This document shows positions 1 through 64,000 of a DNA stretch of 64,000 bases, piece by piece. How positions within the stretch are numbered: the stretch's first letter is position 1; each line of letters begins with the position of its first letter. Under the pieces are notes generated by a model, which searched no databases, was not told the origin of the DNA, and saw only the letters and a program-made list of their open reading frames with translations. The stretch comes from Paenibacillus graminis (GTDB lineage Bacteria > Bacillota > Bacilli > Paenibacillales > Paenibacillaceae), in contig NZ_CP009287.1 in NCBI RefSeq assembly GCF_000758705.1, forward strand, positions 1,240,001-1,304,000, in the 5' to 3' direction. Position numbers and translations under genes: made by a program.

Positions 1-867
1 GTAAGCTTGAAAAAGGATATCAGCACAGCGTATATGATGAGACTGGCAGAAGCCGGAATTCCGGTGCTGGCCGAAACGCCTCCCGCCCCGGATCTGGAAC
101 AGTTGAAGGAACTGTGGAACCGTGTGGGCAATTCTGCAACCATCCAGATTGCCGAACAGGTTATGTTTCAGCCGATGCATGCGGCAAGGATTGCGCTTGC
201 TGCCTCGGGCAGGCTTGGAACTGTCAGCCAGGCGCAGGTATCGGCTGCACACGGGTATCACGGCATTAGTCTGATCCGCCGGCTGCTCGGCACCGGCTTC
301 GAAAATGCCAGCATCCGCGCGCAGCATTTCCGTTCACCTATTATTCAGGGACCGCAGCGCAGCGGTCCCCCTTCCGCCGAAGCGAGAATGCAGAGTGTCC
401 AGACACTGGGTGCGCTGGACTTTGGAGACAAGCTGGGGGTGTTCGATTTCACCGGCGACCAGTATTTTTCGTGGATTCGCGGCAGCCGGATGCTTGTGCG
501 CGGGGAGCGGGGAGAAATTATGAACCATGATGTCTCTTGGCTGCAGGCCTATGATACACCCGTATACAGCAGGCTGCGCCGGATCGACGCTGGCCACGGC
601 GGCAATCTGGAGGGCTTTTACCTCAAGGGAATCATGCTGGACGGAGAATGGCTGTACAGGAATCCTTTTGCGCCGGCCCGGCTCTCGGAGGATGAAATCG
701 CGATCGCAGAGAGCATGATCCGGATGCAGCGGCATATCGGGGGCGGGCCATCCTTTTACAGCCTGGCTGAAGGCAGCCAGGACCAATATTTGGCGCTGCT
801 GCTGGAGCAGGCTGCCGAGAGCGGCGAAACCGTAGTTTCGCAGCGCCAGCCCTGGGCGGCGGAGTAA
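1..867 (+). CDS. Gfo/Idh/MocA-family oxidoreductase, 5' end outside window
   Basis: The frame is open to the first base of the window, so the N-terminal Rossmann dinucleotide-binding domain is missing and only about 288 C-terminal residues are seen. The visible start resembles the end of the nucleotide-binding fold of this family: a helix followed by a stretch ending in AETPPAPD, the position of the usual 'hvl.EKP' motif. It continues with an IQIAEQ..FQPMHAARIALA segment and a GRLG..QAQVSAAHGYHGISLIRRLLG stretch that begins the C-terminal alpha/beta domain. Family members oxidise or reduce sugars and inositols with NAD(P); the substrate cannot be told here. An apparent TTG start at 7 has no ribosome site and is not the real start. 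The gene is followed by a long repeat array. Confidence 0.7.
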   Translation, partial: VSLKKDISTAYMMRLAEAGIPVLAETPPAPDLEQLKELWNRVGNSATIQIAEQVMFQPMHAARIALAASGRLGTVSQAQVSAAHGYHGISLIRRLLGTGFENASIRAQHFRSPIIQGPQRSGPPSAEARMQSVQTLGALDFGDKLGVFDFTGDQYFSWIRGSRMLVRGERGEIMNHDVSWLQAYDTPVYSRLRRIDAGHGGNLEGFYLKGIMLDGEWLYRNPFAPARLSEDEIAIAESMIRMQRHIGGGPSFYSLAEGSQDQYLALLLEQAAESGETVVSQRQPWAAE

Positions 868-889
868 GCCTGCGGGCCGGAGGGACAGA

Positions 890-1080
890 AACAACAGCAG
901 AAAGGCCGTTGTTGGGGCGTCGGCGGTAGCTGCGTGGAGAAACAACGGCGAAAGGCCGTTGTTGGGGCGTCGGCGGAGGTGGCTGCGTGGAGAAACAACG
1001 GCAGAAAGGCCGTTGTTGGGGCGTCGGAGGTGGCTGCGTGGAGAAACAACGGCAGAAAAGCCGTTGTTGGGGTGGCAGGT
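890..1080. repeat. Tandem hairpin repeat array, family 1 (four units)
   Basis: Four hairpins of the form AACAACGGC-agaaag-GCCGTTGTT lie at 890-913, 941-963, 994-1017 and 1045-1068, so the spacing is 51-53 bp. Between hairpins the sequence is also conserved (GGGGCGTCGG...GGCTGCGTGGAG). No ribosome site or credible protein is encoded. Single related hairpins recur at 1619-1639, 1666-1689 and 58391-58414, so this is a dispersed element and not a local accident. Confidence 0.85.
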
Positions 1081-1141
1081 TGGGTTACGGCTGAACTTGT
1101 AGTACCTCTTATTTCAGTCGGCAATCCAATTACTGCGAAAT

Positions 1142-1556
1142 GAGGTACTTATACCTCACATTTGCTCCCTCGGGCAGTTTACAGCGAAATGAGAGGTACT
1201 AATACCTCACATTTGCTCCCTCGGGCAGTTTACAGCGAAATAAGAGGTACTTATACCTCACATTTGCTCCAATGGGCTGTTAACAGTGAAATGAGAGGTA
1301 CTAATACCTCACATTTGCCTCATTGGGCAGCAGACAGCGAAATGAGAGGTACTAATACCTCATATTTGCTCCGATGAGCTGTTTACAGTGAAATGAGAGG
1401 TACTAATACCTCACATTTGCTCCCTCGGGTAGCTTACAGTGAAATGAGAGGTACTTATACCTCATATTTGCTCCGATGAGCTGTTTACAGTGAAATGAGA
1501 GGTACTAATACCTCACATTTGCTCCAATGGGCTGTTAACAGTGAAATAGGGGCTTA
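1142..1556. repeat. Tandem hairpin repeat array, family 2 (eight units of 51 bp)
   Basis: The core GAGGTACTWATACCTC starts at 1142, 1193, 1244, 1295, 1346, 1397, 1448 and 1499: eight copies with an exact 51-bp period. In most units the full arm is AAATGAGAGGTA pairing with TACCTCACATTT, an almost perfect 12-bp inverted repeat with a 4-nt loop. The linker alternates between two versions (TTGCTCCCTCGGGCAG and TTGCTCCAATGGGCTG types). 51 bp is a multiple of three, so short open frames with a 17-residue repeat appear, but they are broken by stops and lack ribosome sites. Confidence 0.9.
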
Positions 1557-1615
1557 GCCGGAATTAGAGGCTTAATCGAAAGCTTTTATTAGAGCGCCAG
1601 CGGAGGCAGCGGAGT

Positions 1616-1690
1616 AATACAACGGAAAAGAAGCGTTGTTGGAGCGCTGCAAGGAGCAAGCCGGGAACAACGGCAGAAATGCCGTTGATA
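1616..1690. repeat. Two degenerate family-1 hairpins
   Basis: ACAACG...CGTTGT at 1619-1639 and AACAACGGCAGAAATGCCGTTGAT-type at 1666-1689 are decayed copies of the family-1 hairpin, again about 50 bp apart. They lie between the family-2 array and the 3' end of the GH20 gene. Nothing else was recognised between 868 and 1755. Confidence 0.7.
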
Positions 1691-1755
1691 TCACTAGGCA
1701 GCGGCTCTGCAGAGTAACCTGCGGAGCCCCTGCCTTAATGCCGTTATGCCTGGTG

Positions 1756-3687
1756 CTATAACGCCGCCGAATCAATCAGCTCTGCTGCCAGCCGGGTGTA
1801 CTCGGCGCGCAGCCGGACCAGCTTCGAGACGCTCTGTTCCAAGCCGCCAGTCCGGTTGCGCTGGACCCACAGCTGGCGGTAGTGATGAAGCAGGATGTCG
1901 AGGTCTTTGATCTGGCGGTGGATCAGCTCAGGCTGAAGTGTGGAGGGCCCGTCGGCCAGCTGCTTTTTGATCCGGGCCAGCTGCACAGCATGCTTTACAA
2001 AATGAATACCATTCCGGAGCTCTGCAGCAACAAGTCCGGCATCGCTGCATTCCAGCTCCGTCTGTTCAAGCCGGGCCTCGATCTCCTCTACATACTGCTC
2101 CAAATGATCGAAATGCTCCCCCGTAAGCTTGCCGACAAGCTGTACTTGCTGCAGGGGAGTACGCAGCAGCATGGACATTTCCGTATCATTCGGACGGACG
2201 ACGCCGGACTCCAGCTTGTAGTAGTTGCCAAGATCCAGCAGCAGCTGGCCGATTCTGCCCGCACGGTCGTGGAAGACGGCTGTGTTCAGGTATGCGGCCA
2301 CATCTGCCTCCAGATTGTTCTCCACATTCCAGGCGACCGCTGCACCGTAGGCAAATCCGGGATAACTGATGGGCAGGTGCTGCCAATGGCCGAAATCGCC
2401 CCAGTCAGTAATCAGATAGCCGATGGCGCCGTTGTTTTTGCCGTGGATTGCGGCACTGCGCAGATTGGCCATCATGTTGTCGCTGCGGCCCGTAAGAGAG
2501 TTCCAGGAACTGGTTCCCGGGCAGACGTAGAAAGGAATCCCCGCTTCGCGGAATTTCATTGTATCGGCTTCGAACGGGTGGGCTGCGCTGTAGCCCCATT
2601 CCATGGCAACAATATCTTTGGGAAGCTGGGGAATGAGCTCAGGATGCTGAATAATAATGTCGCCCCAGAACTGCATAGTTTTCCCGCGCTCCAGGACCAG
2701 CGCATGAATTTTCTGCAGAAAAGTCAAGTACAGCTGGCCTTTGCCATCGGCGTCTGCCGCAGGTTTGCTTTTGCCAAGCCCCAGCTCATAGGTCTCATCA
2801 CAGCCTACATTAAAGTGTTTTGACGTAAAGTAGGGAAGAAGGTCATCGTACATGGTGGCGAGCAGCTGCAGCACTTCAGGGTTTTCGGTATGGAAGGTTC
2901 CCGGGTGCATGAACAATCCCTCCGGATACATTTCGCTGTCGTACATATCCTCAGGGAGCATGAAGCCTTCCGGAATCTCAGCCAGGGCATTGAACTCAGG
3001 GCGGGTCAGCCATCCTTCCATGTGCCCAAAGCTGTTTTGGTTCGGAACAAGCTCGATATAACGTTCCTGGCAGTAGGTATCCAGCTGCAGAATTTCCTCT
3101 CCGGTTATAGGGGTTTCAAGCTCCCAGACCTGGGGAAAGGATTCATAGGCAAAGGGAGAACCTTCTATATATAACTGCAGCTGGTTCAGCTTAAGATCCG
3201 CCATGAAATCAATGATCCGGTACAGGGTTTCGAGCTTGGGGATTTTATTGCGGCTGATGTCGATCATCAGTCCTCTGGCTGCAAAGTCCGGCTGGTCGCT
3301 GATATGCAGAAACGGAAGGTTCCTGCCGCACTGCAGCAAAATTTGTTTCAGTGTGGCAGCCGCATAGTAGGCCCCTTCGGGCGAACCGTAAGTTACGGTG
3401 ATTCCGCCCTCATCCACATGGATTTCATAGCTCTGGGCAGGCATCATTGGACTATAACTAAAGTGGTAGACGGAACGGACGGATACGCGTGTGCCTACAG
3501 ACAGGGATAGGTTCAGTTGAAGGACCTGGGACAGGGTTAGCTGGAGCTTGCGCGCAGCAGGAAGAGCGGCACGGTCGGCTTCGTCCGCAAGAACGATGTT
3601 TCCCTTGGCGGGAAGATGGAACCGGCCGTCAGATACTTCCAAGACCTTTGGATTCGGAAACAGCTGCAAATGATGGTTTTCAGACAT
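1756..3687 (-). CDS. GH20 beta-N-acetylhexosaminidase
   Basis: A 643-residue enzyme expected to remove terminal N-acetylglucosamine or N-acetylgalactosamine by substrate-assisted catalysis. It has the GH20 layout: an N-terminal GH20b-like alpha/beta domain (about residues 1-130, ending SPEGAYYAAATLKQIL) followed by the TIM barrel that begins with DFAARGLMIDISRNKIP. The catalytic pair is visible as NVGCDETYELG, with D297 polarising the acetamido group and E298 as acid/base. No signal peptide is seen, so it probably acts on imported oligosaccharides in the cytoplasm. The start is supported by an AAGAGGTG ribosome site. It is transcribed divergently from an AraC-type regulator 84 bp away, which is the likely controller. 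Confidence 0.88.
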   Translation of the reverse strand: MSENHHLQLFPNPKVLEVSDGRFHLPAKGNIVLADEADRAALPAARKLQLTLSQVLQLNLSLSVGTRVSVRSVYHFSYSPMMPAQSYEIHVDEGGITVTYGSPEGAYYAAATLKQILLQCGRNLPFLHISDQPDFAARGLMIDISRNKIPKLETLYRIIDFMADLKLNQLQLYIEGSPFAYESFPQVWELETPITGEEILQLDTYCQERYIELVPNQNSFGHMEGWLTRPEFNALAEIPEGFMLPEDMYDSEMYPEGLFMHPGTFHTENPEVLQLLATMYDDLLPYFTSKHFNVGCDETYELGLGKSKPAADADGKGQLYLTFLQKIHALVLERGKTMQFWGDIIIQHPELIPQLPKDIVAMEWGYSAAHPFEADTMKFREAGIPFYVCPGTSSWNSLTGRSDNMMANLRSAAIHGKNNGAIGYLITDWGDFGHWQHLPISYPGFAYGAAVAWNVENNLEADVAAYLNTAVFHDRAGRIGQLLLDLGNYYKLESGVVRPNDTEMSMLLRTPLQQVQLVGKLTGEHFDHLEQYVEEIEARLEQTELECSDAGLVAAELRNGIHFVKHAVQLARIKKQLADGPSTLQPELIHRQIKDLDILLHHYRQLWVQRNRTGGLEQSVSKLVRLRAEYTRLAAELIDSAAL

Positions 3688-3771
3688 AGCGTGGACACCT
3701 CTTGTTCATGTAGAATATGATCATCTTCAGATTAACCATATCACTCCTGAACAAAGGGAGGAATGCACATC

Positions 3772-4626
3772 ATGTCCGAGGTCATGGATTATATGATCAG
3801 TCCGTACCCTGTGCGGATTATTGATCCCAAGGTAGAGTCCTCCAGGCTCAGGCTGAAGGCTATCCGGATAGGTCAGGCGGGTCATCTGCCGGGAAGAATA
3901 TGGTTTCGGTCTAATGTTGTATTCGAACATTGGGCCCTTGTCTATATCATTTCCGGGAACGGCACATACATGGAGAACGGCGGTAGGGTCCAGCAGGTAC
4001 GCGCCGGAAGCCTGTTTTTTTTCCGCCCGGGCTGCAGCTACAGCTTTGGACCTGCTCCGGGGGGCAACTGGGATGAATACTATATCAACTTCAATGGAAC
4101 CCGTGTAGCTGAATGGGTGGAGTCGGGACTCCTGGAGGGGGGGACCGTATTTGATGCCCATGCTTCTCAGGAACTGGCATCAGTATTCGAGCAGGTGCTG
4201 GCGCTGATGGAAGGCGGTGTCCCGGCGGATGCCGACCGGGCGGCAGCGATGCTGGAGGGGCTTCTGCTGGAGTGCTCCCTGATTACTGAGGATCATTACC
4301 GCACCCGGCAGCCTGATATCCTCCCGCTAATCCGTGAAGAGTTGAACGCCTGTATCTACGGAACGCCTGATTTATGGGGGATTGCAGCCAAATACCACAT
4401 CTCGATGTCCACGCTGCGCCGTCTTGTAAGGCGCAGCAGCGGTTACCCTTTGCATGAATATATCCACCGGCTCAAAATGGCGGAAGCGAAGCATCTGCTG
4501 CTCAATACTTCGCTGCAGGTGAAGGCGATAGCGGGAATGCTGCATTATGCCGATAATTTTTATTTTTCAAGATTATTCAAGAAATATATGGGGGTATCTC
4601 CGTTAATCTGCCGTAATAGCTTATAA
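3772..4626 (+). CDS. AraC-family transcriptional regulator
   Basis: A 284-residue protein with an N-terminal cupin-like ligand domain (HWALVYIISGNGTYMENGG, then a GSLFFFRPG turn) and a C-terminal double helix-turn-helix (about residues 185-280; DLWGIAAKYHISMSTLRRLVRRSSG, then SLQVKAIAGMLHYADNFYFSRLFKKYMGVSP), the standard AraC/XylS DNA-binding unit. I start it at ATG 3772 because the AAAGGGAGG ribosome site (3753-3761) is too close to the ATG at 3763. It faces away from the GH20 gene, so it probably senses a glycan-derived sugar and activates that gene. The ligand is unknown. Confidence 0.85.
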   Translation: MSEVMDYMISPYPVRIIDPKVESSRLRLKAIRIGQAGHLPGRIWFRSNVVFEHWALVYIISGNGTYMENGGRVQQVRAGSLFFFRPGCSYSFGPAPGGNWDEYYINFNGTRVAEWVESGLLEGGTVFDAHASQELASVFEQVLALMEGGVPADADRAAAMLEGLLLECSLITEDHYRTRQPDILPLIREELNACIYGTPDLWGIAAKYHISMSTLRRLVRRSSGYPLHEYIHRLKMAEAKHLLLNTSLQVKAIAGMLHYADNFYFSRLFKKYMGVSPLICRNSL

Positions 4627-4645
4627 TTAGCGACATGTTTCTGCC

Positions 4646-4682
4646 TAAACCGACGAAAGCATGTCGGAATTTGTGGTTTTTT
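4646..4682 (+). terminator. Weak terminator-like hairpin after the AraC gene
   Basis: CCGAC and GTCGG can pair around 4650-4670 and a short T run (GGTTTTTTA) follows near 4675. The stem is short and partly overlaps a competing CGACATG/CATGTCG pairing, so the call is tentative. Confidence 0.4.
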
Positions 4683-4683
4683 A

Positions 4684-4713
4684 TTGACATGGTCAAAAAT
4701 GGAATGTTATTAT
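4684..4713 (+). promoter_or_regulatory. Sigma-A-type promoter
   Basis: A perfect -35 TTGACA (4684-4689) and a -10 TATTAT (4708-4713) are separated by 18 bp. They lie just ahead of the small ORF at 4771. Confidence 0.6.
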
Positions 4714-4770
4714 TTAGGTAATATTAGCAGATCAACGATAGTTCTTATAGACTATGCCGGAGATGAAGCC

Positions 4771-4941
4771 ATGAGAGAATATTACTGCATCAGTTGCCGC
4801 AGTCTCCATAAGGTGGATACGCAAAACCATTCTGTACGTATTTTGTCCACCGGGTATCATATCGTTGGCGAACAACGCTATCAGATTTGTATTTGTAATT
4901 CATCCAAGTTACCTAAAACTCTGCCGACGGTGGCCGATTAG
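4771..4941 (+). CDS. Small cysteine-containing protein, function unknown
   Basis: A 56-residue ORF starting at ATG 4771 behind a GGAGATG ribosome site and the promoter at 4684-4713. The protein starts MREYYCISCRSLHKVDT and contains a C-x2-C pair and a later C-x-C pair (YQICICNSS), which could bind a metal as a small zinc ribbon. An upstream in-frame TTG lies inside the promoter -35 and is not used in this annotation. A strong terminator follows. The promoter and terminator framing make a real transcript likely. The protein family is not recognised. Confidence 0.5.
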   Translation: MREYYCISCRSLHKVDTQNHSVRILSTGYHIVGEQRYQICICNSSKLPKTLPTVAD

Positions 4942-4993
4942 ATCTGCGAATGAACGGTATGCCTTGATGACAACCATAGATTTTTGCTGCCGA

Positions 4994-5039
4994 AGCAGCC
5001 TGTTCGTATTTGCTGACAGGCTGCTTTTTGTGCGTTTTA
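4994..5039 (+). terminator. Rho-independent terminator
   Basis: AGCAGCCTGT (4994-5003) pairs perfectly with ACAGGCTGCT (5026-5035), followed by a T run. It ends the small-ORF transcript. Confidence 0.85.
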
Positions 5040-5138
5040 ATATGTGGAGTTTTTGTGAATTCGCTATCATTTGAAAATATGGGCTTTTTTCAATAAACTC
5101 CTGAAAAAAAAGCTGGAAATTATGCAACATTCATCATT

Positions 5139-5152
5139 TGTAAACGTTATCA
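5139..5152 (+). promoter_or_regulatory. CcpA cre site
   Basis: TGTAAACGTTATCA matches the cre consensus TGWAANCGNTNWCA at every position. It is centred about 57 bp upstream of the start point predicted from the promoter at 5167-5195, upstream of -35. In Bacillus this placement is used for CcpA activation (for example ackA), not repression. Confidence 0.7.
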
Positions 5153-5166
5153 TTGAAAAGGGGAAC

Positions 5167-5195
5167 TTGTTATTGTGATTTTTCTCATGTATGAT
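5167..5195 (+). promoter_or_regulatory. Promoter of the sensor kinase operon
   Basis: -35 TTGTTA (5167-5172), 17-bp spacer, -10 TATGAT (5190-5195). The leader to the kinase start is about 55 nt. Confidence 0.55.
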
Positions 5196-5257
5196 GCTTT
5201 TAAACAAAGCTTAGAATAAGCTCGCATTTTCCACAAACTGGAGAATAGGGTGGTGGG

Positions 5258-6904
5258 ATGAATATCAAAGCAACCGCGGAAGACAAAATAATAACCATTT
5301 ACAGAAACATATCTTTGTCCCTCACATCGCTGATGTACCTCTTGGACCATACGGGGCCTTCCGTCTTTTATAAATCCCTATTAATCATGGTGTTATTCTT
5401 ATTTGCACAAGTATTCTCGATTTATTACCGGAGGTTGCGTAAATGGCCGCGTGTTCTTATGCTTGCCGTAAGCATTGAGATGGCGGGGCTCATTGTTCTC
5501 ACATTGAGTACTGGCGGGTATGACAGCCCTTATAAGCTGTATGTCCTGAATCCTGTCCTCATCGCGGCAGGTTCCTTGTCTATTTATTTCAGCTGGAGCT
5601 TGCTATTCAGCTATTTTGGTGTTATTTCCGTATTTTGTTATTTTTTCTTGAACTCTTCCGGAAAAAGTTTCGCTGAAGCCGTGCTTGACAACGGCAACCT
5701 GTTTCTAGTCATGGTACTTACGGTTATAATTATGCAAATGGTTAATCGGATCAAGCGGCAGCGGGAAGCGGCCAATGCACGGACGAACGAAACCATGGAG
5801 CATATTAAGTCGCTCTATCACATTGTGGAAACCTCAAGCCAGCATGATTTCATGAACATCGGCCAGGTTATTACGGATTATGTGGTGAAGCTTACCAAGC
5901 TGGACAAAGCGTTGTTCTGGTTCGCCCAAAAGAGCGGCGAGCCCGCACCACAGAGCCGGCAGACAGGCTGGCATCAGGAGGAGGAACGGTTTCTTTTTTC
6001 AGAGCTTGAAAAACATGAGCATGAATGGCGGCTGCAGCGTGAACCGGTGTTCAAGAGCCTACCCGGACTCGGAGATTTTCTGCTTATGCCTGTTAGAATG
6101 AGTACGCGGTTCGTCGGTATGATCGGTGTAAAGCTGGAAGCATCGGAAGGCCTGGAAGGACGCAGGTGGTATATCCAGCAGCTGATGTTTCTCTCGGAGC
6201 TGAGCGCGATTATTCTTGAACGCCATGAACTTGGTGTGATTGAGAACCGGCTGATTATCACGAACGAACAGAACCGGATTGCTGACGAGATGCACGACAG
6301 TGTATCGCAGAGCCTGTTCGGAATTGTATATGCGACTCATTCGCTAAAGCAGACATGGCGGAAGATGTCCGAATCCGAGCTGGAGGAGCAAATTGAACTG
6401 ATTCATGATTCAGCTACCAAGGTGGCTAAGGAATTGCGCATTACCATTTACAGCCTCAGCTCTAAGAAGAGCGGCGGCCCGACATGGCTGGGTATGGTCA
6501 GATCACATTTGAAAAGCTTGTCCAGGCTGAACGATGTGGAAATTGAGTTAAAAATAACGGGGGATGATTTCAGTCTCCCTTATCCTTATCACAAGGCGCT
6601 CTTCCGGATTATATCCGAAGCGACAGGCAATGCCATTCGACATGGTGCTGCCAGCCGGGTGGATGTCGAACTGTCACTTAAGCCGAAATGGATCAGGCTT
6701 TCGATAATCGATGATGGTGTCGGTTTCGATACTGATCTGCTCTGGACCGAATCCGAGGATAACACCGGCGGACTAGGCATGAAGAATATGCAATACTTGG
6801 CACAGTCTTTAGGCGGTGACTTCCAGTTGTCCAGCAGTGAGAATGCAGGCACCAGAATTTTAATTTCGATACCTGTCGGCATGGCTGAACTAAAAAATGC
6901 ATAA
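5258..6904 (+). CDS. NarL-type two-component sensor histidine kinase
   Basis: A 548-residue membrane sensor. The first 175 or so residues carry about five hydrophobic segments with very short loops, so the signal may be sensed in or near the membrane. A GAF-like region follows (about 195-330; HDFMNIGQVITDYVVKLTKLDKALFWF). The HisKA_3 dimerisation domain has NRIADEMHDSVSQSLFG, with phospho-acceptor H346. The HATPase_c domain shows N and G boxes (EATGNAIRHG, DDGVGFD, GGLGMKNMQ). This architecture belongs to the DegS/LiaS/NarX class. The partner regulator starts 24 bp downstream. The operon lies immediately upstream of the polysaccharide locus, so control of that locus is plausible but is an inference. 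Confidence 0.9.
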   Translation: MNIKATAEDKIITIYRNISLSLTSLMYLLDHTGPSVFYKSLLIMVLFLFAQVFSIYYRRLRKWPRVLMLAVSIEMAGLIVLTLSTGGYDSPYKLYVLNPVLIAAGSLSIYFSWSLLFSYFGVISVFCYFFLNSSGKSFAEAVLDNGNLFLVMVLTVIIMQMVNRIKRQREAANARTNETMEHIKSLYHIVETSSQHDFMNIGQVITDYVVKLTKLDKALFWFAQKSGEPAPQSRQTGWHQEEERFLFSELEKHEHEWRLQREPVFKSLPGLGDFLLMPVRMSTRFVGMIGVKLEASEGLEGRRWYIQQLMFLSELSAIILERHELGVIENRLIITNEQNRIADEMHDSVSQSLFGIVYATHSLKQTWRKMSESELEEQIELIHDSATKVAKELRITIYSLSSKKSGGPTWLGMVRSHLKSLSRLNDVEIELKITGDDFSLPYPYHKALFRIISEATGNAIRHGAASRVDVELSLKPKWIRLSIIDDGVGFDTDLLWTESEDNTGGLGMKNMQYLAQSLGGDFQLSSSENAGTRILISIPVGMAELKNA

Positions 6905-6927
6905 ACTTTAGGCAGGAGGTCGTTCTA

Positions 6928-7563
6928 GTGAAAATCGTCATCGTTGATGATCACCCATTGGTTAGGAGAGGACTCGCGGCGGTCATTTCCATGCAGTCCA
7001 ATCTGCATTTTGCCGGCGAAGCAACGAATGGCCAAGAAGCGCTTATGATCATTGAAGAGACGCAGCCTGATCTTGTGCTTATTGATCTTAAGCTGGCCGA
7101 TGAATCAGGTCTGGATGTGATCAAAGCAGCGCGTTCGCGCGGACTCATCAGCAAGTTTATCCTGCTGACCTCTTCGGCGAGCCGGGAGGATTTCTTGAAG
7201 GCAGAAGAAGTACTGGTTGATGGTTATGTGCTGAAAGAGGCGCTGCCGGAAGAACTGCTGTTTGCCATTCAACTCGTTCATAAAGGCCGAAAGTATTATG
7301 ACCCCGGCTTGATGGAAGACAAGATGCGGATGAGCGGCAACAGTCCAACCGACGAATTGACTCCGAAAGAAAAGGAAGTGCTGATCGAGCTTGGGCAGGG
7401 GGCCAGCAACCGGGAAATCGCCTCACGGCTGTTCATCAGTGAATTCACGGTGAAGAAGCATGTAAGCCAGATTCTGGCGAAGCTTCAGGTGGCAGACCGT
7501 ACACAGGCTGCACTCTACGCCAATGCGGTAGGGCTCACGAAATACGAAATGTCATACGATTAA
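6928..7563 (+). CDS. NarL/FixJ-family response regulator
   Basis: A 211-residue regulator with a receiver domain (acidic pocket IVDDHP near the N terminus, phospho-acceptor D53 in LVLIDLKL, the conserved T/S in LLTSSAS) and a C-terminal LuxR-type helix-turn-helix (about 145-205; LTPKEKEVLIELGQGASNRE, then FTVKKHVSQILAKLQVADRT). It starts with GTG behind AGGAGGT (6914-6920) and is co-transcribed with the kinase. A strong terminator follows directly, so the two genes form a closed operon. Targets are not known from sequence; the nearest candidate is the promoter region at 7.66-7.9 kb. Confidence 0.92.
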   Translation: MKIVIVDDHPLVRRGLAAVISMQSNLHFAGEATNGQEALMIIEETQPDLVLIDLKLADESGLDVIKAARSRGLISKFILLTSSASREDFLKAEEVLVDGYVLKEALPEELLFAIQLVHKGRKYYDPGLMEDKMRMSGNSPTDELTPKEKEVLIELGQGASNREIASRLFISEFTVKKHVSQILAKLQVADRTQAALYANAVGLTKYEMSYD

Positions 7564-7592
7564 TTTCCATTAATTTAAAAATATGTTAGAAG

Positions 7593-7619
7593 CACGGACA
7601 TTGATGTCCGTGTTTTTTT
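7593..7619 (+). terminator. Rho-independent terminator of the two-component operon
   Basis: CACGGACA-TTGA-TGTCCGTG is a perfect 8-bp stem with a 4-nt loop, followed by seven T residues. Confidence 0.92.
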
Positions 7620-7681
7620 GTTGCGCTTTGGGGGCAGCATGCCCGGAATTATGAATTACGACTCAAGATAGCAGACCGATC

Positions 7682-7698
7682 TGAACAAAATCTGAACA
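7682..7698 (+). promoter_or_regulatory. Direct-repeat operator of OmpR/PhoP type
   Basis: TGAACA (7682-7687), 5 bp, TGAACA (7693-7698), inside a longer repeat ATCTGAACA at an 11-bp step. The 6-5-6 geometry is that of Firmicute PhoP boxes (TTnACA-N5-TTnACA), with one mismatch per half site. The regulator is unknown. Confidence 0.35.
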
Positions 7699-7760
7699 GC
7701 CTGGACTGCCGAAAACCCTGAGAATGTAGCGAATATTGCCACACCTTGTCAGGTTTTCCC

Positions 7761-7792
7761 AGGCGTATGGTACTAAAGTATACCATACGCCT
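7761..7792 (+). promoter_or_regulatory. 12-bp inverted repeat upstream of the polysaccharide operon
   Basis: AGGCGTATGGTA (7761-7772) and TACCATACGCCT (7781-7792) are perfect complements with an 8-bp spacer. The site overlaps the possible -10 of a weak promoter (TTGTCA at 7746, TACTAA at 7771). No T run follows, so it reads better as an operator than as a terminator. Nothing else was resolved between here and the start of the first polysaccharide gene. Confidence 0.5.
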
Positions 7793-7946
7793 ACACTTTA
7801 GGGGTAGTCTACCTTACTCGAAAGTGAAGATTAAAGTGAAGGTATGACCCATGTGGTGATCCGTAGAGATTGATAGAATAAAAGCAAGATATCTGAAACT
7901 TTCATGATTGCTTTCAGAATGCAATGAATGCGGAAGGAGGGTTACT

Positions 7947-8687
7947 GTGGAAAAGACGATTTTGGATTACATTAACCTGATTAAGAAGAGGTTATGGTTA
8001 ATCATGGTATTTGTATTAATCTCCTGCGCCACCACCTTCTATGTCAGCAAGAACTTCGTCGTGCCTGTCTACTCAGCCTCCGGACAGCTGCTCGTCAACA
8101 ACGCCGCGAATGTCCCCGAGAGCAACAACCTTAATAATCTGAACTTCAGTCTCAACCTCATCGAGAGCTATAAGGAAATTTTGAAGTCGCCAACGATTAT
8201 GAAGAGTGTAGTAGCAGAACACCCGGAATTCAATCTGACAGAACAGGCATTGGCTGGCAAGCTGCAGATTAAATCTTCGGAGAAAAGCCAGGTTATCAAC
8301 CTGAGCGTGCAGGACGAGAGTTACACCAAAGCGGCTACGATAGTAAACGCGGTTTCGCAGACGTTCATCCGCAGCTTGCCGGCGCTGATGAATCTGGACA
8401 ATGTAACGTTCCTGACACCGGCTGATCCGGCAGATGCTCCTGGTCCTGTCAACAGCGGTTCGACAATGAACATTATCATCAGCTTTGTAGTTTCGCTGAT
8501 GGCTGCGATCGGAATTATTCTGCTGCTGGAAACCTTGAACGGTACACTCCGGACGGAGAAGGAAGCGGAGTTCGATCTTGGGCTGCCGGTGATCGCCAGC
8601 ATTCCTGCGATCCGCAAACGGGACTTAGGCAAGTCGGCAAATGCCAATGCAAGAGTAGGGGAGGGCACTTATGTTACGGCTGAATAA
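7947..8687 (+). CDS. Wzz/YveK-type polysaccharide co-polymerase (chain-length determinant)
   Basis: A 246-residue membrane protein with two transmembrane segments, one near the N terminus (RLWLIMVFVLISCATTFYVS) and one near residue 180 (MNIIISFVVSLMAAIGIILL). They flank an extracytoplasmic alpha/beta domain with the usual VYSASGQLLVNN start, and the second segment is preceded by a proline-rich ADPADAPGPVNSG stretch. These proteins set chain length and activate the cognate tyrosine kinase. I use GTG 7947, placed 7 nt after GGAAGGAGG (7932-7940), and not an upstream TTG. It overlaps the kinase gene by 17 bp, the usual CapA/CapB arrangement. Confidence 0.9.
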   Translation: MEKTILDYINLIKKRLWLIMVFVLISCATTFYVSKNFVVPVYSASGQLLVNNAANVPESNNLNNLNFSLNLIESYKEILKSPTIMKSVVAEHPEFNLTEQALAGKLQIKSSEKSQVINLSVQDESYTKAATIVNAVSQTFIRSLPALMNLDNVTFLTPADPADAPGPVNSGSTMNIIISFVVSLMAAIGIILLLETLNGTLRTEKEAEFDLGLPVIASIPAIRKRDLGKSANANARVGEGTYVTAE

Positions 8688-9312
8688 AAGTCTGATCACA
8701 GACATAAATCCTTCCTCGCATATCTCTGAATCCTTCCGCTCGCTGCGCACCTACATCAGGCAGCTTGGGCTGCTGAAGGGCAGTGGAGGACAGGTGCTCC
8801 TGTTTACCTCCGCAGAAGGCGGGGAAGGCAAAACCACTATTTTGTCGAACCTTGCAGTATCCTTTGTCCAGGATGGCAAGAAGGTAGCCGTTGTAGACTG
8901 CAACCTTAGACATCCCGGCCTGCACAGCGTATTTGAGGTAGAGGGCAGCCACGGTCTGGCCGCATACCTCGGAGGCAGGGAAGAGGCCAAGGATATCGCG
9001 GTTTACGGCAATCTGGCCAATCTGGCTGTGATTCCGGCTGGGATTACCAACATCAGCCCGCCGGATCTGCTCGGAAGCGACAAAATGGCTGCTCTGCTGG
9101 AGGAGCTGAAGATAAGCTTCGATCTGATCCTGCTGGATGCGCCGCAGGCGGTGGAATTCAGCGATGCACGCATCCTGGCCCCATTGTCAGACGGATTAAT
9201 CATCGTTGCCAGACACGGCAAGACAAAACGCGAGTCACTCAAAAAGCTGAAGGGCCTAATGGAGCAGACAGGCGTAAAGATTCTCGGAATTGCTATGAAT
9301 CAGACCAGATAG
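8671..9312 (+). CDS. BY-kinase (CpsD/CapB/YwqD-type tyrosine kinase domain)
   Basis: A 213-residue cytoplasmic P-loop kinase with Walker A (GGEGKTT, residues 50-56), Walker A' (VAVVDCNLRHPGLH) and Walker B (FDLILLDAPQ). It acts with the Wzz-like protein at 7947 to control polymerisation and export. The protein stops at GIAMNQTR right after the kinase fold; no C-terminal tyrosine cluster, the normal autophosphorylation tail, can be seen. It may therefore phosphorylate other locus proteins or act through ATP-dependent assembly only. Confidence 0.9.
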   Translation: MLRLNKSLITDINPSSHISESFRSLRTYIRQLGLLKGSGGQVLLFTSAEGGEGKTTILSNLAVSFVQDGKKVAVVDCNLRHPGLHSVFEVEGSHGLAAYLGGREEAKDIAVYGNLANLAVIPAGITNISPPDLLGSDKMAALLEELKISFDLILLDAPQAVEFSDARILAPLSDGLIIVARHGKTKRESLKKLKGLMEQTGVKILGIAMNQTR

Positions 9313-9357
9313 TACTTCCAGCGGGTTTTGTTCTAAAGAGAAAATGAGTGGAGCCAA

Positions 9358-9442
9358 TACTTACAAAACCTGGTGTATGCTTCCGAAGCAAGTTTTGTAC
9401 GAAGAATATTCGGATGAGGCATATGCTTACAAAACTCTTAGG
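9358..9442 (+). promoter_or_regulatory. galU leader with two mutually exclusive hairpins
   Basis: TACAAAAC occurs at 9362-9369 and again at 9428-9435, and its complement GTTTTGTA occurs once between them (9392-9399). The central arm can pair with either copy. Pairing with the second copy forms AGTTTTGTA/TACAAAACT, which ends three bases before the AGGAGG ribosome site (9439-9444). Additional small palindromes are GCTTC-C-GAAGC (9379-9389) and GAATATTC (9404-9411). The layout suggests a leader that can switch between two folds. Confidence 0.45.
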
Positions 9443-9453
9443 AGGTAAGTGCG

Positions 9454-10341
9454 ATGAAAAAAGTAAAGAAGGTAATTATCCCTGCAGCAGGACTAGGAAC
9501 GCGCTTCCTTCCTGCCACGAAAGCAATGCCTAAGGAAATGCTGCCGATCATCAACAAACCCACTATTCAGTACATCGTGGAAGAAGCGATCGCATCCGGC
9601 ATCGAAGATATCATTATTGTTACAGGTAAGGGCAAACGGGCAATCGAGGACCACTTCGACAACGCTTTTGAGCTGGAATCCAGATTGCTGGAAGACGGTA
9701 AACTGGAGCTGCTGAAAGAAGTTCAGCGTTCCTCGAAGGTTGAAATTCACTACATCCGGCAAAAAGAACCCAAAGGCCTCGGCCATGCGGTATGGTGCGC
9801 CAGACGTTTTATCGGAGACGAGCCCTTTGGCGTAATGCTCGGGGATGACATCGTAACCGGCAAGACTCCCTGCCTGAAACAGCTGATTGACCAATACGAG
9901 GAAACGCAGAATTCAGTAATCGGCGTACAGGAAATTCCTGATGAATTCACCAACCGTTACGGAATTATTGAACCCGACCTGCAGGACGGACGGCTGTACC
10001 GGGTTAATAATTTTGTCGAAAAACCGGCGGCTGGCACAGCTCCTTCCAATCTGGCGATCATGGGGCGTTATGTGTTTACTCCAAAGATCTTTAAGTACCT
10101 GGATCTCCAGGAAAAAGGCGCAGGCGGCGAAATTCAGCTCACCGATGCCATTCAGAAGCTGAACCAAAGCGAGCGCGTGTACGCTTATAACTTTGACGGT
10201 ACAAGATACGATGTCGGCGAACGGCTGGGATATATTTTGACTACACTTGAATTTGCACTGCAAAGCGAGGATCTGCGGTATCCGGTGATGGATGCAATGG
10301 CGGAATATCTGAGCAAAGCGGGACAGACTCTGAATAGTTGA
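9454..10341 (+). CDS. galU: UTP-glucose-1-phosphate uridylyltransferase
   Basis: A 295-residue enzyme making UDP-glucose from UTP and glucose-1-phosphate. It shows the family start [27 protein letters not shown] (nucleotide-binding G-x-G-T-R and catalytic lysine), the [15 protein letters not shown] helix, GLGHAV, and FVEKP. Length matches GalU/GtaB. It has a strong AGGAGG ribosome site and the unusual leader described at 9358-9442. Its product feeds the priming step and, through the dehydrogenase at 21.6 kb, UDP-glucuronate. A housekeeping copy may exist elsewhere. Confidence 0.95.
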
Positions 10342-10432
10342 AAACCAAGTTTAGACTTTCAAGACGGGTTTTGGACTGTGAAGGGTCAGTAAGCACTCAG
10401 GCTTACACAACATTTAGGAGGAATGAGGAGAG

Positions 10433-11125
10433 ATGAGCATGCAAAAACTGCCGGAAGACTATGAGGCCGTCCTGCCGAAACTTTACATGCTACATGCCAA
10501 AGAAGGAAGCAAAGAAATGGATTCCTATCTGGTGATGAAGCGGATTATCGACATTTTTTTCTCCGCTCTTGGCCTTCTCGTACTGCTGCCGCTGTTCATA
10601 GTGGTGGCGATCCTGATCAAGCTGGAAGATCCGAAAGGAAAAGTGTTCTTTCGTCAGAACCGGGTTGGCAAGGACGAGAAGCTGTTTCCCATGTATAAAT
10701 TCAGATCCATGGTCTCCAATGCCGAGGAGCTGAAGGCGAACCTGATGGCCTACAATGAGGTCAGCGGGGCGATGTTCAAGATTAAGAATGATCCCCGCAT
10801 CACACGTATTGGCAGATTTCTGCGCAAGACCAGCATTGACGAATTGCCTCAGCTCTGGAATGTGCTGCTAGGGCATATGAGCCTGATCGGGCCGCGCCCC
10901 CCACTCGTGGAGGAGGTTGCACAGTACACGGATTATGACAAACAACGGCTTATGGTTACACCGGGCTGCACCGGCTATTGGCAGGTGAATGCAAGAAACA
11001 GCGTTGGCTTTGATGAAATGGTTCAGCTGGATCTGACTTACATTTCCATCCGCAGCACGATGCTGGATCTCAAAATCATCGCAAAAACCGGACTCATGCT
11101 GCTTGGCTCCAAAGATGCGTATTAA
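10433..11125 (+). CDS. Undecaprenyl-phosphate sugar phosphotransferase (priming transferase)
   Basis: A 230-residue bacterial sugar transferase of the short, monotopic PglC/WcaJ-C type. A single membrane segment (IIDIFFSALGLLVLLPLFIVVAILI) precedes the catalytic domain with KVFFRQNRVGKDEKLFPMYKFRSM, DPRITRIGRFLRKTSIDELPQLWNVL and GPRPPL motifs. It transfers a sugar phosphate, probably glucose-1-phosphate, from UDP-sugar to undecaprenyl phosphate and so starts each repeat unit. The long N-terminal domain of full WcaJ enzymes is absent. It is followed by a glycosyltransferase 20 bp away. Confidence 0.92.
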   Translation: MSMQKLPEDYEAVLPKLYMLHAKEGSKEMDSYLVMKRIIDIFFSALGLLVLLPLFIVVAILIKLEDPKGKVFFRQNRVGKDEKLFPMYKFRSMVSNAEELKANLMAYNEVSGAMFKIKNDPRITRIGRFLRKTSIDELPQLWNVLLGHMSLIGPRPPLVEEVAQYTDYDKQRLMVTPGCTGYWQVNARNSVGFDEMVQLDLTYISIRSTMLDLKIIAKTGLMLLGSKDAY

Positions 11126-11144
11126 AAAAATGGAAATTGGGTGA

Positions 11145-12086
11145 ATGCCGATGCTTGTATACGGAGACGTTCCTAAGATTTCCATAATCATCTGCACCTA
11201 TAACAGGTCAGCTTTGCTGCTTAAGACGCTTCAGTCGCTTTTACCGCTGGAGAATCTGGGTCAGGCCGAGATCATTGTGGTGGATAACAGCTCCAAGGAT
11301 GATACGGCGGCAGTGGTCAAGCGGTTTATAGAGGCTGAGGGTGCAAATATGGATATCCGTTACATTCTGGAGCCGGTACAAGGGTTATCGGCGGCCCGGA
11401 ATACTGGGATTCTGGCTTCCAAATCGCCGCTCATCGCTTTTCTGGATGATGACGCGATTCCTTGCCGGAATTGGATTACAACAATTGTAAGTACGTTTGA
11501 ACAAAAGCCTGAGGTCATGGCCATGGGCGGCAAAATCGCTCCGATCTTCGAAAGCAGGCGTCCAGATTGGCTGATTAAACCGTTCGAACTGCCTTATACC
11601 ATCGTGGATTTGGGCAACCGCATCAAAGAATATCCGAAACGGCTTCATCCCTGCGGCGCCAATATGGCGATGCGCAAGGTAGCCTTTGATATCAGCCTGT
11701 TTCCGCTGGAGCTTGGAAGAAAAGGAGATTCGCTTCTCTCCGGTGAAGAGACCTGGCTGTTTAATCAGATTGAAAGTCAAGGACATTCCATTCTCTATCA
11801 TCCGCAGATGGCCGTCGATCACTTCGTACCGGCTAACCGGTTGACGGAAGATTGGATTATGAAAAGATATTACAGCCAAGGCATATCCAACGCGATGAAA
11901 AGCGAAGGTGTGAAGGATAATCTGCTCCTGCTGGGAAAGACGGCCGCGAAGATCATGTATATTGCGGGTGACTCGATCCTCTCCCGGAGCCAGGGGAAAA
12001 GACTTCTGAACAAATGCCGGCTGGAGAGTATTCGCGGAACTCTTCATATGATCTGGAACCGGAAGAGGGAATCCGCAGCGGGGTGA
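11145..12086 (+). CDS. Glycosyltransferase family 2
   Basis: A 313-residue GT-A fold transferase: N-terminal SIIICTYNRSALLLKTLQSL, EIIVVDNSSKDDT, the acceptor-side LSAARNTGI and the metal-binding FLDDDAIPC. It probably adds a sugar of the repeat unit to the lipid-linked primer on the inner face of the membrane. Donor specificity cannot be read. The ribosome site is weak. The stop overlaps the GTGAGGGA ribosome site of the next gene, so the genes are translationally linked. Confidence 0.85.
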   Translation: MPMLVYGDVPKISIIICTYNRSALLLKTLQSLLPLENLGQAEIIVVDNSSKDDTAAVVKRFIEAEGANMDIRYILEPVQGLSAARNTGILASKSPLIAFLDDDAIPCRNWITTIVSTFEQKPEVMAMGGKIAPIFESRRPDWLIKPFELPYTIVDLGNRIKEYPKRLHPCGANMAMRKVAFDISLFPLELGRKGDSLLSGEETWLFNQIESQGHSILYHPQMAVDHFVPANRLTEDWIMKRYYSQGISNAMKSEGVKDNLLLLGKTAAKIMYIAGDSILSRSQGKRLLNKCRLESIRGTLHMIWNRKRESAAG

Positions 12087-12094
12087 GGGAGACA

Positions 12095-13441
12095 ATGATG
12101 AATTTTGAGTGGGGCTCCAAAATGAACGTTTTGCCATACGGAATGCTCTACCTCATGTCCGCACTGTTCCTTGGAGCGGCGGTCATCTACCAGCCGGTAA
12201 TAGCGGTAGCAATCGTGCTTCTGATTATGTTGCTGGTTGTCTCTATCTCGCGTCCTGAACTCATCAGCTATTTCGTTCTGTTGACGACGGCGATCTCTAT
12301 TAACTTTCTGTATCCCGGCAGCATGTTTGGCGTTGAAATACTATCGCTTTACAAGCTGGTAATCCTGATGCTGCTGGTGCCCTGCATTCTGGTAAATGGA
12401 TTGAAATTCCGCCTTAGCCAGCCTCTGTGGGCCATGGTGGGACTGCTGTTCATCACCTTTGGCTCTTCGATTTGGCTGCCCGAAATGAGCGGTTCCATTG
12501 CAGTCAAGGCGTTTATCGGATTGTCCCTTCCTTTCGTTTTTCTCTTGATTAACTGGAAGAAGGAAGTGGCCGAGCGGCAGATCCGCATTATCACTATGCT
12601 TCCTCTGGTAAGCGTACTAGCCGGAATCGTGCTGCAGATGGTGCATCTCCACTCTTTTCTCGATGTGGAGTTCACTGGCGCTGTACGGGTTCAGGGAGCG
12701 AATATCCCGGCGCATCTCGCGATGCTGGCCTTCATGGGCGTGGGAATTGCATTCATTGAGATCAAGCGCAGTACACAGCATATCCGTTTTTTCTACATCA
12801 TGCTGGCACTGAACTTTCTGATTCTCATTGGAACAGGGACACGGGGGCCGATATTGGCACTGGTATTAATGGTCCTGTACTACTTTTACGATATATCGCG
12901 GCAATATTTGAAGGGCAGAACACAATATCTGATTCCGCTCCTGTGCTCGGTTATTCTGATCTTCTCGGCGGTATACCTGCAGCTCGACAATATTAAGAAG
13001 CGTTCCTTCGAACGCACAACGGATACGGCAGTGGACTTGTCAGGCCGGGCAGAAGCCTGGGAATACTTCCTGAACAAGGCGGCGGATTCTCCGTGGTCGG
13101 GCAGAGGACTTGGAGCAGTGACAGTGGCGAACGACGGGACACTTTACAAAGGGTTCGTGGTTCCCCACAACGAGTATATCCGCTTTTACTTTGATGGAGG
13201 GTATATCGGAGCCATACTGCTGCTGATTTCATTATTGGCTGTGTTTATTCTGGTGTACAGAGCTTTGGCACCGCCGGTCAAACCGTATTATCTGCTCTTT
13301 ATAGCAGGGTTTATGATTTATTCGTTTTCCGACAACACGCTGTCGACGGTCCAATCGATCATTCCGTTCTGTTGGTACCTGAACTGCCTGTATCGATCTT
13401 CACAGCCAACCGATTCCCCACAAAAAGAAGTGATACGATGA
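12095..13441 (+). CDS. Wzy-like O-antigen polymerase/ligase family membrane protein (1)
   Basis: A 448-residue polytopic protein with about ten or more hydrophobic segments. Features typical of the Wzy_C family are a GTGTRGPILAL stretch, a large loop with SGRAEAWEYFLNKAADSPWSGRGLG, and VVPHNEYIRFYFDGGYIGA with the conserved H-N-x-Y/F. It likely joins lipid-linked repeat units outside the membrane. Start at ATG 12095 after GTGAGGGA (12083-12090). Its stop overlaps the next start as ATGA. A second member of the family follows at 14208. Confidence 0.85.
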   Translation: MMNFEWGSKMNVLPYGMLYLMSALFLGAAVIYQPVIAVAIVLLIMLLVVSISRPELISYFVLLTTAISINFLYPGSMFGVEILSLYKLVILMLLVPCILVNGLKFRLSQPLWAMVGLLFITFGSSIWLPEMSGSIAVKAFIGLSLPFVFLLINWKKEVAERQIRIITMLPLVSVLAGIVLQMVHLHSFLDVEFTGAVRVQGANIPAHLAMLAFMGVGIAFIEIKRSTQHIRFFYIMLALNFLILIGTGTRGPILALVLMVLYYFYDISRQYLKGRTQYLIPLLCSVILIFSAVYLQLDNIKKRSFERTTDTAVDLSGRAEAWEYFLNKAADSPWSGRGLGAVTVANDGTLYKGFVVPHNEYIRFYFDGGYIGAILLLISLLAVFILVYRALAPPVKPYYLLFIAGFMIYSFSDNTLSTVQSIIPFCWYLNCLYRSSQPTDSPQKEVIR

Positions 13442-14211
13442 ACCAAGTGAACATGTTCGATGTCAATTTCGATAACTATGATTTCATGGACCTGCTTGAT
13501 TACATTGATAAAACGATTCAGGAACGGTCGCAATCGTACATCCTGACCTGCAACGTCGATCATGTCATCAAGCTGCGCAAGGACAAAGAATTCCAGACCG
13601 TGTATTCCCAGGCAGGTGCTGTAGTGGCAGACGGAATGCCGCTGATCTGGGCTTCGAAAATGCTGGGTAAGCCGCTGAAGCAAAAGGTATCGGGAGCAGA
13701 CCTTTTCAGCCGTCTCGGCAATGCCTTTGAGCAAAGAAAGTACCGGCTGTTCTTTCTGGGCTCTGCACAAGGCGTGCCGGAACAGGCTACCAAGAATCTT
13801 AAAGCGGCTTATCCCGGAATGAATATTGTCGGCTGCTATTCTCCTTCCTACGGCTTTGAGCACAACGATGAAGAGAACCAGCGTATTATCGAAATGCTGA
13901 CGGAATGTCAGCCGGATATTGTGTTCGTAGGCGTGGGAGCGCCGAAGCAGGAGAAGTGGATTTACCGGCATTATAACTCATACCGGGCGCCAATCTCGAT
14001 TGGTGTGGGAGCCACCTTTGACTTTTTGTCAGGCTCGGTGAAAAGGGCGCCGGATTTCATGCAGAAAACAGGCCTGGAATGGTTCTGGCGGCTCAGCCAG
14101 GAACCGGGCCGTCTCTGGAAAAGATATCTGGTCGATGACGCCCAATTCCTGGTCCTTCTGCTCAAGGAGCTCCGCAAACGGGATAAAGTAAAGGGAGGCA
14201 GGCTGGAATGA
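13438..14211 (+). CDS. WecG/TagA/CpsF-family glycosyltransferase (GT26)
   Basis: A 257-residue soluble or peripherally bound transferase. Motifs are YILTCNVDHVIKLRKDKEF, AGAVVADGMPLIWASKMLG, the KVSGADLFSRL stretch, and DIVFVGVGAPKQEKWIYRHY. This family adds N-acetylmannosamine-type or other hexosyl units to undecaprenyl-linked intermediates. The start is taken at ATG 13438, overlapping the previous stop by 4 bp, since the upstream in-frame extension lies wholly inside the polymerase gene. Its own stop overlaps the next start by 4 bp. Confidence 0.88.
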   Translation: MNQVNMFDVNFDNYDFMDLLDYIDKTIQERSQSYILTCNVDHVIKLRKDKEFQTVYSQAGAVVADGMPLIWASKMLGKPLKQKVSGADLFSRLGNAFEQRKYRLFFLGSAQGVPEQATKNLKAAYPGMNIVGCYSPSYGFEHNDEENQRIIEMLTECQPDIVFVGVGAPKQEKWIYRHYNSYRAPISIGVGATFDFLSGSVKRAPDFMQKTGLEWFWRLSQEPGRLWKRYLVDDAQFLVLLLKELRKRDKVKGGRLE

Positions 14212-15674
14212 ACGTGAGTCTTCCATCCATGAAGTCAGCAGGAATGCTGCTGCTGATTTGCGGCATCTGTCTGGGCCTTCCGCTGATGATCGGTTTTGCC
14301 AGCGCGAAGCTCAGTTCGTCCAATAGTCTTCAGGGAGTAATCCTGGCGGGCATTCTGTTTCCGGCCTTCCTGCTGGCTCTGCTGAAGCCGAAGGCGCTGA
14401 TCGCCTACACCCTGCTGGTCTGGGCGGTAGCACCGGAGCTGCGGCGTATCGCCGACTGGTCGGAAGGGGTCTACCATTCCGTATCTCTGCTTAGTCTGGC
14501 ACCGCTGCTGACGGGGGCTACCCTGGCCATTCCGGTGTTGAAGGAGATTCACCGCATCCGCAAATCCTCCACCCGGATCATCCTGCTTTTCTCGGTGGCA
14601 CTGGCTTACGGGGCGCTGATAGGGCTCGCGAAGAACGGCATTGGCTCTGTGTACGACCTGGCGAATTACATCGTACCCCTGCTGCTGATTCCGTTCTTTG
14701 CGGTAACGCGTTTTAGACCGAAGGACATTGACCGTCTGCTGTATGCTTTTGCCAATATCGCGGTTCTGGTATCCATTTATGGAATTATCCAGTATTTAAC
14801 TGTACCTCCATGGGATGCCTTCTGGATGAAGAATGCCGACATGATGTCAATTGGTACACCGTATCCTTTGGAAATCCGGGTTTTCTCTACGCTGAATTCT
14901 CCCGGGCCTGCGGCAACCTTCCTGGTATTCGCTCTGGTACCGATGATTCTGGAGAAAAGATGGCAGGGAACGCTGCGCTGGATTGGGGTCATGCTCGTTG
15001 TCATCTGCCTGTTGACCACACTGGTCCGTTCAGCCTGGCTGGTGATGCTGGTGATGCTGCTCGTATACATCGCTTCCTCTCCCTCCAAAGGGAAATGGAA
15101 GGCGCTGCTCCAGCTGGTATTTGTCGCTGCCGCGCTGTTCTGGATTGTCCCTAAGCTGCCGGGTGCCGAAGGGTTGGTCGCCCGTATGGAGACACTGACC
15201 TCCGTCCAGGAAGACCATTCCTACAATGAACGCCTGAGCCTGTGGCAGAACATGCTGCCGATGGTAGCTGCAAATCCGGTCGGGCAAGGGATAGGCAGTG
15301 TCGGCCAGGGGACAAAGATCGGCAACGGCGGCGAGCTTGGCGAATACGGAAATATGGATAACGGTGTTATCGCCCTGCTGCTTACCTTCGGAGTCCTGGG
15401 CGCTTTGTTCTTCTTCGGCGCTCTGGGCGCTGTGATTAAGCAAATTGTAGTCAGAGTCACCAGCAGAGACAGCCTTCAGCCCTATGCCCGGCTGTCGCTG
15501 GCAGCATGGATGGGGGCAGTGATCAGCCTGGTATCGGACAACGGGTTTCCCGGGCTCAAAGGCTACCTGGTCTGGATGCTGATTGGCCTGGGCCTCGGTG
15601 CCAAAGAGATTATTGAGAGCAGAAAGAAGGGAACACCACATGCAGCCATTGAACGCGAAATCACTTCCCACTAA
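14208..15674 (+). CDS. Wzy-like O-antigen polymerase/ligase family membrane protein (2)
   Basis: A 488-residue polytopic membrane protein with many hydrophobic helices. It carries a periplasm-side loop with HSYNERLSLWQNMLPMVAANPVGQGIGSVGQ and GNMDNGVIALLLTFGVLG, which parallels the O-antigen ligase (Wzy_C) signature. It starts with the ATGA overlap. Two Wzy-like proteins in one locus may divide the work between polymerising a main chain and attaching or terminating it. Sequence alone does not say which does what. Confidence 0.83.
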   Translation: MNVSLPSMKSAGMLLLICGICLGLPLMIGFASAKLSSSNSLQGVILAGILFPAFLLALLKPKALIAYTLLVWAVAPELRRIADWSEGVYHSVSLLSLAPLLTGATLAIPVLKEIHRIRKSSTRIILLFSVALAYGALIGLAKNGIGSVYDLANYIVPLLLIPFFAVTRFRPKDIDRLLYAFANIAVLVSIYGIIQYLTVPPWDAFWMKNADMMSIGTPYPLEIRVFSTLNSPGPAATFLVFALVPMILEKRWQGTLRWIGVMLVVICLLTTLVRSAWLVMLVMLLVYIASSPSKGKWKALLQLVFVAAALFWIVPKLPGAEGLVARMETLTSVQEDHSYNERLSLWQNMLPMVAANPVGQGIGSVGQGTKIGNGGELGEYGNMDNGVIALLLTFGVLGALFFFGALGAVIKQIVVRVTSRDSLQPYARLSLAAWMGAVISLVSDNGFPGLKGYLVWMLIGLGLGAKEIIESRKKGTPHAAIEREITSH

Positions 15675-17019
15675 TACAGTCTGGTCTTCGCTTCGGCGGT
15701 TTACCAAGAGTAAAGACAACAGTTCTGCCGCAGTGAAGACGATGTTTGTCAGCGTGCTGATCCTATTGGTTAATATGCTGACGGGTGTGCTGACCGCACG
15801 TTACCTGGGTCCTACAGGACGCGGGGAGCAGACAGCTATGGTGAACTGGTCACAATTTCTGGCGTTCAGCATGAGCTTCGGTATTCCTTCAGCCCTGATC
15901 TACAATGCCAAAAAGAATCCCGAAGAGGCCGGAGTACTCTACCGGGTGGCCCTGCTAATCGCCCTGGTATTCGGAACTCTGGCTATGATTGTCGGGATTG
16001 TGGTCCTTCCCTACTGGCTGAATTCATTCAGTCCGGATGTCGTGCTGTTTGCGCAATGGTCGATGATCCTGTGCCCGCTGATTGTGGTGTCACAGATCAA
16101 CAATGCGGCTTTTCAGTTCAGAGGCGACTACAAGACGTTCAACTGGCTGCGGTATCTGCTTCCGCTGCTGACGCTGGCGGCCATCGGGATTTTGATTCTG
16201 ACCCGCTCGATCAATCCTTTTACAACCGCCTTGGCGTATCTGGTGCCGTCCGTTCCAATCTTCATCTGGATGACGATTACACTGCTCCGCACCTACAGGG
16301 TGAAGATGAATAACGCTTACCTGAATTTCAAAAGACTGTTCACTTACGGACTCGGTTCGTACGGAAATGACTTGCTCGGGCAGTTCTCTTACTATATCGA
16401 CCAGATCATTATTGCCGGCCTGCTGCGGCCAGCCGATCTGGGGCTGTATGCGGTAGCGGTCAGTCTCTCGCGGATGGTCAACTTCTTCTCGAACTCGATC
16501 ACCGTGGTGCTTTTTCCGAAAGCCTCTGAGCTGTCAAAGGACCAGGCGATTGCCCTTACCTTCAAAGCCTTCCGGATCAGCACAACCTGCACCCTGCTGG
16601 GCTCGCTGATCCTGATGCTGGTAGCTCCCTTCGTGATTCCGCTGCTGTACGGCAAGGACTTCAACACCGCATTGACGGTGTTCCGCCTGCTGCTGCTCGA
16701 AGTGACCATCAGCGGAGGCACCTTGATACTGGCCCAGGTGTTCATGGCCCTCGGCAAGCCGAAGTTTGTATCGATTCTGCAAGGCGTCGGACTGATCCTG
16801 GTAATCCCGCTGCTGTTCCTGCTGGTGCCGAAGTTCGGATTGTTCGGAGCAGGGGTGGCAATGCTGTCTTCAGCGGTGCTCCGCTTCCTGTTCATTATTC
16901 TTAACATCAGATACAACCTGAAGGTCAGACTGCCCCGCCTGCTGATTAACGGGGATGACATTCAGTGGATGAAGACAACGATGAATTCTTATATCCGCAA
17001 AAAACCTATGGATACCTAA
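15640..17019 (+). CDS. Wzx-type polysaccharide flippase
   Basis: A 459-residue MOP-superfamily exporter with about 12 to 14 predicted membrane helices. It opens with VSVLILLVNMLTGVLTARYLGPTGRGEQTAMVNW, the classical Wzx/RfbX start, and has TYGLGSYGNDLLGQFSYYIDQIIIAGLL in the middle. It flips undecaprenyl-linked repeat units outward. Start at ATG 15640 after GAAAGAAGGG; the gene overlaps the previous one by 35 bp. The C terminus is followed by a long intergenic region that holds the first structured repeat. Confidence 0.9.
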   Translation: MQPLNAKSLPTNTVWSSLRRFTKSKDNSSAAVKTMFVSVLILLVNMLTGVLTARYLGPTGRGEQTAMVNWSQFLAFSMSFGIPSALIYNAKKNPEEAGVLYRVALLIALVFGTLAMIVGIVVLPYWLNSFSPDVVLFAQWSMILCPLIVVSQINNAAFQFRGDYKTFNWLRYLLPLLTLAAIGILILTRSINPFTTALAYLVPSVPIFIWMTITLLRTYRVKMNNAYLNFKRLFTYGLGSYGNDLLGQFSYYIDQIIIAGLLRPADLGLYAVAVSLSRMVNFFSNSITVVLFPKASELSKDQAIALTFKAFRISTTCTLLGSLILMLVAPFVIPLLYGKDFNTALTVFRLLLLEVTISGGTLILAQVFMALGKPKFVSILQGVGLILVIPLLFLLVPKFGLFGAGVAMLSSAVLRFLFIILNIRYNLKVRLPRLLINGDDIQWMKTTMNSYIRKKPMDT

Positions 17020-17082
17020 GCAAGCGAGCAAAGGCATTATGCGAGCCGCTTTTCTGCTTAACAAACAAATGGACGGTGTCAG

Positions 17083-17212
17083 AGGAACGGAGAGAAAGTG
17101 TGGAGCTGGAGAAGCGTAGCGTTCGCCTTTGTCTTCTGATTTCAACCGTGAATACGGTGTTAAATAAAGAAATCAGAAGACAACAGCGATCGGAAGCCCA
17201 AACATTTCTCGA
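17083..17212 (+). ncRNA. Structured intergenic element, copy 1
   Basis: This shares sequence and structure with 23111-23245. Visible helices: an outer GAGAAA/TTTCTC stem (17092-17097 with 17205-17210); a small hairpin GAA(g)CG-tag-CGTTC (17111-17124); and a 13-bp stem GTCTTCTGATTTC/GAAATCAGAAGAC (17131-17143 with 17169-17181) capped by ACCGT-GAAT-ACGGT (17145-17158). The helices are kept in the second copy by compensatory changes. It has no T run and no ORF. It lies between the flippase and the next glycosyltransferase. It could be a mobile palindromic repeat, an mRNA processing site or a regulatory RNA. Confidence 0.6.
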
Positions 17213-17257
17213 AATGACGGTGGACGCCGGACATACCAAGAAAAGGAGGATACCTAC

Positions 17258-18112
17258 ATGGATTCAGTGAAAAGCGTGCTTGGCGGCCCGGGCAGTTACC
17301 CGATATCGGCTGTCATCATTGCTCAGGATGACGAAGTTCGAATATCCAAAGCAATTCAGTCCTGCCGGTTGTTCGCCGATGAGGTGGTTGTAATCGACGG
17401 GGGGAGCAAAGACGGGACGGTGCAACTCGCCGAAAGTTTGGACTGCCGGGTGTTCGTCAACCCCTGGCCGGGATATGCGAAGCAAAGGGAATTCGGAGTG
17501 GAACGCGCCGTCCATGATTGGGTCTTCCTGATTGATACCGACGAAGTGGTCAGCGAGGAGCTGGCGCAGGACATTCTGGACCGCAAGCCGGGGCTTACAG
17601 ACAGGGCGGTAGCCTTTTCACTGTACCGGATTGGTGATTTCCTGGGCAGATGGCTGGATAAAGGGGAATACCTGGTACGCCTCTATAACCGCAAGGAATA
17701 CGGCATCCGCAACAGTCTGGTGCACGAAATGCCTGAGGTATCGGAGGAAAAGACGGTCAAATTGAACGGGATACTCTGGCATCAGGGATTCCGCAGCATC
17801 AATGACCATGTCGCCCGCTTCAACAAATATACCGATCTCGAAGCGCAGGCTGCCTATGCCAGCGGCAAGCCCTTTAAGGTCAGCCATTTGCTGCTTCGCC
17901 CGCCGGCTCGTTTCTTACAGAAGTATTTCCTGCACGGCCTGTTCAAGAAAGGCATCTCAGGTTTTGCGGTATCCATTTTCTGGGTGATGTATGAATTCAT
18001 GGTCGGCTTCAAGCATTACGAATTGAACAGCTCCGGCAGACTGGCCCGGCACAACGCATTGGGCCAGGCGGAAAAAGAGAAAAAGGGGGAGAGAAGCTAT
18101 GCCGTACAGTGA
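17258..18112 (+). CDS. Glycosyltransferase family 2, WaaE/KdtX-like
   Basis: A 284-residue GT-A transferase with SAVIIAQDDEVRISKAIQSC, EVVVIDGGSKDGT, the FVNPWPGYAKQREFGVERA segment and the metal-binding FLIDTDEVV. This resembles lipopolysaccharide-core beta-1,4-glucosyltransferases of the WaaE type. Around residues 205-245 are basic and aromatic segments (FLQKYFLHGLFKKGISGFAVSIFWVMYEF) likely to bind the membrane. A strong AAGGAGG ribosome site follows the structured element. It overlaps the next gene by 14 bp. Confidence 0.85.
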   Translation: MDSVKSVLGGPGSYPISAVIIAQDDEVRISKAIQSCRLFADEVVVIDGGSKDGTVQLAESLDCRVFVNPWPGYAKQREFGVERAVHDWVFLIDTDEVVSEELAQDILDRKPGLTDRAVAFSLYRIGDFLGRWLDKGEYLVRLYNRKEYGIRNSLVHEMPEVSEEKTVKLNGILWHQGFRSINDHVARFNKYTDLEAQAAYASGKPFKVSHLLLRPPARFLQKYFLHGLFKKGISGFAVSIFWVMYEFMVGFKHYELNSSGRLARHNALGQAEKEKKGERSYAVQ

Positions 18113-19292
18113 CGGTTTGAACATTATGACGACCGGCCTTAGCTGGCCCTCTTTACAGCCAGGCGGACTCAACACTTATTTCAAATCCGTTTGTGAGCAG
18201 CTCTCTTCACGCAATAAAGTGCATGCGCTGATCTGCAGTCAGGAAACGCCATCCACTCCCAAAGAGCTGATTATCCATAACGCCGGCGATCCGAAGCAGA
18301 CGATCTGGAAGCGCAAGGATGCGTTCCAGCGCAAGGCGGCGGACCTGATGGGGAATGGCAGCGGCCGGATCGATATTCTCTATTCCCACTTTGCGCCCTA
18401 CGGGATCGGCCCGGCGATTGAAGCCAAGAAACGCGGAATTCCGGTGGTGATGACCTTCCATGGCCCATGGAATGAAGAAATGAAGATCGAAGGCCAAGGC
18501 ATCAAGCACCGGGTGAAAACAACGATTGCCAAATCCATTGAACATAAAGCTTATAAGCTTGCGGATAAATTCATCGTGCTCAGCGAATATTTCCGCGACA
18601 TGCTGCACAGCCTGCACGGCGTGCCGCTGCACAAGATCATAGTCATTCCGGGGGCGGCGAATGTGGAACGGTTCGTGCCCGCCGCCAACCGGCTGGCGAC
18701 CCGGCGGACGCTGAATCTTCCGGAGGGAGCCACTACTGTGCTTACCGTGAGACGTCTGATGAACCGGATGGGGCTGCTGCAGCTGCTGGAAGCCTGGAAG
18801 CAGGTGTCCGAGCGGTTCCCGAATGCGATTCTGCTGATCGGCGGCAAAGGGCCGCTGCGCGGAGAGCTGGAAGAAAAAATCTCCGATTATGGACTCGGCA
18901 ACAAAGTAAGGCTGCTGGGCTACATTCCCGATCATGAGCTGGCATCCTATTATCAGGCAGCGGACATGTTCGTGGTCCCTTCCCAGGCGCTGGAGGGATT
19001 CGGATTGATTACGGTTGAGGCGCTCTCCTCCGGACTTCCGGTGATGGCCACACCGGTGGGCGGAAACAAGGAGATTCTTCAGGGCTTCCGGCCGGAACTG
19101 CTGTTCAAAGGCTCAACCAGCGACGATATGGCGGAAGGCATGATCCACATGCTGAGCAACCGCAAACTGCTGCCGGGCCGTGATGAATGCAGAAATCATG
19201 TGCTTGAGAAATACACCTGGCAGCATGTAGGCGACCAGGTGGAGTCCGTATTCCTTGAAACTTTGGGAAAGGGGGTGGCAGCAGGATGCTAA
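18099..19292 (+). CDS. Glycosyltransferase family 4 (1)
   Basis: A 397-residue GT-B transferase. The N-terminal acceptor domain has LSWPSLQPGGLNTYFKSVCEQL, with the PGG loop. The C-terminal donor domain has LLIGGKGPLRGELEE, VRLLGYIPDHELASYYQAADMFVVPS and the retaining E-x7-E motif region LEGFGLITVEALSSGLPVMATPVGG. It adds a sugar, commonly mannose, to the growing lipid-linked unit. It overlaps both neighbours by 14 and 7 bp, so the three transferases are read as one block. Confidence 0.88.
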   Translation: MPYSDGLNIMTTGLSWPSLQPGGLNTYFKSVCEQLSSRNKVHALICSQETPSTPKELIIHNAGDPKQTIWKRKDAFQRKAADLMGNGSGRIDILYSHFAPYGIGPAIEAKKRGIPVVMTFHGPWNEEMKIEGQGIKHRVKTTIAKSIEHKAYKLADKFIVLSEYFRDMLHSLHGVPLHKIIVIPGAANVERFVPAANRLATRRTLNLPEGATTVLTVRRLMNRMGLLQLLEAWKQVSERFPNAILLIGGKGPLRGELEEKISDYGLGNKVRLLGYIPDHELASYYQAADMFVVPSQALEGFGLITVEALSSGLPVMATPVGGNKEILQGFRPELLFKGSTSDDMAEGMIHMLSNRKLLPGRDECRNHVLEKYTWQHVGDQVESVFLETLGKGVAAGC

Positions 19293-20428
19293 AAGTTGCT
19301 TACATCGATCACACCGCCAAATGGAGCGGCGGAGAGGTAGCCTTGTTTAACATTCTCACCAACATCAGCAATCAGATCGAGCCGCTCGTGATCCTCGCTG
19401 AGGAGGGCAGACTGGCCGAACGCCTCCGGGAGAAAGGCATTGATGTCCGTGTCATCCCGCTGAATGAGAGCATCCGCAACCGGGGACGGAATGCCGTCAA
19501 CCTGGGCGCTCCGGCTGCTGCGCTGGGACTGCTGGCTTACGGACGCAAGCTGGCTCCTATCCTGAAGCAGGAAAAAGTGGATTGTGTGCACACCAATTCC
19601 CTGAAATCGGCATTCTACGGGGCCGTTGCCGCCAAAAAAGCAGGTGTGCCGCTAATCTGGCATATCCGGGATCACATCGGTGCCCCTTACCTCAAGCCGG
19701 TTGTCGCCAAGGCGATCCGGCTGCTGTCACGCCTGCTGCCGAATGGTGTCATTGCGAATTCGCATTCCACGCTGAATGCGCTGGAGCTGCCCCGCACCAA
19801 GAAAACGCTGGTCGTGTACTCTGCTTTTGCCAAAGCGATTGGTGAAGGAATCGGCAAACGGGAGCAGCAGAAAGAATTCAACGTCCTGCTGGTAGGCCGG
19901 CTGGCACAGTGGAAGGGCCAGCATATCGTACTGGAAGCCGCCAAGGCTTTTAAGAACGACAGCCGCGTGAAGTTCTGGCTGGCCGGGGATGCCCTGTTCG
20001 GAGAAGAGGCGTACAAAAATGAATTAATTCAGAAGATGCAGCAGGATGAGCTGACCAATGTTAGCCTGCTGGGTCATGTGGAAGATATACAAGGCCTTAT
20101 GAGCAAAGCTGATTTGCTGATTCATACCTCGATAACGCCTGAACCGTTCGGCCAGGTGATTGTCGAAGGCATGGCGGCTGGACTGCCGGTAATTGCCTCC
20201 AATGAAGGCGGACCGGTAGAGATTGTGGTTCCCGGTGTAACGGGAATGCTGATCCAGCCTGGAGACCCAGTCGTACTTGCAGACTCTATCACCTGGATGC
20301 TGAACCATCCTGAAGACCGAAGACGGATGGCGGACAGCGGGATGAAGCGGGTGAAAGAGCATTTTGTCATCGAAAATACGGTCAAAGATATCGTTGATTA
20401 CTATAAAGGGTTGCTCGCGGCAACCTGA
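19286..20428 (+). CDS. Glycosyltransferase family 4 (2)
   Basis: A 380-residue GT-B transferase beginning KVAYIDHTAKWSGGEVALFNIL. Donor-site elements are NVLLVGRLAQWKGQHIVLEAA, VSLLGHVEDIQGLMSKADLLIHTS and EPFGQVIVEGMAAGLPVIASNEGGPVEIV. It acts in repeat-unit assembly; donor and acceptor are unknown. About 100 bp of non-coding DNA without clear signals separates it from the next transferase. Confidence 0.88.
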   Translation: MLKVAYIDHTAKWSGGEVALFNILTNISNQIEPLVILAEEGRLAERLREKGIDVRVIPLNESIRNRGRNAVNLGAPAAALGLLAYGRKLAPILKQEKVDCVHTNSLKSAFYGAVAAKKAGVPLIWHIRDHIGAPYLKPVVAKAIRLLSRLLPNGVIANSHSTLNALELPRTKKTLVVYSAFAKAIGEGIGKREQQKEFNVLLVGRLAQWKGQHIVLEAAKAFKNDSRVKFWLAGDALFGEEAYKNELIQKMQQDELTNVSLLGHVEDIQGLMSKADLLIHTSITPEPFGQVIVEGMAAGLPVIASNEGGPVEIVVPGVTGMLIQPGDPVVLADSITWMLNHPEDRRRMADSGMKRVKEHFVIENTVKDIVDYYKGLLAAT

Positions 20429-20528
20429 CCGCAGGTAAGCCAAGAGCTTCAAGCCCAATCAGGAACCAAAACATCCATACATTCACTACTTGCTAATGCT
20501 GCTCCATAAAACTTTGAGGATGATTTAC

Positions 20529-21629
20529 ATGAAAATTGCGATAGCGCACGATTACTTAATCCAAATGGGCGGGGCGGAAAGAGTAGTGGAGGTATTCCAC
20601 CACATGTATCCGGATGCTCCGATCTTCACGACGGTATTTAACGGAAGCCGGCTGACCGACAACCTCAAAGATGCGGATATCCGGGCCTCCTGGCTGCAAA
20701 AAATCCCGGGAGTGAAGACCAACTTTAAAGGGGTGCTGCCGCTTTATCCCATGGCCATCCGTGATTTGGACTTTCGCGGGTATGATATCGTCCTGAGTTC
20801 CAGCAGTGCTTTCATGAAAAGCATACAGGTGCCCGAGTCTACATTTCATCTGTGCTACTGTCATACCCCGATGCGGTTCGCCTGGGACTATGATACCTAC
20901 ATGGAGCGGCAATCGAATTCCGGATTGTTCAAAAGACTGCTTAAGGTCTACATGCAGCGGCTGAAGAATTGGGACCAGCGGACTTCCAAAAATGTAAACC
21001 AGTTTGTCGCCAATTCTTCCGTGGTCAAAACACGGATTCAGAATTACTATCACCGGGATGCGGATGTGATTTTTCCGCCGATCAACACTGCACGCTTCAG
21101 CAGTTCGTCTTCCATAGGCGATTACTATCTGATCGTGTCCCGGCTGGTCTCTTACAAAAGGATTGATCTGGCGGTGGAAGCCTTCAACCGCAACGGGCTG
21201 AAGCTGTTCATCGTCGGCGACGGCCCTGACCGCAAGCGTCTGGAAGGCATGGCCAAAGAGAATGTATCGTTTCTGGGCCGGCTGGAGGATGCCGAGGTGA
21301 CGGGGCTGATGTCGAAGTGCCGGGCGTTTATTTTTCCCGGAGAAGAAGATTTCGGCATTACGCCGCTTGAAGCGAACGCTGCAGGAAGGCCGGTTATTGC
21401 CTATCAGGCCGGAGGGGCGCTGGATACCATCGTTCCTTATGTCAACGGCGTATTCTTCCAGCATCAGGAAGTTGATGATTTACTTAAGGCCATTTACGAA
21501 GTGGAGTCCTATGCGTGGGACATTGGGCAGATCATGGGCCATGCGCGTAAATTTGATGAACAGGCGTTTATGGTTCAGTTCAAGCAATATGTGGAACAGG
21601 CCTACGTCAATTTTCTAAAAGGAGGATGA
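20529..21629 (+). CDS. Glycosyltransferase family 4 (3)
   Basis: A 366-residue GT-B transferase starting MKIAIAHDYLIQMGGAERVVEVF, a form common among mannosyltransferases of polysaccharide loci. It has LCYCHTPMRFAWDYDTYM, SRLVSYKRIDLAVEAFNR, and FPGEEDFGITPLEANAAGRPVIAYQAGGALDTI. I start it at ATG 20529 after TTGAGGATGA and not at an earlier in-frame ATG without a ribosome site. It is followed by the UDP-glucose dehydrogenase after 4 bp. Confidence 0.88.
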   Translation: MKIAIAHDYLIQMGGAERVVEVFHHMYPDAPIFTTVFNGSRLTDNLKDADIRASWLQKIPGVKTNFKGVLPLYPMAIRDLDFRGYDIVLSSSSAFMKSIQVPESTFHLCYCHTPMRFAWDYDTYMERQSNSGLFKRLLKVYMQRLKNWDQRTSKNVNQFVANSSVVKTRIQNYYHRDADVIFPPINTARFSSSSSIGDYYLIVSRLVSYKRIDLAVEAFNRNGLKLFIVGDGPDRKRLEGMAKENVSFLGRLEDAEVTGLMSKCRAFIFPGEEDFGITPLEANAAGRPVIAYQAGGALDTIVPYVNGVFFQHQEVDDLLKAIYEVESYAWDIGQIMGHARKFDEQAFMVQFKQYVEQAYVNFLKGG

Positions 21630-21633
21630 TTGT

Positions 21634-22974
21634 ATGAAACTGACAGTAATCGGTACCGGCTATGTCGGTCTTGTCTCTGGCGTATGTTTTACACTGAATG
21701 GTAATCATGTTATTTGCGTGGATAAGGATGAGGAAAAGATCAAAAAGCTCAGCCAGATGGAATCCCCCATCTATGAGCCAGGTATTGAAGCACTGATTGA
21801 AATGAATTTGCGTGAAGGCAGATTGTCCTTCTCCTCGGATCTTCACGAATCGGTACGCCGGTCTGATATCGTCATTCTCGCTGTAGGGACGCCTTCTCTT
21901 CCCGGCGGTGAAGCAGATCTGAGATATATTGAGGGGGCAGCTACGGAAATCGCCCAGGCTATGGAAGGCTACAAAATCATTATGACCAAGTCTACCGTTC
22001 CTGTGGGCACAAATGAAAAAATCCGTAAAATTATCGCCTCCCACACGAATCATCCCTTCGATATCGTCTCCGCTCCTGAATTCCTGCGTGAGGGGTCAGC
22101 CATCCAGGATACACTCCATCCTGACCGGATTGTTATCGGACTGGATAACCCGGAGCTTGAGCCTGCGATGCGCCAGCTTCACCAGGGCTTCACGGAAAAT
22201 GTGTTCGTAACCGATATCCGCAGTGCTGAAATGATCAAATATGCATCGAATGCTTTTCTGGCAACGAAGATCTCTTTTATTAACGAGATTGCCAATATTT
22301 GCGAAAAAGTGGGAGCTGATGTAACCAAGGTGGCAGAAGGCATGGGAATGGACCGTCGGATCGGCTCAACCTTCCTGCAGGCCGGTATCGGTTATGGCGG
22401 CTCCTGTTTCCCGAAAGACACTAATGCGCTGATTCAAATTGCAGGTAATGTGGACTACGAGTTCAAGCTGCTGAAATCGGTGGTTGAGGTGAACAAAGAC
22501 CAGCGCTTTATGATCATCTCGAAGCTGCATGAGTCGCTTGGCAATCTGCGCGGTGCAGTAATCGGCATCTGGGGCCTGGCCTTTAAGCCAAACACCGACG
22601 ATGTCCGGGAAGCCCCGGCCCGGGAAATTGTTGAGAGCCTGGTGGCCGAAGGCGCTACAGTGAAGCTGTATGATCCGATTGCTGTTGAGAACTTCAGACA
22701 GCAATATGATCATCCGCAGCTGCGCTGGTGCGGCCTGCCGGAAGAAGCGGCGGAAGGCAGCGATGCGGTCTGCCTGCTGACCGACTGGAGCGTGTTCAAG
22801 GACATCGATCTGCACAAGCTTGCGGAGAGCATGCGCCGCCAGGTGCTGATCGACGGACGCAACGTCTACTCCAAAGAGCAGATCGAGGGAACAGGCTTTG
22901 AGTACCATTCTGTCGGACGTCCGCAAATGGGGGGCCTCAGCGGCTACTCCCCCAGCGTAGCCGGGGCGATCTAA
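21634..22974 (+). CDS. ugd: UDP-glucose 6-dehydrogenase
   Basis: A 446-residue enzyme that oxidises UDP-glucose twice with NAD to UDP-glucuronate, supplying the acidic sugar of the polymer. The N-terminal Rossmann motif is TVIGTGYVGLVSGVCFTLNGN. The catalytic cysteine C258 sits in GYGGSCFPKDT. KPNTDDVREAPAREIV and the C-terminal Rossmann domain follow. Length fits the TuaD/Ugd family. AGGAGG ribosome site immediately before the ATG. It is the last gene before the second structured intergenic element. Confidence 0.95.
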   Translation: MKLTVIGTGYVGLVSGVCFTLNGNHVICVDKDEEKIKKLSQMESPIYEPGIEALIEMNLREGRLSFSSDLHESVRRSDIVILAVGTPSLPGGEADLRYIEGAATEIAQAMEGYKIIMTKSTVPVGTNEKIRKIIASHTNHPFDIVSAPEFLREGSAIQDTLHPDRIVIGLDNPELEPAMRQLHQGFTENVFVTDIRSAEMIKYASNAFLATKISFINEIANICEKVGADVTKVAEGMGMDRRIGSTFLQAGIGYGGSCFPKDTNALIQIAGNVDYEFKLLKSVVEVNKDQRFMIISKLHESLGNLRGAVIGIWGLAFKPNTDDVREAPAREIVESLVAEGATVKLYDPIAVENFRQQYDHPQLRWCGLPEEAAEGSDAVCLLTDWSVFKDIDLHKLAESMRRQVLIDGRNVYSKEQIEGTGFEYHSVGRPQMGGLSGYSPSVAGAI

Positions 22975-23110
22975 GTTTTAACTGCCGCCAAACAAGTGGC
23001 AATGCCGGAACTTTGGCAGGGAGCTTCGCCTGCCGGGTGAAGCAGCTTGGGCGAACTAATTCCATTGGCTCGTTTTCCAGTGGAAATGCTGCAGGGAAAG
23101 CTGTTAAGGG

Positions 23111-23245
23111 AGGAACGGAGAGGAATTTTGGAACTGTAGGAGCGAATGCGTCCGCCTTTGTCTGTGGATTTCCACCGCGAACAGCGGTAACAATCAAGAA
23201 ATCTGCAGACAACAGCGGCCGGAAGTCCAAACATTCCTTGCAGAG
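23111..23245 (+). ncRNA. Structured intergenic element, copy 2
   Basis: Homologue of 17083-17212, in the same orientation. Helices: GGA(g)CG-aatg-CGTCC (23139-23153); 13-bp stem GTCTGTGGATTTC/GAAATCTGCAGAC (23160-23172 with 23198-23210, two G.U pairs); cap ACCGC-GAACA-GCGGT (23174-23188); and an outer pairing of GGAATTTTGGA with TCCAAACATTCC (about 23121-23131 with 23226-23237). Differences from copy 1 preserve pairing. The rest of 22975-23390 holds one further hairpin at 23275-23302 and no ORF. Confidence 0.6.
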
Positions 23246-23274
23246 ACTCCCGTAACAGCCGATCTGAAGTATTG

Positions 23275-23302
23275 TCACGCAACATAATGCGTCAGTGACA
23301 TT
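23275..23302. promoter_or_regulatory. Imperfect inverted repeat upstream of manC
   Basis: TGTCACGCA and TGCGTcaGTGACA face each other across a short AT-rich centre about 90 bp before manC. There is no T run, so it may be an operator or an RNA hairpin. The role is unknown. Confidence 0.35.
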
Positions 23303-23390
23303 CCTGCCTTTCATGCGAAAGCCACCCGGCAGCAGCTCACAATAACAATCCGATATTTACGCGACAACACATAAATAGGAGGGTTCACTT

Positions 23391-24764
23391 ATGAAACTGG
23401 TACTTCTATCTGGCGGTTCTGGTAAACGGCTCTGGCCTTTGTCCAACGATTCTCGTTCCAAGCAATTTCTGAAAGTGCTGCAAAGCCCGGCAGGTGAACC
23501 GGAATCTATGGTACAGCGGGTATGGAGACAATTGCAGGAGACAGGGATGGCGGACTCGTCTTATTTGGCTACCGGCCGCAGCCAAGTCGAAATGATTCAG
23601 AGCCAGCTCGGCGCAGAGGTGCCAATCATTGTGGAGCCGGAGCGCCGCGATACCTTCCCGGCCATTGCTCTGACTGCAGCTTACCTGTATTCAATGGCAG
23701 GGGTGTCTCCAAGTGAGACCGTGGCTATTCTCCCCGTCGATCCGTATGTGGAGGCTTCATTTTTTGAAACCGTCGTCCAGCTTGAGGCAACGATGCAGGA
23801 AAGCGGCGCAAATCTGGCGCTGATGGGCGTGGTCCCTGAGCTTGCATCCGAGAAATACGGCTATATTATTCCTACCAGCGATGAGGCGGCGGCAAGCGGC
23901 TATATGCAGGTGAGCCACTTCCAGGAGAAGCCCGACCGCGTACAGGCCGAAGAGCTGATCAGCCGGGGGGCACTGTGGAACTGCGGAGTATTCGCTTTCC
24001 GCCTGGGCTATCTGCTGGATATTTTGCAGCGCAAAGGTCTGCCTTTGAACTATGAGGAACTGCAAAAGCAGTATAAACTGCTGTCGTCCATCAGCTTTGA
24101 CTACGAAGTGGTGGAAAAAGAAGAGAATATCGTCGTTCAGCCTTATGCCGGGTTCTGGAAGGATCTGGGTACCTGGAATACCCTCACCGAGGAAATGAGC
24201 AGCAATCATGTGGGGAAAGGCTTCGTGACCGATGATTCCGAAGGGACTTGCCTAATCAATGAGCTGGATATTCCGATCACAGTAATCGGAGCGAAGGACC
24301 TGATTATCGCAGCCAGCCCGGACGGCATTCTGGTGACCCACAAAACGGAAAGCCCGCGCATCAAGGAAGTGCTGAAGTCTTTTGAACAACGACCGATGTA
24401 CGAGGAGCGCCGCTGGGGCCACTATAAGGTCATTGATTATGTGAAGTACGATGAGGGCAATGAAGTGCTGACCAAGCGGATTTTCATCGCAGAAGGTAAA
24501 AATATCAGCTATCAGCTGCATCACAAGCGCAGTGAAATCTGGACGATCGTCAGCGGCGAGGCAAGCATTGTGCTGAATGAGAAGATGCATAATGTGAAAG
24601 CAGGGGATGTAGTCCGCATACCGGAAGGGACAAAACATGCCATTCTGGCGCTGACAGATGTGGAGTTCATTGAAGTGCAGACCGGCTCGGAACTGGTAGA
24701 AGAAGACAATATCCGCATTACGCTGGAGTGGGAAGATATCGCTCTGCAGCAGTTTATTTCGTAA
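23391..24764 (+). CDS. manC: Mannose-1-phosphate guanylyltransferase with C-terminal cupin
   Basis: A 457-residue enzyme making GDP-mannose. The N-terminal nucleotidyltransferase has VLLSGGSGKRLWPLSNDSRSKQFLK and FQEKP. The C-terminal region (about residues 345-445) is a type-II phosphomannose isomerase cupin with SYQLHHKRSEIWTIVSGEASI and RIPEGTKHAI, so both mannose-6-phosphate isomerase and GDP-mannose pyrophosphorylase activities are possible. It is the last biosynthetic gene and sits next to mannanase genes, which supports a mannose-containing polymer. Confidence 0.93.
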   Translation: MKLVLLSGGSGKRLWPLSNDSRSKQFLKVLQSPAGEPESMVQRVWRQLQETGMADSSYLATGRSQVEMIQSQLGAEVPIIVEPERRDTFPAIALTAAYLYSMAGVSPSETVAILPVDPYVEASFFETVVQLEATMQESGANLALMGVVPELASEKYGYIIPTSDEAAASGYMQVSHFQEKPDRVQAEELISRGALWNCGVFAFRLGYLLDILQRKGLPLNYEELQKQYKLLSSISFDYEVVEKEENIVVQPYAGFWKDLGTWNTLTEEMSSNHVGKGFVTDDSEGTCLINELDIPITVIGAKDLIIAASPDGILVTHKTESPRIKEVLKSFEQRPMYEERRWGHYKVIDYVKYDEGNEVLTKRIFIAEGKNISYQLHHKRSEIWTIVSGEASIVLNEKMHNVKAGDVVRIPEGTKHAILALTDVEFIEVQTGSELVEEDNIRITLEWEDIALQQFIS

Positions 24765-24921
24765 AAAAATGCGCTGATGGCGCTGTCGAATCCGATGAAA
24801 TTATCCCGGTTCATGTCGATTTAAGGGTTTGGAGATAGGGCTAAATAATCTATTTACCCAAATGTTACAATTCCAAAACAGGTATTAAGAACCATTTATT
24901 AAGGAAAGTTCATTAATGCTC

Positions 24922-24949
24922 TAAACTAAAAATTTAATAGAGACGATAC
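24922..24949 (+). promoter_or_regulatory. Sigma-D-like promoter of the first GH26 gene
   Basis: TAAA (24922-24925), a 16-bp spacer and GACGATAC (24942-24949) match the Bacillus sigma-D consensus TAAA-N14-16-GCCGATAT in the full -35 and six of eight -10 positions. The same 16-bp spacer is seen in front of the chemotaxis receptor at 56.4 kb. The predicted start point falls just upstream of the riboswitch. The remaining sequence from 24765 shows no other clear signal. Confidence 0.45.
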
Positions 24950-24970
24950 TTACGGTAAGAGGGATAAATC

Positions 24971-25063
24971 CTTCCAAAACGACAAAGGCAAACCTAATCG
25001 AAAGATAGGGACGCAAAGCTATAGGGCCTTCGAAAGAGTGGCAGCCTGGCTACCGAAAGGAAG
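24971..25063 (+). ncRNA. Cyclic-di-GMP-I (GEMM-I) riboswitch
   Basis: Conserved core elements occur in order: AAAGGCAAACC (24984-24994); a hairpin CCTAATC-GAAA-GATAGG with the GNRA tetraloop at 25000-25003; ACGCAAAGC (25011-25019); a second stem; and GGCAGCCTGGCTACC (25040-25054), close to the GEMM-I consensus. CTTCC (24971-24975) can pair with GGAAG (25059-25063) to close the aptamer. That GGAAG is the ribosome site of the GH26 gene, whose TTG start is 7 nt further on. No terminator hairpin lies between aptamer and gene, so translational control, probably OFF with bound ligand, is the simplest reading. Confidence 0.85.
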
Positions 25064-25070
25064 ATGAATT

Positions 25071-27533
25071 TTGACAACTTACCGTAAGTCGCGTCTGGTG
25101 TCCATCATGTTAACTATTGCCCTGTTTCTGACTGCAGTGCCGCTTGGCCTGGGGGGCGCGCCATCGAAGGCAGCTGCTGCCTCGGATTCTCCAGCTCCGG
25201 TTAATCCCAATGCTTCAACTGCTGCCGTCAAGCTGCTTGACGAATTAAACGCTATTTCAGGAAAAGGCATTATCACTGGCCAGCATGACTATCTGGAGAG
25301 CCCAGATGAATTCAGCAACAAACTGAAGGGGACGAGCGGAAAGTACGCGGCCCTTCACGGCTACGAGCTTGGCTTAATCAGCGGCCAGTCGGAAAGCACT
25401 GGAGCAGCGCAGCGCAGAAATGTAGTGTACAGCGCAATCAACTGGTACAAAAATGGCGGTATCGTCGCTATGACCTTCCATGAGCAGCTGCCCGGCACTT
25501 CGTATCAATGGGCGAATGTGCAGAAGACGCTTAGCCAAGCGGACTTCAATAAGTATGTAACACCGGGAACGGCTCAATACAACAGCCTGATCGCCGATCT
25601 GGACAAAGTGGCCGTTTCGCTTAAGACCTTGCGGGACGCTGGCGTCCCGGTCCTATGGAGACCTTACCATGAAATGAACGGCAACTGGTTCTGGTGGGGC
25701 AAGAAAAATAATTTTGCGGAACTTTGGAATATTATGTATGACCGTTTCGTAAACGTTCATCAATTAAACAACCTGCTGTGGGTGTGGAACCCCAATGCTC
25801 CAAATGCCTCATCCGATCCTTATGAACTAACCTATCCGGGGGCGGATAAGGTAGACGTTCTCGCAGCAGATATATATAACAATGATTATATGAACAAATA
25901 TCATGACAGCCTGCTGAGCCTCGCGGACGGCAAACCCATTGCCATTGGTGAAAATGGCGAAATGCCAAGCACAGCCAAGCTGCAGCTCTCCCAGAGACAA
26001 TGGGTCTATATGATGAACTGGGGAAAAATGCTCTATGAGAACAACAGCACCACCACCATCAAAAACTTTATGAATGACGACTACACGGTAACACTGGATC
26101 AATACAAAGCTGGGCTGGATGTACCTGCGGCTCCACCTACTCCGGCGGCTACGCCAACCCCAGTGCCGACGGCTACACCGACACCGGTGCCAACGGCCAC
26201 GCCAACACAGGTACCAACGGCCACGCCAACACCGGTACCAACGGCCACGCCGACACCGGTACCAACGGTTAAGCCTACGGCCACACCGGTACTATCTCCA
26301 GATAATGGTACGGTGGTTTCTCCCGCTCTAAATGGTCTTCAGGGAGAATATTTCAAGAATATGACGCTTTCGGGTACACCTGTACTCGTGCGTAACGACG
26401 CAGTAGTCAATTTTAACTGGCGGCAGGCTGCACCGGATAGCTCGCTTGGGGTGGATTCGTTCTCGATCCGCTGGACCGGGCTGATCAAACCGTCTTACAG
26501 CGAGACTTACACGATTTCCACGACTTCAGACGATGGTATCCGTGTCTGGATTGACGGTACAGCCGTGATCAGCAGCTGGACCAAGCAGAGCGGAACCGAA
26601 CGTACCGGGAATATCACCTTGAAGGCAGGCCAGCTCTACGATATCAAAGTCGAGTATTACGAAAATGCAGGCGATGCCAACATTCGTCTAATGTGGCAAA
26701 GCCCTAGCCAGACCAAAGCTACCGTTCCAACCAGCGCTTTGTACGTCAATACCTCAGCAGCCAGCTCAAGCAAAACATTGCTGGCCGTAGCGCCGACCCT
26801 AGCGCCAACGCCGGCAGCGACACCGGCAGCAACGCCGGCAGCAACTCCGGTGCCAACGCCGGCGGCGACCCTGGCGCCGACACCGGCAGCAACGCCAGCA
26901 GCGACCCCGGCGCCAACGCCGGCAGTGACCCTGGCGCCGACACCGGCAGTGACCCTGGCGCCGACACCGGCAGTGACCCTGGCGCCGACACCGGCAGCAA
27001 CTCCGGCGCCAACGCCGGCGGCAACTCCGGCGCCAACGCCGGAACCTGCATCGGCACCGGCTCCGGAACCGCCGTCGGCTCCAGCAGCAGCGCCTGCCGA
27101 TAACGGACTGCAGGCGGAATATTTCAGCAATATGCAGCTGTCCGGTACTCCGGCAGTTGTACGCACCGATGCTGTGCTTGATTTCAACTGGCGGTTGGGT
27201 TCGCCGGATGCTGCAATCGGTACCGATTTCTTCTCGGTACGGTGGAGCGGCAAGATCAAACCGCTATATAGTGAAACCTATCAGATCTATACAACATCAG
27301 ATGATGGTGTCCGCGTTTGGGTCAATGATACTCTTGTGATTGACAGCTGGATGAAGCAGAGCGGAACCGAACGCACAGGAAGCATAAGCCTGCAAGCCGG
27401 GCAATTGTATGATATCAAAGTGGAGTATTACGAGAACCAAGGGGATGCAAAAGCGCGGCTGATGTGGGAAAGTCCAAGCCAAGTCAAAGAGACGGTTCCT
27501 GCCAGCGCCCTTTTCCTTCCTTCCGCTTCCTAA
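25071..27533 (+). CDS. Secreted GH26 beta-mannanase with two PA14 domains
   Basis: An 820-residue secreted enzyme. A signal peptide (about residues 1-35, ending SKAAAAS) precedes a GH26 catalytic domain (about 45-345). The likely acid/base is E201 in VLWRPYHEMNGNWFWWG and the likely nucleophile is E294 in IAIGENGE. A Thr-Pro-rich linker leads to PA14 domain 1 (about 421-560; GLQGEYFKNM...SDDGIRVWIDG). A second linker of about 100 residues of A-T-P repeats leads to PA14 domain 2 (about 677-815). PA14 domains often bind glycans. The TTG start lies behind the riboswitch-embedded ribosome site. Position next to manC suggests it cleaves the locus' own polymer or a similar mannan. The linkers are encoded by 24-bp-like tandem repeats and could vary in length. 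Confidence 0.9.
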   Translation: MTTYRKSRLVSIMLTIALFLTAVPLGLGGAPSKAAAASDSPAPVNPNASTAAVKLLDELNAISGKGIITGQHDYLESPDEFSNKLKGTSGKYAALHGYELGLISGQSESTGAAQRRNVVYSAINWYKNGGIVAMTFHEQLPGTSYQWANVQKTLSQADFNKYVTPGTAQYNSLIADLDKVAVSLKTLRDAGVPVLWRPYHEMNGNWFWWGKKNNFAELWNIMYDRFVNVHQLNNLLWVWNPNAPNASSDPYELTYPGADKVDVLAADIYNNDYMNKYHDSLLSLADGKPIAIGENGEMPSTAKLQLSQRQWVYMMNWGKMLYENNSTTTIKNFMNDDYTVTLDQYKAGLDVPAAPPTPAATPTPVPTATPTPVPTATPTQVPTATPTPVPTATPTPVPTVKPTATPVLSPDNGTVVSPALNGLQGEYFKNMTLSGTPVLVRNDAVVNFNWRQAAPDSSLGVDSFSIRWTGLIKPSYSETYTISTTSDDGIRVWIDGTAVISSWTKQSGTERTGNITLKAGQLYDIKVEYYENAGDANIRLMWQSPSQTKATVPTSALYVNTSAASSSKTLLAVAPTLAPTPAATPAATPAATPVPTPAATLAPTPAATPAATPAPTPAVTLAPTPAVTLAPTPAVTLAPTPAATPAPTPAATPAPTPEPASAPAPEPPSAPAAAPADNGLQAEYFSNMQLSGTPAVVRTDAVLDFNWRLGSPDAAIGTDFFSVRWSGKIKPLYSETYQIYTTSDDGVRVWVNDTLVIDSWMKQSGTERTGSISLQAGQLYDIKVEYYENQGDAKARLMWESPSQVKETVPASALFLPSAS
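26140..26290 (+). repeat. Coding tandem repeat, linker 1 of the GH26 protein
   Basis: Units of about 24 bp encode TPVPTATP repeats, with near-identical GTACCAACGGCCACGCC blocks. This is a likely site of length variation by slippage. Confidence 0.7.
26800..27080 (+). repeat. Coding tandem repeat, linker 2 of the GH26 protein
   Basis: About 280 bp of short repeats encode APTPAATP and TPAVTLAP units. Three consecutive CCGGCAGTGACCCTGGCG blocks are identical. It joins the two PA14 domains. Confidence 0.75.
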
Positions 27534-27607
27534 AGAAATACTGCTGAATTCATCCCGAACGCCGATACTGGTTAAGCCGTTACAATATTAATCCTAAAAG
27601 TCCGATG

Positions 27608-27627
27608 GCCCTGCTGATCAGCAGGGC
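27608..27627 (+). other. 20-bp perfect palindrome between the GH26 genes
   Basis: A self-complementary stretch with 10-bp arms (GCCCTGCTGA and its complement) sits in the 192-bp gap between the GH26 paralogues. No T run follows (the next bases are TACTAAGC), so it is not a typical terminator. It may damp read-through or protect mRNA ends. No riboswitch core was found in this gap. Confidence 0.55.
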
Positions 27628-27725
27628 TACTAAGCTATAGTCCTTCTAAGCTGCATACGGGTCAAACTTAAGGTTCACCCATGTGCGGATTGGAAGCCAC
27701 CTACGGCTGGAGAGAGGAGATTACA

Positions 27726-29243
27726 TTGAACACTTACCGTAAGTACCGGCTTTTTATTACGATCCTGCCTATTATTTTTATCCTTTCTTTGCTGCCTTGG
27801 AGTGAGGCGCGCAGTCTCTCTATTGAACGGAATGTGGTGATTCCCCCGGAGGCAGTCACACCGGTGAATCCATCGGCTTCGCAGGAAGCCGCCGATCTGC
27901 TGGATTATCTGGTTGATCTCGGAGGAAAGGGCATAATCTCCGGACAGCATGACTATCTGGAGAGTCCGGACGAATTCAACAACAAGCTGAAGAATGCCAC
28001 AGGGGAGTACGCAGTGCTGCATGGCTATGAGCTTGGAGCGGTTAACAACCAGCCGAAGGGGACTATTGCCCGGCAGCGCCAGGCTGTAGTGGACAGCGCG
28101 ATTCAATGGCATGAGGATGGGGGCATCGTGGCGATGACGTTCCATCAGAACCTCCCCGGAACCTCTCCGGAGTGGGCCAACGTGCATATGAGCCTGAGCC
28201 AGGAGAAATTCGATGCCTATGTTACACCGGGTACGGCGGAATACAAAAGCCTGCTAGCTTCACTTGACGATATTGCCGTCTATTTGGGTGAACTGCGGGA
28301 TGCAGGAGTTCCTGTGCTGTGGCGTCCGTATCACGAAATGAACGGGAACTGGTTCTGGTGGGGGCAGAAGGATAACTTTTCCAAACTCTGGGATATTACG
28401 TACGACCGGCTGGTGAACCAGCATAAATTGAATAATTTGCTGTGGGTATGGAATCCGAATGCTCCGAATGAGTGGGCAGATCCTTACAGTGCCTATTATC
28501 CTGGTGCAGATAAGGTGGATGTACTGGCGGCTGATATCTACAATAATGATTACAAACAGTCTTATTATGAAGGCCTGCTCGAATTGGCTAATGGAAAGCC
28601 TATAGGCATTGGAGAGAGCGGGGAGCTGCCGGATCCTGCTATATTGTCTCAAACCCAAAGTAAATGGGTATATACGATGACATGGGGGAAAATGCTGACC
28701 GAAAATAACAACCTCCAGAAAATCCAGAGTTTTATGACCAATCAGCATACGGTATCCAGACAGGATTACGTTCAGTCGCTTAATACCAAAACGAATAATT
28801 CAGCAGGCATCATTCCGAAGAATGGCTTGAAAGGCCAGTATTTCGACAATGCCGAACTCTCAGGAACGCCTGTGCTCACCCGCAATGACAAGAAGATTGA
28901 CTTTAACTGGCATGGAGATTCTCCGGCGGCAGGTGTAAGCAAGGATTCCTTCTCAGTGCGCTGGACCGGGAAAATGAAGGCGGTCTACAGCGAGGAATAT
29001 ACGTTCACCGCTTCCTCGGATGATGGCGTCCGTGTATGGATCGGTGACAAGCTGATTATCGACAGCTGGAAGAAGCAAAGCGGTGTCAGCCGCGTGGGGA
29101 GTATTAAGCTCACAGCAGGAACCTCGTATAACCTGAAAGTAGAATATTACGAGAACCGCGGAGACGCAAACATCCGCTTGATGTGGAAGAGTCCGAGCCA
29201 GAAGCCTGGGCTCATCCCCCAGAACGCCCTTACCCTTCCATAA
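27726..29243 (+). CDS. Secreted GH26 beta-mannanase with one PA14 domain
   Basis: A 505-residue paralogue of the preceding enzyme. The TTG start (27726) is preceded by GAGAGGAG; the first residues (NTYRKYRLF) match the upstream paralogue (TTYRKSRLV), which supports it. A signal peptide is followed by the GH26 domain (about 45-345) with E204 in VLWRPYHEMNGNWFWWG and E297 in GIGESGE, and a single PA14 domain (about 366-505) reached through a very short linker. The pair looks like a tandem duplication in which this copy lacks the second PA14 and the long linkers, and it has no riboswitch of its own. Confidence 0.9.
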   Translation: MNTYRKYRLFITILPIIFILSLLPWSEARSLSIERNVVIPPEAVTPVNPSASQEAADLLDYLVDLGGKGIISGQHDYLESPDEFNNKLKNATGEYAVLHGYELGAVNNQPKGTIARQRQAVVDSAIQWHEDGGIVAMTFHQNLPGTSPEWANVHMSLSQEKFDAYVTPGTAEYKSLLASLDDIAVYLGELRDAGVPVLWRPYHEMNGNWFWWGQKDNFSKLWDITYDRLVNQHKLNNLLWVWNPNAPNEWADPYSAYYPGADKVDVLAADIYNNDYKQSYYEGLLELANGKPIGIGESGELPDPAILSQTQSKWVYTMTWGKMLTENNNLQKIQSFMTNQHTVSRQDYVQSLNTKTNNSAGIIPKNGLKGQYFDNAELSGTPVLTRNDKKIDFNWHGDSPAAGVSKDSFSVRWTGKMKAVYSEEYTFTASSDDGVRVWIGDKLIIDSWKKQSGVSRVGSIKLTAGTSYNLKVEYYENRGDANIRLMWKSPSQKPGLIPQNALTLP

Positions 29244-29310
29244 TGAATGAAGCAAAATCAGGCTTACAGAGCCTGAGCACACACCCCCGGAAGAAAGCGA
29301 GGACATGGGA

Positions 29311-31995
29311 ATGAGAGCTAGGACTAAGAAAAAAACACGCAAACCTCTTCATCTTTTACTAAAATTCACAGCACTTGCCATCTTGTTTCTGTTATCCATC
29401 TCTGTCTTCGGAGAGGACGGGACGAATAAAGGCAAAGTGGAGGTTGACATGTCTGAACTGTCCGCCGCCAATGATGCGGGACCAGAGCTGCCGGAGGGCA
29501 CGACCCTCTGGCAGTTCGGACAGCATGACGGGTCGGATGCGGAATTTGCAGAGACCGGCGCCTCTGATGGGGACGAGATGATTAATGTTGCTTCTACGGC
29601 TTTGAAAGCCTCTGCACTCCAGTCCATTCCTTCTGGGCTCAGAGGCGATACCAACCCTGAACTGCGGATTAAGTACAAATTGGATAAGATCCCGGAGAAC
29701 GGGGTCTTATTTCGCGTAAGCATCCTCGATGCCTACAAATCCGTTCCGCAGATGAGCGTCTTTTCCAACCGCCAGCTATCGGGGATTATTCAGATTGCCG
29801 GTATCGCCGGAACGGACAGCAAATATAATTTTCGTAAAACCTATGAGCTGTATATTCCCAAAGAACAGCTGGTTGCCGGTATTAATGAACTGAAGCTCCG
29901 GACCGCACGCGGAATATATTCCTCAGATATGGAGGATAAATACAACTGGTGGACCTGGGATAACCTTAGTCTGGAGGCACTCAAGACGCCGATCAAGGAG
30001 CCGATTCACGGCAGCTATACACTGACCGGCACTATGGTCAACAATAAGCAGTTTTATTTTGACGAAGGTGCGGTTACCCATCTGCCTTATATCATGAAGT
30101 GGCTCGGTGTAGCGTACAGCGGCAATATTATGCGTACCAGCTGTGCCAGCGATGTCGGACGCTCCTGTTCGAATATGGAAGAATACTATAAGGTGCTTAA
30201 GGGTTACAATATGCAGGCTGTAGCCTTGTATCTGTATACTGGCGATATCAAACTTAATGAAGACGGCTCACTGCCGGAAACAGCAGAGAAGAAGCTGACG
30301 GATTATTTCGAGAAGTACAGCCCGTACTTCCAGTATTATGAAGTGGACAATGAGCCGGGGCTGTTTAACCGCTCCAAGGCGGTCAACCTGGCAATTGCCG
30401 ACTGGCTGAACAAGAAGGGCAAAACAATCGCCCCCCATTTGCAGACCGTGGCTCCAGGCTGGGCCTATTGGCCGGATTACAGCGATGATTCCTGCGGCAA
30501 TCAGAAGGGGACCGTGCGCCAGTGCGGCGACCCGGACGGCTGGGAACGTGATCCGAAGCAGCGGGACGAGCTGGAGGAAGTAACCGACCTGACCAATGGC
30601 CATTCCTATGGCGAATCTTATATATTCAGCAACGGAGGCAGCTTTACCGAGAATCTGAAAACCTTCGGCGGAGCTGCAGACGGGCTAGGCAAAAAAATGC
30701 TGACGACTGAATTCGGGACCTCCGACTCTCATGTGGATGCTTACCAATATGGAGCCTCCGAACGGACGGCGGCGGTGTTCGACCGGATTATGCGTGCGCA
30801 TATCGGCTATGCGGATATGTTTGTCCAGCATGCCGCTTTTTTCAAAAACTTCAGCCTGTTCAAGTATGGATTTAATCTGGAAGACCATGATCCGGTAAAA
30901 ACGGAGATTTATTATACCAAGAAAGGCGAGGATTCGCGTGTCAGCATCATGAGGCGGCTGGATCTGGCTTACGCCACACATGGCGCTCCGTTAAGCTACG
31001 AAATCACCAATAAGGATGCTCTTGCCGACAAGCTGGTGTATGTCCGTGCGGTCGATACCTCCACTCTGGAGCCTTTGGCCGGAACTGGAGCCACCTCGAA
31101 CAAGGTACTGGTAAACTTCGTCAACTTCGAGGAAACGCCGCAAACCGTCACTGTGAAAGTGAAGATGCCGAAAAAAACAGTGTATGAGGGCGAACGCTTC
31201 GGCAACGGAGATACGTATGAAGAAGCCCGCAGCTATGTTACGGGAAGAAGTGCTGCACCAACGCTGGAATTTAACGAAACACTCGCTCCCGGTGAGGCTG
31301 TACAGTATATTCTGGAGCCCTCCTCCGAGGTAGCGGATGTTGCACCCCAAGGTTTAAAAGCAGCAGCTGTCAAAGGACCGTCTGTTAAACTGAATTGGCT
31401 GGAGGCCCCCGGAGCAAGCTATGAAGTGCTCCGGGCCGACAGCTCCGGCAGTGAGCTCAAGGTAATTGCCACCGGCATCAAGCAAACAGAGTATACGGAC
31501 GGCAAGCTGCAGGAGGGCACATTGTACACATATGCGGTTCGTACAGCAGGTTCAAGTGTGATGTCGGAGAAAACGCAGATCACTGCTACTGGACTGGTCC
31601 CCCTGGACCGTTCGGAGTGGAAGGTGTCGTCCAATGTGAACACTCAGGCTTCAAGTCCGGCAAATGCCATTGACGGAGACAGGCAGACACGGTGGGATAC
31701 CGGCAAACATCAGGCTTCCGGGGAATATATCCAGATTGATCTGGCGGGTGTGCACTCGGTGGAAGCGGTAGATTTGGACTATACCTTGTCTTCTTATGAT
31801 TATCCCCGGGGATACGAGCTATATATTTCGGATGATGCAAAAAGCTGGAACAAGATCGCCTCCGGTAAAGGAAAGCTGGAAAAGACCAAAATCGGATTCC
31901 CTGCAGTCAAAACAAGGTATCTCCGGATTGTGCAGACCGGCTCGGGAGGAAATTACTGGTCCATTCATGAAATGCAAGTCTATTCAAGAGAATAA
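29311..31995 (+). CDS. Secreted clan GH-A-like glycosidase with FN3-like and F5/8C domains, family unassigned
   Basis: An 894-residue secreted protein. A basic N terminus and signal peptide (LLLKFTALAILFLLSISVFG) are followed by a beta-rich segment (about 60-230) and a TIM-barrel-like catalytic region. The hallmark strands are YYEVDNEPGLF with E348 as likely acid/base and KKMLTTEFGTSD with E467 as likely nucleophile, the NEP...TEFG pattern of clan GH-A. A beta-sandwich (about 570-670), a fibronectin-III-like domain (about 680-755) and a C-terminal F5/8 type C/CBM32-like domain (about 760-890; AIDGDRQTRWDTG, YLRIVQTG) follow. The start at ATG 29311 gives proper spacing to GAGGA. It lies last in the mannanase series, so it may act on the same polymer with another linkage specificity. 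Confidence 0.7.
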   Translation: MRARTKKKTRKPLHLLLKFTALAILFLLSISVFGEDGTNKGKVEVDMSELSAANDAGPELPEGTTLWQFGQHDGSDAEFAETGASDGDEMINVASTALKASALQSIPSGLRGDTNPELRIKYKLDKIPENGVLFRVSILDAYKSVPQMSVFSNRQLSGIIQIAGIAGTDSKYNFRKTYELYIPKEQLVAGINELKLRTARGIYSSDMEDKYNWWTWDNLSLEALKTPIKEPIHGSYTLTGTMVNNKQFYFDEGAVTHLPYIMKWLGVAYSGNIMRTSCASDVGRSCSNMEEYYKVLKGYNMQAVALYLYTGDIKLNEDGSLPETAEKKLTDYFEKYSPYFQYYEVDNEPGLFNRSKAVNLAIADWLNKKGKTIAPHLQTVAPGWAYWPDYSDDSCGNQKGTVRQCGDPDGWERDPKQRDELEEVTDLTNGHSYGESYIFSNGGSFTENLKTFGGAADGLGKKMLTTEFGTSDSHVDAYQYGASERTAAVFDRIMRAHIGYADMFVQHAAFFKNFSLFKYGFNLEDHDPVKTEIYYTKKGEDSRVSIMRRLDLAYATHGAPLSYEITNKDALADKLVYVRAVDTSTLEPLAGTGATSNKVLVNFVNFEETPQTVTVKVKMPKKTVYEGERFGNGDTYEEARSYVTGRSAAPTLEFNETLAPGEAVQYILEPSSEVADVAPQGLKAAAVKGPSVKLNWLEAPGASYEVLRADSSGSELKVIATGIKQTEYTDGKLQEGTLYTYAVRTAGSSVMSEKTQITATGLVPLDRSEWKVSSNVNTQASSPANAIDGDRQTRWDTGKHQASGEYIQIDLAGVHSVEAVDLDYTLSSYDYPRGYELYISDDAKSWNKIASGKGKLEKTKIGFPAVKTRYLRIVQTGSGGNYWSIHEMQVYSRE

Positions 31996-32009
31996 GCCCA
32001 TCCGAATGA

Positions 32010-32042
32010 CCTCCGTGGATTTATGGACCACTGGGGTTTTTT
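32010..32042 (+). terminator. Rho-independent terminator after the glycosidase genes
   Basis: CCTCCGTGG (32010-32018) pairs with CCACTGGGG (32028-32036) with one mismatch, followed by six T residues. Confidence 0.75.
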
Positions 32043-32170
32043 GCTGTGAATTGGGAAAGCTGAAGAAGGGCAATTGTTGCTTTGGGGTTAGCGGGTATGG
32101 GGTAATAACGTACATATCAGACCAGCCTGATGTGAAGGGCGTTACTTACAGGAAAGGCGGTACCCTAGAT

Positions 32171-33646
32171 ATGACTCATCTTGCGGACAATATTATTTTA
32201 TTGCTGGCAGTGCTGCTGCTGGTCGGTGTGCTCTCTACCAAATTCTCCACGCGCTTTGGCATGCCTGCACTGGTGCTGTTCATCGCCGCGGGAATGGTGC
32301 TTAGCCGCTTTGTGTATTTCAACAATGCCTCGTTGACGCAGGTTGCCGGTATTTTTGCGCTGATTGTCATTTTGTTTGAGGGCGGCATGCAGACCAGTAT
32401 CAAGGACATCCGGCCGATCATGGCCCCTGCACTTTCTTTGGCGACAGTGGGTGTGCTGCTGACAACAGCGATTGTAGGAGTTTTCGCAAGGTTTGTGCTG
32501 GATGTGCCATGGGCGGAAAGTCTGTTGTTCGGAGCCATTGTGGGTTCTACTGATGCGGCAGCGGTGTTCTCTGTCCTTGGCGGCAAAAATATTGACAAAC
32601 GCCTGACGTCTACGCTTGAGGCGGAGTCAGGCAGCAATGACCCCATGGCAGTGTTCCTGACCGTATCGCTGATTGAATGGATTCAGCATCCCGATACCGC
32701 CATCTGGAGCCTTCTGCTGTCCTTTGTATGGGAGATGGGGATAGGGCTGGTGATGGGAATAGCGGTTGGTAAGCTTGCCGTCTACCTGATCAACCGGATT
32801 AACCTCGATTCCACCGGGCTCTATCCGGTCATGGCAATTGGGTTCGCCGTGCTGACCTATGGACTTGCAGCCATGGTCCACAGCAGCGGCCTGCTGGCGG
32901 TATATGTCATAGGCCTGACTTTGGGGAATTCCGAGCTTATGTATCACCGGACGATCATGAATTTTAATCACGGCTTCGCATGGATGATGCAGATTGCTAT
33001 GTTCACCTTGCTGGGGCTGCTTGTGTTTCCGTATGAACTGGCGGACATTGCCTGGCAGGGCCTCCTGCTGTCCGTTATTCTCATGCTGATTGCAAGGCCG
33101 GTAGGAGTGTTCCTGAGCCTGCTGTTTGCCAGATTCTCAATCCGGGAGAAAACGTTGATCTCCTGGGCCGGCCTTCGCGGCGCGGTACCGATTGTACTGG
33201 CAACTTATCCGCTGCTGGCGGGTCTTCCGCAGGGACGTCTATTCTTTAATGTTGTATTTTTTGTGGTATTGACCTCGGCGGTCATTCAGGGGACCACCAT
33301 TTCTCCACTGGCCTCCAGATTAAGACTCGTTGGGAAGGACGATGCCCAGCCTTCGCTTATGGAGCTGGTGGCACTCGGCAAAACGGATTCGGAATTCAAT
33401 CATATTGCCATTGACAAGCATATGCCTATAGCTGGTATGCAAATCGCGCAGATAGGGCTCCCCGAGGATATACTCTTCACCGCCATCATCCGCAATAAAG
33501 GCATTGTGACCCCACATGGGAGCACGGTCATTGAGCCGGGAGACACGGTATATGTGCTGAGTCCGAAATCAAAGCGTGATGAGATGAGGGCGATCTTCCG
33601 CAGCGGTAAAGGGAAGGCGGCAGAATCCAGCATACCAACAATGTAA
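32171..33646 (+). CDS. CPA1-type K+(Na+)/H+ antiporter with TrkA-C domain
   Basis: A 491-residue membrane antiporter of the NhaP2/CvrA type. About 12 hydrophobic helices span residues 5-400, with family motifs ALIVILFEGGMQTS, FGAIVGSTDAAAVFSVLGGK (the ion-site TDAAA) and EAESGSNDPMAVFLT, and ISWAGLRGAVPIVLATYPLL. A C-terminal cytoplasmic RCK-C/TrkA-C domain (about 420-480; EFNHIAIDKHMPIAGMQIAQIGLPEDILFTAIIRN) may bind a nucleotide. ATG 32171 follows AAAGGCGG; the upstream in-frame extension runs through the preceding gene and terminator and is rejected. It is monocistronic. Confidence 0.88.
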   Translation: MTHLADNIILLLAVLLLVGVLSTKFSTRFGMPALVLFIAAGMVLSRFVYFNNASLTQVAGIFALIVILFEGGMQTSIKDIRPIMAPALSLATVGVLLTTAIVGVFARFVLDVPWAESLLFGAIVGSTDAAAVFSVLGGKNIDKRLTSTLEAESGSNDPMAVFLTVSLIEWIQHPDTAIWSLLLSFVWEMGIGLVMGIAVGKLAVYLINRINLDSTGLYPVMAIGFAVLTYGLAAMVHSSGLLAVYVIGLTLGNSELMYHRTIMNFNHGFAWMMQIAMFTLLGLLVFPYELADIAWQGLLLSVILMLIARPVGVFLSLLFARFSIREKTLISWAGLRGAVPIVLATYPLLAGLPQGRLFFNVVFFVVLTSAVIQGTTISPLASRLRLVGKDDAQPSLMELVALGKTDSEFNHIAIDKHMPIAGMQIAQIGLPEDILFTAIIRNKGIVTPHGSTVIEPGDTVYVLSPKSKRDEMRAIFRSGKGKAAESSIPTM

Positions 33647-33805
33647 TCTTATCTGCCGCAAAGGAGTAATTTATGTCAATTTGGCTGCAATTGGCTAAAT
33701 GTGATAGAAATAATAGGTGCAAAAGAGGGAGTGTGCTAGAATTTGCAGCAGCATAAATACGTAAACGCCTTTGAGGCACCATCAGAGGATGGAATTCAGA
33801 ATAGT

Positions 33806-33834
33806 TTGCAAAACCCTAAAAGATGTGTTAAATT
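33806..33834 (+). promoter_or_regulatory. Promoter of dps
   Basis: -35 TTGCAA (33806-33811), 17-bp spacer, -10 TAAATT (33829-33834), just upstream of the PerR-like operator. No other signal was noticed between 33647 and here. Confidence 0.5.
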
Positions 33835-33842
33835 GTATATAG

Positions 33843-33861
33843 ATTTAGAACGAGTCTAAAT
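33843..33861 (+). promoter_or_regulatory. PerR/Fur-type operator upstream of dps
   Basis: ATTTAGA (33843-33849) and TCTAAAT (33855-33861) form a perfect 7-bp inverted repeat. The inner 15 bp TTAGAACGAGTCTAA match 11 of 14 fixed positions of the PerR box TTATAAT-n-ATTATAA. It lies at the predicted transcription start. Peroxide control of dps by PerR is known in Bacillus (mrgA). Confidence 0.5.
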
Positions 33862-33900
33862 ATAAAAAAACAAATAAATAGGCCATAGGAGGTTGTTCGA

Positions 33901-34356
33901 ATGAGTACACAAATCAAAAGTCATACTGAACTGTATGCTGCCTTAAACCGCCAGACCGCAAATTGGACACTGCTGGGAGTGAAGCTGCATCATTACCACT
34001 GGTATGTGAGTGGACCGCAATTCTTCACCCTGCATGCCAGATTTGAAGAGCTGTATACGGAAGCTGCCACATATGTGGATGATCTGGCAGAGCGCCTGCT
34101 GGCTATCGGGGGTCAACCGGCTTCAACGATGACACAATATCTGGCTCTCTCCGAGCTTAAAGAAGCGGCTGGAGGAGAAACGGCACAGGAAATGGTAGCC
34201 CAGCTGATTAAGGATTTTGCTGTTGTGGCCGAAGAACTGAAGAGCACGATCTCAGCTGCGGAAGAACTGAGTGATCAGCCTACTGCCGACCTGCTGACTG
34301 GAATTAGAAACAGCGTGGAGAAATCCGCCTGGATGCTGAATGCATTCTTGGCTTAA
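33901..34356 (+). CDS. dps: Dps-family ferritin-like DNA-protecting protein
   Basis: A 151-residue four-helix ferritin-like protein that stores iron using peroxide and shields DNA during stress. The inter-subunit ferroxidase site is visible as KLHHYHWYVSGPQFFTLHARFEELYTEAATYVDDLAERLLAIGGQP, with the conserved H, D/E and E residues in order. Length fits Dps. It has a strong AGGAGG ribosome site (33887-33892), its own promoter and a PerR-like box, and a terminator behind it. Confidence 0.93.
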   Translation: MSTQIKSHTELYAALNRQTANWTLLGVKLHHYHWYVSGPQFFTLHARFEELYTEAATYVDDLAERLLAIGGQPASTMTQYLALSELKEAAGGETAQEMVAQLIKDFAVVAEELKSTISAAEELSDQPTADLLTGIRNSVEKSAWMLNAFLA

Positions 34357-34427
34357 TCCAGGAATCCGGGGCTCATAGCCCGGCCTTAACGGTTCACTGC
34401 ATCAGAAGATAAGAGATTTGCATACCC

Positions 34428-34463
34428 AAAGAGCGCCACGCGAAGTATTCGCTGGCGCTCTTT
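34428..34463. terminator. Bidirectional terminator between dps and the AIM24 gene
   Basis: AAAGAGCGCCA...TGGCGCTCTTT form an 11-bp perfect stem, extended inside by GCGAA-gta-TTCGC. A/T tails on both sides suit the converging genes. A second weaker hairpin (CCGGGGCT/AGCCCGG, 34365-34383) lies closer to dps. Confidence 0.88.
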
Positions 34464-34486
34464 GGCAATATACAGCCTATCTCAGG

Positions 34487-35191
34487 CTACTTAATGAAGA
34501 CTCCCCCAAAGGGCAGGACCTCACGCAGAAAACGCTTGATAACCCCGTCCTCATTATTGTCGCGTTCGAAGCGGCGGCTCTGGCGTCCAGCCTGAAACAT
34601 CACCGGTCCGTGGCCGGTCATCTTCCAGTGATAGCTCATATGCTGGCTGGCCAAGTGATTGCCGTAGACGGTGAGCTCAAGCTTGGCGTTTTCGGGATAA
34701 GCGATAATACTGCCGGCATCCACATATAGTGGATCAAACGGATGCAGCTCGGCTTCGCATACCGTCCCCTCGGTCAATATGCCGATACTGCCCGGACCGG
34801 AGAACTTAACCTTGATGATATCGCGGGTGACAAGCATATTCTTCATGCTCAGCACCCTTGTCTCCATAGTCACTCCTTTGCTGTAGAAGAACAGATGCCG
34901 GAAATCATAGAGCAGATCGCTTTTTCCGTCCAGCTGGAAGGTTTTAACCCTGTAGCCGGGAGGCAGGGCGGCAACGAAGCGGCAAGGCCCGGTCATATCC
35001 GAGCGGATCAGCTTGCGTTTGCGGTACATACCCTTGACATCCATCAGCCGGTCGGCGCGGCCTGAAGAAGGGCCTTGATAAGCGATAATCTGCTGCGGAT
35101 GCAGCACATGAATTTCCTCGTTTTCTTCAACTGTGAAGGCCACGGCTTGTCCGCTGCCGCTGTCGCCTTCATCCTGGACATCGACGTTCAT
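34487..35191 (-). CDS. AIM24-family (DUF124) protein
   Basis: A 234-residue protein with the beta-barrel AIM24 fold: repeated beta segments HVLHPQQIIAYQGPSS, KNMLVTRDIIKVKFSGPGSIGILTEG, and DPLYVDAGSIIAYPENAKLELTVYG. No signal peptide or membrane helix. The bacterial role is not established; homologues are widely conserved. It follows a membrane-anchored coiled-coil gene after a 24-bp gap on the same strand, so the two are probably one operon. Confidence 0.85.
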   Translation of the reverse strand: MNVDVQDEGDSGSGQAVAFTVEENEEIHVLHPQQIIAYQGPSSGRADRLMDVKGMYRKRKLIRSDMTGPCRFVAALPPGYRVKTFQLDGKSDLLYDFRHLFFYSKGVTMETRVLSMKNMLVTRDIIKVKFSGPGSIGILTEGTVCEAELHPFDPLYVDAGSIIAYPENAKLELTVYGNHLASQHMSYHWKMTGHGPVMFQAGRQSRRFERDNNEDGVIKRFLREVLPFGGVFIK

Positions 35192-35215
35192 AGTTTACAC
35201 TCCCTCATGTACACA

Positions 35216-35683
35216 TCAGCGCAGGCGGTCGCCTTTTCTGGATCTGTGGCGCATGCCAAGGCGCAGCACCCGGATCAGCAGGAAGTAACCGAGTACCAGC
35301 GCAAGTCCGGTAATTACCGTAACTTTAATCCGGTTATAGTAGTTCTCCCTCGCTGTACGGTCATTTTTCAGTTCATCCACCACCTGGCTGAGCTGGCGGT
35401 TCTGCTCCTGCAGGGCCGCATTCTGGGCCTGATAATCAGCCATCTGCTGCAGGGTTTGCCCAAGCTGTTCCTTGGTCTGCTGCAGCTCCTCCGTCGTCTG
35501 TCTGTAGCTTTCCTGCAACTGGTTGACCTCACCCGGAAGCTCCGAGAAGTTCTGCAATCCATTATATAAGTCACTGAAATAATTAGCCTTTGCCGCAGGA
35601 GCGGGAAATATGACTGACAACCCCAGGAGCAGCAATACTGAACATAACAGCTTTGCATAAGTGTGTTTTACTTTTGGCTTCAT
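35216..35683 (-). CDS. Membrane-anchored extracytoplasmic coiled-coil protein
   Basis: A 155-residue protein: signal peptide (LLCSVLLLLGLSVIFPAPAAKA), a heptad-rich coiled coil of about 75 residues (VNQLQESYRQTTEELQQTKE ... LSQVVDELKND), then one transmembrane helix (VTVITGLALVLGYFLLIRVL) and a basic tail RHRSRKGDR. ATG 35683 is preferred over an upstream GTG because that GTG overlaps the AGGTGG ribosome site. The family is not recognised. The topology would place the coil outside the cell. The pairing with the AIM24 gene is the only functional clue. Confidence 0.65.
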   Translation of the reverse strand: MKPKVKHTYAKLLCSVLLLLGLSVIFPAPAAKANYFSDLYNGLQNFSELPGEVNQLQESYRQTTEELQQTKEQLGQTLQQMADYQAQNAALQEQNRQLSQVVDELKNDRTARENYYNRIKVTVITGLALVLGYFLLIRVLRLGMRHRSRKGDRLR

Positions 35684-35946
35684 TTCTGCAATCACCACCT
35701 GGTATAGACTGGGCTTCCTTTTTATTTTAACATAGCTGAACTAGCTTGGCTTGGCATCTGGTGCCGCAGTATGGCGTGATTTGGCGGTTGGGGCGGTATT
35801 TTGTCTAAGCAGAGTTTATAAGTGTTTACCCTGGCGCCAGGGAGGATAACCATATCTACAGGTAATACCGGATAGAGGCTGACATGGTTTCTATTTAAAT
35901 GTAGGAATTTATGAATTATACTTTGTACGGAAAGGGGCTGCATGCT

Positions 35947-36633
35947 ATGAATAAATGGCTCAAAACCCTGCTGTTTCTTGCAGGTTCCGCTTTACTGACC
36001 CGGCTGATTCCTTTTTCCTCTCTGTTCCGCAATCTGGATACCATGTTCCATGAATTTGGCCATGCCCTGGTCACGCTGCTGCTCTCGGGAAGTGTGCTGC
36101 GCATTGAATTGTATGCAGATCATAGCGGAGTAACCTACTCGGCTATAGAAGCTGGCGGGAAAGCGGTTCTGGTATCACTGGCGGGCTATACGCTGGCGTC
36201 ATTATTCTCACTTCTGCTGTTTTATTTGTATAACAGAGGGCGGTATAGATGGGGGCTGCTGCTGGCATCCGGTGTGGCGCTGGTGATGCTTGTCCTGTAT
36301 GTGCGGGGCGGATTCGGAATGCTCTGGCTGGGCGGGTTCATCCTGCTGAATCTGGTGATGCTGTTCGTCTGGCCAAAGGCCGGCAAATATTATTATTTAT
36401 TCCTGGCCTTTCTGACCCTGGAGGAATCTGTCGTGGGTTCACTGTATCTAGTTTCGGCTGCAGCGTTTACCCCAGGACGTGCAGGAGATGCGGCTAATCT
36501 GGCACGGCTTACACCGCTGCCTGCGATTGTCTGGGCGCTTCTGTTTTTTGTATTCTCGCTGTTGTGTGCAAAATGGGCGCTGGGATTTTTTTTCAAGGAG
36601 GAGCGGAGCAGACACAGTCCTGCAAGCTACTAA
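35947..36633 (+). CDS. M50B-like membrane metalloprotease family protein
   Basis: A 228-residue integral membrane protein with about six hydrophobic helices. The zinc motif HEFGH (residues 35-39) lies in TMFHEFGHALVTLLLSGSV, and the later part has membrane segments with a PLPAIVWALLFFVF stretch. This matches the M50 family peptidase-like domain, often annotated as M50B-like. Whether it cleaves proteins in the membrane is not shown. The start at ATG 35947 follows GGAAAGGGG. A strong terminator isolates it. Confidence 0.75.
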   Translation: MNKWLKTLLFLAGSALLTRLIPFSSLFRNLDTMFHEFGHALVTLLLSGSVLRIELYADHSGVTYSAIEAGGKAVLVSLAGYTLASLFSLLLFYLYNRGRYRWGLLLASGVALVMLVLYVRGGFGMLWLGGFILLNLVMLFVWPKAGKYYYLFLAFLTLEESVVGSLYLVSAAAFTPGRAGDAANLARLTPLPAIVWALLFFVFSLLCAKWALGFFFKEERSRHSPASY

Positions 36634-36678
36634 AATGCGTATTTATCGTCATGTTTCGACAAAAGAATGTTCTTTCAC

Positions 36679-36719
36679 AAAGAGGAATTCTCCTTTTAAA
36701 GGAGAGTGCCTCTTTTTTT
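36679..36719 (+). terminator. Rho-independent terminator
   Basis: AAAGAGG and CCTCTTT form an outer stem around an inner CTCC-TTTTAAA-GGAG hairpin, followed by a T run. Confidence 0.85.
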
Positions 36720-36817
36720 GTCGATATTATAGGACCGAACATATATTCCATGACAAGGAGTTGTCCGCCAATATTGGTACATTAATAGAAGACCCAAAAA
36801 AAGAAAGAGGTGGAAAT

Positions 36818-37501
36818 ATGCAAGCAAGTTTTCAGCCCATACTTACGTGGAGCCAGGAACGGGTTTTTGCAGCCGGTGCGCAGAATGTAGTTCTGCTTAT
36901 CGAGTGGAAGGGAATCTCCAATCCTGAGGAATCCCGCAAGCGGACCCGGAAGGTGGTCGCCCGCGAGATTGAACTTAGAATCTGGCTGGAAGCACATGTA
37001 ACCTTCAAGGGATGTCATGGCTGCAACGCAGAAGTCGGGGAGGGGCGTTCTATACTGCTTAAGCTTGGCAAACTATATTCCGAAGCACGGAAATACATCG
37101 CTTTGGAATTCACGATGGCAGCCAAACCGGCCGGGATTCATGAAGTCCTTTGGCTGCAATGGCAATATAAACAGCCTCCGGTAGAACGGATCCGGGAACT
37201 GCCTTTAAAAAAGCTCAGCTTGGAATATACACATCATACAGATGTCCTGTCAGAACGGTGCTGCTTCCACGTCGAGAAACACCTGGAGCTCTTGAAGACG
37301 GAGAAGCTGCTGGAAGAAGCGGCGGTGCAGCGCACCAAAGGCAGCATCGAGACAGAGTTCGAGCATCTTCGGAGACAGGCTGACGATTTACTGCTGCTGG
37401 CGGCCAGGTCCGGAGATATGCAGCTTGTGAAAGAAGCAGAAACAGTGTATAAACAGCTTGACGCAAAGAGCCAAGCCTCGTGGAGGACAGCATCAAGATA
37501 G
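36818..37501 (+). CDS. vWA-like protein lacking the vWA core (putative)
   Basis: A 227-residue protein with an AAAGAGGTGG ribosome site. The N terminus (QPILTWSQERVFAAGAQNVVLLIEWKG) resembles the strand that precedes a von Willebrand A domain. The sequence then jumps to VVAREIELRIWLE, GRSILLKLGKLYSEARKYIALEFTM and a helical tail KGSIETEFEHLRRQADDLLLLAARSGDMQLVKEAE, which resemble the beta-sandwich and C-terminal helices that follow the vWA domain. No MIDAS D-x-S-x-S is present. It may be a natural internal-deletion paralogue. No signal peptide. The homology assignment is from memory of family architecture and is tentative. Confidence 0.4.
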   Translation: MQASFQPILTWSQERVFAAGAQNVVLLIEWKGISNPEESRKRTRKVVAREIELRIWLEAHVTFKGCHGCNAEVGEGRSILLKLGKLYSEARKYIALEFTMAAKPAGIHEVLWLQWQYKQPPVERIRELPLKKLSLEYTHHTDVLSERCCFHVEKHLELLKTEKLLEEAAVQRTKGSIETEFEHLRRQADDLLLLAARSGDMQLVKEAETVYKQLDAKSQASWRTASR

Positions 37502-37655
37502 GGACGGCGGTAATTGTACACAAACCTGCCAGTACATACATAAGCGTATTCATTCATAATCTTAGCGGGGAATAGTTAACAATTAACCGATTTATAATTG
37601 TGGTGGTGTAGTAAAATAGTTCTATTATATTTATTAATTTGAGTTATTACATCAA

Positions 37656-37677
37656 TAGTTATAGATATATATAACTA
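37656..37677. promoter_or_regulatory. Near-perfect AT-rich palindrome before the WYL regulator
   Basis: TAGTTATAGAT and ATATATAACTA are inverted repeats with one mismatch in 11. It lies 53 bp upstream of the regulator gene, in an otherwise featureless AT-rich gap from 37502, and may be an autoregulatory operator. Confidence 0.35.
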
Positions 37678-37729
37678 ATTTATTTAAAATAATGGGTCTA
37701 TTTTACCATGAACTCAAGGGGAACTGAAA

Positions 37730-38695
37730 ATGACAGACCGATTAATCCGGCTAATGCGCATTATTACGCTAGTGCAAGCCAAACCGGGAATTTTAGCCCG
37801 CGAACTGGCGGAACGCTGCGGCAACAGCGAGAGAACGATATACCGGGATATGGATGCGCTCAGCGCCATGCACATCCCTATCATCCATTTGGGACATGGG
37901 AAAGGATACGCTTTTATCGGTAATTTTGCATTATATCCTCTGGATTGGTCGGAAGAAGAATCGGCCGCATTTTCACAGCTGCGGGACATTATGGATGACA
38001 TCAAAAACACACTGCCTCCCAGCTTTGAGAGCGCCTATGAGAAGGTAATGGCCGCAGCCTACAAGCAGAAGGCGGAAAGGGAAGAAACGATGGAGACTGC
38101 CAAAAGAGAAGCTGGACAGCTATGGATGGAAAGAAGCGGGTACCAGGATGAACCGCCGCCCTTTTTAACCGAGGTATTGAACGCCATCATGAAGCAAAAC
38201 AGCATTCTGGCCGACTATAGCGAGAATGCCTATGCTGAAAGAAACATTCAGATTGATCCATACTGCCTTGTTCCCTTGGAAAATCGTTATCATTTAATCG
38301 GTTTTTGTCATCGTTTCGGGATTATCCGGACTTTTCATCTTCATGGGTTCTCGAATGTGAAGCCGACGAATCTTTGGTTTTCCAAAGAGCAGTTTGATTT
38401 GCAGGCCTTTATGGAGCAGAAGTGGTCACTGGACCGGGATAGTCTGCAGGTAGAGTTCAAAATCAGGTTTTCGGAACGGGTGCTGGACCGGATCAAATAC
38501 GAGGATATGTTTGTGAAACCCAACAAGGTGGACCTCCACACCAGGTGCCTGCATTTTAAAGTGGCAATAGAACAGGACATCGGCTTTGTCCGCTGGATTC
38601 TGAATTTTGAAGAAGAGGCCGAAATTATGGAGCCGTTATATTACCGGGAGATGCTGAGAAATCAGTTGGAGAAATGGCTGTCGCTATATAAATAG
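37730..38695 (+). CDS. YafY-type HTH_11/WYL-domain transcriptional regulator
   Basis: A 321-residue regulator. The N-terminal winged helix-turn-helix (about 1-60; RLMRIITLVQAKPGILARELAERC, SERTIYRDMDAL) is followed by a central WYL domain (about 140-225), here with the sequence DPYCLVPLENRYHLIGFCHRFGIIRTFHLHGFSNVKPT, and a C-terminal WCX-type domain. WYL domains sense nucleic acid or small ligands. It is monocistronic, and its target is unknown. Confidence 0.88.
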   Translation: MTDRLIRLMRIITLVQAKPGILARELAERCGNSERTIYRDMDALSAMHIPIIHLGHGKGYAFIGNFALYPLDWSEEESAAFSQLRDIMDDIKNTLPPSFESAYEKVMAAAYKQKAEREETMETAKREAGQLWMERSGYQDEPPPFLTEVLNAIMKQNSILADYSENAYAERNIQIDPYCLVPLENRYHLIGFCHRFGIIRTFHLHGFSNVKPTNLWFSKEQFDLQAFMEQKWSLDRDSLQVEFKIRFSERVLDRIKYEDMFVKPNKVDLHTRCLHFKVAIEQDIGFVRWILNFEEEAEIMEPLYYREMLRNQLEKWLSLYK

Positions 38696-38963
38696 CACAG
38701 TTTTTTCTTTTATTGAGGACTGGAGTTATTCCTATATAAACACTGGTGTTAGTTTTATGTGCAAAAACATCTTGTCTATCCAGAATTTATATAGTAGTGT
38801 TATACCATTAAATAACAATAATGTAGACTTATCCCGATTATCTATCGCCTAATGTAAGGTGTTGGTTATGCTTTATTTCGTCTATGAGGTAATTCATCGT
38901 TCTTCCATTTGACCTTTGTTCAATTTCTATTCGTTCAATTTCCAATAGAAAAGAGGGTTCATT

Positions 38964-39953
38964 GTGGTCCAGCCTATTCTGAAAGTTGAGGAATTGCACA
39001 CCCATTTTTTTACTGAACGCGGCGAAGTGCCGGCAGTGGACGGGGTGGATCTGTACATCAATCCGGGAGAAGTTCTGGGCGTGGTGGGCGAATCGGGCTG
39101 CGGCAAAAGCGTCACTTCGCTATCCATTCTGAAGCTAATTCCTAATCCGCCGGGCAAGATCGTGAGCGGGCGTATTTTGCTGAAGGGTCAGGATATCGTA
39201 CCGCTAAAAGAAAAAGAAATGCGCAAAATCCGCGGCGATGCCGTGGCGATGATTTTTCAGGAGCCGATGACTTCCCTGAACCCGCTGTTTACTGTCGGCC
39301 AGCAAATTATAGAAACCGTCCGGCTGCACCGTGGCCTGTCCAAGAAGGATGCCCGTACCCATGCGGTGGACAGCCTCCGCAAGGTCGGCATTCCCCGGCC
39401 GGAGGCGATTATCGATGAGTATCCGCATCAATTGTCGGGGGGAATGCGGCAGCGGGTGATGATTGCGATGTCGATCTCCTGCAGTCCCGAACTGCTCATT
39501 GCCGATGAGCCGACAACCGCGCTCGATGTTACGATACAGGCACAGATTCTGGACCTGATCCGCAAGCTGAACGAAGAGCAGGGAACTGCCGTTATGCTGA
39601 TTACCCATGATCTTGGGGTGGTGGCGGAAATGTGCCAACGGGTTGCCGTAATGTATGCGGGCAAGGTGGTGGAGGAGGGGTGTGTGCGCGATATTTTTAA
39701 GAATCCTCTGCATCCTTATACCCGGGGGCTGATCCAGTCGGTACCGAGAATGGGCGAAACCAGGGAGCGGCTGTACTCGATTCCCGGCAACGTGCCCATC
39801 TTGAGCGCAGAAATGCAGGGCTGCCGGTTCGCGCCGCGTTGTTCCCATGTGATGGAGCTCTGCCGGCAATCCCTTCCGCAGCTGAAGCTGCAGGAGGATA
39901 ACCACAGCTGCAGATGCTGGCTGCATGATAGTCAACAGGAGGATGCGGTATGA
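38964..39953 (+). CDS. Peptide ABC transporter ATP-binding protein, DppD/OppD-like
   Basis: A 329-residue ATPase: Walker [12 protein letters not shown] signature LSGGMRQRV, Walker [14 protein letters not shown]-loop ITHDLGV, and the oligopeptide-transporter C-terminal iron-sulfur-like cysteine region [15 protein letters not shown] with CRCWL. It powers import of peptides or similar solutes. GTG start after AAGAGGG. Overlaps dppF-like gene by 4 bp. The upstream 260 bp is AT-rich with no clear promoter. Confidence 0.9.
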
Positions 39954-40942
39954 GCGATAACCTGCTGGAGGTCAAAAACCTCAAAAAATATTATCCGGTC
40001 AACAAAGGGTTTTTCAATAAAACTCAAGCTTATGTCAAAGCGGTCGATGATATATCCTTTTCTGTCAGGAAGGGCGAAACCTTTGGCCTTGTGGGTGAAA
40101 GCGGCTGCGGCAAATCAACGACCGGCCGTTCATTGCTTCGTCTGATCGAGCCTACGGCGGGAGAAGTCTGGTTCGAAGGCCGGGATATTACGAAGCTGTC
40201 TATGGAGGAGATGCGCAAGCGCCGGCGGGAGATGCAGATTGTTTTCCAGGACCCGTTCTCTTCCCTCGACCCGCGGTATACCGTGCAGCGTATCCTGGAG
40301 GAGCCGATGATTGTGCATAACGCAGGCAACGCGAAGGAGCGGCGGGCGGCTGTTGAACGGCTGGCCGATGTAGTCGGTCTGGCCAAGGCACATCTTCAGC
40401 GGTACCCGCATCAATTCTCCGGCGGCCAGCGCCAGCGGATCGGGATTGCCAGAGCGCTGTCCCTGCAGCCGAAGCTGATTATCGCTGATGAGCCTGTGTC
40501 TGCCCTTGATGTGTCCATCCAGTCCCAGGTCATCAATCTGATGCAGGATTTACAAAAAGAATTCGGACTAACTTACATATTCATAGCTCATGACCTTAGT
40601 GTGGTGAAGCATATCTGCGACCGTGTTGCCGTGATGTACCTTGGACGGATTGTCGAGATTACCGATAAGAATAAGCTGTATGACCAGCCGGAGCATCCTT
40701 ATACACAAGCGCTGCTGTCAGCGGTTCCGGAACCCGATCCGGATATCCGCAAGGAGCGGGTCATTCTGCAGGGGGAGGTGCCGAGTCCGGCGAATGCGCC
40801 GGCAGGCTGTGCTTTTAATACCCGTTGCCCCCGGGTGATGGATGTCTGCCGTAGTACAAGGCCTCCGCTGCTGGAAACCGGACCCCGGCATCTAACCGCA
40901 TGTCATTTGTATGGCGGAGAGACCCGTACCCATCTGACTTAG
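39950..40942 (+). CDS. Peptide ABC transporter ATP-binding protein, DppF/OppF-like
   Basis: A 330-residue ATPase with GESGCGKST (Walker A), FSGGQRQRIGIARAL (signature), LIIADEPVSALD (Walker B), FIAHDLSVV (H-loop) and the OppF-type tail PAGCAFNTRCPRVMDVC. It pairs with the preceding ATPase to form the heterodimeric motor. ATGA overlap with the upstream gene. Confidence 0.9.
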   Translation: MSDNLLEVKNLKKYYPVNKGFFNKTQAYVKAVDDISFSVRKGETFGLVGESGCGKSTTGRSLLRLIEPTAGEVWFEGRDITKLSMEEMRKRRREMQIVFQDPFSSLDPRYTVQRILEEPMIVHNAGNAKERRAAVERLADVVGLAKAHLQRYPHQFSGGQRQRIGIARALSLQPKLIIADEPVSALDVSIQSQVINLMQDLQKEFGLTYIFIAHDLSVVKHICDRVAVMYLGRIVEITDKNKLYDQPEHPYTQALLSAVPEPDPDIRKERVILQGEVPSPANAPAGCAFNTRCPRVMDVCRSTRPPLLETGPRHLTACHLYGGETRTHLT

Positions 40943-40983
40943 CATGCAGTGAGACTCAATTCTGCAAGCAATCTTGGCCTTGG

Positions 40984-41015
40984 TATATGGCAGCGCTTTG
41001 GCGCGACTCCATATA
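40984..41015 (+). other. Hairpin in the leader of the binding-protein gene
   Basis: TATATGG and CCATATA are a perfect 7-bp pair enclosing a GCGC...GCGC stem. There is no T run. It is probably an mRNA-stabilising or processing structure that lets the binding-protein gene be expressed more than the ATPases. Confidence 0.45.
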
Positions 41016-41057
41016 GAAGTTTTAACACTTTAACGAAAGAAGGGAGTTTTTCAAAGG

Positions 41058-42725
41058 ATGAAGACATGGAGCAGTCTTGCATTGGCAGTAACGCTGGGGG
41101 CGGTTTTGTTCTTAAGCGGCTGCGGAGGTAACAACAACAATGCCGGTACAGAAGCAACAACGGGTTCGAATGCAGCGGCAACCACCGCACCGGAAAGCTC
41201 GCCTGAAGCGGCGGCAACGCAGGATACATTGATCGTAGGACGCGGCGGCGACTCTGCCTCGCTGGACCCGGCCATTGTGACCGACGGTGAATCGCTGAAG
41301 ATCGCCCATCAAGTGTTCGACTCTCTGCTGGAGTACAAACCCGGTACCTCTGAAGTACAAGCTTCACTTGCTGACAGCTGGGAAGTTTCTGCCGACGGTT
41401 TGACCTATACCTTCAAGCTGCATCCGGGTGTGAAGTTCCATGATGGAACGGATTTCGACGCCGAAGCGGTAGTATTCAACTTCACCCGCTGGAGCGATCC
41501 GGCTAGTGAATTCAAATTTGAAGGGGACTCCTTTGATTATTATGATTCCATGTTCGGTCCGGACGGCAGCCGTGTGATCAAGGAAGTGAAGGCTGTGGAT
41601 GCTACAACCGTACAATTTATTTTGAACCAGCCGCAGGCGCCATTCCTGCAGAATATTGCAATGACCTCTTTCGGAATTGCCAGTCCTGCTGCCATTAAGG
41701 AAAAGAAGGAAAACTTCAAGAATGAGCCTGTGGGTACCGGACCTTATGTGTTCAAGGAGTGGAAGCACAATGATTCCATTACACTGGACAAGAATTCCGG
41801 CTACTGGAAAGAAGGGCTTCCTAAGCTGAACAAAGTTATCGTTCGCTCTATTCCGGACAACTCGGCACGCTTCAACGCCCTGCAGAACGGCGAGATTGAT
41901 CTGATGGAGGATCTGAGCCCGGATGATCTGTCCACGCTGGAAGGCAACACTGAACTGCAAAAGATTGAACGTCCGCCGTTCAATGTGTCTTACCTCGGCT
42001 TCAACTTCAAAAAGAAACCTTTCGACAATGTAAAAGTAAGACAGGCGCTGAACTATGCTGTAAATAAACAAGCAATTATCGATGCCTTCTTCTCAGGCCA
42101 GGCAACTGCAGCAGTAAACCCTATGCCTCCATCCCTCTGGGGCTATAACGATGCTGTGAAAGATTATGATTACGATCTGGATAAAGCCAAGGCACTTCTG
42201 GCGGAAGCCGGATATCCTGAGGGCCTCCCGGACCCGGTAACCTTGTATGCCATGCCAGTATCCCGGCCTTACATGCCTGACGGCAAGAAGGTTGCTGAAG
42301 CCATCCAAGCGGATTGGGAAAAGATCGGCGTAAAAACCGTTATTGAATCACCTGAATGGGCGACTTACCTCGATGATACCAAAGCCGGGGAAAAGGATGA
42401 TATCTACATGCTCGGCTGGACGGGCGACAATGGAGACCCGGATAACTTCCTGTACACGCTCCTGGATAAAGATGCTATTCCAGGTAACAACCGCAGCTTC
42501 TACGTAAATGAAGAACTGCATACCCTGCTGATCAATGCCCAGAAGGAAACGGATCAGACCAAACGTTCAGACCTGTACAAGCAGGCGCAGGAAATTATCA
42601 AAGCGGACGCGCCTTGGATTCCACTGGTGCACACCACTCCGCTGCTGGCTGCGAAAGCCAACCTGAAAGGGTATGTTCCAGGTCCGACAGGTACGGAATA
42701 TTACAGCGGAATTTACTTCGAATAG
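41058..42725 (+). CDS. Peptide ABC transporter substrate-binding lipoprotein (SBP family 5)
   Basis: A 555-residue lipoprotein. The signal sequence ends in LFLSGCGG with lipid-acceptor C22, followed by an Asn/Ala/Thr-rich tether. The mature domain has the family-5 landmarks DSASLDPAIVTDGES, SWEVSADGLTYTFKLHPGVKFHDGTDFDAEAVVFNF, GTGPYVFKEWKHND and VRQALNYAVNKQAII. It binds di- or oligopeptides (or another family-5 ligand) at the cell surface. Confidence 0.92.
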   Translation: MKTWSSLALAVTLGAVLFLSGCGGNNNNAGTEATTGSNAAATTAPESSPEAAATQDTLIVGRGGDSASLDPAIVTDGESLKIAHQVFDSLLEYKPGTSEVQASLADSWEVSADGLTYTFKLHPGVKFHDGTDFDAEAVVFNFTRWSDPASEFKFEGDSFDYYDSMFGPDGSRVIKEVKAVDATTVQFILNQPQAPFLQNIAMTSFGIASPAAIKEKKENFKNEPVGTGPYVFKEWKHNDSITLDKNSGYWKEGLPKLNKVIVRSIPDNSARFNALQNGEIDLMEDLSPDDLSTLEGNTELQKIERPPFNVSYLGFNFKKKPFDNVKVRQALNYAVNKQAIIDAFFSGQATAAVNPMPPSLWGYNDAVKDYDYDLDKAKALLAEAGYPEGLPDPVTLYAMPVSRPYMPDGKKVAEAIQADWEKIGVKTVIESPEWATYLDDTKAGEKDDIYMLGWTGDNGDPDNFLYTLLDKDAIPGNNRSFYVNEELHTLLINAQKETDQTKRSDLYKQAQEIIKADAPWIPLVHTTPLLAAKANLKGYVPGPTGTEYYSGIYFE

Positions 42726-42733
42726 TATGCTCC

Positions 42734-42760
42734 GTAAGTATTTCTTGCCGCTGCTGCCTG
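42734..42760 (+). other. Intercistronic hairpin
   Basis: CTTGCCGC pairs with GCGGCAAG across a 10-11 nt loop, between the binding-protein and permease genes, without a T run. It may shield the 3' end of the binding-protein message. Confidence 0.55.
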
Positions 42761-42804
42761 GGGCGGCAAGTGATGCTTAAGGACCTCTGGAAGGTGAGCC
42801 GAAT

Positions 42805-43809
42805 TTGAACTCCTACCTATTAAAACGCATCATCGTGTTGATCCCTGTGCTGATCGGGATGACAATTATCGTTTTTTCCATTATTCATGCGATACCGGGT
42901 GATCCGGCGGAGACGATTCTGGGCCAAAAGGCTACAGAGCAATCCAAGCAGGCGCTGCGGGAGCAGCTTGGACTGGACAAACCATGGCTGCAGCAGTATT
43001 TCAATTATATGGGTGATTTGCTGCAAGGAGATCTGGGAACCTCAATCCGGACCAAAACGCCGATCGCCAAAGAAATTATGCCTTATCTTGCAGCGACTCT
43101 GGAGCTTACGGCGGCCGCTATGCTGTTTGCAACGATTGTAGGTGTCAATGCGGGGATTCTGGGCGCCTGGCGGCAAAATTCATGGTTCGACTATACCGCG
43201 ATGATTATTGCACTTATTGGCGTCTCTATGCCGATCTTCTGGCTTGGGCTGATGGAGCAGCTGTTATTCGCGCTGAAGCTGCATTGGCTTCCATCCATAG
43301 GAAGGATGGACCAGCGCAATCCGGTGGAGAGCATTACCCATCTCTATGTGATTGATACGATTATTGCTGGACAGTGGGGACAGCTGTGGACGGTTATGAA
43401 GCATTTAATCCTGCCAAGTATCGCGCTCGGAACCATCCCGATGGCAATTATCGCCCGCATGACCCGTTCCAGCATGCTGGAGGTTATGAATTCCGACTAT
43501 ATCCGTACGGCAAAAGCCAAAGGCATGCCGCAATTCCTGGTCGTGTACAAACATGCGCTTAAGAACGCGCTGATTCCTGTGCTGACGGTAGTCGGCTTGC
43601 AGACAGGCGCTCTTCTCGGCGGAGCCGTGCTGACTGAGACGATCTTTGCCTGGCCGGGCGTGGGAAGATATATATTTGAAGCGATCAGTTCCCGTGACTA
43701 TCCGGTGATTCAGACGGGCATTCTGATCATTGCCTTTATTTTTGTTGTGATCAATCTAATTGTGGATCTGCTCTACGCTGCTATCGATCCGCGCATCAAT
43801 TACAAGTGA
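42805..43809 (+). CDS. Peptide ABC transporter permease, DppB-like
   Basis: A 334-residue permease with six expected helices; N-terminal YLLKRIIVLIPVLIGMTIIVFSIIHAIPGDPAE and the EAA motif region RTAKAKGMPQFLVVYKHALKNALIPVLTVVGLQ. TTG start preceded by GAAGGTGA. It forms the channel with the next gene product. Confidence 0.92.
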   Translation: MNSYLLKRIIVLIPVLIGMTIIVFSIIHAIPGDPAETILGQKATEQSKQALREQLGLDKPWLQQYFNYMGDLLQGDLGTSIRTKTPIAKEIMPYLAATLELTAAAMLFATIVGVNAGILGAWRQNSWFDYTAMIIALIGVSMPIFWLGLMEQLLFALKLHWLPSIGRMDQRNPVESITHLYVIDTIIAGQWGQLWTVMKHLILPSIALGTIPMAIIARMTRSSMLEVMNSDYIRTAKAKGMPQFLVVYKHALKNALIPVLTVVGLQTGALLGGAVLTETIFAWPGVGRYIFEAISSRDYPVIQTGILIIAFIFVVINLIVDLLYAAIDPRINYK

Positions 43810-43819
43810 GGGGAGACTT

Positions 43820-44713
43820 ATGGGACAGGCATCAATTAACGTAACGCCCCCGCATGTACCTGCCGACAAGGTTTCCGGACCCTGGCGCGATGCGTGGAAG
43901 GCCTTCCGCAAGAACAAGACGGCTATGCTCGGTTTATGTATTATCGTGTTTTTTGTACTGATCGCTCTGCTGGCGCCGCTTATTGCCCCCTATGGCTTCA
44001 AGGAGCAGGAGCTGGTCAACCGGCTGAAAGCGCCGTCTGCCGGTCATTGGTTCGGGACGGATGATCTGGGAAGAGATATGTTTACCCGCATTATGTATGG
44101 AGCGCGTATCTCACTGTGGGTCGGTTTCTTTGCCGTCATCGGATCTATTATTGCAGGCACATTTCTGGGCATCCTGGCGGGATTCTACGGCAAATGGATG
44201 GATATGCTGATTTCACGCCTGTTCGATATTCTGCTTGCTTTTCCGAGCATTCTGCTGGCGATTGCTATCGTCGCGATTCTGGGGCCATCCCTGCAGAATG
44301 CGCTGTACGCTATTGCTATTGTAAATATCCCTACGTACGGCCGGCTTGTACGGGCGAAGGTCCTCTCCCTGAAGTCGGAGGAGTACATTACGGCGGCAAG
44401 AGCGATCGGGATGACCAACACCCGTATTCTGCTTACCCATATCCTGCCGAACAGCCTGACGCCGATTATTGTGCAGGGTACACTCGGCATCGCCACGGCG
44501 ATTATTGAAGCAGCGGCACTAGGCTTCCTTGGCCTTGGGGCCCAGCCGCCAGACCCGGAATGGGGCAAGATGCTCTCCGATTCACGGCAGTTTATCCAGA
44601 AGGCTCCTTGGACAGTGGTATTCCCGGGGCTGTCCATTATGCTGACTGTCCTGGGCTTTAACCTCATGGGGGACGGCCTGCGGGATGTGCTTGATCCGCG
44701 GATGAAGAATTAA
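43820..44713 (+). CDS. Peptide ABC transporter permease, DppC-like
   Basis: A 297-residue permease with the OppC N-terminal segment (AWKAFRKNKTAMLGLCIIVFFVLIALLAPLIAPYG), GTDDLGRDMFTRIMYGARISL, and the EAA loop TAARAIGMTNTRILLTHILPNSLTPIIVQ. Start at ATG 43820 after GAGGGGA, 10 bp behind the previous stop. Last gene of a D-F-A-B-C operon closed by a terminator. Confidence 0.92.
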   Translation: MGQASINVTPPHVPADKVSGPWRDAWKAFRKNKTAMLGLCIIVFFVLIALLAPLIAPYGFKEQELVNRLKAPSAGHWFGTDDLGRDMFTRIMYGARISLWVGFFAVIGSIIAGTFLGILAGFYGKWMDMLISRLFDILLAFPSILLAIAIVAILGPSLQNALYAIAIVNIPTYGRLVRAKVLSLKSEEYITAARAIGMTNTRILLTHILPNSLTPIIVQGTLGIATAIIEAAALGFLGLGAQPPDPEWGKMLSDSRQFIQKAPWTVVFPGLSIMLTVLGFNLMGDGLRDVLDPRMKN

Positions 44714-44726
44714 GGTTGTTACCAAA

Positions 44727-44768
44727 AGTCCTGTTAGGCGTCTGTATTACGCCAAACAGGGCTTTTTT
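44727..44768 (+). terminator. Rho-independent terminator of the peptide transporter operon
   Basis: CCTGTT (44730-44735)/AACAGG (44755-44760) and an inner GGCGT/ACGCC stem, followed by TTTTTT. Confidence 0.9.
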
Positions 44769-44975
44769 ACGGGATGATAAGTCAACAAGGAGACCCTTTG
44801 CAGGTTGAGATGAGAGGCAAACGTGCTTTTGAATTTTGCGTAAGCAGGCTATGAATCGGGAGGGGTACAACAAGCTAAGTCCGTTAGGCCCATCCTCCAA
44901 TGAGTAGCCTTAAAACCCCTAGGGTGATAGCCTTTTTTCAACACAAGTTGGCGAAGAAGCAGGTGAACAACCGCT

Positions 44976-45161
44976 AGTTGGAAAAAGGGAACTTATTTCC
45001 ACTCTAAATCAACAAATGAGAAATTTAAGTGGAAAAGGGAAACTTAATTGGGCAATTTTACTCTTCCAGGAGCGAAATCTGCTGAATTAGTGATCCTTTT
45101 TCCAACTTAGGCTGCGGAGAACGGGGTGCTGGGGCCAATTAGTGATCCTTTTTCCACTTGG
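44976..45161. repeat. Repeat array, family 3, two units in each orientation
   Basis: Two units start AGTTGGAAAAAGGGA (44976) and AGTGGAAAAGGGA (45028). Two inverted units, AATTAGTGATCCTTTTTCC, start at 45085 and 45137. The step within each pair is about 52 bp. The first pair is the reverse complement of the second pair in its core, so the array can fold back on itself. No protein is encoded. The remaining sequence from 44770 to the modA promoter shows nothing else recognisable. Confidence 0.8.
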
Positions 45162-45336
45162 AATTGCCGCAGGATGCATGAAAGGTTCTATAGGCAAACG
45201 CTAAATTGAAATCCAAAACCGCTACGTTATCCGGTGAAGGGCGGCGTTGCCGTCTTGGTTTTAACTCCTGATATGAACTATACATAACTAAATATAAACA
45301 AACATAATCAAACACATAGATAAACGAAAAGAGATA

Positions 45337-45345
45337 TGCTAGAAT
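45337..45345 (+). promoter_or_regulatory. Extended -10 promoter of modAB
   Basis: TGCTAGAAT has the TG extension plus a TAGAAT -10. The -35 is poor. It lies about 40 bp before the modA start. No ModE-type palindrome was recognised. Confidence 0.4.
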
Positions 45346-45385
45346 ATCACTCAAATATACAAGATACATAATGGGAGGAATGGAA

Positions 45386-46165
45386 ATGTTCAAGAAATTA
45401 GCAGTGGTTGTAATGGCTGCACTGTTGGCGGTTGCTCTGTCGGCAATGCCAGAAAAGCAGGTGCAGGCGGCCGGCAAGACTGAGATTGTTGTGTCCGCCG
45501 CAGCGAGCCTGCAGGACAGTCTTGATAAGATTGCCGTTCTGTATGAGAAGCAGCATCCTGATATTGATCTTGTCTTCAACTACGGCGCTTCCGGCACTCT
45601 GCAGAAACAGATTGAGCAAGGCGCACCTGCTGACCTGTTCTTCTCAGCAGGTGATAAGCAAATGAAAGCTCTGGTCGATGGAGGCCTTATCTCTGACAAC
45701 AAGCAGCTATTGAGGAATCAGCTGGTGCTGGTTGTTCCTTCGAACTCCACGGCATCGATTACAGCCCTTACACAGCTTACGGATAAAGGCTTCAAAAAAG
45801 TGGCTGTCGGACAACCTGAATCGGTTCCGGCCGGCCAATATGCGCAGCAGTCATTGACAGCGAAGAAGGTATGGGATAAGCTGCAAAGCAAGCTGGTATT
45901 TGCCAAGGACGTGCGCCAGGTGCTTTCTTATGTAGAAACAGGGAATGCCGATGCCGGATTTGTCTACAAAACGGATGCCCTCACTTCGAGCAAGGTGAAG
46001 ATTAGGCTTACTGTGGGTGCCCATGTACACAAGGCGATCAATTATCCGGTCGGCATTGTGAAGGATTCCAAGCATACGGCGGAGGCCAAAGCCTTTTACA
46101 GCTACGTACAAACCAAGGCGGCGAGCGATATCTTTACAAGCTATGGATTTAAGCTTGCTGATTAA
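45386..46165 (+). CDS. modA: Molybdate ABC transporter substrate-binding protein
   Basis: A 259-residue secreted binding protein with signal peptide (KLAVVVMAALLAVALSAMPEKQVQA). Family motifs are EIVVSAAASLQDSLDKIAVLYEKQHPDI, FNYGASGTLQKQIEQGAPADLFFSAG, and YVETGNADAGFVYKTDAL. It captures molybdate or tungstate for cofactor synthesis. No lipobox cysteine is seen. ATG 45386 is chosen because GGAGG (45374-45378) is correctly spaced from it and overlaps the earlier ATG. Confidence 0.92.
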   Translation: MFKKLAVVVMAALLAVALSAMPEKQVQAAGKTEIVVSAAASLQDSLDKIAVLYEKQHPDIDLVFNYGASGTLQKQIEQGAPADLFFSAGDKQMKALVDGGLISDNKQLLRNQLVLVVPSNSTASITALTQLTDKGFKKVAVGQPESVPAGQYAQQSLTAKKVWDKLQSKLVFAKDVRQVLSYVETGNADAGFVYKTDALTSSKVKIRLTVGAHVHKAINYPVGIVKDSKHTAEAKAFYSYVQTKAASDIFTSYGFKLAD

Positions 46166-46184
46166 ATCAACGGGGTGAGCCGGG

Positions 46185-46847
46185 ATGGAGATCCATTGGA
46201 CCGATTATTTCGCCCCGGTCTGGCTTTCGGTCAAAATCTCAGTCATAACGAGCATTATTGTCTTTCTGCTGGCGACTCTGGCAGCGAGGGCAATGGCGGG
46301 GAGACGGTTCCCGGGCTACAGCCTGGTTGAAACGGTGCTGCTGCTCCCGCTGGTACTGCCGCCAACCGTGGTCGGATTTGTGCTGCTGGTGATCCTGGGC
46401 CGGCGGAGCTGGATCGGGAAGCTGTACGAGCAATTTACGGAGCATACGATCCTGTTCACCTGGGGGGCGGCAGTCATTGCTGCGGTTGTGGTTGCTTTTC
46501 CTCTCGTATACCGCACAGTGAAGGCGGGCTTTGAAGGCGTGGAGAAGGATCTGGAGGATGCAGCACGCGCACAGGGAGCCAGCGAGCTTCAGGTGCTTGC
46601 GTTTGTCACACTTCCGCTGGCTGGCCGTTCGCTGGCTGCCGGTTACGTGCTGGGATTCGCCCGCGGGCTGGGGGAGTTCGGAGCCACCATCATGGTGGCT
46701 GGGAATATCCCTGGCCGGACGCAGACTGTTCCCACCGCTATTTACGTGGCTGTCGATGGCGGCAATATGACGCTGGCCTGGCTGTGGGTGTGTTCAATTA
46801 TTGCCATCTCCGCACTCATGCTGATGTTCGTCAACCGCCGTTCCTGA
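46185..46847 (+). CDS. modB: Molybdate ABC transporter permease
   Basis: A 220-residue permease with five or six helices; LVETVLLLPLVLPPTVVGFVLLVILGRRSWIG and the EAA loop DAARAQGASELQVLAFVTLPLAGRSLAAGYVLGFARGLGEFGATIMVAGN are characteristic of ModB. It forms the membrane channel with ModA. A terminator follows directly and no ATPase gene (modC) is present in the operon. Confidence 0.93.
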   Translation: MEIHWTDYFAPVWLSVKISVITSIIVFLLATLAARAMAGRRFPGYSLVETVLLLPLVLPPTVVGFVLLVILGRRSWIGKLYEQFTEHTILFTWGAAVIAAVVVAFPLVYRTVKAGFEGVEKDLEDAARAQGASELQVLAFVTLPLAGRSLAAGYVLGFARGLGEFGATIMVAGNIPGRTQTVPTAIYVAVDGGNMTLAWLWVCSIIAISALMLMFVNRRS

Positions 46848-46884
46848 TTGTGGAGTGATTTGGGATATCCAATTATATCTAAGG

Positions 46885-46922
46885 GCAGGACCTGCGCATG
46901 CGAGCACGGGGTCCTGCTTTTT
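46885..46922 (+). terminator. Rho-independent terminator of modAB
   Basis: GCAGGACC (46885-46892) pairs with GGTCCTGC (46910-46917), followed by TTTTT. Confidence 0.9.
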
Positions 46923-47003
46923 GCTGTAAGCTTATTTTAATGAGTTCACCTGGTATGGAGGATTCTCTAATTCACTGAAGCTTAAATAAATTTGTGAATT
47001 TTC

Positions 47004-47028
47004 GAACAAAGATCCTGATGCCTTCGTA
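47004..47028 (+). promoter_or_regulatory. Possible ECF-type autopromoter
   Basis: GAAC (47004-47007), 17 bp, CGTA (47025-47028) fits the GAAC...CGT(A/C) pattern of many ECF sigma promoters, 30 bp before the sigma gene. Confidence 0.35.
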
Positions 47029-47057
47029 ATGTGGTATGAAAGGGCGGGCAGAGGAAC

Positions 47058-47627
47058 ATGATCACTGATAAGCAGCTCATCGAAGGATACAGGACGGGCA
47101 GGCGGGAAATGCTCGAATTCCTGGTGGAGAGGTACAAGGATGACTTGTACCGGTTCTGCCGCCACCTCACTCTGAATGCCCTGGAAGCGGAGGATTTATT
47201 TCAAGAGGTGTGGGTCCGGGTCATCCGCAAGCTGGATCGTTATGATCCGGAGCGGTCTTTTAAGGCATGGCTGTTTCAGGTGGCCTTGAATATGTACCGG
47301 GACAGATACCGGAAATGGAAAAGGCTCTACGCCCGGCTTGCCGAAGATAAATCCTGCCGTGCCCCCTTTTCGGAGCTCAGGGACGGGGCCCTGCTGACAG
47401 AGGAGCAGATTCTGCGGAATGAACGGTATGCCCACTTGGAAGAGGGACTCCGCAAGCTGCCGAAGCGTTATTTGGGTCCGCTGGTGCTCTATTATTATGA
47501 GGAATTCAGCTATGAAGAAATCGGAGAAATGCTGGGCATTCCTGTGGGGACGGTGAAATCAAGGCTGAATCAGAGCAAAAAACTGCTGCAAAAAGTAGTG
47601 GAGCCATGGAGGGAGGATTACCGATGA
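47058..47627 (+). CDS. ECF-family RNA polymerase sigma factor
   Basis: A 189-residue sigma-70 family protein with region 2 (LEFLVERYKDDLYRFCRHLTLNALEAEDLFQEVWVRVIRKLDRYDPERSFKAWLFQVALNMYRDRYRK) and region 4 (LRKLPKRYLGPLVLYYYEEFSYEEIGEMLGIPVGTVKSRLNQSKKLL). No extra domain. It overlaps a small membrane protein gene by 4 bp, which is the usual site of an anti-sigma factor. It probably controls its own operon and an envelope-stress set. Confidence 0.92.
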   Translation: MITDKQLIEGYRTGRREMLEFLVERYKDDLYRFCRHLTLNALEAEDLFQEVWVRVIRKLDRYDPERSFKAWLFQVALNMYRDRYRKWKRLYARLAEDKSCRAPFSELRDGALLTEEQILRNERYAHLEEGLRKLPKRYLGPLVLYYYEEFSYEEIGEMLGIPVGTVKSRLNQSKKLLQKVVEPWREDYR

Positions 47628-47944
47628 GAGAAAAGGGATGCGAAGAGAAGCAGGAGGAACTGCTGCGGGAGTATTACAGCGGACAGCTTCCGGCCCCTGC
47701 AGGACTGTATGCGGCAACCTTGCAGCGGCTCCGCAGGACAGAGGGAATGAGTAAAGGCGCTGCAGTGCTGGGTGGAATGGGGGCACTGGCTCTGCTGCTG
47801 TTGTGGGGATGTCTGCTGAGCGGACCGATACCATTGCTATGGAAACTGACACTCCTGCTCTCTTTTGGGGCAGCACCGGCTGTTGCCGCCGTGGTAGTGG
47901 TGCTGTATATGTCCGGCAGAGAAGCGGGAAGTGTCCAAAACTAA
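47624..47944 (+). CDS. Small membrane protein, possible anti-sigma factor
   Basis: A 106-residue protein. The N-terminal 45 residues are charged and helical (KQEELLREYYSGQLPAPAGLYAATLQRLRR) and two transmembrane helices follow (AAVLGGMGALALLLLWGCLL and LTLLLSFGAAPAVAAVVVVLY). The position, with an ATGA overlap with the sigma gene, and the cytoplasmic helix plus membrane anchor fit an anti-sigma factor. The zinc HxxxCxxC motif of ZAS proteins is absent. ATG 47624 follows GGGAGGATT. Confidence 0.55.
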   Translation: MREKGCEEKQEELLREYYSGQLPAPAGLYAATLQRLRRTEGMSKGAAVLGGMGALALLLLWGCLLSGPIPLLWKLTLLLSFGAAPAVAAVVVVLYMSGREAGSVQN

Positions 47945-47989
47945 AGGGAGCGTGGGGAGAGGGATGCAAAGGGGCGGAGGTGGAAGGAA

Positions 47990-48370
47990 ATGAGGAACTT
48001 CAAATATTTTGGCCTGCTGGTATTCTGGATCATTACATCCGGTATGCTGATTTTTATGGCCGTTGCAGGCTCATGGATGATTCCTTATATGGCCGATCTG
48101 TTCAGCGAGGACCCGGTCTGGTTCACTACTACAGTGGTGGCCGTGCTGCTGTTTATTGGCTTGTACGTGACTATGGGGGTGTTCATTTATAAGGACTCCT
48201 CGCGCAAAAAGATGAACACCTGGCTGTGGTTAACTGCGGTTTTCTATATTCCTAATTTTATGGGGGTTGTGCTGTATTTTTATGCCCGGCGGCAAAAGAG
48301 TCTGGCTGCAATTGAAGTGCCCGCACAAATCTGCCCGCACTGCGGACATATTATACATACTGGGGAGTGA
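47990..48370 (+). CDS. Membrane protein with C-terminal zinc ribbon
   Basis: A 126-residue protein with three membrane helices (FGLLVFWIITSGMLIFMAVAG, VWFTTTVVAVLLFIGLYVTMGVFIY, and WLWLTAVFYIPNFMGVVLYFYA) and a C-terminal half zinc ribbon C-P-H-C-G-H. Such proteins often accompany ECF operons and may transduce envelope signals. Specific function unknown. Confidence 0.65.
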   Translation: MRNFKYFGLLVFWIITSGMLIFMAVAGSWMIPYMADLFSEDPVWFTTTVVAVLLFIGLYVTMGVFIYKDSSRKKMNTWLWLTAVFYIPNFMGVVLYFYARRQKSLAAIEVPAQICPHCGHIIHTGE

Positions 48371-48376
48371 ACGGGA

Positions 48377-48778
48377 ATGAACACAAAAGGACAAGGGCGC
48401 AGGCTGCTTTTGCTGGCACTGATAGGGACCTTGCTGCTTGCGGGCTGCGAAAAACAGCTGATGTATGCAGGCAGCAATACGCCGCACCAAATCAAAGCTT
48501 CTTACCGGCTGTTATCCGGCAAAGAAAAGAAAACGCTGAAGCTGAAGGAAGGGGACACGGTTTTTTTGAGCTATGCCTCCAAGGTAGAGAAAGGCGAGCT
48601 GTCGATGAAGCTGTATGATCCTGACCACAAGCTGTTCAAGGAACTGGAGACGAACAAGGAAGGCGAGGAAGAATTGAAGATACAACAATCCGGCTCCTAC
48701 AAGCTGGAGATCGTAGGAACCGACACAAGGGGGAGCTTCAAAGTCAGTTATAAAATCAAAAAAGAGGTCTCCGAATAA
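48377..48778 (+). CDS. Small lipoprotein of the ECF operon
   Basis: A 133-residue predicted lipoprotein with lipobox LLAGC (C24). The mature part is beta-rich and lysine-rich (LKLKEGDTVFLSYASKVEKGEL ... SGSYKLEIVGTDTRGSFKVSYKI), like an immunoglobulin-type or C2-like sandwich. It begins 6 bp after the previous stop. Probably the output or sensor protein of the ECF system. Family not recognised. Confidence 0.65.
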   Translation: MNTKGQGRRLLLLALIGTLLLAGCEKQLMYAGSNTPHQIKASYRLLSGKEKKTLKLKEGDTVFLSYASKVEKGELSMKLYDPDHKLFKELETNKEGEEELKIQQSGSYKLEIVGTDTRGSFKVSYKIKKEVSE

Positions 48779-48822
48779 GCAGGAGAAAAAGGCGCAGGAA
48801 GAGGCTTAGGTCACGTTAAGAT

Positions 48823-49818
48823 TCAGGTCTCATAGATGACCGCGCCAGTCTCACTAAGGTCATAGCCGTGAATGGAGCTGAGCTCATTCTTAAAGGCTGC
48901 TGAGCGCAAAATATCGAGAACTGTCCTGATCAGGGTTTCGTGCCCCGGTTTCTTAAGCATCACCAGATCGTACCGTTCCTGTATGAGCGGGATGAAATCA
49001 ATGCCGTCAATAATCTTGGCGGCTTTTTCTGTGCCGATGCCCACATCGGCTTCACCCCGGGCCACTCTGCCGGCTATGGCAAAGTGGCTGTTCTCTTCGA
49101 TAGCATACCCGCTGATGTGTGAGGAAGGAATGCCATGCAGGCGCAGCTGCTCGTCGAGCAGTACCCGTGCGCCCGCCCCGCGTTCGCGGTTGATGATCCG
49201 GATTCCGTTCTGCTTCAGATCGGACCAGCCTCGGATTCCCTGAGGATTGCCCTTCTGTACATAGAAACCTGCACTACGCGTCAGCATATGCACTACGATA
49301 TAAGAAAAGCCAACCAGCAGTCTGCGGATATAGGGCAGGTTGTACTCCCCGCTGTCCCCGTCCAGCAGATGGGTGCTGACAATGTCAGATTCCCCGTGGT
49401 ACATCGCGATCAGGCTGTCCAGACTTCCGGCATACGACCGCAGCGGACGGAAGGAAGTTTCACTTCGCTCCAGATGTGTAGCCAGTAAATCCAGCGACAT
49501 ATCCTGGCCGGTTATTACCACATTATCGGTGGCGGCTTTGCCGGGTTGTACCGGCAGCTGCGTATGCTGCAGCTGCGGGGCGGATGAGGGGGTGAACAGG
49601 GGAGTTTCCGCTTGCGCCGGGACTGGCGGGATACTCCCGGAGATGCCGCTGCGCGAATGCTGCTTGTACGCCTCCAGATCGGAAAGATCCACGCGCATCT
49701 GCTTGCCGACCCGGTAGGAGGGCAGCTCGCCTTTTTTGATCAGATCATATACCTTAAGTTTGGATATTTTTAATAACCGGGCGATTTCTTCGGTCGTATA
49801 GGAAGTGTTCTCGGACAT
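48823..49818 (-). CDS. Excisionase-type HTH regulator with molybdate-binding-protein-like domain (YvgK-like)
   Basis: A 331-residue protein. The N-terminal excisionase/MerR-like helix-turn-helix (SYTTEEIARLLKISKLKVYDLIKKGELPSYRVGKQMRVDLSDLEAYKQ) is followed by a linker and a C-terminal periplasmic-binding-protein-like domain (about 110-325; NVVITGQDMSLDLLATHLE, INRERGAGARVLLDEQL, GEADVGIGTEKAAKI). B. subtilis YvgK has this layout beside the molybdate genes yvgL/yvgM, so this is likely the molybdate-responsive regulator of modAB or of cofactor genes. ATG 49818 follows AGGAGG. The ligand domain has no signal peptide and is cytoplasmic. Confidence 0.82.
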   Translation of the reverse strand: MSENTSYTTEEIARLLKISKLKVYDLIKKGELPSYRVGKQMRVDLSDLEAYKQHSRSGISGSIPPVPAQAETPLFTPSSAPQLQHTQLPVQPGKAATDNVVITGQDMSLDLLATHLERSETSFRPLRSYAGSLDSLIAMYHGESDIVSTHLLDGDSGEYNLPYIRRLLVGFSYIVVHMLTRSAGFYVQKGNPQGIRGWSDLKQNGIRIINRERGAGARVLLDEQLRLHGIPSSHISGYAIEENSHFAIAGRVARGEADVGIGTEKAAKIIDGIDFIPLIQERYDLVMLKKPGHETLIRTVLDILRSAAFKNELSSIHGYDLSETGAVIYET

Positions 49819-49917
49819 GGTAAAGCCTCCTAAAGAATGAACTGCGGCAGATCTCAAAATAACGCTACGATAGCTCAAGACTAACCTATTTTAAGATGCT
49901 GCGCAATTAAAGAACTC

Positions 49918-49965
49918 GGGAGACAGAGCGGGAGAGCGCTTTAGAAAGCGGGGGGTCTCCTGTTT
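49918..49965. other. Long hairpin between divergent genes, role uncertain
   Basis: GGAGAC (49919-49924) pairs with GTCTCC (49955-49960) around an inner CGCTTT-AG-AAAGCG stem (49937-49950), followed on + by TGTTTTT. It looks like a terminator but no + strand gene ends here; it could stop antisense or read-through transcription or lie in an untranslated leader. Confidence 0.5.
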
Positions 49966-50010
49966 TTGGCCTGCTGTGCACCGGGAGCCCGATCCATTCA
50001 GAAACGGTGA

Positions 50011-50039
50011 GTGAAAGTTCCGGGAAAAATGACTATAAT
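50011..50039 (+). promoter_or_regulatory. Promoter of the dGTPase-like gene
   Basis: -10 TATAAT (50034-50039) is perfect; a weak -35 GTGAAA lies 17 bp upstream. Confidence 0.45.
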
Positions 50040-50077
50040 GAAGTACTAAATACAGATCAAGGATAGGGGCAGCGGAT

Positions 50078-51487
50078 ATGACACTAATTGAAAAAAGAGA
50101 ACACCGGCAATATCCGGAGATCACCCGTCTGGAAACCTCTAGAGCCGCATATGAACGCGATTATTCGCGTCTGATCCATTCGCCGACCTTCCGCCGGCTG
50201 CAAGGCAAATCCCAGGTGTTCGGCGCAGGCACCGGGGATTATTACCGGACGCGTCTGACCCACTCGCTGGAAGTGGCGCAGATTGCCCGTGAAGCGGCCA
50301 AAAGCCTGCTGCGCGCCTACCCGGAAGTTGAAACGGGACAAGCGGAGAATCCGGGGCTGGTCATTGATCCGGAGGTGGTGGAATGTGCAGCGATCGCCCA
50401 TGACTTCGGCCACCCGCCGTTCGGCCACAAGGGAGAAGAGGTGCTGGACAGCATTTTGGAGCAGCTTGTGGTGAAGAAGACGGCGGAGGCGGTGCGGAAG
50501 TCCGGCGCAGGCCCGGTGCAGCAGCAGACGATCCGCGAGAATATGAGGCGGAAGTATGAGCATTTTGAAGGCAATGCCCACAATTTCCGGCTGATCATGT
50601 TCCTGGAGAAACGCGAGAATATCGACGGGCTGAACCTCTCGGATGCGGTGCTGCTGGGCATTAATAAGTATCCGTTTCCCGGGACGGTATTGAAAAAGGG
50701 GATGTATCTGCACGAATGGAACTACGTTTCAGCCATCCGCAGCCAGTGGGGGATTCCGGACGGGAAGAAAACGCTGGAAGCCCAGCTGATGGATCTCTGC
50801 GATGATATCGCGTATTCCGCGCATGATCTGGAGGATGGGATTAAGGCCGGCAAAATCGAGGTGCATGAGCACTTCATGCATGATGCGTATATCCAGCGGC
50901 TGATCGTAGAGAAGATTACTACCCTGGAGGATGCCTTCTGGACCGGCTGGAAGGAAGCCGACATACACATCAAGGTTGAAGAGGTGCTGAGCTCCTTCCT
51001 GCGCGTATGGATGGAGAAGATGCCCACCTGCGAGAACGACTATTCCCGCACCCGCCGGGAGGTTAAGGCTTATTGGGTCAGCACCTTTGTGGCCAGCCTC
51101 GGTGTCATTGAGGACGGGAACTGGAAGAAAGTTACCTTCATTAAAGACGGTCAGGAAGATGAGGATATGCTGCGGACGGTCAGTGTGCTCAAAAGCTTCG
51201 CCTGGGTCACGATGATCCGTGATTTGCGGGTGCAGCGGCTGCAGAAACGCAGTGAGTGGATTCTGCGCCGTTTGTGGGAGGCGTTCCTGGACCCGGAAAC
51301 CTCGCGGGCCATTATTCCCAGCGATTGGCTGCAGCGCTTTGAGAAGGATCAGCGGCAGGTCAAGCCGATCTGGACATGGGAGCATATGGTGATTGATTAT
51401 ATCGCCGGGATGACGGATGCTTTTGCCGAGAAAATTTACAATGAGCTGTACGGCCTGAAGGTCGGCTCAATATATGATTTGGATTAG
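50078..51487 (+). CDS. dgt: dGTPase-like HD-domain triphosphohydrolase
   Basis: A 469-residue enzyme expected to hydrolyse dGTP (or dNTPs) to nucleoside and triphosphate. The HD metal site is visible: RRLQGKSQVFGAGTGDYYRTRLTHSLEVAQIAREA (first His) and CAAIAHDFGHPPFGHKGEEVLD (HD pair), with a later DICDDIAYSAHDLEDG-like segment (here DLCDDIAYSAHDLEDGIK). Length and motif order match the Dgt family type found in Gram-positives. Monocistronic with its own promoter and terminator. Confidence 0.92.
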   Translation: MTLIEKREHRQYPEITRLETSRAAYERDYSRLIHSPTFRRLQGKSQVFGAGTGDYYRTRLTHSLEVAQIAREAAKSLLRAYPEVETGQAENPGLVIDPEVVECAAIAHDFGHPPFGHKGEEVLDSILEQLVVKKTAEAVRKSGAGPVQQQTIRENMRRKYEHFEGNAHNFRLIMFLEKRENIDGLNLSDAVLLGINKYPFPGTVLKKGMYLHEWNYVSAIRSQWGIPDGKKTLEAQLMDLCDDIAYSAHDLEDGIKAGKIEVHEHFMHDAYIQRLIVEKITTLEDAFWTGWKEADIHIKVEEVLSSFLRVWMEKMPTCENDYSRTRREVKAYWVSTFVASLGVIEDGNWKKVTFIKDGQEDEDMLRTVSVLKSFAWVTMIRDLRVQRLQKRSEWILRRLWEAFLDPETSRAIIPSDWLQRFEKDQRQVKPIWTWEHMVIDYIAGMTDAFAEKIYNELYGLKVGSIYDLD

Positions 51488-51501
51488 AAGGATTATCGTA
51501 A

Positions 51502-51529
51502 GCCGCACCTGGAAGGGGGCGGTTTTTTT
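51502..51529 (+). terminator. Rho-independent terminator
   Basis: CCGC-acc and GGG-GGCGG pair with one mismatch and seven T residues follow. Confidence 0.8.
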
Positions 51530-51855
51530 CTGGGGTTGTAACTGAAGGAACGGCAGCATCTGACTTATATGCAGACTTCCACCACAAACGCGGTACAAAT
51601 TCAAGTAGTCTGCAGAGCTTTTTATAGTCCTGCCTTGTGATTTCTGGTCTTCAGTTTGGAATTCTGGTGTTAACTTGCTCTATTTTGTTATTATTTTGTT
51701 ATTAATTTTTGTAGGGGTTTGTAATTGGTATCTGGAATTTGAACAGCGGAGAACGTAAAGGATAATCCTTGCTTTTATTGAGTTTTATAAATTTACTGAT
51801 ATCTGTATCTGTTTTATTCAACCAATGAATTATGAAAAGTTTAATGAGAATTTTA

Positions 51856-51889
51856 TTTTTGTTATTGTTAAATAGCATTTATAATGCTA
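51856..51889 (+). promoter_or_regulatory. Promoter with -10 inside a palindrome
   Basis: TATAAT (51880-51885) is a perfect -10, with TTTTTG (51856-51861) 18 bp upstream as a poor -35. The -10 lies within TAGCATT-TAT-AATGCTA (51873-51889), a perfect 7-bp inverted repeat. A bound protein would block the promoter. The rest of 51530-51855 is AT-rich with no signal noticed. Confidence 0.45.
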
Positions 51890-51924
51890 ATATTGCCAAT
51901 GTAGTTATTGTGCTTCCTTGGATT

Positions 51925-51938
51925 TGAAAGCACTTACA
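51925..51938 (+). promoter_or_regulatory. cre-like site downstream of the mannanase promoter
   Basis: TGAAAGCACTTACA matches the cre consensus TGWAANCGNTNWCA except for one base (A in place of the central G). It lies about 40 bp downstream of the predicted start point, a roadblock position for CcpA repression. Confidence 0.5.
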
Positions 51939-51959
51939 CTTACGGAGGAGGATGATTGA

Positions 51960-54900
51960 ATGAAGCGGTTCAAAAAAGGGCTCACAACGCTCCTGACCAC
52001 CATTATGCTTGTCTCAACGGCGGCACCTGCGCTTGCTTACGTCAAGCAGGATGAACATTTGGGGACGCATTGGGCGAAGGACAGCATTGCCAAGTGGCAG
52101 GGGAATGGAGTAATTCAAGGTTATCCTGACGGCTCGTTCAGACCGGACAACAAGGTGACACGGGCTGAGCTGGTCAGCATGGTGAACAAACTGTTCGGCT
52201 TCAGTGCTGCATCGGAGACGTCTTTTGCAGATGTGCCGGCCGGGGTCTGGTATGCCAGGGACCTGTCGGTTGCCAGACAAGCCGGCTATTATAAAGGCTT
52301 CCCGGACAACAAAGCGAAAGCGGATACACAAGTTACCCGCCAGGATGCGGCCGCCTTGTTGGCAGCGGTTTTTTCGCTTAAACCAAGTGCGGGAGCGGCT
52401 TCGGCTTCATTCACGGACAATGCGGCTATCAGCAGCTATGCCAAGGAAGCTGTCCGGGCGCTGCAGGGAACACTCCAAGGATACCCGGATGGCAGCTTCC
52501 GCCCGGACAGTCCGGTTACTAGAGCGGAGACGGTCAGCATTGTCGACAGGCTGGTCAGCCGCTACCACCACACGGCCGGGACTGCTGACGGGGGAGCTGT
52601 ACAGGGCAATGTGCTGGTCAACCATACCGGAGTTACTCTTAAAGACAACGTAATTTCAGGCAATTTGTATTTGGCCCCCGGGATCGGCAACGGCGAGGCT
52701 TCTCTGGAGAAAGTAACGGTGCAGGGTGACGTTTACATTGCCGGAGGCGGGGAACATTCCATTCATATGAAGGGTGCCAAGCTTGCACATGTTGTCGTCA
52801 ACCGTCCAGACGGTAAGGTGCGGATCGTTGGCACGGGTGCTACAGCTATCAAGCGGATGGAAATTGAAAGCGCTTCGATAATCGAAATGGAAACGGATGC
52901 AGTGATTTCCGAGGTTGTAATCGCTGCCGGTGCCGCCGGCACCTCTATTGTGGGCAAGGGTACGGTCAGCAAGCTGGATGTCCGTGCAGGATCGGTTGTT
53001 CTGAATGGACAGCCTCTTGCTGCCGGAACTTATATGGTGAAAGGTGGAGCAGCCTCGCCATGGACTGCAGCTGGAGGCACTCCAGTTCCAAGCCAACCAG
53101 CTTCCACACCTGCGCCCGGCAGCGGCAGCGGAGGAACAGAACCGACGGCCACACCTACTCCGGGCAGCGGTAATGGAGGGACAGAACCACCGGCCACCCC
53201 TGCTCCCAGCAGTGGCAATGGAGGAACCGAGCCGTCCCCGCGAGTCGTGAATCTTGCGGATGCTGACGCGTCGTCTGCTACCCGGTCACTGTTCGTCTAT
53301 CTTGACGATGTCCGGGGCACAGGCACGCTTTTCGGGCAGCAGCACGCAACGGACGAAGGTCAATCGATCGCGAAGCGCGACGGAACCGAATCCGATGTGA
53401 AAAATGTCGTGGGTGCGCATCCCGCCCTGTTCGGCTGGGATACGCTCAGCCTGGAGGGCAAAGAAAAGCCGGGTGTGGCGGGAGATGTGTATGCCAGTAT
53501 TGATAACCTCGCTGACAGCATGAAACATGCTTATGAAGCGGGCGGTGTGCTAACACTTAGCGCCCATATGCCTAACTTTGTGACCGGCGGCGATTTCTAT
53601 GACCTCAAGGGCTCGGTCGTCTCGCATATCCTGCCCGGCGGCGACAAGCATGCTGAGTTCAACGCTTTTCTGGATAATATTGCGGTGTTTGCGAACAGTC
53701 TGAAGGATGACAGCGGCAGTTCCATTCCGGTTATTTTCCGCCCGTTCCACGAACAGAGCGGCAGCTGGTTCTGGTGGGGGCGCGCTTTTACAACGGAAGA
53801 CCAGTACAAAGAGTTATACCGGTACACTGTGGAATATCTGCGGGATATTAAGAATGTCCACAACTTTCTGTACGCGTATTCTCCCGGCGGCGGGTTTGGC
53901 ACAAATGAGCAGCAGTATCTCGAAACCTACCCGGGTGACGATTATGTAGATGTTCTGGGCTTCGACAGTTACTACAACGGGGAAGGGCAAAGCTGGTTCG
54001 ACGGCGTCGCAACAGAAGCTGCAACCCTCTCAAAGATTGCCGATGCAAAACACAAGATTGCGGCATTGACCGAATTTGGTTATCAGAACATGAAAGTGTC
54101 GGGCAACTCCACTCCGGACTTCTACACCCGTCTCGCCACAGCGCTGAAATCCAACCCGGATGCCAAAAGAATGGCCTTCATGCTGACCTGGGCCGACTTT
54201 ACTCCTAGCGAGAACTCTTATGTTCCCTATCCGCTCGCTTCAGGACAAGAGCATCAGATGATGGCTGACTTTAAGTCCTTCTTCGACGATCCGTATACAC
54301 TGTTCAGCGGAGAAATCAACGGAGCTTACACACAAGCTGTTGACACTGCCGGGGAGCAGGTCTTCATGCACATAGCTTCTCCGACTAATCAGGCTACAGT
54401 GGCGGAAGGCACAACCCTGATCCGTGTCCGCGTCCTGAACGGGTCACCGGCAAAAGTGGTGTACACGGTGGGTGAATCGGCCCTGGAAACGCCGCTCGTG
54501 CTGGACCCGGAAACCGGATTTTATGTCGCGGACTGGTCGCCGGATGCAAAGCTGAACGGCAAAATTGCCGCGGTAACGGTGAAGGTATACAGTGAAGACG
54601 GGACTGTATTATTAGAGCAGACGAACTCCGTTTTTGTAAAAATCAGCGAAGTGCTGCTGGGAGCCTATACGTTCGACAACGGCATTGACGGTGTTCAGAG
54701 CAACGGCGGCTATCAAGCGGCAATTGACTCCATCGGGCCGGGGCAGTTCAACGGCAGCGGTGTGCTGAAGGTCAATGCAAGCGGGATGAACCCTGCGGAT
54801 ACCTGGCAGGAGCTGAAGCTGGAGCTTAAGAACGCTAAGTCGGTTATAGACAGCGTCTACCTGACAGAGGCGACGCGCGTTAAGCTTGATGTATGGGTGC

Positions 54901-56207
54901 CGGCCACAGCGCAGCCGGAGAACGGCAATGCAAGTCTGCAGGCTGTCGTGCAGCTGCCTCCGGATTGGAACGGCAAGTATGGAATCGGGACCACCCAGAT
55001 TTCTTTTGCGGATCTGCCGAAGGAAACCATTGATGGCGTGGAGTATGTGCATTTCACACCAACAATTGATATGACCGATGCAGCTGCGCTCCTGGCAGCC
55101 GACGATATTGCAGTTTCCATTGTGGGCAGCGGACTGGCAAGCGGCAGCATTCCGGTATATATCGACAATATCGGATTATACAGTACTTACGTAGAAACTG
55201 GCTCTGACCCGGCTGTGGTCGACGATTTCGAGAGCTATCTGGGCAGTGACGAGGCGCTGAACACGAAATTTGTCCATGCGGGAGGCGATGCAACGGAAAC
55301 GGCGCTGGATGCGAACAAACATGGCGGCAGCTACGGCATGAAGTATACCTATACACTGGGCGCGAGCGGATATGCCGGCGTGACCAAGGCGCTTAATGTT
55401 GACTGGACCGGCTTCAACGCACTGCAATTCTGGTATAAGCCGGATGCCAAGGGGCAGAAGCTGGTAATACAGATTAATGCAGGCGGAAGCACTTATGAGT
55501 ACTATCCCGACACTACTACTGAGCAGGCGGCACTTGTGACTGCAAAGTTTAGTGAATTCGTCCCGGCCAATGGCGCAACAGGAACGCTGACCAAGACCAA
55601 CCTGAAGGATGTTCAAAAGTTCTCGATCTATACCAATGCCAAGCCGGACGGCACGCAGCTGACATCTTCGATGTACTTTGACGACATCAAGGCGGTCAAT
55701 GATCCGGATGCCGGGACCGTTCCTGGAGGAAGCGACGGCGGGGGGACCGCTCCCGGGATGCTGTTTGACTTCGAAGGTTCTGAGCAAGGCTGGACTTTCG
55801 GAACCAATACTATGGGGGCCAGCCATTTAAGCCCGGCAACTGACGGCGGCAAGGGCGTACTGAGCGCGGACTATCCGCTTGATACAGCTGCCGCAAATGT
55901 CTTTGACCTGAACTTTGTAGGCGATCAGGATCTGAGCAACGGCGGCACACTGAAACTCCATGTCCGGGTTTCCGCGGGAACCGCCAAGGGCAAGGTGTTC
56001 CTGAAAAGTGGAGCGAACTGGGACTGGGCCAATACAGATGAAGTGGCCCTGACCGATCAATATCAATGGATTTCGCTTGATCTGAACGGTTTTGACTGGA
56101 CAGGAAAGGTCAAGATCGATAAAACTATGGTTCGCGCAATGGGCTTGGAAATCTATTCTTCAGACAGTGCGGCTACAGTATATATAGATGACGTAATCCT
56201 GGAGTAG
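51960..56207 (+). CDS. S-layer-anchored multidomain GH26 mannanase (SLH-GH26-CBM)
   Basis: A 1415-residue surface enzyme. Signal peptide (TTLLTTIMLVSTAAPALA); three SLH repeats (about 28-205; IQGYPDGSFRPDNKVTRAELV, YKGFPDNKAKADTQVTRQDAA, LQGYPDGSFRPDSPVTRAETV) that bind cell-wall polymers; a beta-helix-like region (about 208-360); a Gly/Ser/Thr/Pro linker of near-identical GSGNGGTEPPATP units; and a GH26 domain (about 430-790) with E598 in VIFRPFHEQSGSWFWWG and E705 in AALTEFGYQ. An Ig-like domain follows (about 795-890), then three carbohydrate-binding-like modules (about 897-1075, 1080-1245 and 1260-1415) that resemble the CBM27/CBM11/CBM35 group known from mannanases. It would degrade mannan at the cell surface. 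Ribosome site GGAGGAGG. The exact CBM families are uncertain. Confidence 0.88.
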   Translation: MKRFKKGLTTLLTTIMLVSTAAPALAYVKQDEHLGTHWAKDSIAKWQGNGVIQGYPDGSFRPDNKVTRAELVSMVNKLFGFSAASETSFADVPAGVWYARDLSVARQAGYYKGFPDNKAKADTQVTRQDAAALLAAVFSLKPSAGAASASFTDNAAISSYAKEAVRALQGTLQGYPDGSFRPDSPVTRAETVSIVDRLVSRYHHTAGTADGGAVQGNVLVNHTGVTLKDNVISGNLYLAPGIGNGEASLEKVTVQGDVYIAGGGEHSIHMKGAKLAHVVVNRPDGKVRIVGTGATAIKRMEIESASIIEMETDAVISEVVIAAGAAGTSIVGKGTVSKLDVRAGSVVLNGQPLAAGTYMVKGGAASPWTAAGGTPVPSQPASTPAPGSGSGGTEPTATPTPGSGNGGTEPPATPAPSSGNGGTEPSPRVVNLADADASSATRSLFVYLDDVRGTGTLFGQQHATDEGQSIAKRDGTESDVKNVVGAHPALFGWDTLSLEGKEKPGVAGDVYASIDNLADSMKHAYEAGGVLTLSAHMPNFVTGGDFYDLKGSVVSHILPGGDKHAEFNAFLDNIAVFANSLKDDSGSSIPVIFRPFHEQSGSWFWWGRAFTTEDQYKELYRYTVEYLRDIKNVHNFLYAYSPGGGFGTNEQQYLETYPGDDYVDVLGFDSYYNGEGQSWFDGVATEAATLSKIADAKHKIAALTEFGYQNMKVSGNSTPDFYTRLATALKSNPDAKRMAFMLTWADFTPSENSYVPYPLASGQEHQMMADFKSFFDDPYTLFSGEINGAYTQAVDTAGEQVFMHIASPTNQATVAEGTTLIRVRVLNGSPAKVVYTVGESALETPLVLDPETGFYVADWSPDAKLNGKIAAVTVKVYSEDGTVLLEQTNSVFVKISEVLLGAYTFDNGIDGVQSNGGYQAAIDSIGPGQFNGSGVLKVNASGMNPADTWQELKLELKNAKSVIDSVYLTEATRVKLDVWVPATAQPENGNASLQAVVQLPPDWNGKYGIGTTQISFADLPKETIDGVEYVHFTPTIDMTDAAALLAADDIAVSIVGSGLASGSIPVYIDNIGLYSTYVETGSDPAVVDDFESYLGSDEALNTKFVHAGGDATETALDANKHGGSYGMKYTYTLGASGYAGVTKALNVDWTGFNALQFWYKPDAKGQKLVIQINAGGSTYEYYPDTTTEQAALVTAKFSEFVPANGATGTLTKTNLKDVQKFSIYTNAKPDGTQLTSSMYFDDIKAVNDPDAGTVPGGSDGGGTAPGMLFDFEGSEQGWTFGTNTMGASHLSPATDGGKGVLSADYPLDTAAANVFDLNFVGDQDLSNGGTLKLHVRVSAGTAKGKVFLKSGANWDWANTDEVALTDQYQWISLDLNGFDWTGKVKIDKTMVRAMGLEIYSSDSAATVYIDDVILE

Positions 56208-56265
56208 CAGTATTTCTGACAGTTAAAGGTAGCAGGCAATGCCTACCAACTTTGCATACATTATA

Positions 56266-56292
56266 CCCCGTGCGGCGGCACGGGGTCTTTCT
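56266..56292 (+). terminator. Rho-independent terminator
   Basis: CCCCGTGC-ggcg-GCACGGGG, a perfect 8-bp stem, followed by TCTTTCTT. Confidence 0.85.
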
Positions 56293-56370
56293 TGGAGTAA
56301 AGTACCGGCAGAGCCGTTTTACGTACATCTTACATCCTTCTAATATCCTATTCACATACCTTTCGTAGTA

Positions 56371-56398
56371 TAAAAATCTCAGTTTGTTCTGCCGAAAT
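56371..56398 (+). promoter_or_regulatory. Sigma-D-like promoter of the chemotaxis receptor
   Basis: TAAA (56371-56374), 16-bp spacer, GCCGAAAT (56391-56398): seven of eight -10 positions of the sigma-D consensus. Chemotaxis receptors are classical sigma-D targets. Confidence 0.65.
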
Positions 56399-56418
56399 AA
56401 AGACTAAAGTCTTTATTT
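56395..56418. promoter_or_regulatory. 10-bp inverted repeat overlapping the sigma-D-like -10
   Basis: AAATAAAGAC (56395-56404), spacer TAAA, GTCTTTATTT (56409-56418): perfect arms. The position over the -10 and start point suggests repression by a dimeric regulator, or an early RNA hairpin in the leader. Confidence 0.5.
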
Positions 56419-56494
56419 GTGCCTATTCGTGAAAATGAAAAGAAACAAATGGAAGTCTATGCTATGTTTTGCAAAAGCTTAAGGGGGCGCAGGT

Positions 56495-58267
56495 ATGAAG
56501 AAGGGGCTGGCGATGGAAGGTTCCGCAGGCAGATGGAATGGATTATTGAAGCAGGGTGCAGCGAAAATCAGAAGCAGCATCGCGATTAAAATCGCCTCCG
56601 GTTATGTGGTTTTGGCCATACTGGTTATGGTATTAGGGGGAGTCTCCCTCTATCAAATGAACGGAATGCATAAGAATACGGGGGAAATTGTAAATAAGAT
56701 GATGCCCGCACTGAATCAGATACATAATATTAATTACTATACAGAACATATTATGTCTATCAGCATGCAGCATATTCTCGATACGGAAGGGAAGAACAAG
56801 GCGGCGCTTGAAGAGGAGCGGGATGTATATATCCGTAAAATAGCTGATACCATGAAGAGCTATCAGGCCGGACTCCGTAAGGACGTACAATTGCAGCAAT
56901 TCCGGGCCCTCAGCAGCAAATGGGAGGCGTTTATGACGATTAATGACCAAGCCATCAAGCTTAGCGGCTCAGGCGATGAGAAGCTTGCATTGGAGGTCTC
57001 GCAAAAAGGCATATCCGCCTTCAACGCTATGCAGGTTGACCTTCAGAAACTGGTGAATTCCAGTCAGGATGAAGCGGAAGATAAGGGAAAGCTGTCATCC
57101 GGAATCTTTCATACTGCACAATCTCTGAGTCTAGTCACGGTGCTGCTGGTGCTGATTGTGATCGGAGGAATCAACATGCTTATCCGGCGTTTGCTGATTA
57201 ATCCGGTCAAAAAAGTGACCGCGCATCTTCAGCGCATCGCCAGCGGGGATTTGACCGCTGCGGATACACTTATTTCCAACACGGATGAAATCGGCCTGCT
57301 GGCCAAGACGGTGAACGGGACCAACCGGACCCTGCATGAAATTGTCGGCCGGATTAGAAACGTTGCCCGGATTATTGCGGAGCAGAGCGAGGGCCTTCTG
57401 AATAATGCGAACCAAACGAAGGAAGGCGGCAGCCAGATAGCCCTAACCATGGAAGAGCTTGCCAAAGCGTCGGGAAGCCAGGCCGAAGCAGCTGTTGATG
57501 CTTCCCGGGCTGTGGAGGAGCTGAACCGGCTGATTGAGGATTTTGCCGGCAAAGGCATGGAACTGTCGGAGCATTCCGAGCAGGTCCGGTTGAAGGGCGA
57601 CAAGGGTAAGGAATTGATGGAAAGCTCAGTCGCACAAATGAGTAGTATTGCCGAGGTGGTGTCGCAGTCCATGAAAACGGTGGAAGAGCTGAACCTCAAA
57701 AATGAGGGCATATTCCGGCTGGTGGGCTCGATCCGGAGCATCTCGGAACAGACCCATCTTCTGGCGATTAATGCTGCGATTGAAGCGGCCAGAGCCGGGG
57801 ATAGCGGACGCGGATTTGCCGTAGTGGCGCAGGAGGTCCGTAAGCTGTCGGAGGATGTGCAGCAGACTGTCTCGGAGATTACCGGTATCACACAGGGCAT
57901 CCAGGAGGATTCGAGGGAAATGGTTCAGAGGCTGCGCAGCGGTGTGGAGAAGACAGAGGAAGGCAGCCGGCAAATCATTGAAACGGGCCAAGCCCTGGCA
58001 GAGATCAATCAGTCCGTCCATGTGATGGCCGGTACCATTGAAGTGATGGGCAATGATCTGCAGCAAATGACCGGGGCCAGCGAAACCATGAATGAATTCA
58101 GCCAGCACATCTCAGCCCTGGCTCAGCAATCGGCGGCCAGTGTCGAAGAGACGTCAGCATCAGCCCATGAGCAGGTCAGTGCGACCGATGAGGTGGCAGC
58201 AGGCATCGTACAGCTAAGAACCATGCTGGCAGAGCTTGAAGAATCAGTGACGCGGTTTCAAGTATAG
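56495..58267 (+). CDS. Methyl-accepting chemotaxis protein
   Basis: A 590-residue receptor. First membrane helix ([21 protein letters not shown]), an extracellular helical sensor domain of about 150 residues (4HB-MCP type; [21 protein letters not shown]), a second membrane helix ([19 protein letters not shown]), HAMP ([23 protein letters not shown]), and a long signalling coil with the kinase-control hairpin [39 protein letters not shown]. It reports ligand binding to CheA/CheW. No neighbouring chemotaxis genes. The upstream sigma-D-like promoter ties it to the motility programme. Confidence 0.93.
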
Positions 58268-58320
58268 CTGAGCTGTGAGCAGCGGACGCTTGCGGGTGAG
58301 CGGCTTCTTCGCTAAATATG

Positions 58321-58360
58321 AAACGGGTGCTGTCCTTGAGAGAGGACAGCACCCGTTTTG
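58321..58360 (+). terminator. Rho-independent terminator
   Basis: A 14-16 bp perfect stem, AAACGGGTGCTGTCCT with AGGACAGCACCCGTTTT, shared by the receptor and the convergent dehydrogenase gene. Confidence 0.92.
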
Positions 58361-58390
58361 TTTGAAGCGCCGCCGGCCAGTTTGGCTGGA

Positions 58391-58414
58391 AACAACGGCA
58401 GAAATGCCGTTGAT
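58391..58414. repeat. Single family-1 hairpin repeat
   Basis: AACAACGGC-agaaat-GCCGTTGAT copies the family-1 hairpin of 890-1068. It is flanked by an inverted CGCCGGCCA-type pair. Confidence 0.7.
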
Positions 58415-58443
58415 GGAGCACCGCCGGCCAAGTGCTCCTCCGC

Positions 58444-59400
58444 TTAATACTGGCGGCTGTAGTCTACGAGATTACGTGAAGGAGTTCCTGATTTCAAATA
58501 GGATTTCATATTCTCTATAAAAATCTCAACCACCCGGTCGGCATAACGGTCAGTTACCCCGGCACAGTGCGGCGTGATGACGACCTGCTCCATTCCCCAC
58601 AGCGGATGGTCTTCCGGCAGGGGCTCCGTCCCGAATACATCGAGACCGGCACCGGCCAAGTGTCCGCTGTTCAGGGCATCCATCAGAGCTTGGGTATCGG
58701 TTGTGGCTCCGCGGCCGATATTGATATAATAGGAGCCCTGCTTACAGGCTGCAAAAATTTCCGCACCAAACATAAGCCGTGTCTCATCTGTAAGCGGTAG
58801 GGTGTTGATCAGGAAATCCCCTTGGCTCACAACATCCTGAAGCCGGTCAGTGGTATAGACCTCATCGAAGCCTTCGGCCGGCTCGCCGGAGCGGCTTACA
58901 CCTAAGGTCGTCATCCGGAAGGCTTTGGCGATTCTGGCCGTTTCACTGCCGATGGAGCCGGTACCGGCAATGACGGCGGTTTTGCCGGTCAGCTCGCTCT
59001 CGCTGCCTTCAGAGTGCCATTTTCGGTTCAACTGGTTGCGGACCGCTGTATGCAGATTCCGGGTGAAGAGCAGCATGAAGCCGAAGATTACCGCCGTAAT
59101 CGGTTCGGCGTGCACACCGCTGGCGTTGGTTAACAGAATTCCTTTATTCTCCATGGCTGTAAGAGGAAGCTTCTCAACTCCAGCCGACCAGGTCTGCACC
59201 CAGCGCAGCGGTGATTCAGAGCTTAACAGCGTATCGCTAATCCCCTTGCCCCAGCCGATGACAATTTCGGCTTCGGCGAGCTGTGCAAGGTCAGGGGCTT
59301 TGCCGTCTCCCAGGGTCAGTGTATAGCCTGGAGCAGCGTCACGGATTAAGTCCTGCTGCCGGTGTGATAGTTTCTGTAAACAAACGATGGATTTCGTCAA
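58444..59400 (-). CDS. NAD-dependent D-2-hydroxyacid dehydrogenase
   Basis: A 318-residue oxidoreductase of the D-isomer-specific 2-hydroxyacid dehydrogenase family, reducing 2-keto acids such as hydroxypyruvate or glyoxylate. The Rossmann motif is IAGTGSIGSETARIAKAF; the catalytic Arg is in YINIGRGATTD, the Glu in GLDVFGTEPLPEDHPLW, and the His in VITPHCAG. It lacks a C-terminal ACT domain, so it is not a classical SerA. Substrate not determinable. Divergent from thpR with a 89-bp gap. Confidence 0.9.
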   Translation of the reverse strand: MTKSIVCLQKLSHRQQDLIRDAAPGYTLTLGDGKAPDLAQLAEAEIVIGWGKGISDTLLSSESPLRWVQTWSAGVEKLPLTAMENKGILLTNASGVHAEPITAVIFGFMLLFTRNLHTAVRNQLNRKWHSEGSESELTGKTAVIAGTGSIGSETARIAKAFRMTTLGVSRSGEPAEGFDEVYTTDRLQDVVSQGDFLINTLPLTDETRLMFGAEIFAACKQGSYYINIGRGATTDTQALMDALNSGHLAGAGLDVFGTEPLPEDHPLWGMEQVVITPHCAGVTDRYADRVVEIFIENMKSYLKSGTPSRNLVDYSRQY

Positions 59401-59489
59401 TAGGATTCCCTCCGTGAGATTATTTAATAGAGCTCGCTGATGCTGTATAGAATAAGGATAACAAATCTGCCCTGAAAGGTGAAATTGAG

Positions 59490-60095
59490 ATGGAACGTAA
59501 GGTGTCTGAAGCAGAAATGGAGCGGCTGTTCATCGCGCTAAAGCTTCCTTTTGCGCTGTGTGTAAAACTGGAAAAGGAACGCAGTGTCTTGTCGGGCAAA
59601 CTGAATTTTGCCAAATGGACACATTCTGAGGATTATCACATTACCCTGCAGTTTCTCGGAGATACGCCGAAACGGTCAATTCCCGGCCTGCTTGAAGCTT
59701 TGAAGGAGATCCCCGCAGCTTGCTCCCCCTTTCATTTGCGGCTTACGGAGTGGGGGACTTTTGGGCGCCCTGAATCGCCAAAGGTGCTTTGGGCGGGGGT
59801 TTCGGGAGAAACGGACAAGCTGAAGGATCTTCAAAAGCGTGTGATTTCCGTTACCCGTCCTCTTGGTTTCATACCCGAAGCGAGAGCGTTTAAACCTCAT
59901 CTCACCTTGGCCCGCAAATATCGGAATGAGCTGCCTTTCAGTCTGGAAAAGCTTGCTCTTTTGCGCACTGAGGAAGCCTCAGGGGAGGGGGAATCTGACA
60001 TCGCGGACTGGACGGTGGACGGTTTTGTGGTGTATGCTACCAGGATGCATGCCATTCCTATGTATGAAATGATCGAAAAATTTACGTTTTTCTGA
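59490..60095 (+). CDS. thpR: RNA 2',3'-cyclic phosphodiesterase
   Basis: A 201-residue 2H phosphoesterase. The two catalytic H-x-T motifs are DYHITLQFLGD (H50) and FKPHLTLARKY (H137), separated by about 87 residues. Formerly called 2'-5' RNA ligase; the family hydrolyses 2',3'-cyclic phosphates at RNA ends. The start at ATG 59490 has an AAAGGTGA ribosome site; a second in-frame ATG at 59517 starts the conserved fold. Confidence 0.9.
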   Translation: MERKVSEAEMERLFIALKLPFALCVKLEKERSVLSGKLNFAKWTHSEDYHITLQFLGDTPKRSIPGLLEALKEIPAACSPFHLRLTEWGTFGRPESPKVLWAGVSGETDKLKDLQKRVISVTRPLGFIPEARAFKPHLTLARKYRNELPFSLEKLALLRTEEASGEGESDIADWTVDGFVVYATRMHAIPMYEMIEKFTFF

Positions 60096-60177
60096 TAGAA
60101 AATCGGCAAGAAAGTTTTCAAAGCTTCCATTTTCGGTTACATACAATAGGAGTGTGCCGTAAAATAGGAGGTAAATA

Positions 60178-61071
60178 ATGGTAATTTTCAAACAAAACCG
60201 CTGTATTGCGCTGCTTGTTGGCGTTATTCTAGTGTGTTTCTCTGCGATAAGCCTGATGGGCCTTGTAGGTCCCGCCAAGGGCAAAGATACAGTACAAATG
60301 AATCAGCTGCAGTCGAACGCTCATCCATCTGACCGGATAAGCTCTAGTCAAGCCTTAACAGCTTTGCTGAGGACTAAGAGTTCCTCGGGACCCATGCTTT
60401 ACACCACAGCCGCCTATCTGGTCCAAACCCAGAAGATCAGGCATGCCGCAGAATGGAGCAGTCTGGATATACTGAAGCCGCAAGGCGCAGCCGCCAAGAC
60501 TGATATTCTCCGGCAAAAGGCAGCTGTGGTGAAGTCAACTCCGCCCATGGCGCAGCAAGCGGCCAAGACGGCGGCGGCTAAGGGGAGCCAGACCGTACTT
60601 ACGAAAAAAACGGCAATTCAGCAACATCCCCCCACACAATTGTTCTTCTCTCGGACAAAGCTATTAAGCCAGGATCAGCGAAATCAAGCGACCTGGACCT
60701 ACGCAGTATCCGAAGGAGACCTGCTACTGCTGCAAAAAATCGTTATGGCAGAAGCAGAAGGCGAACCGTACCAGGGCAAAGTGGCAGTCGCCAACGTTGT
60801 TCTGAACCGGCTGCGGTCAGCCAATTTTCCCGATACCATACATGATGTGATCTATCAGAAGAGTCAGTTCAGTCCTGTGGCCAACGGGCGTCTTAAGCGT
60901 GTGAAGCCAAACGCAGACTCTATTAAAGCCGTCACCGCCGCGCTCTCCGGAACCAAAGCAGTAACGGACGATACGTATTTTTTCCTGTCGCTGAAGCTTG
61001 CCCAGGATCTCACGGTACATCATTCCAGACAATATGCTAAAACCATCGGCAATCATACTTTTTATAAATAA
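60178..61071 (+). CDS. SleB-like cell-wall hydrolase
   Basis: A 297-residue protein with an N-terminal membrane anchor or signal peptide (CIALLVGVILVCFSAISLMGLV), an Ala/Lys-rich spacer of about 120 residues, and a C-terminal Hydrolase_2 (SleB/CwlJ catalytic) domain (about 180-297; LLLLQKIVMAEAEGEPYQGKVAVANVVLNRLRS ... TYFFLSLKLAQDL). The first glutamate in AEAEGE is the catalytic candidate. Such lytic enzymes act on spore cortex or vegetative wall. No peptidoglycan-binding repeat is seen, so a germination role is uncertain. GGAGG ribosome site. Confidence 0.85.
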   Translation: MVIFKQNRCIALLVGVILVCFSAISLMGLVGPAKGKDTVQMNQLQSNAHPSDRISSSQALTALLRTKSSSGPMLYTTAAYLVQTQKIRHAAEWSSLDILKPQGAAAKTDILRQKAAVVKSTPPMAQQAAKTAAAKGSQTVLTKKTAIQQHPPTQLFFSRTKLLSQDQRNQATWTYAVSEGDLLLLQKIVMAEAEGEPYQGKVAVANVVLNRLRSANFPDTIHDVIYQKSQFSPVANGRLKRVKPNADSIKAVTAALSGTKAVTDDTYFFLSLKLAQDLTVHHSRQYAKTIGNHTFYK

Positions 61072-61144
61072 ACGGACTATATGAATTGAACTGGAGAACC
61101 TGAAAGCTCGGGAACATAGGTGAGGCTCATCAGGAACTAAATCT

Positions 61145-61381
61145 AAGTGGAAAAAGTAAAACTAATTCGCTGAAATCCTGGCTGCAGAAGGTTTTAGTTG
61201 GATTTTGTACAACTAATTGCTGCCTATTCATCCCATACAGCCGCCTTCAGCCGAATTAGTGATACTTTTTCCAACATAGGCTACTCCATAAGCCGAATGA
61301 GCTTGATTAGTGATACTTTTTCCAACATAGGCTACATCATAAGCCGAATGAGCTTGATAAATGGTGCCTTTTCCCACTAAG
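61145..61381. repeat. Repeat array, family 3, two units forward and three inverted
   Basis: Forward units begin at 61146 (AGTGGAAAAAGTAAAACTAA) and 61196 (AGTTGGATTTTGTACAACTA). Inverted units have GAATTAGTGATACTTTTTCC at 61253 and related starts at 61304 and 61355, an exact 51-bp step. The first forward unit and first inverted unit are reverse complements over about 28 bp. This is the same family and the same head-on architecture as 44976-45161. Otherwise 61072-61594 has no recognised gene. Confidence 0.85.
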
Positions 61382-61594
61382 GGTGACTAGCTCTATTCAT
61401 ATAATTTTTAGTTCGGTTTATATCACGGGAAAACCTGCGGTTGTCGCAGCATGATACCTGCGGATATCCGCCATCCCAATGCGCTTGCAGAAATCTGTGG
61501 AGTATTTTGTAAAAGTTTTTGCCGGGCATGGTTTAACCTGGTCATGAGGCGGCGTAGAGAAGGAAGCGGAGTTAAACCGCCTGTATTACACATC

Positions 61595-61634
61595 AAAAAA
61601 CGGTACCGGCCATATGAGGCCGGTACCGTTTTTT
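61595..61634. terminator. Bidirectional terminator
   Basis: AAAAAACGGTACCGGCC and GGCCGGTACCGTTTTTT form a perfect 17-bp stem with a 6-nt loop, between a + and a - strand gene. Confidence 0.93.
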
Positions 61635-61667
61635 GACTCTAGAATCTTTCCAAAGCTGTCTCTTCGC

Positions 61668-62882
61668 TTAAGGTGTAACATATACCGCTTCTTCGTTCCG
61701 CGGCTGGGTGGCGGCAGCTGCGGCTACAGCCGCCCGTGCGCCGCGAGGATCCTGGGGCATTCCGGCTGCAGACTTGCCCAGCAACTGCAATACGGTGGAT
61801 GCACAGTGGCTTGGCTGCTGGCGATCAGGGGCGGTACGGCGTCTGCGCAGCTCCTCCAAGCCTGCGTATTCACGCAGCAGCAGTGAGAACCATTTGTCCA
61901 CCACATCCGAATCCAGCACTTCGGCCAGCCCCAATTCTACGAAGTATTGGCAGTTCTTCTCCTCCTGGCCGGGAATGGCGCTGTAAAAAAGCATCGGAAT
62001 ACCCTTGGCCTGGCCTTCCGTACAAGTCATTCCACCAGGTTTGGTAATCAGCAGATCGGAGGCGTCCATCAGCTTGTTAATCTCGCTGCTGTACCCCAGA
62101 ATTTTCACGTTGGGATGGTTCAGGAGCGGATTGGCCCGCATTTTGGCTACGAGCTTTTCGTTACTGCCCATGCAGAAGATCAGTTGGATATGATCCACCC
62201 TCGCAGTGAGCGAGTCCATAACATCCTTCCCGAACATGAGCCCCCAGCCGCCGCCCATAATCAGCACTGTAGGGATATCGGCCAGCCCCAGTTCCTTGCG
62301 GAGCAGTGTTTTGTTCGAACGCCCCCAGAACTTGGGGTGCAGAGGAATTCCGGTAACCGCTACTTTCTCTGGAGATACGCCGCGGCCGGTGAGAATCGAC
62401 TTGACCCGGGAAGTGGACACCAGGTAGCGGTTCGCCTCCTCATTAATCCAGCTTCCGTGTGCATCATAATCTGTAATCAACGTATACAGAGGCACATCGA
62501 GCCCCTGCTGTTTCAACCGGGAAATGACAGCTGCTGGAAGCGGGTGCGTACAAATAATCAGATCGGGCTTAAGCTGCTCGATGACCTGTGAGGCATGTGT
62601 ATAAAAAATCCGGTGAAGTGCCAGCTTGGTCAACCGGTTCAGAGATTTATGATATTGGGTCTTATACATCATGCCGACCAGCTTCGGCTGGCTGCTGACT
62701 GTTTTGCGGTAAGCTGAAAGAATCCAGGGAGCGACCGTAGGATTAAGGAATTTGCCAAGCTCAATCACCCTGCACTGCACATCCGGGCTAAGCCGCTTAA
62801 TTCCTTCGGCCAGAGCATAGGCTGCCCCTGTATGGCCCGTACCGAAGCCTTCCGAAAACAGCAGTACTCTTTTCTTTCGCAT
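61668..62882 (-). CDS. UgtP/MGDG-synthase-like glycosyltransferase
   Basis: A 404-residue GT28-type transferase: N-terminal acceptor domain with LLFSEGFGTGHTGAAYALAEGI, DLIICTHPLPAAVISRLKQQGLDVPLYTLITDYDAHGSWI; donor domain with VLIMGGGWGL, VKILGYSSEINKLMDASDLLITKPGGMTCTEGQAKGIPMLFYSAIPGQEEKNCQYF. Such enzymes add glucose (or galactose) to diacylglycerol to make membrane glycolipids and lipoteichoic acid anchors. The last 50 residues are Ala/Arg-rich and low complexity (RGARAAVAAAAATQPRN), unlike the family core. Monocistronic. Confidence 0.87.
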   Translation of the reverse strand: MRKKRVLLFSEGFGTGHTGAAYALAEGIKRLSPDVQCRVIELGKFLNPTVAPWILSAYRKTVSSQPKLVGMMYKTQYHKSLNRLTKLALHRIFYTHASQVIEQLKPDLIICTHPLPAAVISRLKQQGLDVPLYTLITDYDAHGSWINEEANRYLVSTSRVKSILTGRGVSPEKVAVTGIPLHPKFWGRSNKTLLRKELGLADIPTVLIMGGGWGLMFGKDVMDSLTARVDHIQLIFCMGSNEKLVAKMRANPLLNHPNVKILGYSSEINKLMDASDLLITKPGGMTCTEGQAKGIPMLFYSAIPGQEEKNCQYFVELGLAEVLDSDVVDKWFSLLLREYAGLEELRRRRTAPDRQQPSHCASTVLQLLGKSAAGMPQDPRGARAAVAAAAATQPRNEEAVYVTP

Positions 62883-63078
62883 AAGTTCACCTGCTACTTT
62901 CTTTCATTGGGTAGGATAAATCTTCTCTTACATTATACTAGGGAAATTGTCTCTTTTCTCACATTATACAAATAAGACGTAAATAGAAAGTTAAAACACT
63001 GCAAAAAATAAAAAAATAAAGATTGCGCCCAAGTATTGCAAACGCGGAGGCAAAGTGATAAAGTGGGTATTGACCGAT

Positions 63079-63101
63079 TGACCGAAATAGTAAAACAGTC
63101 A
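63079..63101 (+). promoter_or_regulatory. Putative TetR operator upstream of its gene
   Basis: TGACCG-N...GTAAAACA-GTCA spans 23 bp with TGAC/GTCA ends and shares GTAAAAC-n-GTCA with the 23-bp site at 63786-63808. A further TTGACCGA half site precedes it (63070) and an AGTCA/TGACT pair follows. Confidence 0.5.
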
Positions 63102-63145
63102 CATTATGATGACTGCATTAATTCAGAAAGAGAGGAAGTGCGCAG

Positions 63146-63721
63146 GTGGCTGTGGTAGATCGAAGGCAGCAGGTGCTCCAGGCAGCGACCAAGTCTTTTT
63201 CATTATTTGGCTACAAAGCGACTACAATGGACCAGGTCGCGAAGATCGCCAATGTCGGCAAAGGAACCATCTACACCTTTTTTACGAACAAGGAGCAGTT
63301 GTTTGATGAGATTCTTCGTGATGTCATAATGGATATGAAGGGGATTGCTGAGCGGGAAATCAAGCGGGACCGGTCTTTTTTTGATAATCTGCACCGTGTT
63401 CTGGATGCCCTGCTGGAATTCCGCAGTGAACATGAATTGTTCATCAAGCTGTCCCAGGAAAGCCGTGATTTCGGAACCCCACAGGCTAATGAAGGACTCG
63501 ATAAGATTGAGAACGTCGTATTGGAATACTTGGAGCGGGAGGTGGAGCATGCGATAACCCAGGGGGAAGTCAAGCCCTGTGAACCCAAGATTGTATCGCT
63601 GGTGATGTTCAGGTTGTATATTGTGCTTACAGCCGAACTGAGCAAGGTACATGTACCCTTAACGAAGGAGCAGATCAAATCCTATTTTCATCTGTTTCTG
63701 GCAGAGGGGCTTGCAGAGTAA
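63146..63721 (+). CDS. TetR/AcrR-family transcriptional regulator
   Basis: A 191-residue regulator. Helix-turn-helix at about 8-55: RRQQVLQAATKSFSLFGYKATTMDQVAKIANVGKGTIYTFFTNKEQLFDEIL. The C-terminal ligand domain is helical, resembling the TetR_C_33/YhgD-like group. GTG start 7 nt after GAGGAAG. The next gene is a YhgE/Pip family gene; TetR-YhgE pairs are common in Bacillus (yhgD-yhgE). The shared operator suggests repression of both genes, relieved by an unknown ligand. Confidence 0.9.
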   Translation: MAVVDRRQQVLQAATKSFSLFGYKATTMDQVAKIANVGKGTIYTFFTNKEQLFDEILRDVIMDMKGIAEREIKRDRSFFDNLHRVLDALLEFRSEHELFIKLSQESRDFGTPQANEGLDKIENVVLEYLEREVEHAITQGEVKPCEPKIVSLVMFRLYIVLTAELSKVHVPLTKEQIKSYFHLFLAEGLAE

Positions 63722-63754
63722 CTTCATAACTTGTGAAATGGGCAGCTTCAATCG

Positions 63755-63773
63755 ACTCCGGTAGGAGTTTTTA
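63755..63773 (+). terminator. Short terminator after the TetR gene
   Basis: ACTCC-GGTA-GGAGT followed by TTTTATT. Confidence 0.6.
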
Positions 63774-63785
63774 TTTGCTCTCCAT

Positions 63786-63808
63786 TGACCAATTGGGTAA
63801 AACGGTCA
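63786..63808 (+). promoter_or_regulatory. Second putative TetR operator
   Basis: TGACC (63786-63790) and GGTCA (63804-63808) are perfect 5-bp arms in a 23-bp site that also has GTAAAAC, as in the site at 63079-63101. It lies about 95 bp before the YhgE/Pip gene. Confidence 0.5.
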
Positions 63809-63902
63809 CTCGGTGTTACTGCAAGTTTTCAAAAGAACCGCATTCTTAAAACAGTTTTATAGCATTTTAAAGAGAGCATATGATCAGAAGGAGAGAACCA
63901 GA

Positions 63903-64000
63903 ATGAAATCTTTATCCGTATTTGCCAAGGACCTGGGCGCAGCGCTCAAGAATCCCAAGGTGCTGATTCCCATGTTTGTCGTCCTGTTCATTCCGGTACT
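63903..64000 (+). CDS. YhgE/Pip-family membrane protein, 3' end outside window
   Basis: Only the first 32 residues are visible: a short cytoplasmic start (KSLSVFAKDLGAALKNPKVLI) leading into a membrane helix (PMFVVLFIPV). This N terminus resembles YhgE/Pip-domain proteins, large membrane proteins related to ABC-2-type exporters and phage-infection proteins. A good AGAAGGAGA ribosome site precedes the ATG. Assignment rests on a short stretch plus the TetR neighbour. Confidence 0.6.
   Translation, partial: MKSLSVFAKDLGAALKNPKVLIPMFVVLFIPV

Follow-up and report, generated by a model that had tools for sequence, protein, structure and literature searches.

In phage T4, long transcripts from upstream sequester the translation initiation regions of gene e, soc, and I-TevI, and a promoter inside the 5' arm of the helix gives rise to short transcripts that escape (PMC3014915, PMC2988022). 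As described in those reports, the lock on gene e prevents early production of a degradative enzyme. In C. difficile, c-di-GMP riboswitches are part of the circuit of PPEP-1 (ZmpI), in which a secreted enzyme frees the cell's own surface-attachment factor (PMC6366702). That system involves a protease and a protein adhesin, whereas the locus described here involves a glycoside hydrolase and, probably, an exopolysaccharide (EPS). A similar described locus is the pep-2 EPS operon of Paenibacillus polymyxa, which encodes PepM (GH26) and PepN and also has ugdH-manC-GH26 genes. In strain WLY78, manC and the GH26 gene pepM were co-transcribed by RT-PCR, and the authors also propose self-hydrolysis (PMC7911366). 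The main text of that paper does not contain the words c-di-GMP, riboswitch, or promoter.

We analyzed a 64 kb window (the whole stretch of Paenibacillus graminis DNA under study). The leader of a GH26 gene in this window appears to join two known devices, a c-di-GMP riboswitch and the promoter-inside-hairpin lock of phage T4. We propose, with a probability of roughly 55%, that this leader controls translation in two layers, and that the GH26 enzyme so controlled, encoded at the end of an EPS operon, is directed at the matrix. Among the matches listed in our literature search, which covered few subscription journals, we found no paper on this leader.

The GH26 enzyme and the EPS locus

7908..24764, + strand: EPS biosynthesis locus (domain content)
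23391..24764, + strand: manC, of the mannose-1-phosphate guanylyltransferase type, the upstream co-directional EPS gene (annotation, synteny)
25057..25063, + strand: Shine-Dalgarno sequence (SD) AAGGAAG, whose GGAAG (25059-25063) partners the anti-SD (sequence)
25071..25073, + strand: TTG start codon (ORF calls; SD spacing)
25071..27533, + strand: GH26-PA14-PA14 enzyme, predicted to be secreted (domain matches; signal-peptide-like N-terminus, by eye)
27729..29243, + strand: second GH26-PA14 gene (TTG start by analogy)

A sequence-only reading of this DNA had placed a GH26-PA14 enzyme with a TTG start right after the GDP-mannose gene of a polysaccharide locus. Our results agree on both points: the TTG at 25071 has the SD AAGGAAG, both GH26 and PA14 were found, and the gene comes right after manC (23391-24764), where the EPS locus ends. 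The open reading frame from this TTG encodes 820 amino acids, with a GH26 domain (Pfam, E = 7.4e-53) and two PA14 stretches. In an alignment with 6q75, its WRPYHEMNG and IGENGE fall on the Glu-bearing motifs, whose glutamates we take to be the two catalytic residues of GH26. The EPS locus holds Wzz-like, ParA/BcsQ-like ATPase, sugar transferase, and glycosyltransferase genes, as well as two Wzy-like genes, a flippase-like gene, ugdH, and manC. We found no terminator-like site between manC and the GH26 gene, and in 65 of the 66 related loci manC precedes the gene in the same orientation. As far as PepM of P. polymyxa has been described, our gene matches it in position and family.

The starts of the second GH26-PA14 gene (27729) and the first (25071) have the 11-mer CTTACCGTAAG in common; no leader arm was seen for the second gene (27729..29243). 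A further GH26 enzyme in the window (51960-56207) also carries S-layer-homology and mannan-binding-type domains.

We infer that the polysaccharide this enzyme cuts is the cell's own. A tentative alternative is that it serves feeding on plant mannan instead of releasing the matrix, and that c-di-GMP control confines it to motile foraging cells; this would be compatible with the lock described below. The GH26 chains with structures that best match the enzyme are mostly named beta-mannanases, which is consistent with feeding, as is the presence of the S-layer-homology enzyme in the same window. The position at the end of the EPS locus, beside manC in nearly every related locus, argues against it. 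So does the pep-2 operon, where the GH26 gene has an equal position and the authors suggest self-hydrolysis (PMC7911366).

The aptamer and its expression platform

24959..24974, + strand: 5' hairpin P0, whose 3' side overlaps the anti-SD (fold; leader-segment z)
24971..24975, + strand: anti-SD CUUCC, the outer P1 strand (fold; pairing counts)
24978..25058, + strand: c-di-GMP-I (GEMM-I) aptamer (Rfam matches and printed alignment)

The GEMM-I aptamer of the sequence-only reading was recovered by Rfam's covariance models as a c-di-GMP-I riboswitch at 24978-25058 (+). RF03167 (c-di-GMP-I-GGC) scored 60.2 bits (E = 1e-11; gathering threshold 59), and this was the sole gathering-level match across the window; the "GGC" name is that of the match retained for its clan. 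In a search of the organism's own genome, RF01051 (c-di-GMP-I) scored 63.8 bits at the same site, against a threshold of 35. We take G20, A47, and C92 (Vc2 numbering) to be the ligand-contact positions, which we placed on the aptamer by eye, and "GGC" presumably denotes a G at the A47 position. In the printed alignment, the leader RNA has an A where the model consensus has G (GGGACGC-A-AAGC), and in our by-eye reading all three positions carry the canonical letters. Because the discriminating position is A, we rejected the ligand of the GGC variant. We read the leader RNA as an ordinary c-di-GMP-I aptamer, which would bind c-di-GMP. It resembles known members (RF01051/RF03167) in its full-length match above gathering, its canonical contact letters, and its placement in the 5' leader of a gene for a secreted protein. 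It differs in that the partner of the outer P1 strand is the SD itself, with a 5' hairpin as competitor, and in that a second helix, formed by promoter and coding sequence, encloses the aptamer.

P0 (24959-24974) and the anti-SD:SD helix (24971-24975 with 25059-25063) are mutually exclusive. The folding of P0 has a mean z of -3.8 across 42 distinct leader segments; P0 was counted by folding and not from our alignment (A2), where the L210-L220 clade is out of register by one position at P0. The anti-SD:SD helix is 94.9% paired, versus 48-62% with partners slid, and a UA to CG change at one SD base retains the pair in 6 rows. Its double-change pairs were no better than shuffles (361/500). When the aptamer was forced, SD-to-leader pairing rose from 0.01 to 0.63 (with a start equivalent to 24954) and was up in 56 of 59 leaders, with three whose forced state could not be scored (L215, L217, and L220) entered as 0. 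The cost of opening the SD rose in 48 of 59 leaders with the 24954-equivalent start and in only 38 of 59 with 24956, and in the free state the SD is unpaired only part of the time (mean 0.38). Since the forced aptamer favors anti-SD:SD pairing, these folding models suggest that c-di-GMP should turn translation OFF. Anatomy and folding are thus in line with the earlier suggestion that the gene is on at low c-di-GMP; the other half of that suggestion, that the enzyme cuts the cell's own matrix, we can only infer.

We rejected a transcription terminator as the expression platform because none was found within 24600-25120 and the aptamer ends at the SD.

The probable internal promoter and the enclosing helix

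24922..24925, + strand: -35-like element TAAA (sequence; flagellin promoter of the same genome; related promoters)
24942..24949, + strand: -10-like element GACGATAC, which doubles as the outer part of the lock helix's 5' arm (sequence; related stretches)
24942..24959, + strand: 5' arm of the lock helix, partner of 25078-25095 (comparative pairing, folding)
24954..24957, + strand: probable transcription start (distance to the -10)
25078..25095, + strand: 3' arm of the lock helix, lying in codons 3-9 of the GH26 gene (comparative pairing, folding)

The promoter-like site TAAA-N16-GACGATAC is exactly as first noted, with TAAA at 24922-24925, 16 nt, and GACGATAC at 24942-24949. A flagellin promoter in the same genome has the identical layout (TAAA-N16-GTCGATAT). 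Among 44 distinct related promoter stretches, 26 have TAAA at a spacing of 15 or 16 and 18 lack it; GNCGATA is present in 43 of the 44, whose rows were anchored on GNCGATA itself. A TAAA-N15/16-GNCGATA-type site also occurs at 26 of the 37 flagellin start sites of the genus that were examined, a count that accepts a looser -35 and includes overlapping loci more than once. Genome-wide, the promoter pattern had 47 matches versus 89 for the reversed control, which is no enrichment; because the pattern is rarer than its control, we rejected the count as evidence for sigma-D. The layout supports an internal promoter of the flagellin type. Given the 18 stretches without the -35 and the lack of genome-wide enrichment, sigma-D is not proven, and the "sigma-D-like" label stands for the layout, with dependence of the leader promoter on sigma-D being what that layout would imply. 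No sigma-70-type promoter was found within 24600-25120. A block at 24876-24904, 5' of the promoter-like site, is conserved by eye.

An inverted repeat (24942-24959 and 25078-25095), absent from the sequence-only reading, encloses the aptamer. The helix has 12 unbroken base pairs (24948-24959 with 25078-25089), two mismatches, and then 4 more base pairs; its length ranges from 12 to 20 bp, and it pairs the -10/start region with codons 3-9. Read-through from the EPS operon would carry the 5' arm; a transcript from the internal promoter would miss most of it. The computed cost of opening 25059-25089 is 7.3 kcal/mol for the short RNA versus 16.3 and 18.3 for two longer RNAs, and the lock and ligand-bound P1 are compatible in one continuous structure. 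Taken by itself, the window shows a pairing that stands out only moderately, as 10 of 1,000 shuffles of the intergenic region equal it; the case for the lock rests on the comparison between species.

The leader and the upstream manC recur across Paenibacillus, and we aligned 59 distinct leaders. At least 23 of the 50 Paenibacillus loci listed carry the aptamer, including L030 and L037, which were added by eye; L037 entered the later comparisons and L030 was left out. We dropped L209, whose contig ends inside the aptamer. From the pairing, folding, and promoter-row counts we also dropped L207, in which an insert separates the promoter arm from the aptamer, L208, which lacks a promoter arm, and L026, whose leader is that of L219. 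Of seven related stretches that the pattern search initially missed, one stayed out.

Across the 18 lock pairs in the 59 leaders, 90.7% of cells are paired, versus 30-37% if the partners are slid by 1-3 columns. Double changes occur at 9 of the 18 pairs; 500 shuffles gave 3.9 ± 0.9 and never as many as 9. On the manC tree, there are 7 same-branch compensatory changes versus 1.27 expected, and 10 same-branch changes for the lock versus 1-6 across 17 rotated pairings; these counts are small, come from a single parsimony reconstruction, and compare related species. Some compensatory changes alter the amino acid (Y to N in L194, K to M in L195), in an N-terminus that is mostly YRK across related leaders. 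The duplex energy averages -23.7 kcal/mol. The helix is better than synonymous recodings with the same N-terminus in all 52 distinct leaders (share as good at most 0.05; mean z -3.4) and above the swapped-partner average in 49 of the 52. Between flagellin promoters and their own genes this kind of pairing is absent, with a mean z of -0.6 (n=23) versus -6.0 for the leaders (n=53). The long RNA is harder to open in only 41 of 59 leaders (footprint from the SD to ~12 nt past the scripted start); in many of the exceptions, the footprint stops short of the 3' arm because the scripted start lies upstream, and some exceptions may be real.

In 33 genomes picked because they had weak or no leader matches, there is no close relative of PepM (E ≤ 1e-20 and above 38% identity), and 9 have distant GH26 genes. 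The outgroup leader L045 had six Rfam matches, all far under gathering scores. A divergent promoter in the 3' arm was rejected: TATCGNC occurs in 15 of 59 gene starts, and in none of these is TTTA found 14-17 nt further on.

These observations suggest the following mechanism. Read-through from manC would carry both arms of the helix, and the initiation region would be shut at any ligand level. A transcript from the sigma-D-like promoter would start inside the 5' arm, so that most of the helix could not form. On this short transcript the riboswitch would act: at low c-di-GMP, P0 would take the anti-SD and leave the SD free; with c-di-GMP present, the aptamer would close P1, and its outer strand would pair with the SD and turn translation OFF. 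The enzyme would be made only if the motility-type promoter is active and c-di-GMP is low, and the polysaccharide-building transcript would give no enzyme. The mechanism draws on the aptamer, both alternative pairings, the lock helix with its compensatory changes, and synteny, which we computed, and it posits the transcript ends, the sigma factor, ligand binding, the function of the lock in the cell, and the substrate. The aptamer, flagellin-type promoter, locus, and OFF direction of the sequence-only reading are retained, but it had missed the conserved pairing of the promoter with codons 3-9. This pairing alters the regulatory reading because the EPS-operon transcript should be locked at any c-di-GMP level.

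As in T4 gene e, a conserved helix covers the initiation region and its 5' arm overlaps the -10 of an internal promoter. The differences are that this helix is on a bacterial chromosome, has a sigma-D-like and not a T4 late promoter, covers codons 3-9, and holds a ligand-sensing aptamer between its arms. We put at slightly better than even the chances that this is a T4-lysozyme-type lock on a bacterial chromosome, in which the -10 of a motility promoter is the 5' strand that silences a matrix hydrolase on the matrix transcript, with a nested c-di-GMP aptamer, and in which promoter letters and codons have coevolved in many Paenibacillus species. If so, one operon may hold both matrix builders and a breaker without self-sabotage, as the builder transcript could not be translated into the breaker. 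Also, a promoter element can then be constrained by RNA pairing to coding sequence, and dispersal of EPS-producing Paenibacillus could be manipulated genetically at a defined point, the leader.

Alternatives to the proposed lock

Could the leader be a plain c-di-GMP OFF riboswitch behind a sigma-D promoter, with an inverted repeat that has no role of its own? The repeat would be shared by descent and kept because the promoter and the signal peptide are each conserved, as the promoter and the mostly-YRK N-terminus indeed are. The aptamer and the anti-SD:SD helix alone would suffice for a translational OFF switch, and the pairing in the window alone is matched by 1 in 100 shuffles. We consider this unlikely, given compensations at several pairs, including those in L194 and L195 that alter the amino acid, the 7 same-branch changes versus 1.27, and the excess over synonymous recoding in 52 of 52 leaders.

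Less probable still is that a promoter farther upstream normally transcribes the whole leader, 5' arm included, that the "sigma-D site" is not a promoter, and that the riboswitch itself uses the long helix as its OFF state. The -35 that is not kept in 18 of 44 stretches, the by-eye conservation of 24876-24904, and the fit of the lock and ligand-bound P1 into one structure are all consistent with this. But at a mean of -23.7 kcal/mol the helix looks much too stable to respond to ligand, which would leave the gene off at all times. Also, 24600-25120 yielded no sigma-70-type promoter, and most of the distinct stretches retain both the -10 and the flagellin-like spacing.

Both arms have a nearly palindromic, strongly conserved core, which makes a protein-binding site possible there, and among variant rows our count did not discriminate between internal and cross pairing (0.79 cross; 0.81 and 0.67 internal). 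In this alternative, a dimeric regulator would bind each arm as an operator (palindrome CTTACSGTAAG), once across the start site and once within the gene, and the pairing would be a by-product. We nonetheless hold it very improbable: the helix runs into GNCGATA / TATCGNC, outside any palindrome, and in all 6 of the same-branch compensations in the core, the partner in the other arm changes and the internal palindrome is broken (by eye).

The aptamer and its locus

Across the whole 64-kb window, only one RNA matched Rfam at the gathering threshold: a c-di-GMP-I-type aptamer at 24978-25058, as the sequence-only reading had claimed. Its label, c-di-GMP-I-GGC, is merely the match retained for the clan. 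We take this name to refer to one variant-defining position. We rejected the GGC variant because that position is an A in the window RNA, as in ordinary c-di-GMP-I; judging from its sequence, this is an ordinary c-di-GMP-I aptamer. The 7.17-Mb genome contains nine c-di-GMP-I-type aptamers by either model (9/9 pass the cut-off of RF01051 and 6/9 that of RF03167). A tandem pair (L001/L003, about 820 kb) and an aptamer with, by eye, a terminator-like hairpin behind it (L008, about 605 kb) each precede a gene whose start looks like a signal peptide. Closely spaced aptamer matches of the tandem kind also turn up in other genomes from our genus-wide DNA search.

Features of the gene and its leader (+ strand; the short RNA is the predicted transcript from the internal sigma-D-like promoter)
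25071-27533, +: TTG-started ORF with a GH26 domain and two PA14 stretches
24959-24964 with 24969-24974, +: P0, a 5' hairpin predicted by folding the short RNA
24971-24975 with 25059-25063, +: anti-SD:SD helix predicted by folding the short RNA

The GH26-PA14 enzyme was also correctly placed after a GDP-mannose gene: manC lies directly upstream. The best-matching chains with structures for the GH26 domain are 6q75 (GH26A) and 3zm8 (endo-beta-1,4-mannanase), and both Glu motifs are found. Upstream are ugdH and manC, preceded by Wzz-, BcsQ/ParA-, sugar-transferase, glycosyltransferase, Wzy- and flippase-type genes. We found no terminator-like site between manC and the leader in the window. The same genes (ugdH1, manC, pepM = GH26, and pepN) are found in the pep-2 operon of P. 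polymyxa WLY78. There, manC and pepM are co-transcribed (by RT-PCR), and the authors suggest that PepM and PepN could hydrolyze the polysaccharide (PMC7911366). Another GH26 enzyme in the window, with S-layer-homology and mannan-binding-type domains, suggests that mannan feeding is also within the organism's range; together with an adjoining methyl-accepting chemotaxis protein it spans 51960-58267.

Scanning named genomes with the protein yielded 75 distinct loci, taken from the top 80 of 156 stretches that matched. At this locus, the window is close to Paenibacillus jilunlii (L022; the best segment has 91% protein identity) and to one further genome (G029), whose leader is 99% identical in DNA. 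The aptamer is present in 23 of the 50 Paenibacillus loci inspected (a pattern caught 21; L030 and L037 were recognized by eye). Searching the DNA of 100 genomes of the genus yielded hits in 85; many of the hits cover the aptamer alone and are other aptamer copies. We fetched 65 stretches, picked from the listed DNA matches that extend into the leader; 64 had a usable aptamer and start, and with L026 and L037 we had 66 records. In 65/66 of these loci, the immediate upstream neighbor is a manC gene in the same orientation, at 206-307 nt from the GH26 gene in 64 and at 412 nt in L207. Dropping L207, L208, L026, and identical rows left an alignment of 59 distinct leaders (A2).

A helix that surrounds the riboswitch

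The -10 and start region (24942-24959, GACGATACTTACGGTAAG) is complementary to codons 3-9 of the gene (25078-25095), with 12 unbroken pairs, two mismatches, and four pairs; a separate inverted-repeat search delimits the repeat as 24941-24974/25063-25096. We call this helix the lock, after its proposed role. In the window alone, the pairing is 1-in-100 against shuffles of the intergenic region. Across A2, 90.7% of 1062 cells are paired, versus 30-37% if slid. Double changes occur at 9 of 18 pairs (3.9 +/- 0.9 in shuffles; reached by 0/500). Because the shuffles ignore relatedness, we also reconstructed changes by parsimony on the manC tree. This gave 7 same-branch compensations versus 1.27 expected, a small count from related sequences, and 10 same-branch changes versus 1-6 for 17 rotated pairings. 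In L194, A to T in the leader accompanies T to A in the codon (Tyr becomes Asn); in L195/L197, T to A accompanies A to T (Lys becomes Met); and in the L211-L220 clade, T to G accompanies A to C.

In 52/52 distinct cases, the gene start outperforms its own synonymous recodings in this pairing; in 49/52 it also exceeds the mean for starts taken from other species. Flagellin promoters, with the same -10, do not pair with flagellin starts (mean z of -0.6, n=23, versus -6.0 for leaders, n=53). For the window sequence, 7.3 kcal/mol is needed to open 25059-25089 in the short RNA, versus 16.3 or 18.3 in longer RNAs. When the footprint ran from the SD to ~12 nt beyond the start codon, results were mixed: the long form was harder to open in 41/59 leaders (mean cost 8.3 versus 5.6), as the remaining leaders include species with an upstream start chosen by script.

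If transcription begins about seven bases past the -10, near 24954-24957, the short transcript would retain just the last few bases of the lock's 5' arm; a transcript from manC would retain the complete arm. The lock might thus keep the operon that builds the matrix from also yielding a putative hydrolase of that matrix.

A second GH26 gene in tandem shares with the first the 11-mer CTTACCGTAAG at its start (27729-27760); no matching leader arm was seen there. In L203, the GH26 reading frame ends after 94 codons, which may leave the species with a broken enzyme.

Promoter and expression platform

The promoter-like site of the window, TAAA-N16-GACGATAC, has the layout of a flagellin promoter in the same genome, TAAA-N16-GTCGATAT. 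Of 44 distinct promoters from the leaders, GNCGATA is found in 43, with rows anchored on this motif. TAAA is present in 26, at a spacing of 15 (17) or 16 (9), and is replaced by TTCA, TTTA, TACA, or TTAA in 18. Flagellin starts from related genomes and the window's own genome had a promoter-type site in 26/37, allowing a looser -35 and counting overlapping loci repeatedly (23 distinct); 9 of the 11 misses are in loci with several flagellin starts, and L237 and L241 are single. Given the layout and these tallies, sigma-D is likely for the window promoter and less certain for the L210-L220 clade. At the second letter of the -10, A faces a codon T in 21 rows, T faces A in 21, and 16 are unpaired, so the pairing may also hold -10 letters in place. 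Upstream, an AT-rich block (24876-24904, AACAGGTATTAAGAACCATTTATTAAG), alike by eye in many relatives, is a possible regulator site.

P0 and the anti-SD:SD helix share bases and are mutually exclusive. In 42 distinct segments, P0 folds more stably than its shuffles (mean z of -3.8; weakest in L037, -1.4, L181, -1.7, and L203, -1.9), and its arms covary (GAGGGA/UCCUUC in the window, UAAGAGAGA/UUUCUCUUA in L200, AGAGGA/UCCUCU in L199, GAAGGC/GCCUUC in L216). In the anti-SD:SD helix, 94.9% of cells are paired, versus 48-62% with slid partners. One letter of the SD itself co-changed in six rows (UA to CG), and six cells have double changes (1.1 in shuffles); the numbers of pairs with double changes and of pair types were equalled by 361/500 shuffles.

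Forcing the aptamer raised the mean SD-to-leader pairing from 0.01 to 0.63 (start equivalent to 24954) or from 0.00 to 0.47 (24956), with increases in 56/59 leaders each time. The SD became costlier to open in 48/59 and 38/59, respectively; in the free state, it is only partly open. Because of these shifts, our modelling has c-di-GMP turning translation OFF, which agrees with the proposal that low c-di-GMP switches the enzyme on.

Similar systems and divergent leaders

Judged from sequence and folding, the leader has the same design as T4 gene e and I-TevI. In those genes, the initiation region is folded shut in early read-through RNA, and late RNA starts so far downstream that it lacks the 5' strand (PMC3014915, PMC2988022). 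For gene e, the point is to avoid premature lysozyme; here, we propose, it would be to avoid producing a matrix hydrolase while the matrix genes are transcribed. Another long mRNA that is inactive in translation is Salmonella IsrK, but there a small RNA acting in trans opens it (PMC4825925). The circuit also resembles that of C. difficile, in which PPEP-1 is described as freeing surface adhesins encoded by genes under c-di-GMP riboswitch control (PMC6366702). Among the papers listed by a literature search thin in subscription journals, none was seen to describe this leader; from the sequences, the new element is the conserved lock surrounding the riboswitch.

In L207, an insert of ~180 nt lies between the aptamer and the upstream elements (promoter arm and P0), and would be a natural disruption of the switch. 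The L034/L208 leader lacks the promoter arm and manC, and the region upstream of its aptamer (L208 2450-2600) resembles, by eye, the region upstream of the tandem aptamers in the window's genome (L003); either recombination between aptamers or a misassembled MAG could account for it.

Six outgroup Paenibacillus loci (L041, L043, L045, L046, L048, and L053) have the same ugdH-manC-GH26 order, with no aptamer in the stretch inspected (about 120 nt before the GH26 start). The L045 leader has no credible match in Rfam, and folding the L044 leader did not give an outgroup-type stem. The six leaders fold into a different long stem that ends at the SD (arms GTATGGTAGATT ... AATCTACCATAC in L045), which is possibly an independent lock.
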